A stretch of 40,665 nucleotides of DNA from a virus: IMG/VR virus record IMGVR_UViG_3300038552_000283, positions 1 through 40,665 of that record. The stretch is one strand, 5' to 3'. The notes beneath the pieces are model-generated. The model saw only the letters and a list, made by a program, of their open reading frames with translations, made no database searches and was not told the DNA's origin. Both the position numbers and the translations under genes were made by a program. Position 1 is the stretch's first letter, and the number at the start of each line of letters is the position of its first letter. Shown here one piece after another: positions 1-40,665 of this stretch.

Positions 1-2
1 GG

Positions 3-443
3 GAGATATATCCCTCTCATCGCGCGGGGGTATGGATATACGGGGATGCCTCGGGCCATGCGCGCACGTCTCAGACAAACAGGAACAACTATACGCTGAT
101 ACTGGAAGGGATGATGGGCTACCCGGCCCCTGTGCGGCTTAAAGTGCCAGCGTCCAACCCCCCTGTGGCGGACCGGTTGAATGCCGTCAACATGGCGCTC
201 TCAGGGTTTGATGGGCAGATAGGCGTCGCCATCGACCCGCGGTGCAAAGAACTTGTTACTGACCTGGAACAGGTTGTTTTGGCCCAGAACGCTTCTATTA
301 AGAAGAGTAGCGACAAGCGCGACCCCTACTACCGTCGCACCCACATCAGCGATGCCCTGGGGTACTGGGTGCACTCTGTCAAGCCAGTAGTCCTACAACG
401 CCCACGCGGCCTCGCGCCTACCATCAAGCGCGCAACCTATTAG
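3..443 (+). CDS. terL: Terminase large subunit, C-terminal nuclease part (5' end outside window)
   Basis: The open frame enters from the left edge and runs 146 codons to a TAG stop, so only the C-terminal part is seen. It matches the RNase H-like nuclease domain of phage large terminases. A YGDASG motif near residue 15 supplies the first metal-binding Asp. The segment NPPVADRLNAVN near residue 51 and the IDPRCKELVTDLE stretch are typical of this family. THISDALGY near residue 117 supplies the last catalytic Asp. The protein cuts concatemeric DNA during headful or site-specific packaging, with the portal as docking partner. The ATPase domain lies outside the window. It is the only recognisable large structural or packaging gene on the plus strand; the other virion genes run the opposite way. 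The first ATG inside the window (111) is internal, not the start. Confidence 0.9.
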   Translation, partial: EIYPSHRAGVWIYGDASGHARTSQTNRNNYTLILEGMMGYPAPVRLKVPASNPPVADRLNAVNMALSGFDGQIGVAIDPRCKELVTDLEQVVLAQNASIKKSSDKRDPYYRRTHISDALGYWVHSVKPVVLQRPRGLAPTIKRATY

Positions 444-483
444 CGCATTCTATGTAGCATCAAAACATTTAGTGGATTGGAAC

Positions 484-512
484 TTCCCACGAAGGAACAT
501 GTCTGATAATAT
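484..512 (+). promoter_or_regulatory. Promoter, copy A of the TTCCCACGAAGGAA module
   Basis: The 14-mer TTCCCACGAAGGAA occupies 484-497. Counting its first six bases as the -35 element, a 17-nt spacer leads to an extended -10, TGA-TAATAT, at 504-512. A start near 519 would give a leader of about 26 nt before the ATG at 545. The same 14-mer occurs with the same geometry at 34963-34976 and 35398-35411 on the other strand. It lies in the about 100-nt gap between terL and the small plus-strand genes. Confidence 0.7.
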
Positions 513-544
513 AAAGATGACGTAAAAGATGGATGAGGTACGAA

Positions 545-727
545 ATGTACAGCCGAGGAATTAAAATCGTCATACATCCAATGGACAGCGGTGTACTAAC
601 GATTAACAGGAATGGTTTGCTCGTCCCGTGCGTGAATGGACGCACGATTGTTGAGCTAAACCATAATGTATTTAGGCTTATGGTTCACGAAACGAGTGGA
701 CATAAGCGTTATCTTGGAGGTAGGTAA
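545..727 (+). CDS. Hypothetical 60-aa protein, first of the small plus-strand operon
   Basis: The family is not recognised. The frame is also open from an ATG at 533, but the ATG at 545 has GAGG six bases upstream and is preferred. The protein is mixed alpha/beta in appearance, with short hydrophobic beta-like stretches (IKIVIHP, LLVPCVNG) and a basic C-terminus. No membrane segment or metal motif is seen. Its TAA stop overlaps the ATG of the next gene (TAATG at 725-729), so the two are probably translationally coupled. It is the first gene behind promoter A and downstream of terL. The good ribosome site and coupling support it being real; the function is unknown. Confidence 0.6.
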   Translation: MYSRGIKIVIHPMDSGVLTINRNGLLVPCVNGRTIVELNHNVFRLMVHETSGHKRYLGGR

Positions 728-873
728 TGGATGTGTTTGTGTGGGTCGTATTGGCTCCTATCGAGTTACTGGTATGGATGGTGTTAGCCCCAGTGACCCT
801 GCTGGTTTCTGGAATCATCTATGCTGTTTGGTTTCTGTTGTCAGCAGTGGCAGCATTGGGAGGTGTAGCGTGA
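727..873 (+). CDS. Small two-helix membrane protein (holin candidate)
   Basis: This 48-residue gene is very hydrophobic: MDVFVWVVLAP begins a first membrane segment (about residues 3-20) and a second follows (about 22-46), with almost no charged residues apart from Asp2 and Glu13. GGAGG lies seven bases before the ATG, and the gene is locked between neighbours by a TAATG overlap in front and a GTGA overlap behind. Small two-helix proteins next to terminase genes are often holins, which open the inner membrane at lysis. No endolysin is recognised beside it, so holin is only a suggestion; a superinfection-exclusion or other membrane role is equally possible. Confidence 0.6.
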   Translation: MDVFVWVVLAPIELLVWMVLAPVTLLVSGIIYAVWFLLSAVAALGGVA

Positions 874-1064
874 AATCACGCGAACTTTTCACAGCGATGG
901 ATGGCGTCACCGCAGATCAGATTCTTCGGGCCAGAGGGTTCCGGTGGGATTTCCTTCTTGAGACGTATCTGCACGAGGCTACAAGGCGTATTGCCTACAT
1001 CGTAGGGAACGGTGTTGGCAAGAAGGTGAGTGTCCAAATATTCAAGGTTAAGGAGGATGTGTGA
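870..1064 (+). CDS. Hypothetical 64-aa protein (GTG start)
   Basis: The family is not recognised. The frame is open further upstream, but that part runs over the preceding membrane gene in another frame. The GTG at 870 has GGAGGTG just upstream and overlaps the preceding TGA as GTGA, so it is the likely start. The protein is small and mostly helical, with a conserved-looking ATRRIAYIVGNGVGKKVSV stretch near the middle to the end; it is soluble in appearance. The end overlaps the next gene by four bases. It belongs to the tight run of small genes behind terL. Confidence 0.55.
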   Translation: MKSRELFTAMDGVTADQILRARGFRWDFLLETYLHEATRRIAYIVGNGVGKKVSVQIFKVKEDV

Positions 1065-1258
1065 CTACGGTACTGATGTGTCATTCAAGGCATTACTGGA
1101 ATGCAAAGCCCATAGCTAGGGTTCACTACAAGCTGTTTGGAGGAATAGACGGGGTGTTATACGATAGGCAGAAATGCCCAATCTGCGGAAAGAGATGGTG
1201 CCGGGAAGCGTGTATAGGCGATGTTCTTGCGGAGGCGGTAGATGGAAAGGTTAGTTAA
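1061..1258 (+). CDS. Small cysteine-rich, probable zinc-binding protein (GTG start)
   Basis: The 65-residue product has a CPICGKRWCREAC cluster near residue 39, with two further features typical of small zinc ribbons: a Cys and several His near the N-terminus (MCHSRHYW). AAGGAGG precedes the GTG start at a good distance, one of the strongest ribosome sites in this run. The GTGA overlap couples it to the gene in front, and its end overlaps the next gene by 17 bases. Metal binding is inferred from the motif alone. Phage proteins of this size with such knuckles often bind nucleic acid or a host protein, but no specific function can be named. Confidence 0.6.
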   Translation: MTTVLMCHSRHYWNAKPIARVHYKLFGGIDGVLYDRQKCPICGKRWCREACIGDVLAEAVDGKVS

Positions 1259-1382
1259 CACTCAATGTATGATCTGGACTGTATTCTGGATAAGCGTCTG
1301 GAGACAGGGTTACGAATTTAATCGGCGGTGGGTATTTGGAGATTGGAAAAAGTGGCAGGGAGACTACAATGAAAGCTCTTGA
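1242..1382 (+). CDS. Tryptophan-rich 46-aa protein with a short hydrophobic segment
   Basis: GGAGG sits six bases upstream of the ATG at 1242, inside the end of the preceding gene. The product has seven tryptophans in 46 residues and one hydrophobic stretch (CMIWTVFWISVW, residues 9-20) followed by a basic, aromatic tail (NRRWVFGDWKKW). It could be a short membrane-anchored or membrane-interface peptide. It overlaps the gene in front by 17 bases and the gene behind by 14. The family is unknown. The ribosome site and position support it, but its small size keeps confidence moderate. Confidence 0.45.
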   Translation: MERLVNTQCMIWTVFWISVWRQGYEFNRRWVFGDWKKWQGDYNESS

Positions 1383-1710
1383 CATAATAGTTATCATTAT
1401 ATCTGCCATTATTGTTGCATCTGGAATAGTGATGTCGGGAGGTCGGTACGTGGCTTTTGGCGGAAAGCAGACGGCCTATGTTGTGGACCGGTGGACAGGA
1501 GAAACACGGTGGTATGTGCGTAACCAGCTCAAGGTGGATGATTGGGTGTCTGAGAGAAAAAAATCGCCCACTTCGAAGACATTCATCCTTGACATACCTC
1601 CGGGGTTTGTCTTGGATGACCAACCAACTCCTCAAACATACACGCAGGACCCCTTCGCGGACCTACAGGCTGAGTCTTCTAGCATTCGGCAAGAGGTAGA
1701 ACTCAAATGA
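1369..1710 (+). CDS. N-terminally membrane-anchored protein carrying a DPFADL motif
   Basis: The product has 113 residues from the ATG at 1369, which is preceded by AGGGAG; the frame is open to 1336 but lacks a ribosome site there. Residues 5-22 (DIIVIIISAIIVASG) form a signal anchor. A globular part follows (RYVAFGGKQTAYVVDRWTGE, then RWYVRNQL), and the tail is Pro/Gln-rich. Near residue 97 it carries TQDPFADLQ, the same motif that occurs four times in the virion transglycosylase encoded on the other strand. The gene overlaps the next by ATGA. An inner-membrane spanin-like role can be imagined from topology and order but lacks the usual coiled coil. The function is unknown. Confidence 0.6.
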   Translation: MKALDIIVIIISAIIVASGIVMSGGRYVAFGGKQTAYVVDRWTGETRWYVRNQLKVDDWVSERKKSPTSKTFILDIPPGFVLDDQPTPQTYTQDPFADLQAESSSIRQEVELK

Positions 1711-1901
1711 TAGGGCCTATCATTCTGACAGCTTCGGCCTGGGTTGCTTGTCATCCTGTTCCTATAGTCAATGAGTTCATGCAGACAGATACACTCCAGG
1801 GAGTGAGGTATACGTTAACTGTTAATCCTTGTTCTCCCAGGTGGGTGTTCCATCAGGCATTTTGGCGTGATTTTAGAGAAAGAATGGATGGTGGAATTTA
1901 A
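1707..1901 (+). CDS. Hypothetical 64-aa protein with a hydrophobic N-terminus
   Basis: It starts at ATG 1707 within the ATGA overlap with the preceding gene, with GAGG upstream. The N-terminus (MIGPIILTASAWVAC) is hydrophobic and ends in Cys, a weak signal-peptide or lipobox-like pattern, but lacks N-terminal positive charges and a canonical L-A-G-C box. The rest contains aromatic and basic residues (HQAFWRDFRERM). An outer-membrane spanin partner of the anchored protein in front is a possibility from topology and overlap only. It ends four bases before the stop codon of the convergent minus-strand gene. Confidence 0.45.
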   Translation: MIGPIILTASAWVACHPVPIVNEFMQTDTLQGVRYTLTVNPCSPRWVFHQAFWRDFRERMDGGI

Positions 1902-1905
1902 GCCA

Positions 1906-2301
1906 TCAGAACAGCTTCTTCTGAGCAGGGCCGACGATCCTCTCAAGCTCCTCTATCCGCCTGAGTAGCTCGGTCGATTCAACGACTCGGGTATACCTTT
2001 CGATAGTCGCGGATAGCTTGTCGGCCTGCTCAGGTGTCATCTCTTTCTTCGCCACTCTCATTATGAGGGCCTCGATAGTCCGTGCCCCTGCCTGCGGATC
2101 ACTGAAGTCGGGGGCATCCATGTCGGCGAACGAATCCCTGGCTTTAAGCGGGACATGCAGATACTTCGCGAGATCCGTATTGGCGCGAAGCCGGATGGCG
2201 ACTGGATTCTTTTCATCGTTAGCAAGGGCCGCCAGCGATTCGAGTGGATCGTACCCAGGGAATGATGCCTGTACCGCCTTCCACGCCTTACTTCTGTTCA
2301 C
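1906..2301 (-). CDS. Probable small terminase-like DNA-packaging protein (GTG start)
   Basis: The frame is open beyond the neighbouring gene, but the likely start is the GTG at 2301, giving 131 residues with a 14-base overlap with the transglycosylase. The segment YDPLESLAALANDEKNPVA, followed by IRLRANTDLAKYLHVPLKA, resembles the pattern of some phage small terminase or packaging subunits, which bind DNA and regulate the large terminase. The C-terminal half is helical and charged (ATIERYTRVVESTELLRRIEE), suitable for oligomerisation. It is the last gene of the long minus-strand virion operon and faces the plus-strand genes with only four bases between stop codons. The family assignment is from pattern memory and is moderate at best. 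Confidence 0.5.
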   Translation of the reverse strand: MNRSKAWKAVQASFPGYDPLESLAALANDEKNPVAIRLRANTDLAKYLHVPLKARDSFADMDAPDFSDPQAGARTIEALIMRVAKKEMTPEQADKLSATIERYTRVVESTELLRRIEELERIVGPAQKKLF

Positions 2302-5300
2302 GCGTATATTCCGACTTAAACCGGCGCATCCCGCGCTCCCTGCCCTTTGAGATAGCCAGCTCAAGAAGATGCGCGCGATGAACAGCGTCTGCACGCTCCC
2401 ATACTGTGCCTTCCATATACTGGGCGATGAATCGCTTACGTTCTGTCCCAATCAGCTCAGCCAATCTTGCCTGCTGCTCAACGGTTAGATCCACCTCTTC
2501 CTTTCCGATGGATATCGTCTTGGGCGGGATGCTCGGATAGACTTTGTATTCCGCGAGGGCCTGTGCCTCGGGAGACGGCTTCGCGTCTCTTGGAATCGGA
2601 ACGCCTGCAGGGGCTCTCCCGCGGTCAATCGGCTCCCCGAACAGATCCCTCTTCCCCGTCAGACCCATGGACGCAATCGGAATCATCGGCCTGATGTCCA
2701 GTGCAGACTCTGGCTGTCTTAGGGTAGGGTCAATAGCGGTTGCGGCCTGCCGCATGGCCGATGAAAACGGGATGAACCCGGACATCAAACGGGCCGCGTA
2801 ATCAGCAGCATAGCGCGAGGGATCGGATAGAAGATCCGCAAAGCTGCTGGCGCCAGAAAGCATAGACTTGTTCAGCAGGCTTTCTGCCGCACTCCCTAGA
2901 ACAAGCAGTCCGGTCTCCGCTAAACTCTCTTGATCCACGGCGGCGTTTGCGGCATCCGCGGTCCAGCCCATGATGCTGCCCATCGGGTCCATCCTGTTGT
3001 AGGCTATCCACTCTCCACCGACACGGATGGAGTACGGCTTGTTCCCGGCGGCATACCAGACGGCTCGCTCCTCTTTATCTTTGGGCGCCGACCCCGTGAT
3101 GAAGCCCTCCTTCACCCCCTTTGCCGCGAGCGCCATGAGGCCGGTACCCATCACCATCCGCGTCATGGCCAGAGCCGCATCCTCTCCGCCCATCCTCAAA
3201 GCCATGCGCGTCTCAGGCATCAAAAGCGCGAGGGGTGAACGTTCTACCGCGGCACTCAGGATGTTGGCAGGCGTGCGAACAAAGGGCAGAATGTACTTGA
3301 TGGGCTTGAAGGCGTGCTTTCCAGACGATAGATTCGCCAGTCTGGAAAAGAACATCCCAATATCCCCTAAGTCCGAGGTGAACGTCAGCCTAGCCGCCTC
3401 TTCCAGCGCATCATCCATCATGGCCTCAGTGGGAGCCGCCGCCAATTCAGCGGCACGTGCCGCGACTAGTTCTGCAGGTAAGTCTTCTTTGGCAGCTTGC
3501 CTGAACGCCAGGGCGTTCAGATGTCCACGGTAGGCCAGTGTTTGGAAGAAGGCGTCTTCCGCCTGGAGAGCACGCGATGGAATCCGAATGATGCGTCCTA
3601 GACGGCCTGGGATGGCCCCACGTCGCGCTTCCAATTTGGTAGGTAAACGCGTAATTTCGGTTCGAAAGGATTCTGTGGCTGCACGAAATGCCTCTGGGAT
3701 GGCTTTCAGTGTGCCCACTGGAAGCGCGACGTCTTTGTTTATAAGGTGGGCGACGCGTCGTTCCGCAACGTTAAGTACTGAATACAAGGAGTTACTGGCC
3801 ACGTTCATCGCGTGTGTCCATGGTCCGCTCAGGACGTTGTTCACCCAAAGCTCGTATATCATGTCGCTGCGAGAGGCTTGTGCAATGCGACCGATGGCTG
3901 CAGGCGATGCCGCGTCTTCCATATCTTTCACGATTTCCGCAGCCTTCTTCAGACGATCCTCACCCCCTACCGCTTCGAGTTTCGTCGTCAGCGCCTCCTT
4001 CCATCGCATGGCTGGAACAGGCTGCCTCAGGATTTGAAGCATGCGTCCCGCTTCCGCTCGCCCCCGGGCCACCGTCTGCTGAATCATCAGTGTTCTGTTC
4101 AGCGATTGCGCGAAGGCATCGAGTGCCTGGGCGTCTCCCCCGGCTGCAGCCTTAGCAAGCCGCGTCGTCTCCTCGGCACTCTGAATCAGCATGCCCTTGG
4201 CCGCGCGAATCCTAGCCGCCCCTTCCCCAGGCGTCTTCCACTGCTTCATAAAGGCATCCATGTTCACATCGCCTAGCAGTGCCTTGACGTCCTTCGCTGT
4301 CTGCTTCCAGGTGACTGGTGCGCCCCTGGCTAACTCCACTTCGGGGAACGCCTGCTCGATGTTAGAGAGCGCGGCCTTCACATCCTCCTCGGTGTTCAGC
4401 TTGTCAAGGTTCAGTCCCGTGATTTTACCGGTGGTTACACCCTCTTGAAGGAGTTCTGACGGCTCAGTCGCGGCAATACGCGTCGAAAGCGGCACCTCCT
4501 CAGCCCCAGCCGCCCCTAGCGGCCCACGGGCCTCTACAGGAGGGGCGACAGCCTCTGGAATGCTAGCAGATGGCCCAGCCACAGAACGTGTCTCCTGTGC
4601 CACTGTAGCGGCCTGTTTTGGAAGCCCGGTGAGTGCCTGTAGAGCCGGACGTGTCGCAGGGGCAACAGACAGGACGGGAAGAGCCTCGCCCATCTTTTTG
4701 CCTGCCTCACCAATCACGTCTAGGGCCGAAGTGACAGGAGCAGGAAGGTACTCGCGCACCTTCGAGGTCACCGCCTCATAGCCTTTCTGCAGGAGGGCTA
4801 GCGGGTTCTCGGTGACGAAGGGTGGAATGGTTCCAGGGAGCGCAGGTGCAGCCCAGGGTGATGCCTGCCCCCGAGTGTCGGTATCGGGGGTGGGCTCTGC
4901 AGGCTGTAGGTCGGCGAACGGGTCTTGCGTTGCTGGTTGCAGGTCCGCGAAAGGGTCCTGCGTGCTAGCAGACTCAGGTTTTAGGTCCGCGAAGGGGTCA
5001 TCCTGCGCCTGTGCGGCAGGAACAAGGTGGGATAGAACTTTACCGATGTAATCCCTCGTCTCTTTGGGGGCATTGCCTAAGCCTATTCGTTCGAGGTTCC
5101 CCGGTCCCCAATTGTAGGCGGCAAGAACTTTTCGGATATCTCCTCCATACCGACTTGACAAATCGGATAGATACCGCTGTGCGCCTTGACGCGCCTGATC
5201 CGGGTCCATCGGATTGATGCCATACTGACGCGCCGTGGCCGGCATAAACTGAAACAGCCCCAACGCGCCTTTAGGAGATACCGCGTTGGGGTTTCCACCT

Positions 5301-5371
5301 GATTCAACCTGTGCGATAGCCGATAGGATGCCCTCAGGCAATAGGTCGGCGAAGGGGTCTTCAGAGGCCAA
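2288..5371 (-). CDS. Virion ejection protein with N-terminal lytic transglycosylase domain
   Basis: The 1027-residue product starts at a TTG (5371); no ATG or GTG upstream of the catalytic region fits better. Residues 10-120 form an SLT/Slt70-type lytic transglycosylase: ILSAIAQVESGGNP holds the catalytic Glu, followed by GALGLFQFMPATA and AAYNWGPGNLER. The domain cleaves peptidoglycan during DNA entry. DPFADL repeats occur at residues about 5, 125, 139 and 150, then a Pro-rich linker with TPDTDTRGQ. The long remainder is Ala-rich and helical, with possible membrane-active stretches, typical of internal core proteins of T7/P22-like phages that leave the head with DNA. Two further large internal proteins lie directly upstream, overlapping by 11 bases. 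It is confident as a transglycosylase and likely as an ejection protein. Confidence 0.85.
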   Translation of the reverse strand: MASEDPFADLLPEGILSAIAQVESGGNPNAVSPKGALGLFQFMPATARQYGINPMDPDQARQGAQRYLSDLSSRYGGDIRKVLAAYNWGPGNLERIGLGNAPKETRDYIGKVLSHLVPAAQAQDDPFADLKPESASTQDPFADLQPATQDPFADLQPAEPTPDTDTRGQASPWAAPALPGTIPPFVTENPLALLQKGYEAVTSKVREYLPAPVTSALDVIGEAGKKMGEALPVLSVAPATRPALQALTGLPKQAATVAQETRSVAGPSASIPEAVAPPVEARGPLGAAGAEEVPLSTRIAATEPSELLQEGVTTGKITGLNLDKLNTEEDVKAALSNIEQAFPEVELARGAPVTWKQTAKDVKALLGDVNMDAFMKQWKTPGEGAARIRAAKGMLIQSAEETTRLAKAAAGGDAQALDAFAQSLNRTLMIQQTVARGRAEAGRMLQILRQPVPAMRWKEALTTKLEAVGGEDRLKKAAEIVKDMEDAASPAAIGRIAQASRSDMIYELWVNNVLSGPWTHAMNVASNSLYSVLNVAERRVAHLINKDVALPVGTLKAIPEAFRAATESFRTEITRLPTKLEARRGAIPGRLGRIIRIPSRALQAEDAFFQTLAYRGHLNALAFRQAAKEDLPAELVAARAAELAAAPTEAMMDDALEEAARLTFTSDLGDIGMFFSRLANLSSGKHAFKPIKYILPFVRTPANILSAAVERSPLALLMPETRMALRMGGEDAALAMTRMVMGTGLMALAAKGVKEGFITGSAPKDKEERAVWYAAGNKPYSIRVGGEWIAYNRMDPMGSIMGWTADAANAAVDQESLAETGLLVLGSAAESLLNKSMLSGASSFADLLSDPSRYAADYAARLMSGFIPFSSAMRQAATAIDPTLRQPESALDIRPMIPIASMGLTGKRDLFGEPIDRGRAPAGVPIPRDAKPSPEAQALAEYKVYPSIPPKTISIGKEEVDLTVEQQARLAELIGTERKRFIAQYMEGTVWERADAVHRAHLLELAISKGRERGMRRFKSEYTREQK
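4863..4890. repeat. Hairpin-forming linker repeat, copy 1
   Basis: GCCTGCCCCCGAGTG is followed by a TCGGGGG arm. CCCCCGA (4868-4874) and TCGGGGG (4884-4890) pair as a 7-bp stem over a 9-nt loop. On the minus strand it encodes the TPDTDTRGQ linker of the transglycosylase. Two similar copies lie in the neighbouring gene at 5494 and 6490. Confidence 0.6.
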
Positions 5372-6764
5372 GCTCTTTCATCCTCTTCTGAATAGCTGCT
5401 TCCGGCACCCCTCTTTTGCGGGCTTTATCAGCGAACTCCTGGATGCTTTTGGCGTCTAGCTTCTTGGCCTCCGTCTTGGGCTTTTCCGCCTGGGCCTGCC
5501 CCCGAGTGCCTGTGTCGGGGGTGGGCGTCGATGCCCCAGGCAAAGCAGGTAGCCCAAGGGCCCCCCGCTGCTGTGGCCATATCTCACTGGCGAATTGGTC
5601 TAGGCTCATGTCGGAGATTCCACCACTGGCCTCGATGGAGGATTTGTAGGCCGCATTCATCGCGGCAAACTCATCCTTTCTGGTCCATTCCGCTCTAGGT
5701 GTTCTCTCACCCGCAGTCCCCGGGAAGGCCTTCACCGTTCCACGGCTCCCCACTTGGACGGGGACTCTCCCCTTCGCCTGCTGATCACTCATCTGCCCCG
5801 TCGCGTAGTCCATGAACTTTGTGACGAAGGTCTCGGGCTCTGTGCGCCCCTGCCCACGCAACATCATCTCCTGCTGGAACCGTTCTGCAGAGAGCCCTGG
5901 CGTCTGTCCACCCTTACCTAGCTGTTGCTGGACATTGATGAGTTCGCTGGCCAGCTGTTGCCGCAACTGGGTAGCCGTCCCCAGTGTCTCACGTGATAGC
6001 CCCTTTGAAGCAGCAAACTGCAGGCGCTGGTCGAACCTATGTAGCTGGTTCATCAACACTTCCTCGCGTCTGCCTAGCAGTGTTTTCCGGTCAGACTCGC
6101 TTGCTGCCACCGGCCCAATGGCCTGCCGATTCTGGACTCCAGACTGCAGCGCTGTCAGGGATTCAGTGAAGGTTTGCGGGTCGGATAGCTGCGTGATGAT
6201 ATCTTCCGCCGTGCTTCCTCCTGCAGCAGCCTGAAGGCTAGCCTCATCCAGATAGGGCTGAATCTCTTCTGGCTTGGTTTTCTTCAGGCTTGCCAGGACA
6301 TCCGGGTGTATTTTGCTTCCAGACTTGGCGTTCAGCGCATCGAGGGCCAGCGCCCGCTGCTGAGGGGGGAGCTTGAACACGTCTCTAAGTCTCGCCAATA
6401 GGTCAGCCGTCTGCGCCCGTCTCTGCGCCTCAGCCTGGAGTTCGGCGCCCATCTCATCCACGTCCAGGTCACCCATGTTCATGGCAGATGCCTGCCCCCG
6501 AGTGCCTGTGTCGGGTGGCTGCACCGGGCTGCGCTGTTGTAACCTCTGCATCTTGTTCTTGATGCCCTGTAGCCTGGAAAGGCTACCGGAGAGATCGCCC
6601 AGTTTAGACGTCGTCTCCCCAGGCGTCATCGAATCCCCCAGCAGGGTCGTCAGGGTTTCCTGTTCATCGGCCAACCGCTGCTGCTGCTGCATCTGTTGAT
6701 TCAGCTGCAGCCCCAGCGAACCTATCTGTCCGAAAGCCGCCAATTGATGCGCGCGTGTCGCCAT
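5361..6764 (-). CDS. Large internal virion protein, Gln-rich helical
   Basis: The product has 467 residues. It begins with a Gln-rich helix (LNQQMQQQQRLADEQ) and is helical and charged throughout, with no enzymatic motif seen. Two near-identical linker motifs, PDTGTRGQA, stand at residues about 84 and 419, and a third copy lies in the transglycosylase. The C-terminus is Lys-rich (KARKRGVPEAAIQKRMKELGL). Position between the transglycosylase and another large helical protein, in a run of three, matches the internal core or ejection protein sets of podoviruses, so a virion location is inferred. The gene overlaps both neighbours: TGATG in front and 11 bases behind. No family is recognised by sequence. 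Confidence 0.7.
   Translation of the reverse strand: MATRAHQLAAFGQIGSLGLQLNQQMQQQQRLADEQETLTTLLGDSMTPGETTSKLGDLSGSLSRLQGIKNKMQRLQQRSPVQPPDTGTRGQASAMNMGDLDVDEMGAELQAEAQRRAQTADLLARLRDVFKLPPQQRALALDALNAKSGSKIHPDVLASLKKTKPEEIQPYLDEASLQAAAGGSTAEDIITQLSDPQTFTESLTALQSGVQNRQAIGPVAASESDRKTLLGRREEVLMNQLHRFDQRLQFAASKGLSRETLGTATQLRQQLASELINVQQQLGKGGQTPGLSAERFQQEMMLRGQGRTEPETFVTKFMDYATGQMSDQQAKGRVPVQVGSRGTVKAFPGTAGERTPRAEWTRKDEFAAMNAAYKSSIEASGGISDMSLDQFASEIWPQQRGALGLPALPGASTPTPDTGTRGQAQAEKPKTEAKKLDAKSIQEFADKARKRGVPEAAIQKRMKELGL
5494..5521. repeat. Hairpin-forming linker repeat, copy 2
   Basis: The same GCCTGCCCCCGAGTG core, with CCCCCGA at 5499-5505 and TCGGGGG at 5515-5521 forming the stem. It encodes the PDTGTRGQA linker near the C-terminus of the 467-aa virion protein. 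Confidence 0.6.
6490..6515. repeat. Hairpin-forming linker repeat, copy 3
   Basis: The core is identical to copy 2 up to the loop; the right arm is shortened to TCGGG (6511-6515). It encodes the PDTGTRGQA linker near the N-terminus of the 467-aa virion protein. Confidence 0.55.
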
Positions 6765-8230
6765 CAGAACATACTCCCAAAGCTTCCAGCAGCGCCACTC
6801 GCCGCAAGTGCAGTGCCTATCGGTAATCCGAGTGCGAGGGACCCGCCCAGCGTAGCAAGCCCAAGGATCGGCCCGAATGGACTGCCCTGATTCTGAGTCG
6901 CCTGCCAGGAGTTCAGTCGATTGATATCCTGTTGCTGGCGCTGTGCAGCCAGGCTATTCAGGATTCCAGTCAGGGAATTAGTCGCTGAATTCAGGCTTGG
7001 CGTCGCGTTGATGTTCCGAGTCGCGTATGCCCGCAACGCATCGGATCGGATTTGGCTGGGGATCTGCCCCAGGGCCGCGAGTGTGCCTATTTCGGATAGA
7101 TTCCCAGTGACAAGCCCTTCGGCGAGTGAGGTGGCTCGAAGTTTCTGAGCGTCTACCCCCTCTGTCGCGGAGAGGGCCCGCGCCATTCTTCCGGTGGCTT
7201 CTGCATCCATGGCGCCACCCACTCCGGTGAGCGCGCCAGAGAGCGCTGTGGCCCTCGCGACTCGGCTATTCTTCTGGCTCTCTATGAAGGCTCCCAGCGC
7301 GACCGTCTGGTCTGTCGCGTATTGCCGTTCTGACCGGATGTAGTCATCCAACGTCCTCGCCCTAGAATATTCGAACTCACCTAGGGTTGTTGCCCCTCCC
7401 GTGCTGGTTTCGAAGCCTGTGCCCATCTGCTTGCGAAGCCGTTCACGCAGCGCAGTCTCGCGTCGATTAAGCTCCTGTAGCAGAGGTTCTGAGAGGGGAA
7501 CCTCTCCGCGCTGCACAGCCTCGGCCCTACTCCGAGTGATGTCGTAGAGCCCCTGCATTTCGCTTGGAGCATTGATGTCCTCGTAGGCTTTGTGGCTTGC
7601 CGCCGAAACATCTTCGAATGCCTGTTGGTACCGTGAGGGTGCGCCTACCTCTGCTCTGGCCTGCTCGGCAATCGGCCCGAGGCTGGGATTCTCCAGGGTC
7701 TGAGCCGCTTGCGAAACCGCGATATCTCGAAGCTGAGTGAGCTGTGGGCCCTGCTCTATCGCCTGCTGGATGAATTGCTCTCCAGGGAGCGGCGTCTGCT
7801 CGAATCCTGTAATTCTTGAGACTGAGGCTTGGATGTTCCCAATCTGCTGGTCCAGCGAGGCCATCTGCTGCTGGAGTTTCGGCAGCTCTGTCGCCTTGGC
7901 TTTCGCGAGTGCGCTCGCTTTCAGCTTTCCAGCGAAGCTGCTGGTGTCAGCGGGTTCATTGAACCGGTCGATTTGGGCCTGGAGCTGGTTTTTCTGCGCC
8001 TGCAAGGCGGAGAGTTGCGCGCGGTCGCCCTCGGATATCTCCGGCCCACTGGTGATCGCACGCCACCCTCCCAGCTCCAGCAGGGGAATGGCAGAGAGTG
8101 GAACCTCCGTCCCAAGATACTCTTCTAGCGTCCCGCGCGTGAGCTGGGATAGCGCCAACTGCTCCTTCTGAAGCTCTATCTCGGTGGCGGTGGGAGGCGT
8201 CGGTTTGGGAGAACTGCCTTTACTGCCCAT
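6764..8230 (-). CDS. Large internal virion protein with coiled coil and C-terminal hydrophobic segment
   Basis: The 488-residue product opens with a low-complexity Ser/Pro/Thr segment (GSKGSSPKPTPPTA), then a strong coiled coil at about residues 70-140 (AQKNQLQAQIDRF, LPKLQQQMASLDQQIGN). A central alpha-helical region follows, and a Gly/Ala/Leu-rich C-terminus (about residues 450-488, ILGLATLGGSLALGLPIG) could insert in membranes. No catalytic motif is seen. Gene order (fibre genes, this protein, 467-aa protein, transglycosylase) fits the ejection-protein set of podoviruses, whose members form a conduit across the host envelope. The hydrophobic tail supports that idea. GGAG lies nine bases before the ATG. 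Confidence 0.7.
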   Translation of the reverse strand: MGSKGSSPKPTPPTATEIELQKEQLALSQLTRGTLEEYLGTEVPLSAIPLLELGGWRAITSGPEISEGDRAQLSALQAQKNQLQAQIDRFNEPADTSSFAGKLKASALAKAKATELPKLQQQMASLDQQIGNIQASVSRITGFEQTPLPGEQFIQQAIEQGPQLTQLRDIAVSQAAQTLENPSLGPIAEQARAEVGAPSRYQQAFEDVSAASHKAYEDINAPSEMQGLYDITRSRAEAVQRGEVPLSEPLLQELNRRETALRERLRKQMGTGFETSTGGATTLGEFEYSRARTLDDYIRSERQYATDQTVALGAFIESQKNSRVARATALSGALTGVGGAMDAEATGRMARALSATEGVDAQKLRATSLAEGLVTGNLSEIGTLAALGQIPSQIRSDALRAYATRNINATPSLNSATNSLTGILNSLAAQRQQQDINRLNSWQATQNQGSPFGPILGLATLGGSLALGLPIGTALAASGAAGSFGSMF

Positions 8231-8245
8231 TGTAATGACTCCAAT

Positions 8246-8980
8246 TCAGTTAGGCAGCTTCTTCTTAGGATGAAGCTGAAAAGCTAACTGGTCTCCATAG
8301 AAGAACGCGCGCTTCCAGCCATCCCAAAACACTTCCTTGTTTTTCTTCGCCGCTGCAGATTCGAGCATTCCTTCTATCTTCCATAGAACCTTCTCTTCAA
8401 TATGTTCAAGCAGCTTCTCGTCGAGCCACTGGTAATACTTGTCACCCAAATCGTTCCTCTTCTGCTTTAACTCGTATCTGACATCAGCAGGGAACAAGCT
8501 ATAAAGCGTCTTGTTTAAGAAACCACACACCGCAACAGGACATCCCTTAGACTTGTCCCACTTGATGCCATACATGTCACAGTAAAGCTGCATGAACCGC
8601 TCAGATATCAGCCTATCTCTACCGTTGTTGTAATCAAGTAAGAAGTGTCCTACGAAGACACCCTTCTTGAACTCATTAAGCTCACGTTCCTTCTGCTCGA
8701 AGGCATCGACTAGCTTAAGCTGGCCTTCCTTAGACTTGCGACCTCCGACGAACGGCATAACGAACAGCGCGGCACGCCTGGACAGCTCATACATGGGCTG
8801 AAGCTTACCCTGCTCATCCTCATAATAGGTCTCCGCAAAATCGTCGTCACCCAAATATTTCATACACTTACGAAAAGACCGCATCACATGCGAATGCTCT
8901 CTCGAAAACTCCTTCGAGATAATCAGCGTCGTTGTGTATAGCGTACCGTCTTCTCTAACAAGAATCATATCGTTACTCAT
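8246..8980 (-). CDS. Rha-type regulatory protein with a P63C-like C-terminal domain
   Basis: The 244-residue product has an N-terminal Rha-type domain: a TTTLIISKEFSREHSHVMRS core, then a loop with YEDEQGKLQPMYELSRRAALFVM. The C-terminal half resembles the P63C domain found behind KilA-N/Rha domains in phages (VAVCGFLNKTLYSLFPADVRYEL). Rha proteins are phage regulators or antirepressor-like factors with poorly defined targets. Unusually, this one sits within the tail and ejection gene cluster rather than with the other regulators, and its codon use looks more AT-rich than its neighbours, suggesting later acquisition. A second Rha-type protein lies at 21062-21712. Confidence 0.7.
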   Translation of the reverse strand: MSNDMILVREDGTLYTTTLIISKEFSREHSHVMRSFRKCMKYLGDDDFAETYYEDEQGKLQPMYELSRRAALFVMPFVGGRKSKEGQLKLVDAFEQKERELNEFKKGVFVGHFLLDYNNGRDRLISERFMQLYCDMYGIKWDKSKGCPVAVCGFLNKTLYSLFPADVRYELKQKRNDLGDKYYQWLDEKLLEHIEEKVLWKIEGMLESAAAKKNKEVFWDGWKRAFFYGDQLAFQLHPKKKLPN

Positions 8981-8989
8981 GTCAGCGCC

Positions 8990-9370
8990 TTATAGCCTCT
9001 TGATGAACCATAGCGATGTGTCGTCAGCGTCGTAATACGACACACCCTTGACGCGTGTCAATGCACGTATCCACCTTTGGTTGACAAGCTTTGCATTAAA
9101 CAGGTAACCACTGCATCCCGCCTTCCTCAGTATTCTCTCATAGGTGAGCATGAGTCGGTAACCGATGAAGGCGCTTTTCGCGATCAACGGTCCACAGATC
9201 ACAGCATCCTCATCCACGTGTGTGGACACCATCCCTACCACCTCTCCATCTCGGTAGGCCGCCACCGTGGGTGTCCCCAGCGAATCGATGACCTCTCCAT
9301 GGCTCTCCGCGTAGCTCTTTACGGGCTGGGGAATATCTTCTCTCACGTAGGCCAAGTATGTATCCATCAC
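8990..9370 (-). CDS. Putative GNAT-fold protein in the tail cluster
   Basis: The 126-residue product (or 125 from the second ATG) looks like a shortened GNAT acyltransferase fold: a beta pair TPTVAAYRDGEVVGMVSTHV, a helix with GYRLMLTYERILRKAG in the place where acetyl-CoA usually binds, then NAKLVNQRWIRALTRVKGV. The classic Q/RxxGxG/A acetyl-CoA loop is not clear, so it may be catalytically inactive. Similar small GNAT-like proteins occur among podovirus tail and internal genes, where their role is unknown. No good ribosome site precedes the start, so it may depend on coupling with the fibre gene ending at 9376. Confidence 0.5.
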   Translation of the reverse strand: MMDTYLAYVREDIPQPVKSYAESHGEVIDSLGTPTVAAYRDGEVVGMVSTHVDEDAVICGPLIAKSAFIGYRLMLTYERILRKAGCSGYLFNAKLVNQRWIRALTRVKGVSYYDADDTSLWFIKRL

Positions 9371-9375
9371 GCTAT

Positions 9376-10293
9376 CTATGTAAACGAAAGCACAATGGCC
9401 GCGCCAACGGTTCCTGCCCCTCCTGTCCCAAAGCCCCCAGCGTCTCCAGAGAGTCCGCCTCCGCCACCCGCGCCGTGAGAACTCGCATCGTCCCCATTAA
9501 AAGTGGCTGTGCCAGTTGCGGTAGAACCTCTTGCCCCACCTCCCCAAGGCCCTGCCCCTCCTTCTCCACCCTGCATCGTCGTGCCAGCCACTAATCCATC
9601 CCGCCCGCTGTTCCCAGCGAACCCTATGATGCCTGTACCGGAGGCCGTTCCCCCTGCTCCTCCAGCCGCAAATCCGCTCGTTGTCCCACCCCCACCGGAC
9701 CCCCCTACAGCCGTGACGTGTGCCCCGAACGTTGTGTCTCCCCCGGCGGCCTCGGCGAGCCCTCCATCGCCCACTGTCACGGTTTCAGTCGCGCCTAGTC
9801 CCGAGGTAATGAAGTCGATGGTAAGCCCTCCGCCTCCGCCTCCGCCACCGGCTGCATAGACGCCTGCGGCTGCATTCGCGCTGCCCCCTCCTCCGCCGCC
9901 TGCGAACACGAACACTAGAGCTGCGTTGCAGCCCGTGGGCTTCGTCCACGTGTTCGCGCCCGGGGCAGTGTAGGCATCCACCTGTATCAGCATACGCCGG
10001 TTCCCACTGACAGATGAGTACCACTGGGTCAGCGTCGCCCCCTGGATCAGACTCCCGATTTCCTTCAACATGAATCGGGAGCGCTCCAGCTCCCCGGCGA
10101 GATTCGTCGCAAGAGACTCTGTTCCAGACTCTCCTGGGTCTGCCGTGAGCTGCATCTGAGCGGCGTTCACGCTGTAGTCATCGAGCTGCGCGGGAACGCC
10201 GTTCGTGATGTGATTCACATGGTCCGCGTTATAGATGCTGGCCGTGAGTACCAACCCATCCGCGCGTGTGGTATGGCTGTAGAGTGCCGGCAT
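9376..10293 (-). CDS. Tail fibre protein with glycine-rich adhesin-like domain
   Basis: The 305-residue product has an N-terminal virion-attachment-type region (residues 1-100: ADGLVLTASIYNADHVNHI, then LAGELERSRFMLKEIG) seen in many phage fibres, a short beta region, and then about 180 residues extremely rich in Gly with Ala, Ser and Thr (VFAGGGGGGSAN, AAGGGGGGGGLTIDF). Such glycine-rich domains form polyglycine-II-like tips in phage adhesins and bind host receptors through loops between the glycine runs. It is therefore a likely receptor-binding fibre. The opposite strand shows a long proline-rich shadow frame that is not real. Confidence 0.75.
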   Translation of the reverse strand: MPALYSHTTRADGLVLTASIYNADHVNHITNGVPAQLDDYSVNAAQMQLTADPGESGTESLATNLAGELERSRFMLKEIGSLIQGATLTQWYSSVSGNRRMLIQVDAYTAPGANTWTKPTGCNAALVFVFAGGGGGGSANAAAGVYAAGGGGGGGGLTIDFITSGLGATETVTVGDGGLAEAAGGDTTFGAHVTAVGGSGGGGTTSGFAAGGAGGTASGTGIIGFAGNSGRDGLVAGTTMQGGEGGAGPWGGGARGSTATGTATFNGDDASSHGAGGGGGLSGDAGGFGTGGAGTVGAAIVLSFT

Positions 10294-10294
10294 C

Positions 10295-10627
10295 TCAAAG
10301 TATCCTCTCGGCGCTGATCACTCGCCTTGTACACAGGTTTGAAACGTTCATCCCAATATCCTCCAACCGGAGCATGTCCGCCGTGTGGATGGCTTGCAGC
10401 AGAGCCGTGTCTTTCGTACTGGAGCAGGCATCGCATAGACAGGTGTGGTGTCTGGAGCCGTCGCTGAAATACAGCATGACCTCCGCATACTCAGGCGTCT
10501 TATCGGCTTTCACTATCGTCCGCCCACAGAGTTTACAGTGAACCCTGTAGGGAGCAATCTGGACGTACTGAATACAACCAAGCCTATCCACAGCCTCTTC
10601 CATTAGGCGTTTGGGAATGGCGGTCAT
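10295..10627 (-). CDS. Small cysteine-rich zinc-binding-type protein
   Basis: The 110-residue product has two Cys pairs: CKLCGRT near residue 33 and CLCDACS near residue 65, plus HH between, a plausible zinc site. AGGAGG lies five bases before ATG 10627; an in-frame GTG at 10630 is possible but less likely. The start overlaps the stop of the small basic protein (TGATG). It lies between the nozzle gene and the fibre gene. The family is not recognised; metal binding is inferred from the Cys pattern. Confidence 0.6.
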   Translation of the reverse strand: MTAIPKRLMEEAVDRLGCIQYVQIAPYRVHCKLCGRTIVKADKTPEYAEVMLYFSDGSRHHTCLCDACSSTKDTALLQAIHTADMLRLEDIGMNVSNLCTRRVISAERIL

Positions 10628-10761
10628 CACTTCCTCCTCTTCTTCACTCCCTTCAGCGTCCCCTTGTTTTCGCTTGCGTAAAACACCCGTTCACCTTTCT
10701 TGGAACCATACTGCTTTCGCATGGCTTTCAGGATCTTCTTTCCCTTCGCGTTCAGAGGCAT
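10627..10761 (-). CDS. Small basic protein (44 aa) in the tail cluster
   Basis: The frame begins at ATG 10761 with GAGGTG upstream and ends in a TGATG overlap. The product is strongly basic (MPLNAKGKKILKAMRKQYG, then GERVFYASENKGTLKGVKKRRK). Similar tiny basic proteins with a KxMxxQYGxKKGExVFYAxxNKG pattern are common in phage genomes, usually among structural genes, with unknown function. The resemblance is from memory and could not be searched. The ribosome site and the exact fit between neighbours make it real. Confidence 0.7.
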   Translation of the reverse strand: MPLNAKGKKILKAMRKQYGSKKGERVFYASENKGTLKGVKKRRK

Positions 10762-10764
10762 GGG

Positions 10765-12348
10765 TCACCTCGATGATTGGTCTGATAATCCAAAGTGGAT
10801 AAACATCTTGGAGATACTGAAGTTTTCATCCGCTGCGCTATTTTCTCCCCTAATGCTTATCCTGCGTCCACTGCCGGTAATGACCTTCCGGGTGTTCGAT
10901 AGGAATGCGTTCGATAGCTTGCTGGTCCCTAGGATGAACGCCCCGAGAACAGAGACGTCGGTCCCGATGTCAAATGTGTAGACTCCCGCATCCTGACCGT
11001 CGATCATCACCGTGATCGCTAGGGAACACGCCCCAGTGGGCTCGTTCACAATCTCCAGCCACCGGAAATTCTTTCGCCGTGTGGTCAGAGCGGGGTCTAG
11101 GTACGATAGGTCGTTGTGGGGCGTCTGGAACCGGCTGGTGTACCCCGCTGAGTCTTTCGTTCTAGCCTCGGTATCTAGCCGCCACACAAACCCAACGTCA
11201 TCTCCCATCATGAGCTGCTGGTCCAGGCCGGAGCGCCGCATCCACATAGAGATGGCATTGTCACGCGGTGAGAACCTGAACAGCAGCGACCCAGGGCGCG
11301 AGAGATCCACCACGAAGCGGGCATTGTTGTATCCCAGGTTTCCGATGGTCTCGCACCCGATGTGGAGTTCGCTTTTAAGCGCATAGTATTGCATACACCA
11401 TCGGTTCGATGTCGCCAGATTCAGCGTCGTTCGGATGAACTTGTCGATGTTCTGGAATACACTGAGGTTCCTAGAAGACGCATCGCCGAAGGCGTTCGTT
11501 GCCACCAGAGACCGCAGGTAGCCCGACTGGTCGATGAAGGCAACGTCATCATCCACCGCATGAGGCGGTCGGATTGCCCCCAGGACGTTCGATAGCCGCT
11601 TTACTATCCAATTCGCCGCATCAGCATCCGTCGTATCGACAAGGTAGATGCCGATGGGAAACTTGAACGCGACAAGTAACCCCCTCCAGGAGATGGCCCC
11701 AACCAGCTTCTCGCCCTCCCCGGGATAAATGGAGAGGCTTCCAGACGTCCCGCCAGTGAATGCCTCGTGGTCAGTCGAGTCACTGTAATATAGGCGATGC
11801 GCGTCATTCGCATTGCCTCCTGCCCATAGCTTGTCATCATGGATGAGCCCGAACGACGGATGATTCGTTCCAGTCCAGTCAGCGGGCGGCGTGGCGAGCG
11901 CTGACATGGTAGCCCCGTCTGCGGACAGCACCCTCGTCGCGTTTCCCTCGATGAAGCAGAACAGCTTCCGGTTGTTGGCCGCGGCCTCTTTTCCGCCCTC
12001 GACGAACACCGGACGTCTGTCGCCCGAGAACGAAATGCCTGACGCGAGTGTGACAGGGAAGGTTCCGGTCCCGCTGTCCTTCAAGATGAGCCCAGCGCTA
12101 GTGGCAACCACCATACGCTGCACTACTGACGACGGCCACCAATCGTGTCCACCCAGTATCTGTGGCGCACCCGAGACGGCCGTCGAATTATACTTGGAGG
12201 CCCCACCCTCTTTCTGCACTGTCCCGCCTTCGTAGGTGAGGTTTTCCGCGACGATGAGCCCATCGATGGGGATGGTTGTCTGATTTGCGCTCCCGTAGAG
12301 CCCCTTGGCCCCGACTGGGATTTCCGCGATGAGGGATTTCTCTGCCAT
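10765..12348 (-). CDS. Tail nozzle / stabilisation protein, beta-propeller-type
   Basis: The 527-residue product is beta-rich and repetitive, with patterns such as RRPVFVEGGKEA, KLFCFIEGNATRVL, KLWAGGNANDAHRLYYSDSTD and LGAIRPPHAVDDDVAFIDQSG. These are typical of the tail tube/nozzle family of P22-like (gp10) and T7-like (gp12) podoviruses, which closes the tail end. The position directly after the adaptor-like gene supports this. The assignment rests on fold-like pattern and synteny. Confidence 0.7.
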   Translation of the reverse strand: MAEKSLIAEIPVGAKGLYGSANQTTIPIDGLIVAENLTYEGGTVQKEGGASKYNSTAVSGAPQILGGHDWWPSSVVQRMVVATSAGLILKDSGTGTFPVTLASGISFSGDRRPVFVEGGKEAAANNRKLFCFIEGNATRVLSADGATMSALATPPADWTGTNHPSFGLIHDDKLWAGGNANDAHRLYYSDSTDHEAFTGGTSGSLSIYPGEGEKLVGAISWRGLLVAFKFPIGIYLVDTTDADAANWIVKRLSNVLGAIRPPHAVDDDVAFIDQSGYLRSLVATNAFGDASSRNLSVFQNIDKFIRTTLNLATSNRWCMQYYALKSELHIGCETIGNLGYNNARFVVDLSRPGSLLFRFSPRDNAISMWMRRSGLDQQLMMGDDVGFVWRLDTEARTKDSAGYTSRFQTPHNDLSYLDPALTTRRKNFRWLEIVNEPTGACSLAITVMIDGQDAGVYTFDIGTDVSVLGAFILGTSKLSNAFLSNTRKVITGSGRRISIRGENSAADENFSISKMFIHFGLSDQSSR

Positions 12349-12349
12349 G

Positions 12350-13303
12350 CTAATAGCCTAGGAGGTGGCCACTCTCAGTGCGAAGCGGCCCCCTGAAGCG
12401 ACTGCGCTGGCGCGTGTAAATCCTGGCTGCTCGGCCTTGACGCGCCCACCGTGTCTTGTTCTCCCGTTGCATGCCTGTGGCTAGACTCCTCGCCTCGGCA
12501 GCCATCTCCGTCCTGCGCGTGTCATCCTTGTCTTGGAGGATCCAGTAGGACGCCATCAACGCCAGTATCCTGCGGTACTGGATGGGGACTATCGGCTCTT
12601 CGCTCCCTGAGTCTGTCAGAGCGGCGGGCCGATATAGATACATGTAGTCTATTCGCGTTAACTCCCTAGGGGCTGAATTGAATCGAACTGTATCCTCGTC
12701 GTAGGCACAGAAATACCTAGGGATGGCCTTCTGAATCTGATTCAGCGGATAGGCATCGTACAGGGAAGACTCAGCCATCCCAACCACTTCGTTTCGGCTA
12801 TCCTGATACGCCCGCATCGGCTCAAGCACATGCATGCAGTCGGCGGGAAGCGGATAGTCTATCTTCATGAGGCTGTAGGATGCCGCCGAGGCATCGCTGC
12901 CCGTCCAGATTTCATCCAGGGTTGCATTCACGGCTAGTGCTACGTGCGTGCTGATGACGTAGACATCGGGATGGCTGGCTGTTTTAAATAGCCATCCCGA
13001 CACCGTCGTGTCCACCTCGGGCGTAGGCGCGGCTGTGAACGTCACCGTGGCACTGCCCTGCGTCACCTGCACTGTACCAGTGTCAATCACTGGCTCCAGA
13101 ATGAAGGCATCGTGCTTCCTAAGCCACCACCATGGCTCGCGCATCTCGGGAAGGAACTCGGCTCCTCCTTCCCATAGCGCTTGATATGCACGATTCAGAT
13201 AGCGAAGGGCAGCCGCCTCGTAATCACTCGTGCCATCCGTGGGCTCGCCGGCCCTGAATAGGGCATCGTTGATAAGATCCGACGAGTACTGGTAGTTAGC
13301 CAC
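12350..13303 (-). CDS. Head-tail adaptor / tail tubular protein (GTG start)
   Basis: The 317-residue product starts at a GTG with GAGG upstream. The N-terminus (SDLINDALFRAGEPTDGTSDYE, then LRYLNRAYQALWEGG) is the helical motif typical of podovirus adaptor or tubular A proteins that bind beneath the portal. The middle is beta-rich and the C-terminus (about residues 270-317) is very basic, with RARQGRAARIYTRQRSRF-like composition. It precedes the nozzle gene as in related phages, one base before it. Confidence 0.7.
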   Translation of the reverse strand: MANYQYSSDLINDALFRAGEPTDGTSDYEAAALRYLNRAYQALWEGGAEFLPEMREPWWWLRKHDAFILEPVIDTGTVQVTQGSATVTFTAAPTPEVDTTVSGWLFKTASHPDVYVISTHVALAVNATLDEIWTGSDASAASYSLMKIDYPLPADCMHVLEPMRAYQDSRNEVVGMAESSLYDAYPLNQIQKAIPRYFCAYDEDTVRFNSAPRELTRIDYMYLYRPAALTDSGSEEPIVPIQYRRILALMASYWILQDKDDTRRTEMAAEARSLATGMQRENKTRWARQGRAARIYTRQRSRFRGPLRTESGHLLGY

Positions 13304-13315
13304 CCTGCACCTCGC

Positions 13316-14809
13316 TTATTGGCACGCGACAGAGTTCAATGTGAACGACTGTTCCACGAACAATCCCACCCCATCGGCGACTCTTACCGTCACGGGAAAC
13401 GAGGCGATGCATGTCGGCGTGTAAGTTACAAGCCCTGCAGCGCTGATCGTCATTCCTGTGGGCGATTGCGTGAGTGAGTATGTGAGGGTTCCGTTCTCAG
13501 GGTCGGAGGCAGCCACCTGATAACTATACTGATGCCCAACCACTACGCTGTCAGGCGCAACAGACGTGATAACGGGTGGCAGATTGCCGGAGACTGTGGC
13601 CGGTGTGAATTCGACATAGTCCACCCTTCCTCTGGATCGCGCTTGTTGATTCTGGACATAAAGCTGTAGGGTTGAACCTGGCGGAATGCTGACCCCTGTC
13701 TTGCACGCTAGCTTCAGTGGATGCAGATTTGACCCAATTGGATTGGTGACACTACATATGTCAATCCCGCCCACCCTGAACGTGACCGTAGACGCACCAT
13801 CATTCTCCTGGGCTACCCCTATCGCCACATCATAGGCGCCACAAGGCAATGGGGATGTGCGTGTTGCTGTCCCGGTTTGAAGCACGTCGGAGGGAAACAT
13901 GATATAGGGAGGGGACGACACCAGCCCACTCAGTGTCCAGCCCGTTTCGGCCTGCAGGATGACTGGCGTTCCAGTGGGAGGCGGGGGCGGTGGAGTCGCT
14001 TCCCCCGAAGGGTCCACGTCCGCGAAGTGGTCACCCGCATCCGTCCCAGCATCGTAGATTCGGACGTTATCGAGATATTCCACGATATGCGTGGTATCTC
14101 CGGCTATCCCATAGGCCCCCATCTTCAGATAGGGTGTGCCGTCTGAGTCTTCGTGCATATTCGGCCCGGTATGGTCCACTATCTGTGTCCATGTCGCGCT
14201 GGTTCCGGGTTTCAGCCAGACATCGAATATCCCGTTGCTGTCACGCGACGGCACAAAGTGCACTACGTAGTCATACCACTGCCCGTAGGACAGCGGCATC
14301 CACCCCTCAGCCGTGACATCATCATCGACTTCTAGACTCGCTCCGATGCGAAGCGGATCATCCGTGACGTTCAGCGACATGCTGTTTCCGCCGCAGCAGC
14401 CGTTATGCCACTGCATGAGGTAGCCGCCGTCTGCAACATCAGATTCACTTCCAAGGTAGTAGGCAATGCCTAGCCAATAGTGACGCCCTTCGACATACTC
14501 AGCACTTTCGCGCGGAAGTATTTCTGCCCGATTGTCGCTGTTCGCGCACTCCTCGTCCCCGTCTTGCCACTCGATATGGGCCGAACGCGTCCCAGACCTG
14601 ACAGGTGTAGTCACAGCGTACAGCCTATTGGCCGTACAGACATCACTGCCCCACCCCGGGCAGTTATCCTCTCCCTCCTCGTACCAATCCGCGTCGCAGG
14701 CGCCTGTCTCGAACCCACCGTTCTGATCGGGCCCAAATATGTACCCTGCGTCAACAGGGGATGCGATCACGCAGATTGCTGCACACATCATCCATGTATA
14801 CGATTTCAT
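13316..14809 (-). CDS. Secreted polysaccharide lyase with carbohydrate-binding and Ig-like domains
   Basis: The 497-residue product begins with a Sec signal peptide (MKSYTWMMCAAICVIASPVDA, cleavage likely after residue 21 or 22). Residues 25-260 match the jelly-roll heparinase-like polysaccharide lyase pattern: RAEILPRE, YWLGIAYYLGSESD, MQWHNGCCGG, then GQWYDYVVHFVPSRDSNG and YLKMGAYG. A PPPPPP linker follows, a carbohydrate-binding-like module (ILQAETGW to RGRVDYVEFTP) and a C-terminal He_PIG/cadherin-like Ig domain (VVVGHQYSYQVAASDPENG). Many Cys suggest disulfides outside the cytoplasm. Phage depolymerases normally ride on the tail without a signal peptide, so export by the infected host is unusual. 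It overlaps the gene in front by ATGA. Confidence 0.75.
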   Translation of the reverse strand: MKSYTWMMCAAICVIASPVDAGYIFGPDQNGGFETGACDADWYEEGEDNCPGWGSDVCTANRLYAVTTPVRSGTRSAHIEWQDGDEECANSDNRAEILPRESAEYVEGRHYWLGIAYYLGSESDVADGGYLMQWHNGCCGGNSMSLNVTDDPLRIGASLEVDDDVTAEGWMPLSYGQWYDYVVHFVPSRDSNGIFDVWLKPGTSATWTQIVDHTGPNMHEDSDGTPYLKMGAYGIAGDTTHIVEYLDNVRIYDAGTDAGDHFADVDPSGEATPPPPPPTGTPVILQAETGWTLSGLVSSPPYIMFPSDVLQTGTATRTSPLPCGAYDVAIGVAQENDGASTVTFRVGGIDICSVTNPIGSNLHPLKLACKTGVSIPPGSTLQLYVQNQQARSRGRVDYVEFTPATVSGNLPPVITSVAPDSVVVGHQYSYQVAASDPENGTLTYSLTQSPTGMTISAAGLVTYTPTCIASFPVTVRVADGVGLFVEQSFTLNSVACQ

Positions 14810-15090
14810 CGCACACTCCTGGCTGAAATCACCTTTTCGCTTCCATCAATGCCCATACACATCAGGCTAGACTTCTTTGTCATCTTGATGTGCTCACTCA
14901 GTTTTTCTGCGACCAAAGTTACCTTTGCGTCCACCTTCGCTATCTCTTCCTTCACTGAAGACACCTGCGATACATCCGACACCATCGACGTGACTAGCAG
15001 AATGACCATGGTGATTTCACCCACCGTGATGTTCTTCAGCTTATTCTTACTTGTCAACAACTTAGACGAAGCTTCATCTACTCGCGTCAT
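14806..15090 (-). CDS. Single-span membrane protein with coiled coil (holin/spanin-like topology)
   Basis: The start is ATG 15090 with GGAGG five bases upstream and a TGATG overlap with the small gene in front; the longer frame to 15264 is only a shadow of that gene. The 94-residue product has a short basic N-terminus (SKNKLKN), a hydrophobic segment at about residues 23-40 (ITMVILLVTSMV) and a coiled coil after it (VKEEIAKVDAKVTLVAEKL). This topology occurs in class III holins, i-spanins and phage haemolysin XhlA-like proteins. It lies just before the secreted lyase gene and overlaps it. The function is not proven. Confidence 0.6.
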   Translation of the reverse strand: MTRVDEASSKLLTSKNKLKNITVGEITMVILLVTSMVSDVSQVSSVKEEIAKVDAKVTLVAEKLSEHIKMTKKSSLMCMGIDGSEKVISARSVR

Positions 15091-15269
15091 CAACGCCTCC
15101 GATGCGTATACATCGCCACGTAGAAAGACTGTCCAGCAGGCGGTGCGCCTGTCTGTCCTGCCATCATCCCCATCACCAGCGGGAAGGGGGCCGCAAATCC
15201 CGCCAGCGTGACCCCACTGGCGGTCGTGGCCCCTGCCTGCCCAAGGTAGGTTGGGGATACCCAAATCAT
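15090..15269 (-). CDS. Small hydrophobic protein (59 aa) in the tail cluster
   Basis: The frame starts at ATG 15269, overlapping the stop of the repeat-rich tail protein (ATGA), and ends in the TGATG overlap. It is Gly/Ala/Met-rich (GVTLAGFAAPFPLVMGMMAGQTG) with a basic end (YTHRRR). The middle is hydrophobic enough to cross or line a membrane, but it could equally be a small structural protein. The family is unknown; the perfect fit of the overlaps argues for a real gene. Confidence 0.55.
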   Translation of the reverse strand: MIWVSPTYLGQAGATTASGVTLAGFAAPFPLVMGMMAGQTGAPPAGQSFYVAMYTHRRR

Positions 15270-16405
15270 GCCGGATCGGATGCGGTAATCGGATTAGCCG
15301 CAGCGTCAGTTGTCAGGGCAGATGTCCAGGCCGCGGTGGCGTCATCCTCCTTTGTCACTGTCAACGTACCGGCTGCGATACTCCACTTGTTGCGGATAGC
15401 GCGAAGGGCGTTCAGCGGACTGCGAGAAGACTCGCCAGAGACGGCGCTCATGTCACGCTTGAGAAGGGCGTCCGCAATCTCGGTAGCCGCATCCGCAGCC
15501 AGCGCGTCCGCATCAATCGCATCAGTGGCTATGGCTGCTGCCGTAATGGCGCCAGCCCCTATGGCGCTGACAGTCACCGCACCTGTGTCAAGGGCTTCGA
15601 CTTTCTCACCATACGTCCCTGCTGCCCCATAAGTGACAGTAGCCGCGTTCCACACAGCGTCCGCTATCACTGCATCCGATGTGGCGTCTGCTAGTGCATA
15701 GCCTGTCTTGCTGGCAGCGGCCACCACCACTCCATCTGTTCCAGTGTCCGCCAGGATAGCGGAAATACTGGCATTATCAGGCGCTGTATATCCAGCCGTC
15801 GCCAGTCGGCTACTGATGGTGGCGTCCAGGTCAGTCTCGATGAGGAGCCCGTAAGTACCTGCGGCTCCATAAGACCCCGTGGCCGCATTCCAGACAGCGT
15901 CGGCGATGGTTGCGGCTGGAATTGCAGTCAGCCCAGCCCCCGCCACGCCAATGTCATCCGTCTGCCCCTCGATATCTATGAGGTTCGCCGCCACGGTGGC
16001 GCCACTGCCTAGGTCTGAGGGTGTCCCAAGCCTAGATTCTAGGTCGTCTACCAGGTTATCAATGGCTAGGATATCAGCTGAGACAGATGCCCCCGCGGGC
16101 GCACCCAGTCGGGAGTAGGCATCTCCTGTCTGTGGGAAAGACGTGTAAATCTGCACTGTCGCCGGGATGGCCCCAGACCCAATGAACGTGAATGCGACGT
16201 GGTCGTAGTTTGTCTCTGCCTGCGCGGGCGCGTAACTATGATAGCCGTTTCCCTCGTGGGTGCAGGCGCCCCCTCCCACTGATCCGACAGCCTGTAATCC
16301 ACCGTCTCCTGTGACGTAGACGGTGGTAGCCCCAGTGAAGGCACTTCCATCAGAAGCGCTCACCATCTGCGCACCGACCGTCTGGCTTGCGACGTTCTTA
16401 CGCAT
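15266..16405 (-). CDS. Repeat-rich tail appendage protein, paralogue 1
   Basis: The 379-residue product has a distinct N-terminus (residues 1-95) and then about 215 residues that are nearly identical to the 395-aa protein encoded at 16604-17791 (from LGAPAGASV to ADAATEIA). Within this region, TIADAVWNAATGSYGAAGTYG recurs later as IADAVWNAATVTYGAAGTYG, an internal repeat. It is rich in Ala, Thr and Asp, as in trimeric fibre shafts. The C-terminus is unique (SPLNALRAIRNKWSIAAGTL). A tail-fibre or appendage role is inferred from composition and position. Confidence 0.65.
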   Translation of the reverse strand: MRKNVASQTVGAQMVSASDGSAFTGATTVYVTGDGGLQAVGSVGGGACTHEGNGYHSYAPAQAETNYDHVAFTFIGSGAIPATVQIYTSFPQTGDAYSRLGAPAGASVSADILAIDNLVDDLESRLGTPSDLGSGATVAANLIDIEGQTDDIGVAGAGLTAIPAATIADAVWNAATGSYGAAGTYGLLIETDLDATISSRLATAGYTAPDNASISAILADTGTDGVVVAAASKTGYALADATSDAVIADAVWNAATVTYGAAGTYGEKVEALDTGAVTVSAIGAGAITAAAIATDAIDADALAADAATEIADALLKRDMSAVSGESSRSPLNALRAIRNKWSIAAGTLTVTKEDDATAAWTSALTTDAAANPITASDPA

Positions 16406-16604
16406 AGATCACCGTGTTGCGTCCATGTGCCCAAGCGGCTTGGAAGCCGCCCGCGCCTGTGGCTAGAATCCCTCGATAGGCATAGGCCATCTGTTGCCTG
16501 TCCGCCTGATCCTCAGCCCCTGCATCCGGGTTAGGGAGGATAATCCGATAAGGCCCCGCTATCGAGATGCAACTGCCTCGTTTGTCACGCGTGTCAATGG
16601 CCAT
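16398..16604 (-). CDS. Small conserved-type phage protein between the two repeat paralogues
   Basis: The 68-residue product starts at ATG 16604 (TGATG overlap; an in-frame TTG precedes it). MAIDTRDKRGSC, then PDAGAEDQADRQQMAYAYRG, is a pattern seen in many phage tail regions, where a similar small protein sits next to fibre genes. Its role is unknown. It separates the two homologous repeat-rich tail genes, which bears on how they duplicated. Confidence 0.6.
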   Translation of the reverse strand: MAIDTRDKRGSCISIAGPYRIILPNPDAGAEDQADRQQMAYAYRGILATGAGGFQAAWAHGRNTVIYA

Positions 16605-17791
16605 CAAGCGAACTCACCGCGGATGAAGGTTGAGCCGTCGTCCGAGAGTGTACTCGTTCCGATGGTCGCGTCGTCCGCATCATTTCGAAGCAACTGGGTC
16701 GTTGCCGTCTGCGTCACCTTGTTGCGCGATAGCAAGAATACCCATTCCAGCGCCTGTAGCACTGTCCCAGTGACGCCAGGCACCGAAGCGAGTTCAGTCA
16801 TCGCCTGCGCCCACACCGCGGCTGCTAGTTCCGTCCCGGCATCTGCCGACAGCGCATCTGCATCGATGGCGCCCGTCGCGACCGACGCTGCCGTAATCAC
16901 ACCCGCGCCTATCGAACTGACAGTGACGTTACCCGTATCCAGCGCCTCGACCTTCTCACCATAGGTTCCTGCCGAACCGTAGGTGCCAGTGGCTGCATTC
17001 CAGACAGCGTCTGCAATCACCGCATCCGATGTCGCATCTGCCAGGGCATAGCCTGTCTTTGAGGCTGCAGCCACTACGACGCCGTCTGTGCCCGTATCTG
17101 CAAGGATAGAGGCTATTCCAGCGTTGTCTGGCGCAGTGTACCCGGCTGTTGCAAGTCGGCTGCTCACCGTTGCGTCTAAGTCAGTCTCGATAAGTAGCCC
17201 GTAGGTTCCTGCAGTCCCATAACTTCCTGTCGCGGCATTCCACACAGCATCCGCGATGGTAGCCGCTGGAATGGCTGTCAGCCCAGCCCCCGCCACACCT
17301 ATATCATCCGTCTGGCCTTCGATATCCGCTAGGTTGGCTGCCACGGTGGCGCCACTGCCTAGGTTGGAGGGAGTTCCCAGGCGGGACTCGATATCATCCA
17401 CGAAGTTATCTATGACGACTAGGTCTGCCGCGATACTCGCCCCCGCGGGCGCCCCTATCCTGGCGTAGATATCCGCAGTCAGCGCGGTCACGACGCGCCA
17501 CTGCCGATAGGCTATCGCGGCAACACCATCTACCGTGGCCTTGATAAGGGCCGTGTAGGTCTTGCCTGTTTCGTAGCCAATGGCGGAAGTGCATTGGATG
17601 CGGTCCAGATAGAATCCAGTCTCGGAGTCGAAGTTCGTCATCGCCGTCGCGGTCACTATCTGGACGTCGGTCGCATCCTCATAGACGGTATAGGTGATGC
17701 TCGTGGGTGCATACGCCGCTCCCGAGGAGAAGCGATGCGTTGTCGCAACAAGCGTGACGTAGTCATCTATCTTGTACTCGCCGAGATACAT
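16604..17791 (-). CDS. Repeat-rich tail appendage protein, paralogue 2
   Basis: The 395-residue product starts with a beta-rich N-terminal domain (about residues 1-110: GEYKIDDYVTLVATTHRFSS, KTYTALIKATVDG) resembling baseplate or upper-collar-type attachment domains, followed by the same about 215-residue repeat region as paralogue 1 (LGTPSNLGSGATVAANL, TIADAVWNAATGSYGTAGTYG, EKVEALDTGNVTV). The C-terminus (VLQALEWVFLLSRNKVTQ, TLSDDGSTFIRGEF) differs. It shares TGATG overlaps with both neighbours. It is inferred to be a tail-fibre or appendage subunit. Confidence 0.65.
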   Translation of the reverse strand: MYLGEYKIDDYVTLVATTHRFSSGAAYAPTSITYTVYEDATDVQIVTATAMTNFDSETGFYLDRIQCTSAIGYETGKTYTALIKATVDGVAAIAYRQWRVVTALTADIYARIGAPAGASIAADLVVIDNFVDDIESRLGTPSNLGSGATVAANLADIEGQTDDIGVAGAGLTAIPAATIADAVWNAATGSYGTAGTYGLLIETDLDATVSSRLATAGYTAPDNAGIASILADTGTDGVVVAAASKTGYALADATSDAVIADAVWNAATGTYGSAGTYGEKVEALDTGNVTVSSIGAGVITAASVATGAIDADALSADAGTELAAAVWAQAMTELASVPGVTGTVLQALEWVFLLSRNKVTQTATTQLLRNDADDATIGTSTLSDDGSTFIRGEFA

Positions 17792-18504
17792 CAGATAATC
17801 CCTCCGAATATCACCGGATGGAGTTCGCCGCCATCCAGGATTCGCGCGAAGTTACCCGCTGATGCGACTGTCTCGCCGAACACGAGAATGCATCCCACTG
17901 CCTGGTCTGCAGTATCCCCCGTCCAGTCGCACGTATCACTCGCGCCGGACGTTGAATTGTGCGCGAACCAAGATTGCGCTAAAGCCGCACCACTAACATA
18001 AGTATGCTCCTCCGTGCTATTTGTGTAGACCCTACCGGCGTCCCAGGAAAAGTATGAGTCTATCCCAAAAGTACAGACCGCCAGGTTGACAGATTTAGCT
18101 TGACTCCCCGTGGTCCCCGTAGACTGGGTGAGAGTAGTCCCAGCCCCAGTATCGTTGTCCTGATTGATTGCGCTTGTGACGTCTCCACTGGCAGATATTG
18201 TGGATCGGTACTGACCAACAAACCCGTGCGCTAACGATGACGAAGTGCTGGTGATTTGTACTTGTGTTTCTCCCCCAGCCGCAATCTTATACGCCACACC
18301 AATGACAAGCGACTGAGAGCCAGATTTAGTACCTGAATTGTAGACCTCTGTCCATCCGCCAGTTAGGCTGCTGAACGTCGCTTCGGCGCCACAGAAATAG
18401 GAGAAGACCAGAATGTCACCCGCAGAGATTCCGGACAGATCTACAGTAATGGTAGCGTTCGCGTAGGCGGTGCTGTCGAAGTACGCGATGCGCGAGAACG
18501 ACAC
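17791..18504 (-). CDS. Beta-rich structural protein (GTG start)
   Basis: The 237-residue product starts at GTG 18504 with a TAGTG overlap. It is Ser/Thr/Gly-rich and predicted all-beta (ATITVDLSGISAGDILVFSY, SQSLVIGVAYKIAAGGET), reminiscent of phage structural proteins with Ig-like or jelly-roll folds. The C-terminal GELHPVIFGGII is hydrophobic. No enzyme motif is seen. It lies between the small head genes and the tail appendages, so a tail or head-decoration role is inferred. Confidence 0.6.
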   Translation of the reverse strand: MSFSRIAYFDSTAYANATITVDLSGISAGDILVFSYFCGAEATFSSLTGGWTEVYNSGTKSGSQSLVIGVAYKIAAGGETQVQITSTSSSLAHGFVGQYRSTISASGDVTSAINQDNDTGAGTTLTQSTGTTGSQAKSVNLAVCTFGIDSYFSWDAGRVYTNSTEEHTYVSGAALAQSWFAHNSTSGASDTCDWTGDTADQAVGCILVFGETVASAGNFARILDGGELHPVIFGGII

Positions 18505-18800
18505 TAAAACGCTCTCCAGTACTCGATGATGGCAGGATTTCCCGTGAAGATTGCGGTATACGCCGTGTGCAGCGCCTGCATGTGCGCCTGCAGCGTGCTG
18601 ACATCGGCCTCTGTCACAGAGCCGGGAACCGTACCAGACAGCACCGTCGCGATCTCTGAATTAGTCTTACCATAGGCATAGTCGTACCACTTCTGATACG
18701 CCCTTTCCCCCTGCACCAGAGTGTCTTGGATGGGGATATGAGACCTAGATGCCAGTGCAGACCAGTCATCCCATGACATGTCTTCGTTGTAAATGCTCAT
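18504..18800 (-). CDS. Hypothetical 98-aa protein of the virion cluster
   Basis: The start at ATG 18800 (MSIYNEDMSWDDW) is chosen because GAGG precedes it and it overlaps the stop of the small basic gene by few bases; the open frame to 18821 has no ribosome site. The product is helical with aromatic clusters (ERAYQKWYDYAYGKT, HTAYTAIFTGNPAIIEYW). The family is unknown. Its overlap arrangement (TAGTG) couples it to the beta-rich protein behind. Confidence 0.6.
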   Translation of the reverse strand: MSIYNEDMSWDDWSALASRSHIPIQDTLVQGERAYQKWYDYAYGKTNSEIATVLSGTVPGSVTEADVSTLQAHMQALHTAYTAIFTGNPAIIEYWRAF

Positions 18801-18804
18801 ACGC

Positions 18805-18972
18805 TTAGCCTCGTATACCAATGTCAGTCATGCGTGGAGTCGGATACTTCTTATTCCCGCCCGTCCGCTTGGCAGACTTTCCCCACTGCTTTTTCAGTTG
18901 GGCCATCCTCTTCTGTCCCCTCACCCGCTCCTTCAGGCGACTCATTCCAGGGTCTCGGTATCTCTTGGGCAT
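18805..18972 (-). CDS. Small basic 55-aa protein
   Basis: The frame begins at ATG 18972 and ends with TAA at 18805. The product is very basic (MPKRYRDPGMSRLKERVRGQ, KKQWGKSAKRTGGNKKYPTP), with a strongly positive charge overall. AAGAAGAG and GAGG lie upstream. Position between two overlapping virion genes, exact fit and composition support it. It may bind DNA or an acidic partner in the capsid, but this is inference from charge only. It resembles in size and charge the 44-aa protein at 10627. Confidence 0.6.
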   Translation of the reverse strand: MPKRYRDPGMSRLKERVRGQKRMAQLKKQWGKSAKRTGGNKKYPTPRMTDIGIRG

Positions 18973-18985
18973 CTCTTCTTTATCC

Positions 18986-19291
18986 TCATATCAATGGATC
19001 GACGAACACCATTCCATCTGTGATGTGGAGAAACGATTCCGCCATCGCCCACACCGTGATGGGAGATTCAGTGTAGACATACAGCGACGGCGCATTCGGA
19101 AGCCGCACCTTCCACTTTCGATGGGGATTCTGGTAGAACGCTCGAATCTCTTCCAGTTGCGAGGTCAGAGTCTCAATGTCTGCTGGGGATAACGGCCTAT
19201 CTGTCCTAAACAACGTGAGCTTACCATCCACCGCGTCTACCTGGATGGAAACATCCCGTAGCAGCTCAAGCGTCGCAGGGGTGAAGGCCAT
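18986..19291 (-). CDS. Hypothetical 101-aa protein
   Basis: The product is mixed alpha/beta: MAFTPATLELLRDVSIQVDA, IETLTSQLEEIRAFYQNP and SPITVWAMAESFLHITDG. No motif or family is recognised. It starts within a TAATG overlap with the coiled-coil gene in front, and ends 13 bases before the basic 55-aa gene. Placement in the head-tail cluster suggests a minor structural or assembly role. Confidence 0.6.
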   Translation of the reverse strand: MAFTPATLELLRDVSIQVDAVDGKLTLFRTDRPLSPADIETLTSQLEEIRAFYQNPHRKWKVRLPNAPSLYVYTESPITVWAMAESFLHITDGMVFVDPLI

Positions 19292-19773
19292 TATTCGATG
19301 GCCCCTTGCGCTCTTGATATCATCGTAGCAAGCTGTGCCCTGGCTTGCTCAGCCGCAGCCAGCTTCTGTTTCACATCCTCCAGCGCCTTTCTAGCATCGA
19401 TGATATCCTTCTCCAGCGCCTGCCTGTCCCGTTCCATCTCGGCCATCATATCATCATGTTCAGCCTTCTCATGACGGACCTTCACAGCCAGCGCGTCTTC
19501 AAGCGCATGAAACTGACGCTGACGTTCCAGAATTCCCTCATTGGTAACTCTCTCGATGTCCCTCAGAACGCTATCGCGATCGGCTTTCAATGCAACCAAT
19601 TGCTCTTGTATCTGTTGGGCCTGCTTCATCGCCTCATCGCGTAACGCCTGCGCCTGTGCGATGGTCCCTTCGGCGTCCCGAGCATGTTCCAGGATATCCT
19701 TAAGGTTCTGCAGATGTTTGAAGGTCGTCTGCAATCGGCTCAAGTCGGTGATGGCTTCGGTAATGTTGATCAC
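19291..19773 (-). CDS. Coiled-coil protein (160 aa, GTG start)
   Basis: The open frame reaches an ATG at 19806, but the GTG at 19773 has AGGGAAGAGG just upstream and overlaps the preceding stop as GTGA, so it is preferred. From residue about 15 to the end the protein is one long, highly charged coiled coil (AQALRDEAMKQAQQIQEQL, DMMAEMERDRQALEKDI, DVKQKLAAAEQARAQL). Such proteins in head-tail clusters can be assembly chaperones, internal scaffolds or fibre trimerisers. No family can be given. Confidence 0.65.
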   Translation of the reverse strand: MINITEAITDLSRLQTTFKHLQNLKDILEHARDAEGTIAQAQALRDEAMKQAQQIQEQLVALKADRDSVLRDIERVTNEGILERQRQFHALEDALAVKVRHEKAEHDDMMAEMERDRQALEKDIIDARKALEDVKQKLAAAEQARAQLATMISRAQGAIE

Positions 19774-20126
19774 GCCTCTTCCCTCGCCACGATGATGATA
19801 TTGCATGACATCGAAGCCACCGCGGTGGTGATGACCGGCTTGATGTAGAAGGGATTTTCCAGGATGACCTTGATTGCGTTGTTGGATCCAGACGTCAGCG
19901 CAATCTCAGTTTCTGACGGGTCGTTCAGCGTCGAATAGTTTGTCCCGTCATTGGATCCTTGGATTTTCACCGTGACAGCAGCCCCAGCAGGCGTCATCTG
20001 GACCGTCTTGTCGTAATATCGGGCGCCTGTGATTGGCGCGCATGTGGAGGAGGACGTGAGGCCGGTCCATGTCGCCTTGAATATGTAGCGCTCTGGCTGT
20101 TCAATGACAGGAACGATGGTGGCCAT
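19770..20126 (-). CDS. Small beta-rich head/decoration-type protein
   Basis: The 118-residue product is all-beta in appearance (TVQMTPAGAAVTVKIQGSND, then GTNYSTLNDPSETEIALTSG, KVILENPFYIKPVITTA). The VKIQGSNDGTNYxTL and ENPFYIKPxIT patterns are familiar from small phage virion proteins near the major capsid gene, which I take as structural or decoration proteins. It starts in a TAATG overlap and ends in a GTGA overlap. Confidence 0.6.
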   Translation of the reverse strand: MATIVPVIEQPERYIFKATWTGLTSSSTCAPITGARYYDKTVQMTPAGAAVTVKIQGSNDGTNYSTLNDPSETEIALTSGSNNAIKVILENPFYIKPVITTAVASMSCNIIIVAREEA

Positions 20127-20539
20127 TAGGTCGCCTCCTCCTTGCGCTTACGCCTTCCCCGCGGCTTCTTGACTATCTTCTCCTCAGCATCGATGTCCGC
20201 TAGGGCGAGTGCTTCATCGATGTCATCGGTGGTATGCGTTACCTCAAACTTAGCTGGGACGATACGTTCTTGGGGCTTGGAGGGTTCTGCCTGACGGTTC
20301 CACCTCACCGATCGCAGCGCTGCATCGGAGAGCTTCCCCACTTCATCCCACAACCAACTGGGATAATCCTTTTCGCGAATGAGAACCCCTCCAGCGCTGT
20401 AGGCATTCCCTTCACAGAGCCAGATGTCAGGCCCCTCTCCGCGCTTGATACCGATGTGGGGAGTCTGCGACACCACGACTTCGGTAGGCTGCCCCCTCAC
20501 CGTCCGACGTTCAATCACCGATACTTTTGTCAGATCCAT
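20126..20539 (-). CDS. Hypothetical 137-aa protein with basic tail
   Basis: The N-terminal two thirds are globular (HIGIKRGEGPDIWLCEGNAY, WLWDEVGKLSDAALRSVRW); a linker rich in Asp and Thr follows, and the last 15 residues are very basic (KKPRGRRKRKEEAT). No family is recognised. The basic tail could contact DNA in the head. It overlaps the methyltransferase in front by 10 bases and the beta-rich protein behind by TAATG. Confidence 0.55.
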   Translation of the reverse strand: MDLTKVSVIERRTVRGQPTEVVVSQTPHIGIKRGEGPDIWLCEGNAYSAGGVLIREKDYPSWLWDEVGKLSDAALRSVRWNRQAEPSKPQERIVPAKFEVTHTTDDIDEALALADIDAEEKIVKKPRGRRKRKEEAT

Positions 20540-21060
20540 ATCCGCTCCAATACATACATATTCTCGATAGGAGACAGACGCCTAACGGAGGCATCCATCC
20601 CAGCCTGGCGCGCTAGACCCATCATCCTATCCGGCTCGATATGCAGGACATCCGATGCCTTCGTCCGGGCCGTCACAACCACCTTGATCCGCGCCCACTG
20701 GCAGGCTAGACGCACCGTTTCGACCGCCTTCTCCATGGACATCAGCGCTAACGTCCCGCATAGCACGATCACATCCATTGGCTGGCCCCATTCGGAGAAG
20801 TCTAGGTGTTCGAACCGAAAGTGCGGATATCTATCGCGGGCTGCCTCGATGACCTCACGATGAGTGTCGATGCCGACATACTCATCACACGCCAGGTACT
20901 CCGTCAGCACTCCATAGCCACAACCGACATCCAGAACATCTAGCCCATCACACTGCATCGCCACTTCATGATAGCGTGTGATAGCGGCGCGATCGTCTCC
21001 CCATCCCACCCCGCGTGGAGTGCACCCGTGCTGAACCCACCAGTGTTCGTATGCGTTCAT
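20530..21060 (-). CDS. Class I SAM-dependent methyltransferase
   Basis: The start chosen is ATG 21060 directly after the preceding stop; ATG 21069 is possible and the open frame to 21132 is a shadow. About 176 residues show the Rossmann methyltransferase order: LDVLDVGCGYGVL (motif I, SAM-binding glycines), YVGIDTHREVIEAA (motif II acidic residue), LDFSEWGQPMDVIVLCGTLA (motif IV region). The N-terminus (NAYEHWWVQHGCTPRG) may recognise the substrate. No DNA methyltransferase catalytic motif (DPPY or PC) is seen, so the target is more likely a small molecule, sugar or protein. Given the sugar operon further upstream, sugar O-methylation is one idea. Confidence in the fold is high, in the substrate low. 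Confidence 0.75.
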   Translation of the reverse strand: MNAYEHWWVQHGCTPRGVGWGDDRAAITRYHEVAMQCDGLDVLDVGCGYGVLTEYLACDEYVGIDTHREVIEAARDRYPHFRFEHLDFSEWGQPMDVIVLCGTLALMSMEKAVETVRLACQWARIKVVVTARTKASDVLHIEPDRMMGLARQAGMDASVRRLSPIENMYVLERIWI

Positions 21061-21061
21061 C

Positions 21062-21712
21062 TCAGCCATTACCCAAGAGCTTTGTGCGCTTCCTGATGGA
21101 AAAGGCCCGTAACCTATTCTTGCGCTCTTCATAAGGCATCCTCTCTTCTAGATAGGCACGATTCTGTTCACGCACAAACTTCAACAGGATGGCCTCCTCG
21201 TTCGATAGCTGCGTCTCGTCAATGGCTTCGAACCGACCGGTCACTGCCCAGTTGCACAGCTTGTTCTCAGCCATGTAATGGAACTCGCCCGTTTCCTTCC
21301 CAAGCTCGGCCCGCACCTCAATCAGCGCATCCATCATTGGGTGGTGTGCCGAACGCTTATCCTGTAGCAACGACTTGCGCGGAGGTTCTGCGAATCGTTT
21401 CCCTATCGTGTCCAGCGCCTTCCTGAATTCCTTCACCAGCCGCAGCTTGAAGGCTACGACGATGTCGTTATTCCTGAAGAGCGTGATCAGGAAAGTCGCT
21501 TGGTCCTCGTTCAGGAGGGCTACCTCTACAGGAACTCCACCGTGTTTCCCCATTCGCGTTTCAAACGCCAATGAACCAAGCTCCTCAAACTGGCTATGGT
21601 ACTTTCGGATGAGCGCTAACGTGTTCTTGTGGCTCCTCTCACACCCAAGCGCTACCGCTTCACTCGTGGTCCTGGCTAACCTACCACTTATCTCAACGAT
21701 GTCTGTTTTCAT
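21062..21712 (-). CDS. Rha-family regulatory protein
   Basis: The 216-residue product has the Rha domain pattern in its first 100 residues: RTTSEAVALGCERSHKNTLA, then IRKYHSQFEELG and VALLNEDQATFLITLFRNND, followed by FKLRLVKEFRKALDTIG. Rha proteins are known as phage regulatory proteins that interfere with growth in some hosts. The C-terminal half is helical and basic (YEERKNRLRAFSIRKRTKLL). It lies in the head cluster between the Maf-like protein and the methyltransferase, both overlapping it by a few bases. A second Rha-type protein lies at 8246-8980; the two share only the domain. Confidence 0.75.
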   Translation of the reverse strand: MKTDIVEISGRLARTTSEAVALGCERSHKNTLALIRKYHSQFEELGSLAFETRMGKHGGVPVEVALLNEDQATFLITLFRNNDIVVAFKLRLVKEFRKALDTIGKRFAEPPRKSLLQDKRSAHHPMMDALIEVRAELGKETGEFHYMAENKLCNWAVTGRFEAIDETQLSNEEAILLKFVREQNRAYLEERMPYEERKNRLRAFSIRKRTKLLGNG

Positions 21713-22335
21713 TTGGGCGGCTCCCCTTCAATAATGATGGGCTGCCGTAGATAGCCATAGAACGTCCGCCCTTTCCTGGCATCCAGGAGAGACGAAGATT
21801 CAGTCACTTGTACCAGCATTCCCTTCGCCAACGCCCATCCAATCCAGAACTCACAACAGGCCCTGCCGTTCTCTCTGGCGTCTATCCCAGGATAGTCATA
21901 GTCCACTCCATACATAATCAGGCGCTTCACTCCAATCATCAGGGCGTACGGGATGACATAGGGAACGGAATTCACGAAGTACGCCTGAGAGGGGCCCACA
22001 AATTTCAGGACATCCTCCAGAGGATACTGAAACTGAGGCGCCTGCAATTCTAGCTGGGGATAGGGGACCGTAGTGATAATGGGACACCGCAGTTTCTTCA
22101 GCTTCTTGGCCGTCCCAGGAAACCGCTCGAATTGATCCAGGAGGTCGTCCATGTAAAATGTCAGGTCCGCATTACCAACCCAATCAGCTCCGGCGTTTAG
22201 TGTCCAGAGCTGGTCTGGCTCGATATCAGGATTCATATCGATTCGGCTGTTCACCCATGCGAGCTTCGATGGCCCCATCGCCACGAAGACTACAGTATTG
22301 AGGGGCTTTTCAACGGGATGTTTCCAGTCAACCAT
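21709..22335 (-). CDS. Maf/DUF115-like (MptE-fold) protein, candidate glycan transferase
   Basis: The 208-residue product starts in a TGATG overlap. It resembles the DUF115/MAF_flag10 (MptE-like) pattern: VVFVAMGPSKLAWV with a GPS loop, LWTLNAGADWVGNADLTFYMDD, then the NSVPYVIPYALMIGVKRLIM segment, a YGVDYDYPG acidic motif and GRACCEFWIGWALAKGM. Similar proteins are common in phage head regions, with no proven activity. In bacteria, full-length Maf proteins add pseudaminic or legionaminic acid to flagellin. Because this phage carries a CMP-pseudaminic-acid operon, a transferase role on a virion protein is worth considering. This is inference; the protein is shorter than bacterial Mafs. Confidence 0.55.
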   Translation of the reverse strand: MVDWKHPVEKPLNTVVFVAMGPSKLAWVNSRIDMNPDIEPDQLWTLNAGADWVGNADLTFYMDDLLDQFERFPGTAKKLKKLRCPIITTVPYPQLELQAPQFQYPLEDVLKFVGPSQAYFVNSVPYVIPYALMIGVKRLIMYGVDYDYPGIDARENGRACCEFWIGWALAKGMLVQVTESSSLLDARKGRTFYGYLRQPIIIEGEPPK

Positions 22336-22691
22336 CAGAACCCCCGTACCTTCACCATAAAGGCTTTCATCCCCGATGCACCGCTCGCCGTGGTGACCTG
22401 CCGTTCAGCCACCCCGGTAAGACTCGTCAGATAGGGCCGGTAGATCTTCATCCTTTCGACCGTCCTATCCCACTCGGCCCGAAAGTTCGTCTTGTTGCTG
22501 GCCAGGCTGAACCATTCGATGGAATCCACCCGGCTCTTCAACCCCCAGTCATTCGGCGTCGTGGGAAGTGGCACCCCACTCGCAGGATAGAGTGCCGTCG
22601 CGAAGACGCATTTCGCGATGACTTCCGTCTGCTTGAAGCCTCGCCGCGTACCACTCACCGTGATGGTGAGTGTTCCGGTTGCCATTGCCAT
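22335..22691 (-). CDS. Structural-cluster protein of 118 aa
   Basis: The start is ATG 22691 with AAGGAGG six bases upstream; the open frame to 22754 is upstream read-through. The N-terminus is beta-rich (ATGTLTITVSGTRRGFKQTE) and the middle carries NDWGLKSRVDSIEWFSLASN. No family is recognised. Its position two genes after the major capsid gene, and the end overlapping the Maf-like gene, suggest a head completion or decoration role. Confidence 0.6.
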   Translation of the reverse strand: MAMATGTLTITVSGTRRGFKQTEVIAKCVFATALYPASGVPLPTTPNDWGLKSRVDSIEWFSLASNKTNFRAEWDRTVERMKIYRPYLTSLTGVAERQVTTASGASGMKAFMVKVRGF

Positions 22692-22702
22692 CGCAATCCT
22701 CC

Positions 22703-23158
22703 TTATGTCGTGGGCGTAGTCGCCATATAGGAATTGTTGCCAGGCACTTCCCACTTGTGGGAGGTATAGATAACAGGAACGACTCTACCTACTCCCGCGG
22801 ATGCATCGTATAGCTTCACTTTAAGCTCCTGCCCCGGGGAAACCTCCGTCCCTAGACCGTCTTTGTAGACTACGTCCCCTGCATCATGGTCGGTGTTGAG
22901 CTGAAGTGTCGCGATGGTCGTCAGCGTCCCAGTCAGGCCGACATTCCCCTTGATAAACTTTAGGATGGCCGTCGATGTCAGGGAGGTCACAATCCTGGCA
23001 CAGCAGGCATGAACCAGATGCGGCACGTAGGTGGGTCTAAAGGCTGGAACCTTGTAACTCGCTGTCCCTGAAACGAAGATGCCTAATGAGGAAGCCAGAT
23101 AAGTCGTCCCCGTTGCATACGACACAGGGAATTCTTGCTTGTCATGAGTATAGGCCAT
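22703..23158 (-). CDS. Structural-cluster protein of 151 aa (candidate head decoration)
   Basis: The start is ATG 23158 with AAGGAG well placed (CTTAAGGAGATTGCA); the long open frame to 23299 is a shadow of the capsid gene. The protein is beta-rich (YATGTTYLASSLGIFVSGTA, LKFIKGNVGLTGTLTTIATL, EVSPGQELKVKLYD). It is the first gene after the major capsid protein, and head-decoration or head-fibre proteins usually occupy this place. No specific family is recognised. Confidence 0.6.
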   Translation of the reverse strand: MAYTHDKQEFPVSYATGTTYLASSLGIFVSGTASYKVPAFRPTYVPHLVHACCARIVTSLTSTAILKFIKGNVGLTGTLTTIATLQLNTDHDAGDVVYKDGLGTEVSPGQELKVKLYDASAGVGRVVPVIYTSHKWEVPGNNSYMATTPTT

Positions 23159-23168
23159 TGCAATCTCC

Positions 23169-24116
23169 TTAAGTCGATGCGACGTGCAGGATCTTGTCCT
23201 CGCCCGCGCTTCCAGTGTTGAAGAAGGGCTCCATCCGCAGGATGCCGTACCAGCCTCCGGTCCGCGACCTTCCCAAATCCTCAGCGAAGGCATCCACACG
23301 CAGCTCTGGAGTCACTGCCTCGGCCAGTCCTACGGCGTCTTCCCCGAAGACAACGCCTTCCCCGCAGACACTGCTCGTTCCAATCTTCCCAAGGGCCGCG
23401 TTGTGATTCGTCTTGATACACCGAATCCCTTCGTACTTCCCAGCCTCGGCATTAAACTTGCCGCTCGGGTCAGTATATTTGTGCCACTCCTCCCAGTCGG
23501 AGTCTCTCATGAGGCCGCGCAACGCTAGCGTCCTGAAGATGCCGACATACGACCCGTCGGACATCGGGGGCACTAGGAGTGTATCGTACATATAGTCCTG
23601 GATTTCTTCGAAGTGCCATCCGTTGAGATTGGCTGTCGCGGATGTCGCAGCCGTCCCCGTGGTAGCGATGCTACGGCTTGTTGCCCCGGTCGGCGTGTAC
23701 TTGATGTACGTGCGCTTGAACGCAGCAGCGGCCAAAGTATCCAGAGAGAGCGTCATTTGCCTCATCAACTGCCGCTGGACACTATTCATCAGGTCGAAAT
23801 GAAGGAGGTCCCTGGCAAATGAGGTAATGGGAACCGCACGCCCAATCTCCTTCACCGTAGCGCTTCCCGTGCTGATGGCGTAGGTGTCTTCCGGGATACG
23901 CTCCGTCTCCACCAGCTCGGGGTCAGTCGGCTCGGCGATTGCCTTAATGCGTGTCCAGGTGACCGTTTCACCCTTCCCGCGACCATATCCACCGACCGGA
24001 GTAACGTGGTCCATAAAGACTGAATTCTCTACCGCAACCTCATATAGCTTTGCGGACAGAGCATGATTTTTCAGGACCCCTGTTTCAACGTCCAGTGTCC
24101 ATGTAAATTGCGCCAT
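23169..24116 (-). CDS. Major capsid protein, N4gp56-like HK97 fold
   Basis: The 315-residue product follows the scaffold gene with a strong ribosome site (GGAGG). The sequence fits the N4gp56 type of HK97-fold capsid proteins: KLYEVAVENSVFMDHVTPVG at the N-terminal arm, GKGETVTWTRIKAI, then AVPITSFARDLLHFDLMNSV (spine helix) and YVGIFRTLALRGLMRDSDW, with AGKYEGIRCIKTNH near residue 225. No delta-domain or protease is present, so scaffolding is by a separate protein. It builds the icosahedral shell and is expected to be the most abundant virion protein. Confidence 0.8.
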   Translation of the reverse strand: MAQFTWTLDVETGVLKNHALSAKLYEVAVENSVFMDHVTPVGGYGRGKGETVTWTRIKAIAEPTDPELVETERIPEDTYAISTGSATVKEIGRAVPITSFARDLLHFDLMNSVQRQLMRQMTLSLDTLAAAAFKRTYIKYTPTGATSRSIATTGTAATSATANLNGWHFEEIQDYMYDTLLVPPMSDGSYVGIFRTLALRGLMRDSDWEEWHKYTDPSGKFNAEAGKYEGIRCIKTNHNAALGKIGTSSVCGEGVVFGEDAVGLAEAVTPELRVDAFAEDLGRSRTGGWYGILRMEPFFNTGSAGEDKILHVAST

Positions 24117-24119
24117 TTG

Positions 24120-24776
24120 TTACGCCCTCCGTTCCCGCTTTTCACGGCGGCTCGCCAAAACATCCGATAACGTCGTCACTTTATCGGGCTTCTCCTGTCC
24201 CATGCGGAACGCTGATCCCATGAATCCACTCTCAGTATGCATATCCTTCTGGGGAGGCTTGTTGGCCTGGCGGTCGCGCTCGATGTAACTCTTAATCGTC
24301 TCGCGCGTCGCATCCCCAAGCCGCTTCCTGGCTTCCGCGATGGGAAGATGCGCCCACTGACCAAGGTTCTGGTCCAGCAGCACCTTCACCAGCCTTTCAT
24401 CCTGCCTAGGGTCGAGATCCTTATTGTCCGACCAGAAATCGGACCAGAACCCCTCCCACGACTTTTCCTTCTGATAGGCCCCCGTCAATTCCGTTCGTAC
24501 CCCGTTCACCTGCTCCTGCAGCTTCCGCGTGAGGGTGGACACAAACTTGTCCGGGTCTTTCCAAAGGAGGTCGCTGGATAACTCGGGATCGCCCTGATGT
24601 TCAGGGGTAGGGGAGCGGCTTGCAAACTGCTGCATCACCTCCTGATGCAACTGCGCGCTCCTAGCCTCACTCTCCTGTAGACGACGCTCCAGCGCCTGAA
24701 TCATCGCGTGAACATCGGGTGTCTCGGGAGGGGCAGACTCCGGGGGCGCCTCTTGCGGTTTACTTTCGTCAATCAT
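24120..24776 (-). CDS. Capsid scaffolding protein
   Basis: The 218-residue product lies just before the capsid gene. It is charged and helical with a Pro/Glu-rich N-terminus (ESKPQEAPPESAPPETPD), a coiled coil (MIQALERRLQESEARSAQL), a hydrophilic middle and a basic C-terminus (TTLSDVLASRREKRERRA), which is the usual arrangement of P22- and T7-type scaffolds with a C-terminal capsid-binding helix. It would guide procapsid assembly and leave before DNA packaging. The ATGA overlap couples it to the small gene in front. Confidence 0.75.
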   Translation of the reverse strand: MIDESKPQEAPPESAPPETPDVHAMIQALERRLQESEARSAQLHQEVMQQFASRSPTPEHQGDPELSSDLLWKDPDKFVSTLTRKLQEQVNGVRTELTGAYQKEKSWEGFWSDFWSDNKDLDPRQDERLVKVLLDQNLGQWAHLPIAEARKRLGDATRETIKSYIERDRQANKPPQKDMHTESGFMGSAFRMGQEKPDKVTTLSDVLASRREKRERRA

Positions 24777-25024
24777 TTGTTCGCCTCTGCATACTTTTCA
24801 GCTTCTTTCACTGCATTAGTATACTGCTGCCTGATTTCCAGCGAAAGTGCTTGATAAGCATAAATAATTGCCGCTTGGATAATAACTGAATCTCTATCCA
24901 GGGGGCGTCTGGCCACCTCCGAGCAGAGTCGCGATACCGCGTTCTGTTTCGCCCTCTCAATGGCTAGTTCCACCTCGCCCATCACGGCCCGCGCCATCTG
25001 CATACGCGCCATCGCATCAGACAT
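24773..25024 (-). CDS. Hypothetical 83-aa helical protein
   Basis: AGGAGGT lies at a good distance before ATG 25024. The product is helical and charged (EVELAIERAKQNAVSRLCSE, SLEIRQQYTNAVKEAEKYAE). No family is recognised. It stands between portal and scaffold and overlaps the scaffold by ATGA, so an accessory head-assembly role is likely. Confidence 0.6.
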   Translation of the reverse strand: MSDAMARMQMARAVMGEVELAIERAKQNAVSRLCSEVARRPLDRDSVIIQAAIIYAYQALSLEIRQQYTNAVKEAEKYAEANK

Positions 25025-25027
25025 GGC

Positions 25028-25270
25028 CTACCTCCTGTACCATGGAGGAAGCACGATTTGGCGATCCGCTTTAGCGCCCTCCTCAAGCTTTCTCATGTCC
25101 CGTATCGTCATGGCCAGACATTCCATAACGCCCTTTGCCAGGGTTAGCACATACTCGGCCTTCTTATCAGGGTCAGCGGTTCGAGCGGCGGGGTAGTGTT
25201 CTCCGGCCCAGGTCGTCCACTCGTTAAACTTGCTCACCGTTTCTTTAGACATGTGTTGGTTCCATTCCAA
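25028..25270 (-). CDS. Hypothetical 80-aa protein downstream of the portal
   Basis: The start at ATG 25270 has AGGGGG upstream; an inner ATG (25252) lacks a ribosome site. It overlaps the portal gene by 26 bases. The product is helical (SKFNEWTTWAGEHYPAART, AEYVLTLAKGVMECLAMTIR). Unknown family. Position suggests an assembly function. Confidence 0.55.
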   Translation of the reverse strand: MEWNQHMSKETVSKFNEWTTWAGEHYPAARTADPDKKAEYVLTLAKGVMECLAMTIRDMRKLEEGAKADRQIVLPPWYRR

Positions 25271-26978
25271 AGCTGCCCCCTAACGACGCTACTGTAGGCT
25301 GTTGCGGCTGGGGCGGTTGTGGCTGTTGCTGTTGCTGTTGCTGCATCTGCTGTTGCTGTGGGGACGCCATGAGTTCGGAGGGGTCGATGTTCAGATGTTT
25401 TAATAGCTGCCCTAGAATCTTCTCTACGTCATACTTTTGGAAAAATACCTGCGACAGCATCGGATTCCCACCCACCACCTGTAGCAGCACGAGCATCTTC
25501 TGGAAGTCTCTGGATCTGGCCAGGCTGGCCGATATGCCGCGAACCTTGAAGGTACAGGTATGCCCAAGCTTATCCATCCGCTCATCCATAGGCATCCTGG
25601 CCAGTGCAACCATGTCTTTCAAGCCCATGCTCTCTTGCAGCTTCGACAGCGGGATGGAATCGCTAAACTGAAGGATGATCCACCATGCCTTTCTAAGCAC
25701 GTTCTCCAGCGCCTGCTCGATGTCCATCGTGATGCTATCCAGCATCACTGACGCGGACTGCTGCGCCTCCGTCACCTCGGTCGCAGTCACTTTCTTGGGA
25801 GGAAGCTGCCCTAGCCGGATGTCGTTCCCAAAGGTCGCCGCCTGGAACTCCCTGTCCAGCGCCTCGAACATCGCCATGGATTCGCGTGGCACCTGCCCCG
25901 TGGTGGATTGGCTGATGGCGCTCACCCCGGGTGGCGCGGCATCATTCACTGCCAGCGTCGCCCCCTGTGGAATCCCATTGGATACCTGGCTTGGGTCTTC
26001 TAGCCAGCCCAGCCTCACTTCCCGCGTCCCCCATACTTCGGCGATACTCCCATCCACCATGAGGCTGAATAGCTCATTCATAGTGCGATTCAAGGGTGAG
26101 GCCGCATCCCACACGGCCTTGTGCCACACACTGAAGGGCACACGCAGAATGGGCATCGTGCTAAACGGCGTCCCCCCATGCCGCCAAGGATTCTCCATGG
26201 GCTTGCGAACGAGTTCTGTGTCATTTCCGAGTGTCAGACAGATGTTCTTCTTCCAGGTCTTGTCGTTGTCATCGATGATGGATCCCCAGTACTCGGTGAT
26301 TTTCACCGTCTTGCGGGCTTTACTGCTCTTCACATCCACCCCCGTCTCCTCAATCTCCCTGCGGTGCAGCAAGGTATCCGTTCTCTTGGCGCCCTCAAGG
26401 TGGGTAATTTTCGACATCTGGTAGACGCCCTTCTCTGCCAGCTCCACGGCCTGATGGTAGTCCATCTCGATCTCGTGGATCTCGTAGAGCGATTGGCCGG
26501 ACGCGTCAGGGTAGTAGTCCTCGGGACGGACGAGATCAATATAGAGGCGGAATTCATCCTCCTCCTCCCGCCCGTACACTTTGAAAATCGCGATGGATTC
26601 CAGCAGGGCTATCTTGATGGCCTCCGCGATCACGCTCCCGAAGTCTCGGGTTTCCGTCCTGTAGGGGATATTTTCCAGAAAACACAGCATCAGCTTCCTA
26701 ACGCTGTGAGGAGAGATTGGGGACGATTCGGGCAACTCCACCGTAAACCAATCGCCGTACTGGCTGATGGCTCGACGAATGAACGCGGCAAACGTTTCGA
26801 CCGCGGTTGTAGTTTTAGGCAGGAACTCGGTGGACTGACCCTCTATCTTGTCACTCCAATCCTGCTGCCCGTGGTAGACAGCGCGGTTCTCTGCATTCAT
26901 TAGAATGCGATGCCTACGCGCGCGTTCAGCCTCTTGTCGGAATCCGATAACCTGTTGAATGATTTCGCTTTCTTCCAT
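25245..26978 (-). CDS. Portal protein, podovirus type
   Basis: The 577-residue product is the size of P22/T7-type portals. Recognisable stretches are SVIAEAIKIALLESIAIFKV, YIDLVRPEDYYPDASG, KITEYWG, ASPLNRTMNELFSLMVDGSI and KKVTATEVTEAQQSASVMLD, the last being the usual TATEV-containing helix of the portal clip and wing. A Gln/Pro-rich C-terminus (residues about 547-567) could be a flexible tail inside the head. Twelve copies form the ring at the head vertex through which DNA is packaged and ejected, docking with the terminase and the tail adaptor. It begins the minus-strand structural genes; the ribosome site before the ATG is weak. Confidence 0.85.
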   Translation of the reverse strand: MEESEIIQQVIGFRQEAERARRHRILMNAENRAVYHGQQDWSDKIEGQSTEFLPKTTTAVETFAAFIRRAISQYGDWFTVELPESSPISPHSVRKLMLCFLENIPYRTETRDFGSVIAEAIKIALLESIAIFKVYGREEEDEFRLYIDLVRPEDYYPDASGQSLYEIHEIEMDYHQAVELAEKGVYQMSKITHLEGAKRTDTLLHRREIEETGVDVKSSKARKTVKITEYWGSIIDDNDKTWKKNICLTLGNDTELVRKPMENPWRHGGTPFSTMPILRVPFSVWHKAVWDAASPLNRTMNELFSLMVDGSIAEVWGTREVRLGWLEDPSQVSNGIPQGATLAVNDAAPPGVSAISQSTTGQVPRESMAMFEALDREFQAATFGNDIRLGQLPPKKVTATEVTEAQQSASVMLDSITMDIEQALENVLRKAWWIILQFSDSIPLSKLQESMGLKDMVALARMPMDERMDKLGHTCTFKVRGISASLARSRDFQKMLVLLQVVGGNPMLSQVFFQKYDVEKILGQLLKHLNIDPSELMASPQQQQMQQQQQQQPQPPQPQQPTVASLGGSFGMEPTHV

Positions 26979-27126
26979 AGCCCGGAGTCTTGATTTGTTT
27001 CGATTGCTTGGGTTGCATACACATCACGTGCAAACCTATACCAAAAGAGGCGGGAGAGTCTAGGGGCTCTCCACACATTCTGCATAGCTTGGCGTCTGAT
27101 GACATTAGGTTCTTTACAAAAGACAT
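26926..27126 (-). CDS. Small protein with CxxC...C motif upstream of the portal
   Basis: The 66-residue product starts within the overlap with the preceding gene. A CRMCGEPL motif and a later Cys (HVMC) could bind zinc in a knuckle. The end is Lys/Arg/Ser-rich (KQSKQIKTPGYGRKRNHS) and overlaps the portal start by 53 bases, a long overlap that lowers confidence. Another open frame in the same stretch (26900-27085) looks like a shadow. The function is unknown. Confidence 0.45.
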   Translation of the reverse strand: MSFVKNLMSSDAKLCRMCGEPLDSPASFGIGLHVMCMQPKQSKQIKTPGYGRKRNHSTGYRIPTRG

Positions 27127-27311
27127 CTTTCTAGAACTCTTTCCAATAGCTCAGGATAGCACTCTTTGATAGCCGATTCGATGCCCTTCACACCGGCCTG
27201 TATCTGGTCTGCCATAAAGCAGATTAGCTCCCACTCGCCCATTGCAGTGAGACTTGGAGGAGCCACCTGCTCCTCCAAGGCCCTGATGCGGTTCTTGAGG
27301 CTACTGCTCAT
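27114..27311 (-). CDS. Hypothetical 65-aa helical protein
   Basis: ATG 27311 overlaps the end of the 34-aa membrane gene, so translation is probably coupled; no strong ribosome site is seen of its own. The product is helical, with a leucine-heptad-like start (SSSLKNRIRALEEQVAPPSL) and an amphipathic end (AIKECYPELLERVLERCLL). No family is recognised. Confidence 0.5.
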   Translation of the reverse strand: MSSSLKNRIRALEEQVAPPSLTAMGEWELICFMADQIQAGVKGIESAIKECYPELLERVLERCLL

Positions 27312-27405
27312 TAGACTGCGTCAGCCTGATGCCTATGTACGACAGTATCATGACGATGAGGGATAGCACCCAAATCGTAGTCACTAGCATTCCGAGCCAC
27401 CACAT
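27301..27405 (-). CDS. Tiny single-span membrane protein (34 aa)
   Basis: The ATG at 27405 is preceded by GGAAAGGAGAGTCA, the strongest Shine-Dalgarno site in this area, which decides the gene. The product is MWWLGMLVTTIWVLSLIVMI then LSYIGIRLTQSNEQ: one continuous hydrophobic helix from residue 2 to about 26, with a short polar end. It overlaps the nuclease gene in front and the 65-aa gene behind. Small phage membrane proteins of this type can regulate host membrane enzymes, act as pinholins or exclude other phages; none can be chosen here. Confidence 0.6.
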   Translation of the reverse strand: MWWLGMLVTTIWVLSLIVMILSYIGIRLTQSNEQ

Positions 27406-27812
27406 TGACTCTCCTTTCCGGTCTTTGCAATGCCCAATACCCAGTGGAAGAACGCCTCCTCGCCCATCTGGACAAGCCACTTATCGCCCTGATCGCAGAT
27501 GATTGTCGAGTCCAGCTCACCTATCCGGATGAAGAACCTCCATGGGGAGAAGTTCTTCCTCCATGCGAGGGCTGGAATGTGTTGTTCTCCAGCCTCTTCG
27601 CACGCCTGCTTCCACCATGTGCCAATCTTAGGCTTCTCTCCCCGCTTCACCTGAACATAGATTCGGCCCGCTAAAATGACATCCGTCCCTCCGGCCCGCG
27701 CCTGATCGAAGTTTCGGAAGACCGCGGCGTCTCCTAGGCGCGCCTGGGCTAGCATCTCGAACTCATGCTCTCCTCGCCTGCCCTTCTCCCTAGAATGCGC
27801 TTTTCTTAGCAT
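27384..27812 (-). CDS. PD-(D/E)XK nuclease (Holliday-junction-resolvase-like)
   Basis: The start at ATG 27812 has AGAAGG before it and overlaps the cytidylyltransferase gene by 23 bases; the frame to 27857 is less likely. The 142-residue product shows the PD-(D/E)XK order: REKGRRGEHEF (Glu15 in helix 1), ARAGGTDVILAGRIY (Asp44) and VQVKRGEKP (Gln54 and Lys56). This is the active-site set of Hjc- and Mrr-like nucleases. Phage proteins of this kind resolve branched DNA before packaging or process recombination intermediates. The C-terminus (ESQCGGSEC) has Cys residues. Its place between sugar operon and portal is consistent with a role before packaging. Confidence 0.7.
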   Translation of the reverse strand: MLRKAHSREKGRRGEHEFEMLAQARLGDAAVFRNFDQARAGGTDVILAGRIYVQVKRGEKPKIGTWWKQACEEAGEQHIPALAWRKNFSPWRFFIRIGELDSTIICDQGDKWLVQMGEEAFFHWVLGIAKTGKESQCGGSEC

Positions 27813-28338
27813 TGCAAAGCACCTTCTGATAATCCACTTCATCATTGATGTCCACATGATCCACCTGCTGGAGAACTATCATCCCTGGAATGTCCCAGTC
27901 ACCGCGAGCGCGTAACAGGTCGCGATCAGCCCAGTATACGCAGCCTTCACTAATCCAAAGGGAAGGCATGCCCTGTGTGCAGAAGACTCTATAGGACGTC
28001 TGAAGGATGTGTTTCAGTGAATCATGTTGCCCGGCAGCCGGGTAGATGCAGCAGTCAGCCCCGACCTCTATCGCCATCTCAGCGGTCGTCGCGTTTCCGC
28101 TCCCATCGGATGGCCTCACGAACTCTGCTATGTCGGATGGATGGATGGAATATCGCCGATAGGCATCGGCGAGCATGGAGGTATATCCCTCGTCAGTGGA
28201 CACTATCACCTGGGTGAAAATACCCGACTCAACTGCAGCATCCACCACCCGTACAAACAGTGGCCGCCCACCGATGGGTAGGATGTTCTTGAAGGGAAGA
28301 CGCCGACTGAAGAGACGGCATGGAATCATCGCTTTCAT
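27790..28338 (-). CDS. pseF-like: CMP-nonulosonic acid synthetase (PseF/NeuA-type cytidylyltransferase)
   Basis: The 182-residue product has the NeuA/PseF/KdsB nucleotidyltransferase signature at the N-terminus, IPCRLFSRRLPFKNILPIGG (residues 5-24), with the RxxK-N CTP-binding pattern. IVSTDEGYTSMLA follows, where the family has the sugar-binding STD motif, then a C-terminal VDINDEVDYQK, matching the ID(I/T)xxxxD metal-binding end. Its reaction is CTP plus nonulosonic acid to CMP-sugar, the last cytoplasmic step. It is shorter than usual (about 220-235 aa), with the central dimerisation region reduced. It overlaps the SAF-type synthase in front by ATGA. It could accept pseudaminic, legionaminic or sialic acid; the operon favours pseudaminic. 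Confidence 0.75.
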   Translation of the reverse strand: MKAMIPCRLFSRRLPFKNILPIGGRPLFVRVVDAAVESGIFTQVIVSTDEGYTSMLADAYRRYSIHPSDIAEFVRPSDGSGNATTAEMAIEVGADCCIYPAAGQHDSLKHILQTSYRVFCTQGMPSLWISEGCVYWADRDLLRARGDWDIPGMIVLQQVDHVDINDEVDYQKVLCNAKKSAF

Positions 28339-29330
28339 AATCCATATACCCCGATAGGTTCACCCTCCCGTATAACGCGTCCCGCCACGGGTAGCCGTGA
28401 GTTCGGGGTCAGGTGGTCAGGCCCCATACGGGGGCGCTTCCACAAGACCTGTTCTGGACGAATAGGCTCTCCCTTCAAGATATCCACAGCAGCATACCCT
28501 CCACGCCTCCACTTTGTCGGGTTCACAGTAATAGAAGACGTTTCCCTCTGTTCCTGTGCTCTCACCGCCTGCACATACTTCTTCATTTCCGATGGCGGCA
28601 GTGACATGGCGTGCTCTGGACCGTCATCCCACTTGTCCAGTGTGATAGTCTTTTCCAGGTAATCCACAACGGGAGCCGCGGCAAGACTGGCGGCCCAGCT
28701 CTCACAGTGGTCAGAGAATGCCACGGTGCCACACACGGACCGAAGCTCACCGATTCGGTCTAGGCGGGCTCGCACCGTCGAGATATCATACCCCTTCGGG
28801 CAGTGATGGAGTACGAACCTGTTACGTGGAATACACCGTCTCTTTACCAGATTTACCACTCGCTCGATATCCTCCTTATCCGCATTTCCCGTATCCACAT
28901 GGAGAACCCCCACCTCATCTTGAACAACGCTTTGCAGCGCGCGGATGATGAGAGGTGTGTAGTCAATGTCTGAGGAGGATATCTTGATGTGCTCCAGCGC
29001 GCACCGCTTCGCGATTCCAAGCCCGAAGTCGTCCGCTACCGTGGTCATGCGCTCTATCCCAAGTTTACTAGCAAACTGAAACAGCTCTATCCACTCCTCC
29101 TCGCTCATGCATCTGCGCTTCAGCAGATGGTAAATGGGCTCACTTCTAGGCATCCCGCACGCGGATGTCCACTCGAACACTTCATCCCGGTGTGAAGTAG
29201 CAATCAGTTGATCCAGGTCGAACGTCTGAAACTTCACAATGTCAGCGCCTGCCGCCACAGACTCACGAACCAAAGCTTTCGCCGACTCTAACCCTGTATG
29301 ATTAGCGCCTGCTTCAAAAATAATCTTCAC
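28335..29330 (-). CDS. pseI-like: Nonulosonic acid synthase with SAF domain (PseI/NeuB type, GTG start)
   Basis: The 331-residue product starts at GTG 29330. The TIM-barrel has the family landmarks: EAGANHTGLESAK, ADIVKFQTFDL, HIKISSSDIDYTPL, VLHVDTGNADKEDI, HHCPKGYD, FSDHCESW and EKTITLDKWDDGPEHAMSL. The C-terminal SAF (antifreeze-like) domain is present from about residue 272 (WRRGGYAAVDILKGEPIRPE), which normally caps the partner's active site in the dimer. It condenses phosphoenolpyruvate with a six-carbon amino sugar to a nine-carbon nonulosonic acid. As the complete enzyme, it is the better candidate for the working synthase of this operon. It overlaps the WbqC gene by 17 bases. Confidence 0.8.
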   Translation of the reverse strand: MKIIFEAGANHTGLESAKALVRESVAAGADIVKFQTFDLDQLIATSHRDEVFEWTSACGMPRSEPIYHLLKRRCMSEEEWIELFQFASKLGIERMTTVADDFGLGIAKRCALEHIKISSSDIDYTPLIIRALQSVVQDEVGVLHVDTGNADKEDIERVVNLVKRRCIPRNRFVLHHCPKGYDISTVRARLDRIGELRSVCGTVAFSDHCESWAASLAAAPVVDYLEKTITLDKWDDGPEHAMSLPPSEMKKYVQAVRAQEQRETSSITVNPTKWRRGGYAAVDILKGEPIRPEQVLWKRPRMGPDHLTPNSRLPVAGRVIREGEPIGVYGL

Positions 29331-29946
29331 AAATGTCTTCTCCTGTCAAGAAATGATGAATCGCGGACAGTTGCAGCCCATCCACCGGACGTTCTATCTG
29401 AACATCGATTCCAGCGTCTCTGAATAGTCCCATATCGAGATAGTGGCTCGACATCGGGCCCGCGATATAGGTCGTCGCTTCCACCTCCTGGCAAATCTTA
29501 AGGACAAGCTCACTCTTGCGGTAGCCATGCGCTTCCGGCATGTCGATGGACTCGACTATCATCGGGAGACATCGACCCGCTAGAAACTCCATGGACAGCC
29601 TGGCAATGTCTGACACATACTCATGCTCACGCATCATGTCTAGGAAGCGACATGCATATTTTATCCTATCTTTGTCAAGATATGAACTCCTTAGCATTGA
29701 CTTATGACTATCTATCCAGTCATTTCCATTCACCTTGACATCATGTATAGAGTCTCCAAGATGGACGTTCACCGGGATAGTCATCCACTTAGGGCCTCCG
29801 TTCATCCATATCTTGTTTCGGTTGATGTAGCTCCCCTTCTCAAACTGGACATGGTTCAGGATGACGTGGATGTCGGACCGCAGGATGCGCTGCAGGACGA
29901 TGGGTGAGGGGAGATACCCAGGCTGGTGGATGGAGACGGTCCTCAT
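29314..29946 (-). CDS. WbqC-family protein
   Basis: The 210-residue product opens with SIHQPGYLPSPIVLQRILRS, then DIHVILNHVQFEKGSYINRN and KIWMNGGPKWMTIPV, the characteristic N-terminal pattern of WbqC-like proteins. HKSMLRSSYLDKD follows. WbqC-like genes occur in O-antigen and capsule clusters, with an acyl or aminoacyl transfer to an amino sugar suggested; the chemistry is not settled. Beside a PIG-L deacetylase and within a nonulosonic acid operon, a role in changing an N-acyl group on the sugar is plausible. It overlaps the deacetylase gene by ATGA. Confidence 0.7.
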   Translation of the reverse strand: MRTVSIHQPGYLPSPIVLQRILRSDIHVILNHVQFEKGSYINRNKIWMNGGPKWMTIPVNVHLGDSIHDVKVNGNDWIDSHKSMLRSSYLDKDRIKYACRFLDMMREHEYVSDIARLSMEFLAGRCLPMIVESIDMPEAHGYRKSELVLKICQEVEATTYIAGPMSSHYLDMGLFRDAGIDVQIERPVDGLQLSAIHHFLTGEDICEDYF

Positions 29947-30554
29947 AGGATTTCCAGCTCCAAACGAAACTTTTCCGCGAAGGGCGCGGCGATTTCAGCA
30001 CCGTCCACCTCGGCCTGCTTGTAAACGACGGTCGCAGCCCTAGGCCCAAACAGGGATGAATAGCAATCCACGGCTTTTGCCTTGGCCCGTACGTCATCGA
30101 TGGACAGGTTCGCATAGACGTTCGGAGTATAGGTGCGCCCTGCCCAGCCATTGCCTGGGATGGAGAATGTCAGGAGACGCGACACTCCCGTGTTCTTCCA
30201 GGCCCGGCAGGCGATGCGAGTCGCGTGGAAGACCATCCGATGATCTGCGTTGATATCGCTATCATCATGAGTCAAGACAGTTTCTGGACGATTCACAGCT
30301 AACAGCTCAGCTATCGCGTCTGCCATATGGGCGATATGCGACTCACAGCATGCCTGATCAGGCCACACCATCGCACTCACATCCCATTCACACCCCAGCG
30401 CTTCGCATGCCTGCTCGAACAGTCTTACAGGAGTAGACGTCACCACCATCGGACAGACGACGACTCCAGACTCCCTCCTAGAATGGATATATCCTCCGCA
30501 TCCCAGCGCCTCGTCATCCATATGCGCAGTTATCACCAGAACTTGGACAGCCAT
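29943..30554 (-). CDS. PIG-L/LmbE-family deacetylase
   Basis: ATG 30554 is chosen because AGGAG lies about six bases upstream; an ATG two codons earlier sits too close to it. The 203-residue product has the PIG-L metal and catalytic motif ITAHMDDEALGCGG (AHxDDE) and a second motif THDDSDINADHR with the third zinc ligand. These enzymes remove N-acetyl groups from GlcNAc-type sugars or related small molecules. In this operon the likely substrate is an N-acetylated intermediate or the final nonulosonic acid, leaving an amine for the WbqC-family protein encoded next. It overlaps the acetyltransferase gene in front. Confidence 0.75.
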   Translation of the reverse strand: MAVQVLVITAHMDDEALGCGGYIHSRRESGVVVCPMVVTSTPVRLFEQACEALGCEWDVSAMVWPDQACCESHIAHMADAIAELLAVNRPETVLTHDDSDINADHRMVFHATRIACRAWKNTGVSRLLTFSIPGNGWAGRTYTPNVYANLSIDDVRAKAKAVDCYSSLFGPRAATVVYKQAEVDGAEIAAPFAEKFRLELEIL

Positions 30555-31030
30555 TTCCATCTCCTAGGCGCTACGCGCCGCATCCTCACGAAGTCTGTTC
30601 GACTCACTATCTGGAATCCTGCCGCCTGGAACATGCAAATCGCCGCGCTGTTCTCTGGACGGACCACGGCCTCTACCCTATCTATTCCCTGAGAGAAGAC
30701 CTCACGGCATAGCCTATCGACACACCAACATCCCACTCCGCGCCCCCTGAACATCCGATGAAGGAATATCGATACTTCACACGTGATGGCATCGAAGCAC
30801 AAAACACCTGCACGCTCACCCTCGACGCGCACCAGAAACCCATAGAAGCTTTCTCTCTGCCCTGCGTGCTTCCAAAAGAATGCATTGTGCTCATCGCTGA
30901 CCGTCGAGCGATTCAGGGAATTCCATACTACGCTCGGATCATTGCGAACATCGCCTATCCACGCGATGTCCTCAGCGCTGAACGCACTGCTATCCAACCA
31001 CTCTACGCCAACCATTTCTACGCCAACCAT
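30533..31030 (-). CDS. pseH-like: GNAT N-acetyltransferase (PseH type)
   Basis: The 165-residue product has the GNAT acetyl-CoA loop FRGRGVGCWCVDRLCREVF (R/Q-x-x-G-x-G) near residue 95 and AVVRPENSAAICMFQAAGF, the C-terminal beta-bulge pattern of RimI/PseH-like enzymes. In pseudaminic acid synthesis PseH acetylates the 4-amino group of the UDP-aminosugar made by PseC. The product starts MVGVEMVGVEW because of a 15-bp tandem duplication; the start may be either ATG (31030 or 31015). The N-terminal part (DIAWIGDVRNDPSVVWN) is typical of the family. It sits between the truncated NeuB-like gene and the deacetylase. Confidence 0.75.
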   Translation of the reverse strand: MVGVEMVGVEWLDSSAFSAEDIAWIGDVRNDPSVVWNSLNRSTVSDEHNAFFWKHAGQRESFYGFLVRVEGERAGVLCFDAITCEVSIFLHRMFRGRGVGCWCVDRLCREVFSQGIDRVEAVVRPENSAAICMFQAAGFQIVSRTDFVRMRRVAPRRWKWLSKFW

Positions 31031-31032
31031 TT
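31003..31032. repeat. Perfect 15-bp tandem duplication at a gene junction
   Basis: CTACGCCAACCATTT is present twice in direct tandem (31003-31017 and 31018-31032). On the minus strand each copy carries both a TAG stop for the 272-aa synthase-like gene and an ATG for the acetyltransferase, so the duplication copies the junction itself and adds five residues to the acetyltransferase N-terminus. Confidence 0.9.
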
Positions 31033-31836
31033 CTGTCTCGACCTCATCTCTTCACTGGAATGGCCCAGAGTCTCTTCGCCCATCCTATTCATCGTCTCAT
31101 GGACTGCCGCGGCGAACTTCACCATCCCATACCTATCGATGGCAACCCGATCACCTATCGCGGCGAACTCCCGGCTTAGCGCGACATGCTGCTCGATGAC
31201 TACAGCACCAGCCGCGATGGCAAGCCTCACCATGGAAAAGGTCGTATCCTCCCACGCTCCATGATGGCTATATCCGATGGGTATGGCTGGGTAGGCTCTC
31301 CTCATGGCGTGGATTCGTCCCAGGTGCGCATGGGCTGGCAGGGTCGGATACTGGCTCGTGCAGTGCAGTATCGCCCTGACCCGGCATTGCCCATCCATCA
31401 GGATGTCCATAGCTCGCCTAAGCTCGTCTTCCAACAGCATCCCGGTGGATGCGACTACATCGACCGGACATCTTGAAAGCGCCTGCAGGAAAGGTTCGTC
31501 CAGCATCATGTCTGAACCTACTTTGATGAAGTTTGGCCCCAGCGCCATACACTCTTGCAGCCTAGATAGGGTCGGCGACACGCCCCATGGAACCTTTTCT
31601 GCCTGGCAGACGTCCACCGCCTTCTTCAGTAGTGCCGGTTTCATGCGGTACCTTTCGAAGTAGTCTCTGGAGTCGATTCCGAACGTCGTGGGTGTTCGGT
31701 TCTGGATAAAGTCATCCATCTCATAGGCCTGAAACTTGATCGCGCTGAATCCCACATGCTTGACGAACGCAATCGTCCTTTCGACCACGCTTTCATTATC
31801 CGCATGATTGTCAGCAAGCTCTGCTATTGTGTACAT
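31018..31836 (-). CDS. NeuB/PseI-family synthase-like protein lacking the SAF domain
   Basis: The 272-residue product follows a GGAGAG site. It has the NeuB barrel landmarks: ELADNHADNESV, FSAIKFQAYE, FIKVGSDMMLDE, VASTGM, ILHCTSQYPTLPAHAH, GYSHHG and VVIEQHVALSRE. It ends after the barrel, with no C-terminal SAF domain, and has His where family members have Asp in GYSDH and Gln for Lys in IEKH. It may be an active relative for another substrate, an inactive partner of the full-length synthase, or a decayed copy kept in frame. The family call is secure; activity is not. Confidence 0.75.
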   Translation of the reverse strand: MYTIAELADNHADNESVVERTIAFVKHVGFSAIKFQAYEMDDFIQNRTPTTFGIDSRDYFERYRMKPALLKKAVDVCQAEKVPWGVSPTLSRLQECMALGPNFIKVGSDMMLDEPFLQALSRCPVDVVASTGMLLEDELRRAMDILMDGQCRVRAILHCTSQYPTLPAHAHLGRIHAMRRAYPAIPIGYSHHGAWEDTTFSMVRLAIAAGAVVIEQHVALSREFAAIGDRVAIDRYGMVKFAAAVHETMNRMGEETLGHSSEEMRSRQKWLA

Positions 31837-32500
31837 TCATACTCTCCAGTATGTTGATGATCCCATCCTCATCACTTCCTATTCCCATCTCCAGGCAGGC
31901 ATCACGTATCCAGGCACGCTGCTCCCACGTAGTCTCCAGCGCCGCCTGCAGCCCCTGGATGTCAGGGATGACCGCTACACCTGCATGGGTTTTCAGCACC
32001 TTGCCCACTAACCACTGGGTTGGGCCTGACGGCAAGATAACCTGTTGGATGCCCAGTGAGGCTCGCTCCCACGCAGCCACTCCTCCGTCTCCTAGGACGA
32101 CTCCACCGTGCTCTAGCATCAGCGGGTAATTGGCAGGGCAGGACGCTAGTCTCTGCACCTCCCATCCTAGGAGATCAACCCCGAACGCGATTCCACGGTC
32201 GATGTAGAGTTCCCTCTTGGCCGACTCGCAACACTTTGGGAGGATTAAGACGTCCCGATTCAGAGGATAGATTTCAGGGTTCAGCGGAAGGCACAGCCCT
32301 AACCCAACCACATCCGACAGGATAAGCACATCCGGATCCATGTCTGTGTGAACTATTTCACTCATCGGAACATCCACTACTAAGACGTCCCAGGGGCCGC
32401 GAACGATGCTATGCCCACGCTCCAAAGCCCGGGCTTTCACTGCCATGCATCGCCTGCGGTGCCCGAGGCCGCTGTTTGATATCCTAAAGGCTATGCGCAT
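31811..32500 (-). CDS. pseG-like: UDP-sugar hydrolase, PseG type
   Basis: The start is ATG 32500, overlapping the aminotransferase stop by 10 bases; the longer open frame is a shadow. The 229-residue product has RISNSGLGHRRRCMAVKARA (GxGHxxRC, with the presumed catalytic His14) and VVLGDGGVAAWERASLGIQQ before PSGPTQW, matching the GT-B-like PseG pattern. PseG removes UDP from the diacetamido sugar nucleotide, giving the free hexose for PseI. It is somewhat shorter than bacterial PseG (about 275 aa), mostly in the N-terminal lobe. The pathway context of PseB, PseC and PseH supports the call, and it is one of the genes that argues for pseudaminic rather than legionaminic acid. Confidence 0.7.
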   Translation of the reverse strand: MRIAFRISNSGLGHRRRCMAVKARALERGHSIVRGPWDVLVVDVPMSEIVHTDMDPDVLILSDVVGLGLCLPLNPEIYPLNRDVLILPKCCESAKRELYIDRGIAFGVDLLGWEVQRLASCPANYPLMLEHGGVVLGDGGVAAWERASLGIQQVILPSGPTQWLVGKVLKTHAGVAVIPDIQGLQAALETTWEQRAWIRDACLEMGIGSDEDGIINILESMNVHNSRAC

Positions 32501-33507
32501 AGAGCACGCTCCAGGGCCGATACAACTGTCTTCACGTCCATCTTCGTCATGTGAACGTGCAGCGGGAGAGACACACACCTGTCCCAGTACGGATTGAGCG
32601 CCAGCATTCCTACGACGGGAATCAGCGGCGGGTAGTGGATCGCAGTCTCTATGCCCTGCGCCTCCAATGCCTTTCTAACGGCATCCCGTCCATCCACGAA
32701 GACCACCATGAGATGGCAGGAAGAGGCCTCGAGGTCGAACTCCTGATACTGAACCCCAATGGCTTTTAGCTGCTCTCGGTAGACGCGCACGAGTTCCCTC
32801 CGCTTTTCTAGGAACTCATCCAGGCGCTTCAACTGCGACAGCCCAAGGGCCGCAGACAGCTCTGGCATTCTGAAGTTTAGGGCTAGGCTGCGAACGAACG
32901 TGTATGGGTTGTCAGAGGCATAGTCCCTGCCGATGTCCCGGTAGAGACGCAGCTCGCGTGCCACCTCCTCATCCCGTGTGCATATCATCCCGCCTTCTCC
33001 TGTCGTAATGCTTTTCGAAGGATGGAACGAGAAACACGTCACCATCTTCTTTGTGGCATCAGAGCCCACAGGAAGCCCGTCAGGGTGCGTTGCGCCGAAG
33101 GCATGGCAAGCATCCTCTATCGTGTCCATACCCCACTCCAGGGCCGCCAGAGCCCCTCCTATGTGGGTTGGGATGTAGGTAATGTTCCGTCCTGTCCTTC
33201 CCTCGCACACACCGTTCTGATTCACGTTGAGAATGACATGCGGAATCTTTAGGACATACGACGCATGCAGGATGGATGGGAAGGTCACCCTGGGGATTCC
33301 TATGAGGGAGGGTTGTAGCACTTGTAGGGACAGGAACAGCGCCGCGGTGCCGCTGCTGACCGCCACCGCGTGGGAGGCTCCTACGCGCTCACACACCGCT
33401 GCTTCGAATTCCTTAACATGCTCCCCATGGGATAGCCTACCGCTCATGGCGTTTGCGACGGCATTCACGTCTCCCAGGCTGATATCGTGCTCACATAGAT
33501 GTATCAT
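32491..33507 (-). CDS. pseC: PLP-dependent sugar aminotransferase (PseC, DegT/DnrJ/EryC1 family)
   Basis: The 338-residue product has the family order: a GxHVKEFE segment (residues 28-35), AVAVSSGTAALFLSL (PLP phosphate site), TIEDACHAFGA (Asp132 to the PLP ring nitrogen), and CFSFHPSKSITTGEGG with the Schiff-base Lys165. The HPxKxITTGEGG form is characteristic of PseC/PglE-like aminotransferases. The enzyme transfers an amino group from glutamate to C4 of the keto sugar made by PseB. Near the C-terminus, IETAIHYPPLIPV is the usual substrate-site loop. The ATGA overlap joins it to the dehydratase gene. Confidence 0.85.
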   Translation of the reverse strand: MIHLCEHDISLGDVNAVANAMSGRLSHGEHVKEFEAAVCERVGASHAVAVSSGTAALFLSLQVLQPSLIGIPRVTFPSILHASYVLKIPHVILNVNQNGVCEGRTGRNITYIPTHIGGALAALEWGMDTIEDACHAFGATHPDGLPVGSDATKKMVTCFSFHPSKSITTGEGGMICTRDEEVARELRLYRDIGRDYASDNPYTFVRSLALNFRMPELSAALGLSQLKRLDEFLEKRRELVRVYREQLKAIGVQYQEFDLEASSCHLMVVFVDGRDAVRKALEAQGIETAIHYPPLIPVVGMLALNPYWDRCVSLPLHVHMTKMDVKTVVSALERALCA

Positions 33508-34463
33508 GGCGATACCTCAGCAACGCGTAGGCGAAGGGCCTCTAGCCCCATCACTGCGCTGGACGAAGACACTGCGCTCGACAGCGGCTCACCCCTGACC
33601 TGAACCGCGTCCCGAAAGGTAGTGATGGGACAGAGTACGATTGCACGCCCGCTCTTCACCGCCCAGGGTGTCTCATCCTCCGATACCAGCTCTTCATCCA
33701 GTTTCTCGCCAGGCCTGAGACCGATGATTCGAGTCTCCCTCTCTCCAGATATCACCTCCGCTAGGTCTTCCACTCTGAAGGCGGATAGCGGTGGGATGTA
33801 GACCATGCCGCTTTCGGTGTGAAGCCTGCCAAGAACGTAATCAGTGAATCTCACTGCGTCCATGAGCGTCATCCAGAACCGCGTCATCCTGCGGTCGGTG
33901 ATCGTCAGTGGTTCACCGTCCTGGGCCTGTTTTCTGAACAGGCTGAGCACGGATCCCCGCGAGTCGATGACGTTGCCCCACCGCGTGACGCCGATGTGCG
34001 TGCCATGGCTTCCCTGATTCGCCAGGGCGACCGCCAACCGCTCGGCCATCATCTTGGATGCCCCATAGGTGTTCAGCGGCCCGCATGCCTTATCGGAGCT
34101 TAGGACGATACACTTCGAGGCTTGCATCTTGATGGCTGCCTTCAGAACGTTCAGCGTGCCCAGCACGTTCGTTTTCACAGCCTCCTCTGGATTGTATTCG
34201 ATGGCGTCCACACGCTTCAGAGCGGCGGCATGGATAACCACATCCACACCCTCACAGGCAGCCATCATGCGCTCTGCGTCCCGCACATCCCCCAGCAGGA
34301 GCCGCATCTGCTTCGAATGTCCGAACTCGCACGCCATCTCTGCTTGCTTTAGTTCGTCACGGGATAGGACCCTAACTACACATCCAGGATCCTTTTCCAG
34401 GATGTACCTGGCAAACGCCTTCCCATAAGAGCCCGTTCCGCCCGTAATGAGATAGGTCATCAT
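33504..34463 (-). CDS. pseB: UDP-GlcNAc 4,6-dehydratase / 5-epimerase (PseB)
   Basis: The 319-residue product has the NAD(P)-binding LITGGTGSYGKAFARY (residues 5-20), VLSRDELKQAEM, LLGDVRDAERM, HAAALKRVDAIEYNP and the catalytic segment LSSDKACGPLNTYGASK, which gives Asp124, Lys125, Tyr133 and Lys137 as in PseB. TRWGNVIDSRGSVLSLF follows, and the C-terminal IGLRPGEKLDEELVSEDE is the family's usual end. It makes UDP-2-acetamido-2,6-dideoxy-beta-L-arabino-hexos-4-ulose, the first committed intermediate of pseudaminic acid. It is the first enzyme gene of the operon, overlapping the SANT-like gene in front by ATGA. The start may be either of two adjacent ATGs. Confidence 0.9.
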   Translation of the reverse strand: MMTYLITGGTGSYGKAFARYILEKDPGCVVRVLSRDELKQAEMACEFGHSKQMRLLLGDVRDAERMMAACEGVDVVIHAAALKRVDAIEYNPEEAVKTNVLGTLNVLKAAIKMQASKCIVLSSDKACGPLNTYGASKMMAERLAVALANQGSHGTHIGVTRWGNVIDSRGSVLSLFRKQAQDGEPLTITDRRMTRFWMTLMDAVRFTDYVLGRLHTESGMVYIPPLSAFRVEDLAEVISGERETRIIGLRPGEKLDEELVSEDETPWAVKSGRAIVLCPITTFRDAVQVRGEPLSSAVSSSSAVMGLEALRLRVAEVSP

Positions 34464-34765
34464 GACTCCAGTCTCCTACTCACCCCAAGACGCATTGCCT
34501 TGGTTACAATCGACTGCTTCGACCTTCTACGCCCGATGGCCTTCATCACGGCAGCAATCCCTCCCTCCGGGTATAGCTTGCGGATTAAGGCGCACTCTTC
34601 ATCACTGAAGTAGTAGCCGCTTCGGTAGATGCATTCTTTGTTCGCTTTATGCTCCACTGACCCGAAGCTCCTATTCATCTGAATAGCAACCCGTTTAGCG
34701 GGCATACTCGGATAGAGTTCCCGCAACTGATTCACTTCCTCACTCGTCCAGTATTTCCTGGCCAT
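34460..34765 (-). CDS. Small DNA-binding protein with two Myb/SANT-like repeats
   Basis: The 101-residue product has two similar helix-rich units: YWTSEEVNQLRELYPSMPAK with SVEHKANK (residues 6-43) and FSDEECALIRKLYPEGGIAA with SIVTKAMRLGV (residues 53-96). Each fits the WTxEE..L..LYP..S(V/I)..KA pattern of phage HTH domains related to Myb/SANT or GcrA-like modules. GAGG lies seven bases before the ATG. It overlaps the excisionase-like gene in front by 34 bases and PseB by ATGA, so it is expressed with the sugar operon and could regulate it. Confidence 0.65.
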   Translation of the reverse strand: MARKYWTSEEVNQLRELYPSMPAKRVAIQMNRSFGSVEHKANKECIYRSGYYFSDEECALIRKLYPEGGIAAVMKAIGRRRSKQSIVTKAMRLGVSRRLES

Positions 34766-34941
34766 CTTGTTCCTCTTCTCTTGCTAAAACTAACAACCTG
34801 CTCACGGCTCAGCATGATGTACCTCTCAGCGCTGTAATGAGCAGAGAGATTCCCGGTTGAAATGTAGTACCGCACCATCCTGGGCGTCACACCCAGGATG
34901 GCAGCGGCCTCCTTAGTTGGTATAAGGTCTGATATATCCAT
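34732..34941 (-). CDS. Small HTH protein (MerR/excisionase-like), predicted leaderless
   Basis: The 69-residue product carries a winged helix of the MerR/Xis/AlpA type: LIPTKEAAAILGVTPRMVRY followed by YISTGNLSAHYSAER, and a basic tail (RRGTRWPGNTGRVRK). Such proteins bind DNA as regulators or recombination directionality factors; no integrase is seen in the window. Only six bases separate the -10 box of promoter B from the ATG, so the transcript should begin at the start codon with no ribosome site. The HTH would be lost with any later start, so the ATG at 34941 is secure. Confidence 0.7.
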   Translation of the reverse strand: MDISDLIPTKEAAAILGVTPRMVRYYISTGNLSAHYSAERYIMLSREQVVSFSKRRGTRWPGNTGRVRK

Positions 34942-34947
34942 TCCATG

Positions 34948-34976
34948 AGTATACCATATCCATTCCTTCGTGGGAA
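34948..34976 (-). promoter_or_regulatory. Promoter, copy B of the TTCCCACGAAGGAA module
   Basis: The 14-mer lies at 34963-34976. On the minus strand it is followed by a 17-nt spacer (from its -35-like TTCCCA) and an extended -10, TGG-TATACT (TATACT at 34948-34953). The start of transcription is predicted at or next to the ATG at 34941. It drives the HTH gene and, with no clear terminator behind, probably the sugar operon and possibly the structural genes. Confidence 0.75.
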
Positions 34977-34984
34977 CTACACCT

Positions 34985-35013
34985 CTCCCTGCCTCGTGGG
35001 TTGAGGCAGGGAG
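34985..35013 (-). terminator. Strong hairpin between the secreted-protein gene and promoter B
   Basis: CTCCCTGCCTC (34985-34995) and GAGGCAGGGAG (35003-35013) form a perfect 11-bp stem with a 7-nt loop, ten bases after the stop of the 107-aa gene. No T-run follows on either strand, so it is an incomplete intrinsic terminator; it may act with a factor or protect the mRNA end. Confidence 0.55.
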
Positions 35014-35023
35014 CTGATTTGTT

Positions 35024-35347
35024 CTACTGGTTAGTCACGGTCAGCACTAGCGCTGTCTCGACACCGAAGCTGTCGCAAGCGCCATCTCCCACAACATGCA
35101 ACTCCTGACCCTCGTACTGGGCGCTTCTGACCATCGATAACTGTGTCTCATCGACCCCTTGTATAGCGAACCAAGAGTTACCACAGACGTTATCGGAATT
35201 CGAGATACTCATACTCAGTCTAGGTTCGCCGGTCAACGTGTCATAACGAACCGCGTCCACATTACCAGAATACTCAGTAGCATCAACACTACCCACAGAC
35301 AAAACAGACCAAACCAACCCGACTAATCCTGCTTTTACACTATTCAT
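35024..35347 (-). CDS. Secreted small protein with its own promoter (moron-like)
   Basis: The 107-residue product has a Sec signal peptide (MNSVKAGLVGLVWSVLSVG, likely cut after residue 23 at SVDA). The mature part is beta-rich, with two Cys (about residues 54 and 90) that could pair in the periplasm: NVDAVRYDTLTGEP, NVCGNSWFAIQG, ELHVVGDGACDSFG. It stands alone between promoter C and a strong hairpin, which is the layout of a moron: a gene added to a phage genome with its own signals. A role at the cell surface, such as superinfection exclusion, is possible. Family unknown. GGAG precedes the ATG. Confidence 0.65.
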   Translation of the reverse strand: MNSVKAGLVGLVWSVLSVGSVDATEYSGNVDAVRYDTLTGEPRLSMSISNSDNVCGNSWFAIQGVDETQLSMVRSAQYEGQELHVVGDGACDSFGVETALVLTVTNQ

Positions 35348-35382
35348 TCAAGGCTCCATGTCAATCCTATAAAGGAGTTCAA

Positions 35383-35411
35383 AGTATACCACACCCATTC
35401 CTTCGTGGGAA
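35383..35411 (-). promoter_or_regulatory. Promoter, copy C of the TTCCCACGAAGGAA module
   Basis: The 14-mer lies at 35398-35411, then a 17-nt spacer and TGG-TATACT (TATACT at 35383-35388). A start near 35376 gives a leader of about 28 nt before the ATG at 35347, which contains GGAG. Copies B and C also share TGG directly after the 14-mer and TGG before the -10. Confidence 0.75.
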
Positions 35412-35413
35412 TA

Positions 35414-35539
35414 TCATAACCATCCCAATATTAGAGCCACAAAGACGCCTAAGATAATCCCTAACAGGGCTTCAAGTAGGGTAGGCCTAATAAGGACAAT
35501 GATTGTGGCTAAGACTACAAATGGTATGGCTTCTAACAT
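35414..35539 (-). CDS. Small two-helix membrane protein (41 aa)
   Basis: The frame starts at ATG 35539 with GGAG eight bases upstream and ends at TGA 35414, just before promoter C. The product is MLEAIPFVVLATIIVLIRP then TLLEALLGIILGVFVALILG: two hydrophobic helices (about 5-17 and 21-40) with an Arg-Pro turn. The gene in front ends two bases before its ATG. It could be a holin-like or host-membrane-modulating peptide; nothing more can be said from sequence. Confidence 0.6.
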   Translation of the reverse strand: MLEAIPFVVLATIIVLIRPTLLEALLGIILGVFVALILGWL

Positions 35540-35540
35540 A

Positions 35541-35816
35541 TTAGTTCTCCAAGCTGACACCAACATGCTTCGCGGTTACCCTAGCTCCCAGCCTACCCCC
35601 GTGCTCCCAAGCATCACGCAGCGCCTCTTCAACGGTGGCACCCACCCCGTAGCTGTTGGGTTGGGCCCAATCCTCCGGGTGATTCCCGTCATCCCCGTAG
35701 CCCGCGAACGCTACCTCTACCCGCACCCATCCCTCAGTGTCATTCCAATCGGTTGCTTTCACCGAAGAAATGACTCCCGCAGCCTTCATCCGCTTCATCA
35801 TGTCTAACATGCTCAT
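35541..35816 (-). CDS. Hypothetical 91-aa protein of the early region
   Basis: AGGAGG lies right before the ATG. The product is mixed alpha/beta: MLDMMKRMKAAGVISSVKAT, GWVRVEVAFAGYGDDGNHPE and TVEEALRDAWEHGGRLGARV. No family is recognised; the small single-domain form and position suggest an early host-takeover function. Confidence 0.6.
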   Translation of the reverse strand: MSMLDMMKRMKAAGVISSVKATDWNDTEGWVRVEVAFAGYGDDGNHPEDWAQPNSYGVGATVEEALRDAWEHGGRLGARVTAKHVGVSLEN

Positions 35817-35827
35817 ATGTCCTCCTA

Positions 35828-36031
35828 CTATTCACCGAGGCCCAACACGAGGTCCCACACGTGGCCTGTCCATGTGCAGTCGGCCTCACCCTCGCTTCGA
35901 AGCTCATCCCACGCCCTGGCTGTGAAACACTCCGGGCCGTGACAGGCACTCTCTGTTTCTGCATCAAAGTCATCGGGCTCGGCCCACTGACCAACCGCTG
36001 GGTCATCCACGAAAAAGAATAACGTACTCAT
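35828..36031 (-). CDS. Small acidic protein (67 aa)
   Basis: The product is strongly acidic (VDDPAVGQWAEPDDFDAETE, WDELRSEGEADCTWTG) with three Cys/Trp-rich spots. GGAG precedes the ATG. Small acidic early phage proteins are often DNA mimics or inhibitors that bind host enzymes, but no match is recognised. It stands in the regulator run between the RHH protein and the 91-aa gene. Confidence 0.6.
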   Translation of the reverse strand: MSTLFFFVDDPAVGQWAEPDDFDAETESACHGPECFTARAWDELRSEGEADCTWTGHVWDLVLGLGE

Positions 36032-36054
36032 AGCATTACTCCATATGTATAGGA

Positions 36055-36615
36055 TTAGGTTAGTTCGTCCGCGACCTCGGCATACACCGAAGCCGCGCCA
36101 TCCACGAACCCATGCAGATGGCTAACCTCTGGAATATGGATGCCCATCCAGTGCATCCAAAATTCCCCTGCATCTGAACTCATCTCCGCGTCGCACAATG
36201 CGCCTTCAATAAGGCTACAGTAAACCGCTAGATGAGGAACGGTATTCGAAGGCGACCAAGGATATCCATCTTTCGACATCATACTAGCCCTTTCCAACTG
36301 ATAACCGTTCGCTCCTTTTTTAGCCCACCTGCGTCCAGCATCAGCACCTCTGTGGTATTCATCAGCCCATCTGCGTCTAGCCTCCTCCAACTCTTGCTTC
36401 TCCTCCTGCCTGTACACATCGACAGGAGTGTTCTCCCACGCCTTGTGGTCCTTGATGCTGTTCTCCAGCATCACCCGAACCAACTGGCTTAGCGTAACGC
36501 CCAGCTCGGCCGCCAGGACCTTGGCGTCATGCGCCATTCCCTCTGGCATGTAGAGCATCACGCGCTTGTTCTTGCATCGCTTGGTTTCACTTTCCATCTG
36601 TGGTTCCCCCGTCAT
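36055..36615 (-). CDS. Ribbon-helix-helix-type DNA-binding protein
   Basis: The 186-residue product starts with GGAGG five bases upstream. Residues 17-55 (KRVMLYMPEGMAHDAKVLAA, ELGVTLSQLVRVMLENSI) fit an RHH (MetJ/Arc-like) domain: a beta strand and two helices that bind DNA as a dimer. A charged helical linker follows (EEKQELEEARRRWADEYHRG) and a C-terminal domain of unknown type (about residues 100-186). It is the first sizeable gene behind the sigma70-like promoter near 36.8 kb, next to the origin region, so it could be an early repressor or regulator of replication. Confidence 0.65.
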   Translation of the reverse strand: MTGEPQMESETKRCKNKRVMLYMPEGMAHDAKVLAAELGVTLSQLVRVMLENSIKDHKAWENTPVDVYRQEEKQELEEARRRWADEYHRGADAGRRWAKKGANGYQLERASMMSKDGYPWSPSNTVPHLAVYCSLIEGALCDAEMSSDAGEFWMHWMGIHIPEVSHLHGFVDGAASVYAEVADELT

Positions 36616-36751
36616 CCCTTCCTCCGCCCCCTCCTGCCGGACCGATGATAATCACATGCACATCGGTGCGCCTATCCATTTTCTTGCCTTTACCTGCCTT
36701 GCCTTTATCCCTTTTCTTACCTTTATCCATTTTCTTGCCTTTGTCACTCAT
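36587..36751 (-). CDS. Lysine-rich repeat peptide (54 aa)
   Basis: The chosen ATG 36751 gives a product whose first half is a repeat of KGKKMD-like units (MSDKGKKMDKGKKRDKGKAG, then KGKKMD), followed by VHVIIIGPAGGGGG. The start of the longer frame (36808) would place the ATG upstream of the predicted transcription start. It overlaps the RHH gene by 29 bases. The strong bias and the position immediately after a promoter make expression likely; a nucleic-acid-binding role is only suggested by charge. Confidence 0.4.
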   Translation of the reverse strand: MSDKGKKMDKGKKRDKGKAGKGKKMDRRTDVHVIIIGPAGGGGGRDDGGTTDGK

Positions 36752-36796
36752 GACCTGCATCCTTCTAAACATGCAAGTGGCACACGCCACAGAGAC

Positions 36797-36825
36797 ACTA
36801 TACGCCATGCTGGTGCGTCATGCAA
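36797..36825 (-). promoter_or_regulatory. Sigma70-like promoter for the early regulator genes
   Basis: On the minus strand TTGCAT (36820-36825) and TATAGT (36797-36802) are spaced by exactly 17 nt. Transcription would start near 36790, into GTGGC-GTGT-GCCAC, a small hairpin at 36776-36789 that could be an operator or a leader stem. The first gene behind it is the Lys-rich peptide, then the RHH protein. Confidence 0.65.
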
Positions 36826-36873
36826 CACCCCTGCACTATCCACGGGCGGCCAAGCGGACGCGAGGGCAGCTAT

Positions 36874-36907
36874 GGGGGGGGTGGGGGTGGTGAACGGCCA
36901 TGGGGGG
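36874..36907 (+). other. G-tract region next to the origin
   Basis: Runs of 8, 5, 2 and 6 G lie within 34 bases on the plus strand. Such spacing could form a G-quadruplex. It lies about 20 bases before the first iteron. Confidence 0.4.
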
Positions 36908-36926
36908 CTTAATCCTAGCGATGTCC

Positions 36927-37020
36927 TGTTCCTACCTGTTCCTACCTCAGTGGGCTAAAATAGCCCAGTAGGAACTTAGTGGCACTAGGGTTGTTCCTAC
37001 TGTTCCTACCTGTTCCTACC
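36927..37020 (+). repeat. Left iteron cluster (TGTTCCTACC)
   Basis: Copies lie at 36927-36936, 36937-36946, 36992-37000 (last base missing), 37001-37010 and 37011-37020. One inverted copy (GTAGGAAC) lies at 36968-36975. Between them TGGGCTA-AAA-TAGCCCA (36951-36967) forms a small hairpin. Confidence 0.8.
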
Positions 37021-37052
37021 TTTTTAGATAACTATATACATGAGGAGGCATA

Positions 37053-37084
37053 TATTTACATACATACATGTATGTATGTAAATA
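37053..37084. repeat. Perfect 32-bp palindrome
   Basis: The left half TATTTACATACATACA (37053-37068) is followed directly by its exact reverse complement (37069-37084). It sits in the AT-rich centre between the facing iteron clusters and could extrude as a cruciform or be bound by a dimeric initiator. Confidence 0.9.
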
Positions 37085-37173
37085 GGGTGATCGTGTATAA
37101 AAGGTTGACCCCCCCCCTAAGGTAGGATCAGGCAGGAACATCGTTGATTTAAAATGGAAAACCGACGTGGGAA

Positions 37174-37215
37174 GGTAGGAACAAGGTAGGAACAAGGTAG
37201 GAACAGGTAGGAACA
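37174..37215 (-). repeat. Right iteron cluster (inverted, GGTAGGAACA)
   Basis: Four near-contiguous copies at 37174-37183, 37185-37194, 37196-37205 and 37206-37215, about one helical turn apart. Two degenerate copies lie to their left (GGTAGGAT at 37121 and GGCAGGAACA at 37131). Confidence 0.8.
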
Positions 37216-37230
37216 CCTCCTGTCTACCTC

Positions 37231-37267
37231 AAAAGAGCCAGCCTGAGCTTGAAAGACTGGCTCTTTT
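37231..37267 (-). terminator. Bidirectional-looking intrinsic terminator after the replicase gene
   Basis: AAAAGAGCCAG (37231-37241) and CTGGCTCTTTT (37257-37267) form an 11-bp stem with a 15-nt loop and T-runs at both ends. It begins 13 bases after the stop of the replicase gene on the minus strand and separates that gene from the origin region. Confidence 0.75.
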
Positions 37268-37279
37268 GGGAGGGAAAAC

Positions 37280-39307
37280 TTATTTTCGCCGGTAGACGTA
37301 CACTAGATTTCCTTCTACTCTCACGCGGACCTTCACCCAACCGAGACGAGTTAAACTGTTCCCAATACGAGTTTGGTCGCTCTTGGTGAGATTTCCGGCT
37401 GATTTATCTAGGCAGTCTTCTGAAAGTAGGTCTTTCATGGTGAAATCGGCATTGGGGTTAGCTCGATGGCACAGGTAGTCTTGGATAATGCCTTCCCAAG
37501 CGTCCACCTGCAGATATGCGGTTTCATTGAGACGTTGTTGATGATGCCATAGCTCTCTTGGAAGCGCAAGGCACCCTGAGGTTTTTGGGCTGGACTCCCA
37601 CAGATGTTTAGCCTCTGCCCAGATCTGTGGGATATCCAGGGTGGAAATCAGCGTGTTCTCATGGTGGACGGTCGCCATCCAAAACCTTCGGTTGCCCGTC
37701 GGGTCTGTGAGCGGGTGTGACTCGTTCGTGCTTGCGGTATACAGGAATCGACGTGGGATAGCGATGGCACGTTCCTGGTACTTCGCCACGTGTGTGAACA
37801 CCTGGCGAGAGAGGGCCTGTTTCGTGCGTTCGTAGTCAGACGACCGGATGGCACAGAACTCGGCGAGCTCGAAGATAAACGTCCCTCGTGCCTTTCGCAC
37901 AAAGTCGGGATGGTCGATGGAGGCGACGTCGTCACAAAACCAGGCATCCCGTGGGCAGAGCGTCCTGAAGAACATGGACTTTCCATAGCCCGTTGGTCCG
38001 ACGAGAACCAGGATGGCATCGAACTTCATTCCAGGATGGGTGACATAGGCGCACCCGGCCATCAGGGTGAGGCGCATGATGGTTCTGTGGTAATCATCCT
38101 CGGGACACCCAAACCCGTCAATCAGAAGGGAGTCCACCCGTTGTACACCGTCCCACGTGGGCAGGGATTCATACCATTGGACAAGCGAGTCGTATTGATT
38201 CGATGGGCAGGCGCATAGGGTCTGTGTTGCGTCCCTAGCCATCTGCCTGGTGTAGCAGGTCCCATGCTGGAGATGAAACTGGCTGCCCCACTCTGCCACC
38301 TTCAGATAGTCGTCATCCGAAAGGGGACTCCCGTTGGATTCATCTGCCCCCGTGAACAGGTCGCGCTTGAGGTCCCATCTTTTGGGTGTAGCCTTGAGAA
38401 GAGACAGCAGATTCCACCAATCGCTTTTGATTCTACCATGTTGATCGACGTGAAAGCCTTGTGCCTCAAGGCCTTCCATTTTGGATTTAGCAAAGGATTC
38501 CTCTTTTGGATCGCGCGATGAGATGATCTTGGGCGTCCAGTTTTTTACCGACTTCATAATGGATGCCTCTATCTCTTCCTCTTGAAGAGGGATCTGGCAG
38601 GACAGCCGATTCCGGAGCAGGACACATTCCCGAATGAGCGGAACCCCGTACCCCTTGGCGCGTAGCTCGCCAGCAAACCGAATGAGCTCATTGCTGCGAG
38701 CCCCTATTGGGATGATATCGGTGGGTTCGGATACCTGCTTTGGAGCCCGCTCCTGGGGTGTTCCTGTCTCTGAGAGACAGAGTCGATGTAACTGGCTCGA
38801 CATCTCTGTGATATTCGGTTCCGTCCCTGGCCACGGGTCGCCTGTTACTGTGAAATAGCGCCCATGTGAATACACTTCGATATGGGCCTTTTTGATAGGC
38901 CGTGGGATGCTCCCACGACATAGGATGTGAAGCCCGGTCCCGCTGGGCGAGACCTCGGTGTAAGACTGGATAGCCTCTAGCACCGTGGATGCATAAGGGG
39001 TGAGTACATCGCCTTCACCGTCATCTCCTGGAGCTACAAGGCATTTGTCCAGGTCGATGCCTACAAGTCCATCTTCTTGGAAGAACGCGAAGGCAAGTCC
39101 TGAGAATCCACCCGCACGGTATGCGGCAAGACAGGAGTGAAAGTCTGTCCAGGTATCAGCTCTGTTGGTCTTAGCGGGTTCGCCGTTGGGCTGGAAGGGA
39201 ACCTTTGTGGGTTTGTCACCGTCGTTTCTAGGGATAGACTTCCAGAGCCCCCAGCGATTGATGGTGATGATCTCTTTCGGGATAACTGATTCAAAATCAG
39301 TGTTCAT
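37280..39307 (-). CDS. PrimPol / VapE-type primase-helicase (replicase)
   Basis: ATG 39307 is chosen (GGAGA nine bases upstream); an in-frame GTG at 39379 with a very similar upstream GGAGAAAGCAC is the alternative. The 675-residue product has an N-terminal archaeo-eukaryotic primase-polymerase domain: EDGLVGIDLDKCL (metal-binding Asp pair), YTEVSPSGTGLHILCRG and EVYSHGRYFTVTG (His of the third motif). The C-terminal VapE/VirE-like SF3-type helicase has Walker A VLVGPTGYGKSMFF, GTFIFELAEF (Walker B) and YTASTNESHPLTDPTGNRRF. It would prime and unwind DNA at the adjacent origin, acting as the phage's replication initiator. Confidence 0.85.
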   Translation of the reverse strand: MNTDFESVIPKEIITINRWGLWKSIPRNDGDKPTKVPFQPNGEPAKTNRADTWTDFHSCLAAYRAGGFSGLAFAFFQEDGLVGIDLDKCLVAPGDDGEGDVLTPYASTVLEAIQSYTEVSPSGTGLHILCRGSIPRPIKKAHIEVYSHGRYFTVTGDPWPGTEPNITEMSSQLHRLCLSETGTPQERAPKQVSEPTDIIPIGARSNELIRFAGELRAKGYGVPLIRECVLLRNRLSCQIPLQEEEIEASIMKSVKNWTPKIISSRDPKEESFAKSKMEGLEAQGFHVDQHGRIKSDWWNLLSLLKATPKRWDLKRDLFTGADESNGSPLSDDDYLKVAEWGSQFHLQHGTCYTRQMARDATQTLCACPSNQYDSLVQWYESLPTWDGVQRVDSLLIDGFGCPEDDYHRTIMRLTLMAGCAYVTHPGMKFDAILVLVGPTGYGKSMFFRTLCPRDAWFCDDVASIDHPDFVRKARGTFIFELAEFCAIRSSDYERTKQALSRQVFTHVAKYQERAIAIPRRFLYTASTNESHPLTDPTGNRRFWMATVHHENTLISTLDIPQIWAEAKHLWESSPKTSGCLALPRELWHHQQRLNETAYLQVDAWEGIIQDYLCHRANPNADFTMKDLLSEDCLDKSAGNLTKSDQTRIGNSLTRLGWVKVRVRVEGNLVYVYRRK

Positions 39308-39309
39308 CT

Positions 39310-39392
39310 GTGCTTTCTCCTGTGGATAAGGCAGATAAGTAGACAGAAAGCACGGTATATGCATATAATGTATGCGCACGTGCTTTCTCCTA
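39310..39392 (-). promoter_or_regulatory. Control region of the replicase gene with inverted and direct GTGCTTTCT repeats
   Basis: AGAAAGCAC (39345-39353) and GTGCTTTCT (39380-39388) form an inverted repeat 26 bases apart, around an AT-rich TATATGCATATAATG stretch that may hold a promoter. A further GTGCTTTCTCCT copy lies at 39310-39321. Both GTGCTTTCTCC copies contain, on the minus strand, the ribosome-site GGAGAAAGCAC in front of an in-frame start (GTG 39379 and ATG 39307). Confidence 0.5.
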
Positions 39393-39432
39393 CAGACCGT
39401 GCTTGATGCATTCCCTCAGTTGTGTTCATCTT

Positions 39433-39468
39433 GCCCCGTGGCTCTCCCCACCACGGGGCTTTTATTTT
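39433..39468 (+). terminator. Hairpin with T-run behind the helicase gene
   Basis: GCCCCGTGG (39433-39441) pairs with CCACGGGGC (39451-39459), a 9-bp GC-rich stem with TTTTTATTTT following on the plus strand. The hairpin lies directly after the minus-strand helicase stop codon, but the T-run is oriented for plus-strand transcription; on the minus strand it would only be a 3' stem without a U-run. Confidence 0.6.
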
Positions 39469-40665
39469 AAGCCGCGTCTTCGCGGAACTCTACAGTCTCC
39501 TCATACTCCGCGTATTCTCGCATGATCGATGCGTATGGGCTATCCTTCGGCTGTTGTAGCAGGATGGCCACTGGCATGCGCGAATCCCTGGCGCGTTGCG
39601 CAAATGTCACGGCGTTAGCGACGAACCAGAACCCGTGGTCTCTAGCCCACTGTTTGGCGTACCAGCGCGCCCCTGTGTCATACTCAGGACACAGCCACCT
39701 ACGATAGACGTAGCCGGACGGGACGCGATAGCTCACCATCACGTTTTTTAGCTCTGTGAACTTATTCGATTTAACAACTCTTACGTCCATGTCTATCACA
39801 GGCTCCAACCAGCAACCCTCGGGCAGCCCCTCCATCGGGTCTCCGCCCACGCTGAACATCCCATGACGGGCTATCCGCTTTCTCCTGGAATCCTCCTTCT
39901 CACGCTCTTCGCGTTCTTCGCGTTCCTCGCGGGCTTTCTGAGCCGTGGGCTCTACGCGCTCATAAAGCTCGCCTATCGCGCCATGGCGAAGGATGTTGCC
40001 CGCGAAATCCACGATAAGGCAATCCTCCTTCCCTTCGAACAGCCGCATCCCACGGCCTACCATCTGCTCGTAGAGCCCTTTCGACTGCGTCGGGCGCATC
40101 ATGACGATAGCGTCGATGGCCGGGAAGTCGTAGCCCGTGGTCAGCACCTGGCAGTTGATGAGCCATCTGACTTTCCCGCCCTCGAAGGCACGAATGCGCT
40201 CATCCCTATCGGGGTCATCTCCCGCGACCATCATCGCCTTCTCGCCCGAGGCACTCAGTGTTTCGGCAATCATCTCGCCGTGGCTAATCCCACAGGCAAA
40301 CGCCAGGATATGCTTGCGCCCACGGCACTCCTGAATTGCCTCACGGCACGCCCCCTTCACCAGCGCCTCGTCTGTGGCGGCCTGAGACAGGTCAGAAGAC
40401 ACGAATTCCCCCATCCTGGTACGTACCCCTTCGATGGAGACTTCGTGCGCCCCACGCGCCCCTACAAGCCTCGTCAGCATGCCTCGGCCTACTAACTCCT
40501 TTACCTTCATATGGTATGCCAACAGCCTGAACCAGGCCCCCTCTCCCCCGTATATCAGCCCCGAGTCGAGCCGGTAAGGGGTGGCCGAAAGCCCTATTCG
40601 GCATGCCTCACCGAAAGCCCCCAAGACAGTCCCATACATGGTCCCTTCCTCTGAGGTAGGTGCCA
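39467..40665 (-). CDS. SF2 DEAD/DEAH-box helicase, C-terminal part (5' end outside window)
   Basis: The frame is open to the right window edge (PTSEEGTMYGTVLG before the first ATG), so the N-terminal Walker A region is missing. Seen are motif III, IGLSATPYRLDSG, the linker region, then in the second RecA domain AGDDPDRDERIRAFEGGK, motif V LINCQVLTTGYDFPAIDAIV and motif VI GLYEQMVGRGMRLFEG. An acidic/basic repeat (EEREEREEREKED) and a C-terminal domain with WLCPEYDTGARWYAKQW follow. It belongs to the UvrB/ResIII-type helicases found next to phage replicases, and would help DNA replication or recombination. Confidence 0.85.
   Translation of the reverse strand, partial: APTSEEGTMYGTVLGAFGEACRIGLSATPYRLDSGLIYGGEGAWFRLLAYHMKVKELVGRGMLTRLVGARGAHEVSIEGVRTRMGEFVSSDLSQAATDEALVKGACREAIQECRGRKHILAFACGISHGEMIAETLSASGEKAMMVAGDDPDRDERIRAFEGGKVRWLINCQVLTTGYDFPAIDAIVMMRPTQSKGLYEQMVGRGMRLFEGKEDCLIVDFAGNILRHGAIGELYERVEPTAQKAREEREEREEREKEDSRRKRIARHGMFSVGGDPMEGLPEGCWLEPVIDMDVRVVKSNKFTELKNVMVSYRVPSGYVYRRWLCPEYDTGARWYAKQWARDHGFWFVANAVTFAQRARDSRMPVAILLQQPKDSPYASIMREYAEYEETVEFREDAA

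Follow-up and report, generated by a model that had tools for sequence, protein, structure and literature searches.

In the window, the whole stretch of 40,665 nucleotides analyzed here, nine genes were identified whose sequences support a phage-borne nonulosonic acid (NulO) gene set of the pseudaminic acid (Pse) type, with inverting PseB, PseC and PseG-like proteins. The genes lie on the minus strand between positions 27790 and 34463 as nine ORFs, with neighbours sharing 4–28 bases each. This cassette of 6.7 kb has control genes on one side and capsid genes on the other, and its families are PseB, PseC, PseG-like, NeuB (two copies), GNAT, PIG-L, WbqC and CTP_transf_3. Both the ORFs and the family matches thereby confirm the nine consecutive, overlapping minus-strand genes of the original prediction. 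It is probable, though far from certain, that a podovirus-like phage carries here a condensed and apparently co-transcribed bacterial "Pse + NeuB2 + PIG-L + WbqC" cassette, which makes a nonulosonic acid, an acidic sugar akin to sialic acid, for the host surface. In the family (HMM) searches that had been proposed, eight of the nine proteins matched the expected families, the PseG candidate being the one without a library family.

The first gene of the cassette (33504–34463, minus strand) encodes a PseB-like, inverting UDP-GlcNAc 4,6-dehydratase of 319 amino acids, matching PF02719 (Polysacc_synt_2) with E=9.8e-80. Its top equivalog is TIGR03589 with 307 bits, under the cut-off of 408 bits, while FnlA reaches 213 bits, and its best sequence match in the PDB is the UDP-GlcNAc C6 dehydratase 2gn4 (256 bits). 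The predicted motif SSDKACGPLNTYG is present, and the protein carries the catalytic Asp-Lys-Tyr (SDK...Y triad). The following gene (32491–33507, minus strand) encodes a PseC-like aminotransferase of 338 amino acids (PF01041, DegT, 4.7e-61), which scores best against TIGR03588 (PseC) with 210 bits, below the cut-off of 423, and contains the catalytic Lys165 within HPSKSITTGEGG. Profile scores and catalytic residues of both proteins are those of the inverting dehydratase and the PseC aminotransferase of the pseudaminic acid pathway. A Pse-type cassette is favoured over a Leg-type cassette, because the PseB and PseC scores exceed those of LegB (307 vs. 52 bits) and LegC (210 vs. 126 bits).

The PseG-like UDP-sugar hydrolase candidate (31811–32500, minus strand) consists of 229 amino acids, and its start is most likely position 32500 and not 32578 as noted earlier. 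No family match was found in the profile libraries searched. Against a purpose-built PseG profile it gave a weak match of 14.4 bits (E=1.5e-4 over the window ORFs), the next-best window ORF reaching 0.6 bits. It is about 110 amino acids shorter than the bacterial median of 343 and keeps the GLGH motif, within the predicted GLGHRRRC, the WER motif and a C-terminal Gln. A moderate-confidence structural model gave matches to the GT-B fold and was built on a PseG alignment, so that these matches are not independent.

At the position of PseH, a GNAT acetyltransferase of 165 amino acids is encoded (30533–31030, minus strand; PF13302, 8e-10). It contains the predicted RGRGVG motif, and its membership in the GNAT family is certain; against TIGR03585 (PseH) it scores 28.7 bits at a cut-off of 93. 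The gene follows a NeuB gene, the same place as in bacterial loci. It is followed by a PIG-L family de-N-acetylase gene (29943–30560, minus strand; 205 amino acids; PF02585, 3.4e-16) with the metal motifs AHMDDE and DDSDINADH, and by a gene for a WbqC family protein of 210 amino acids (29314–29946, minus strand; PF08889, 5.6e-30). For WbqC, no solved relative was found by sequence, and an alignment of all WbqC proteins was too diverse for searching. The best Foldseek match was 4wbd (BshC, bacillithiol synthesis; E=1.8e-3, TM 0.46). A profile-profile comparison with ten BshC proteins gave nothing and thus did not support BshC as a relative. A literature search combining WbqC, PIG-L and pseudaminic acid returned nothing useful. 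The last gene (27790–28338, minus strand) encodes a PseF/NeuA-like CMP-sugar synthetase of 182 amino acids. It lies above the cut-off of PF02348 (CTP_transf_3, 2.7e-13) and reaches 49 of the 206 bits required for TIGR03584 (PseF). Compared with a bacterial median of 228.5 amino acids, about 50 internal residues are missing, and one of the two C-terminal metal-binding Asp residues is replaced by Asn.

The cassette contains two different NeuB proteins. NeuB1 (31018–31836, minus strand; 272 amino acids; PF03102, 6e-35) is a nonulosonic acid synthase candidate in which every barrel catalytic residue checked is intact, but the SAF domain, which carries Arg314, is absent. NeuB2 (28335–29330, minus strand; 331 amino acids; PF03102, 4e-36) is a divergent paralogue, as judged by residue census and tree, which bears the SAF domain but shows the substitutions S154D, N184K and H236T. 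An intact TIM barrel and a SAF domain were therefore not found together in either protein. In the phylogenetic tree, NeuB1 groups with the NeuB proteins of bacterial WbqC clusters (support 98/91). All NeuB2 proteins fall together (97/89) and apart from NeuB1, with the window protein in a clade with those of the bacterial loci L116, L158 and L169 (100/98). The NeuB2 subfamily was defined in the present analysis by S154D and H236T together with a clade apart from NeuB1. The window protein shows these residues and this placement, and in some bacterial pse loci a normal NeuB lies alongside NeuB2; in genomes not picked by WbqC, the two adjoin in four of six cases. The SAF-bearing protein had been predicted to be the synthase and the other one an extra "NeuB-like" protein. 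Because active-site residues and phylogeny favour NeuB1, this assignment should be swapped, and NeuB1 is likely the synthase of the cassette. Of the predicted pseudaminic acid pathway, the Pse-type, nonulosonic-acid-directed cassette stands, but not the roles assigned to the two NeuB proteins.

A more speculative reading, which we regard as rather unlikely, is a two-chain synthase, a domain-swapped heterodimer whose catalytic barrel would come from NeuB1 and whose Arg314-bearing SAF domain would come from NeuB2; alternatively, NeuB2 might have evolved from the synthase fold into a so far unrecognised enzyme of NulO tailoring. The metal site of NeuB2 itself is altered (S154D, H236T), and the unrelated phage cluster L176 holds the same complementary pair, an intact NeuB that lacks SAF next to a NeuB2 that has SAF but no metal ligands. 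Against a heterodimer, the bacterial NeuB2 loci retain SAF on NeuB1. As a general rule for SAF-less NeuB proteins the heterodimer was rejected, since many of the viral ones stand alone in their loci with no partner in view.

For the six classical steps, predicted to be complete, a candidate exists in each case, but PseG, NeuA and the SAF-less NeuB are shortened proteins. None of the six candidates reaches its NCBIfam equivalog cut-off. In length, PseG, NeuA, WbqC and NeuB1 fall below all bacterial relatives compared, and PIG-L and PseC lie near the minimum. Together with the Asp to Asn exchange in NeuA, this could indicate a decaying cassette or one trimmed to its early steps, in which PseB/PseC and GNAT still yield a UDP-amino sugar, while PseG, NeuA and the SAF-less NeuB no longer finish the route. 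We consider this unlikely, although not negligibly so, as none of the nine tightly overlapping frames is interrupted, their codon composition is still of the coding type, and motifs are retained in every shortened protein. Furthermore, 43 of 99 viral NeuB proteins are SAF-less, compared with 1 of 88 from bacteria and plasmids, and the SAF-less, barrel-intact form is the rule in three sister phages. The shortening therefore looks like phage streamlining.

The cassette is embedded in a phage genome, with portal, capsid, virion and replication genes surrounding it. Upstream, a D5-like/GcrA-like phage regulator (34460–34765, minus strand; phrog_323, 5e-12) shares 4 bases with pseB. The operon is headed by a small ORF (34732–34941, minus strand), HTH-like by reading, directly after a promoter-like element of 29 bp (34948–34976, minus strand). 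This element, a consensus match only, has a second copy at 35383–35411 (93% identical). Repeat analysis revealed iteron-like direct and inverted repeats (TGTTCCTACC) at 36926–37215, a possible origin. Downstream, a RusA-like resolvase gene (27384–27857, minus strand; phrog_244, 1e-11) shares 68 bases with neuA, followed by the genes for the portal protein (25245–26978, minus strand; phrog_332, 1e-24; PF23899, 2e-13) and the major capsid protein (23169–24116, minus strand; phrog_1357, 1e-11). At least 80 capsid relatives, 52–62% identical, define the phage family. A terminase gene beside the portal gene, the arrangement of the sister phages, was not seen in the window. The only terminase-like ORF of the window encodes 110 amino acids and lies at 111–443.

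An assembly chimera or bacterial contamination would fit the clear descent of the cassette from bacterial loci, and a near-identical second contig was not found. This explanation is nevertheless highly improbable, as phage genes overlap the cassette at both ends and its codon usage is phage-like, differing from that of the phage structural genes by 0.128, compared with 0.133 among the structural genes themselves. Its long branches in the tree and the NulO genes in further members of the same capsid family also speak against it.

Among bacteria, the comparison with Pse loci that had been suggested revealed one locus, L116 of a Deltaproteobacteria MAG, which matches the phage gene for gene, with PseB, PseC, NeuB2, NeuA, PseG, NeuB1, GNAT, WbqC and PIG-L in line. 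Xenophilus (L158), Pseudomonas viridiflava (L098) and a Mariluticola plasmid (L092) provided further loci with the same families and the PseG-NeuB1-GNAT-(WbqC/PIG-L) neighbourhood. In comparison, the phage copy is reordered, with NeuB2-NeuA last and PIG-L ahead of WbqC; it is shortened, lacks SAF on NeuB1 and is placed between phage genes. Near WbqC, 85 bacterial and plasmid loci contain NeuB in 71, PIG-L in 70, PseG in 57 and NeuA in 54 cases, and WbqC and PIG-L usually flank NeuB in bacteria. By this sequence comparison, PIG-L, WbqC and NeuB2 are parts of the same bacterial cassette and not loose additions. Compared with the classical PseB-PseC-PseH-PseG-PseI-PseF pathway of Helicobacter and Campylobacter, the phage has one candidate per step, but additionally PIG-L, WbqC and NeuB2, and its synthase candidate is without SAF.

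The cassette had been predicted to be unusual, which applies to deposited phages, with a NeuB match in 3 of 50,697 records, but less so to uncultured viruses, where NeuB was found in at least 99 IMG/VR contigs. NulO-type genes occur in 5 of 20 contigs of the capsid family (NeuB with NeuA in three, NeuA alone in one, WbqC with PIG-L in one). The IMG/VR viral clusters L176, L179, L086/L181, L178 and L180 share WbqC, PIG-L, PseB, PseC, NeuB and NeuA with the window, which alone among these viral clusters has a recognisable PseG. L176 and L179 adjoin terminase or portal genes, both lying beside a terminase. A search of ten viral WbqC contigs did not reveal the window portal, so that these contigs belong to other phage types. 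When the window NeuB proteins, PseG, portal and primase were searched singly against viral or genome collections, nothing or only very distant matches resulted.

As deduced from the gene content, PseB and PseC would convert UDP-GlcNAc to a 4-amino-4,6-dideoxy-altrose sugar, which GNAT would N-acetylate and PseG would free from UDP. The SAF-less NeuB1 would then join the sugar and PEP into a nonulosonic acid of the pseudaminic acid type, to which the PseF/NeuA-like protein would attach CMP. The sugar is probably de-N-acetylated by PIG-L and then tailored by WbqC and/or NeuB2, so that the product is likely a derivative and not plain Pse5Ac7Ac. A scan of window proteins, including part of the small ORFs, recognised no NulO transferase, and host transferases are therefore probably used to place the sugar on surface glycans, which would change a receptor or shield against competing phages. 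Host-surface remodelling is thus the likeliest use.

The sugar could instead decorate the virion or the phage DNA, since the operon points to the structural genes and ends beside RusA and portal and may therefore be made together with the virion. No support for such a decoration was found in the window proteins scanned, among which no DNA-modifying glycosyltransferase gene was recognised, and the bacterial versions of the gene set sit among glycosyltransferase, exporter and polysaccharide genes, which makes this use distinctly unlikely. Many bacteria carry pse loci, and the genes might merely top up an existing host pathway, giving more flux and no new sugar. The lack of a recognised transferase would agree with this, as would the other phage clusters without recognisable PseG, which may rely on enzymes of the host. 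Topping up would need less than this cassette offers, with its candidates for all steps and its tailoring genes, and we judge this explanation improbable.

In Acinetobacter baumannii prophages, EpaA and EpaB act on the pseudaminic acid of the host capsule, as shown by NMR (PMC12053666). These are two modifying genes relying on the host pse locus, whereas the window phage has a whole-pathway gene set. NeuB-like genes were also described in the lysis module of DLP4 (PMC6469090) and in a virome table (PMC3877843), but as isolated genes or reads and, unlike in the window, with no pathway described.

The natural minimal forms of PseG, NeuB and NeuA are material to learn what such enzymes need. The analysis also brings out NeuB2, a NeuB paralogue that is rare and uncharacterised, and shows that the PIG-L/WbqC pair regularly belongs to bacterial pse loci. 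Phages alter host surface sugars using one or two genes. If the present reading is true, with the complete pathway to an activated NulO encoded in streamlined form and differing NulO gene sets recurring in related phages, some phages would bring their own surface sugar chemistry instead of editing that of the host. As relatives carry other versions of the gene set, the synthesis of such sugars may therefore be a strategy that recurs in this group of phages.

At positions 27790-34463 of the window, an IMG/VR virus record of 40,665 bases, nine ORFs are located on the minus strand, with neighbours overlapping by 4-28 bases. According to family matches they encode, in order of transcription, PseB, PseC, a PseG-like protein, a NeuB without a SAF domain (NeuB1), GNAT, PIG-L, WbqC, a NeuB with a SAF domain (NeuB2) and CTP_transf_3. 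The nine overlapping genes of the original prediction are present, eight being recognized by family matches and the PseG candidate by a custom profile. This cassette is very likely a real phage-borne operon of the nonulosonic acid (NulO) type, and probably of the Pse type.

The PseG candidate had no match in the family libraries. When the ORFs of the window were scored with a PseG profile derived from 59 relatives in bacteria and plasmids, the candidate came first with 14.4 bits, the next reaching 0.6, and GLGH, GDGGVAAWER and the C-terminal Gln are in register in the alignment. Its structure model (mean pLDDT 69) has its best solved matches among GT-B glycosyltransferases, but is not independent, because it was built on the same PseG alignment.

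The cassette is surrounded by genes for portal, capsid, virion transglycosylase, tail fibre, primase/helicase, RusA and Rha-type regulators. Its first gene shares 4 bases with a phage regulator, and its last shares 68 with RusA. The codon-usage distance between cassette and structural genes (0.128; mean between halves of the structural set, 0.133) supports a long-established cassette over a chimera. Just upstream, two 93% identical copies of a 29-bp promoter-like element, recognized by consensus match only, were found on the minus strand (34948-34976 and 35383-35411). Both show identical -35/-10-like hexamers, a TG before the -10 and a small gene directly downstream, and the first copy is preceded by a 12-bp hairpin stem (34985-35013). 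Direct and inverted iteron-like TGTTCCTACC repeats (36926-37215), flanked by a ribbon-helix-helix-like gene and the primase, may form a replication origin. The minus strand also carries two Rha/antirepressor-type regulators in this one phage (8246-8980 and 21062-21712) and a protein (13316-14809) that combines a polysaccharide lyase domain (PF14099, 3e-22) with Ig-like domains, possibly a virion depolymerase in a phage that also carries a surface-sugar cassette. A 110-aa plus-strand ORF (111-443) weakly matches the terminase large subunit (2e-7). Near the window's portal gene no full terminase was observed, in which the sister phages differ.

A NeuB synthase candidate is present as predicted, but the role had been given to the SAF-type protein and the SAF-less one taken as an extra; the reverse is likelier. 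Among 194 aligned NeuBs (with the numbering and residue roles of the meningococcal enzyme), NeuB1 (31018-31836) keeps every checked barrel residue (E25, K53, Q55, K129, S132, S154, Y186, H215, E234, H236) and has Ser at position T110, as do 43 of the aligned proteins. NeuB1 clusters with NeuBs of bacterial WbqC loci (support 98/91) on a very long branch. NeuB2 (28335-29330) carries S154D, N184K and H236T and groups with proteins of L116 (a Deltaproteobacteria MAG), L158 (Xenophilus) and L169 (100/98), nested in a larger NeuB2 clade (97/89). The intact residues and tree placement of NeuB1 and the altered residues of NeuB2 therefore indicate that NeuB1 is likely the synthase.

NeuB2 proteins with altered metal and PEP-site residues recur next to a canonical NeuB (L116, L158, L169, L099, L111, L123, L176, L016 and the window). 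We know of no described function for this paralogue. It is rare in the sampled genomes (5 of 397 other Pseudomonadota, 1 of 296 others of the Desulfobacterales phylum), and in 4 of these 6 a canonical NeuB with PseG and NeuA adjoins it. SAF-less NeuBs make up 43/99 in viral loci versus 1/88 in the bacterial and plasmid set, rows being non-independent and the bacterial set chosen mostly by WbqC. The viral loci concerned are L009-L088, L176-L191 and L296-L298.

A search for WbqC relatives yielded 80 genome loci. Across 85 loci from bacteria and plasmids, the families located no more than 7 kb from WbqC included NeuB (in 71 loci), PIG-L (70), PseG (57), NeuA (54), PseC (46) and PseB (36). In L116 the consecutive genes PseB, PseC, NeuB2, NeuA, PseG, NeuB1, GNAT, WbqC and PIG-L represent the identical nine families of the phage cassette. 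PIG-L and WbqC thus belong to a nonulosonic-acid variant, and the natural reading is that they would perform de-N-acetylation followed by a different substitution. WbqC shows weak fold similarity to BshC, a protein of bacillithiol synthesis whose step follows that of a PIG-L enzyme; this likeness is suggestive, but profile comparison gave no support. In the viral cluster L086, a plus-strand formyltransferase gene (10981-11532; PF00551, 2e-16) lies between NeuB and WbqC/PIG-L, which points to N-formyl products there.

The chances that the predicted activity of the cassette extends through to CMP-NulO appear evenly balanced. In NeuA some 50 internal residues are absent, as is one metal Asp; PseG and NeuB1 are both reduced in length, and GNAT is a weakly supported PseH. 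No transferase was recognized among the scanned window proteins, and the host surface is a putative destination of the sugar about as probable as not.

Of 50,697 deposited phage records, 3 had NeuB matches, among them one filed under a bacterium, in a tblastn search with bacterial and viral queries that may overlook diverged NeuBs. Phage DLP4 and its relatives are reported to have a NeuB-type domain in their lysis module (PMC6469090), thus isolated phage NeuB genes were already known. A single motif scan identified at least 99 IMG/VR contigs with NeuB. At least four of eight cassette families were present in 47 of 96 viral loci, a count that includes some near-duplicate contigs and uses broad profiles for PseB, PseC and GNAT. 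Terminase genes adjoin the viral clusters L176 and L179, the latter also with a portal gene.

The capsid protein of the window has at least 80 relatives (52-62% identity) on contigs of up to 48 kb. Among 20 of these capsid-family contigs, three carry NeuB together with NeuA and one carries NeuA; a further one, L281, has WbqC and PIG-L roughly 4 kb upstream of the portal gene. The three NeuBs lack SAF and have intact metal and PEP-site residues. They belong to islands in the sister phages L296, L297 and L298; those of L296 and L297 also contain an SDR protein and a dehydrogenase-like protein and, by reading, look NeuC-based instead of Pse-type. Of all the observations, this repeated presence of NulO genes, with different chemistries within a single phage family, speaks most clearly for the trait being important to the phage.
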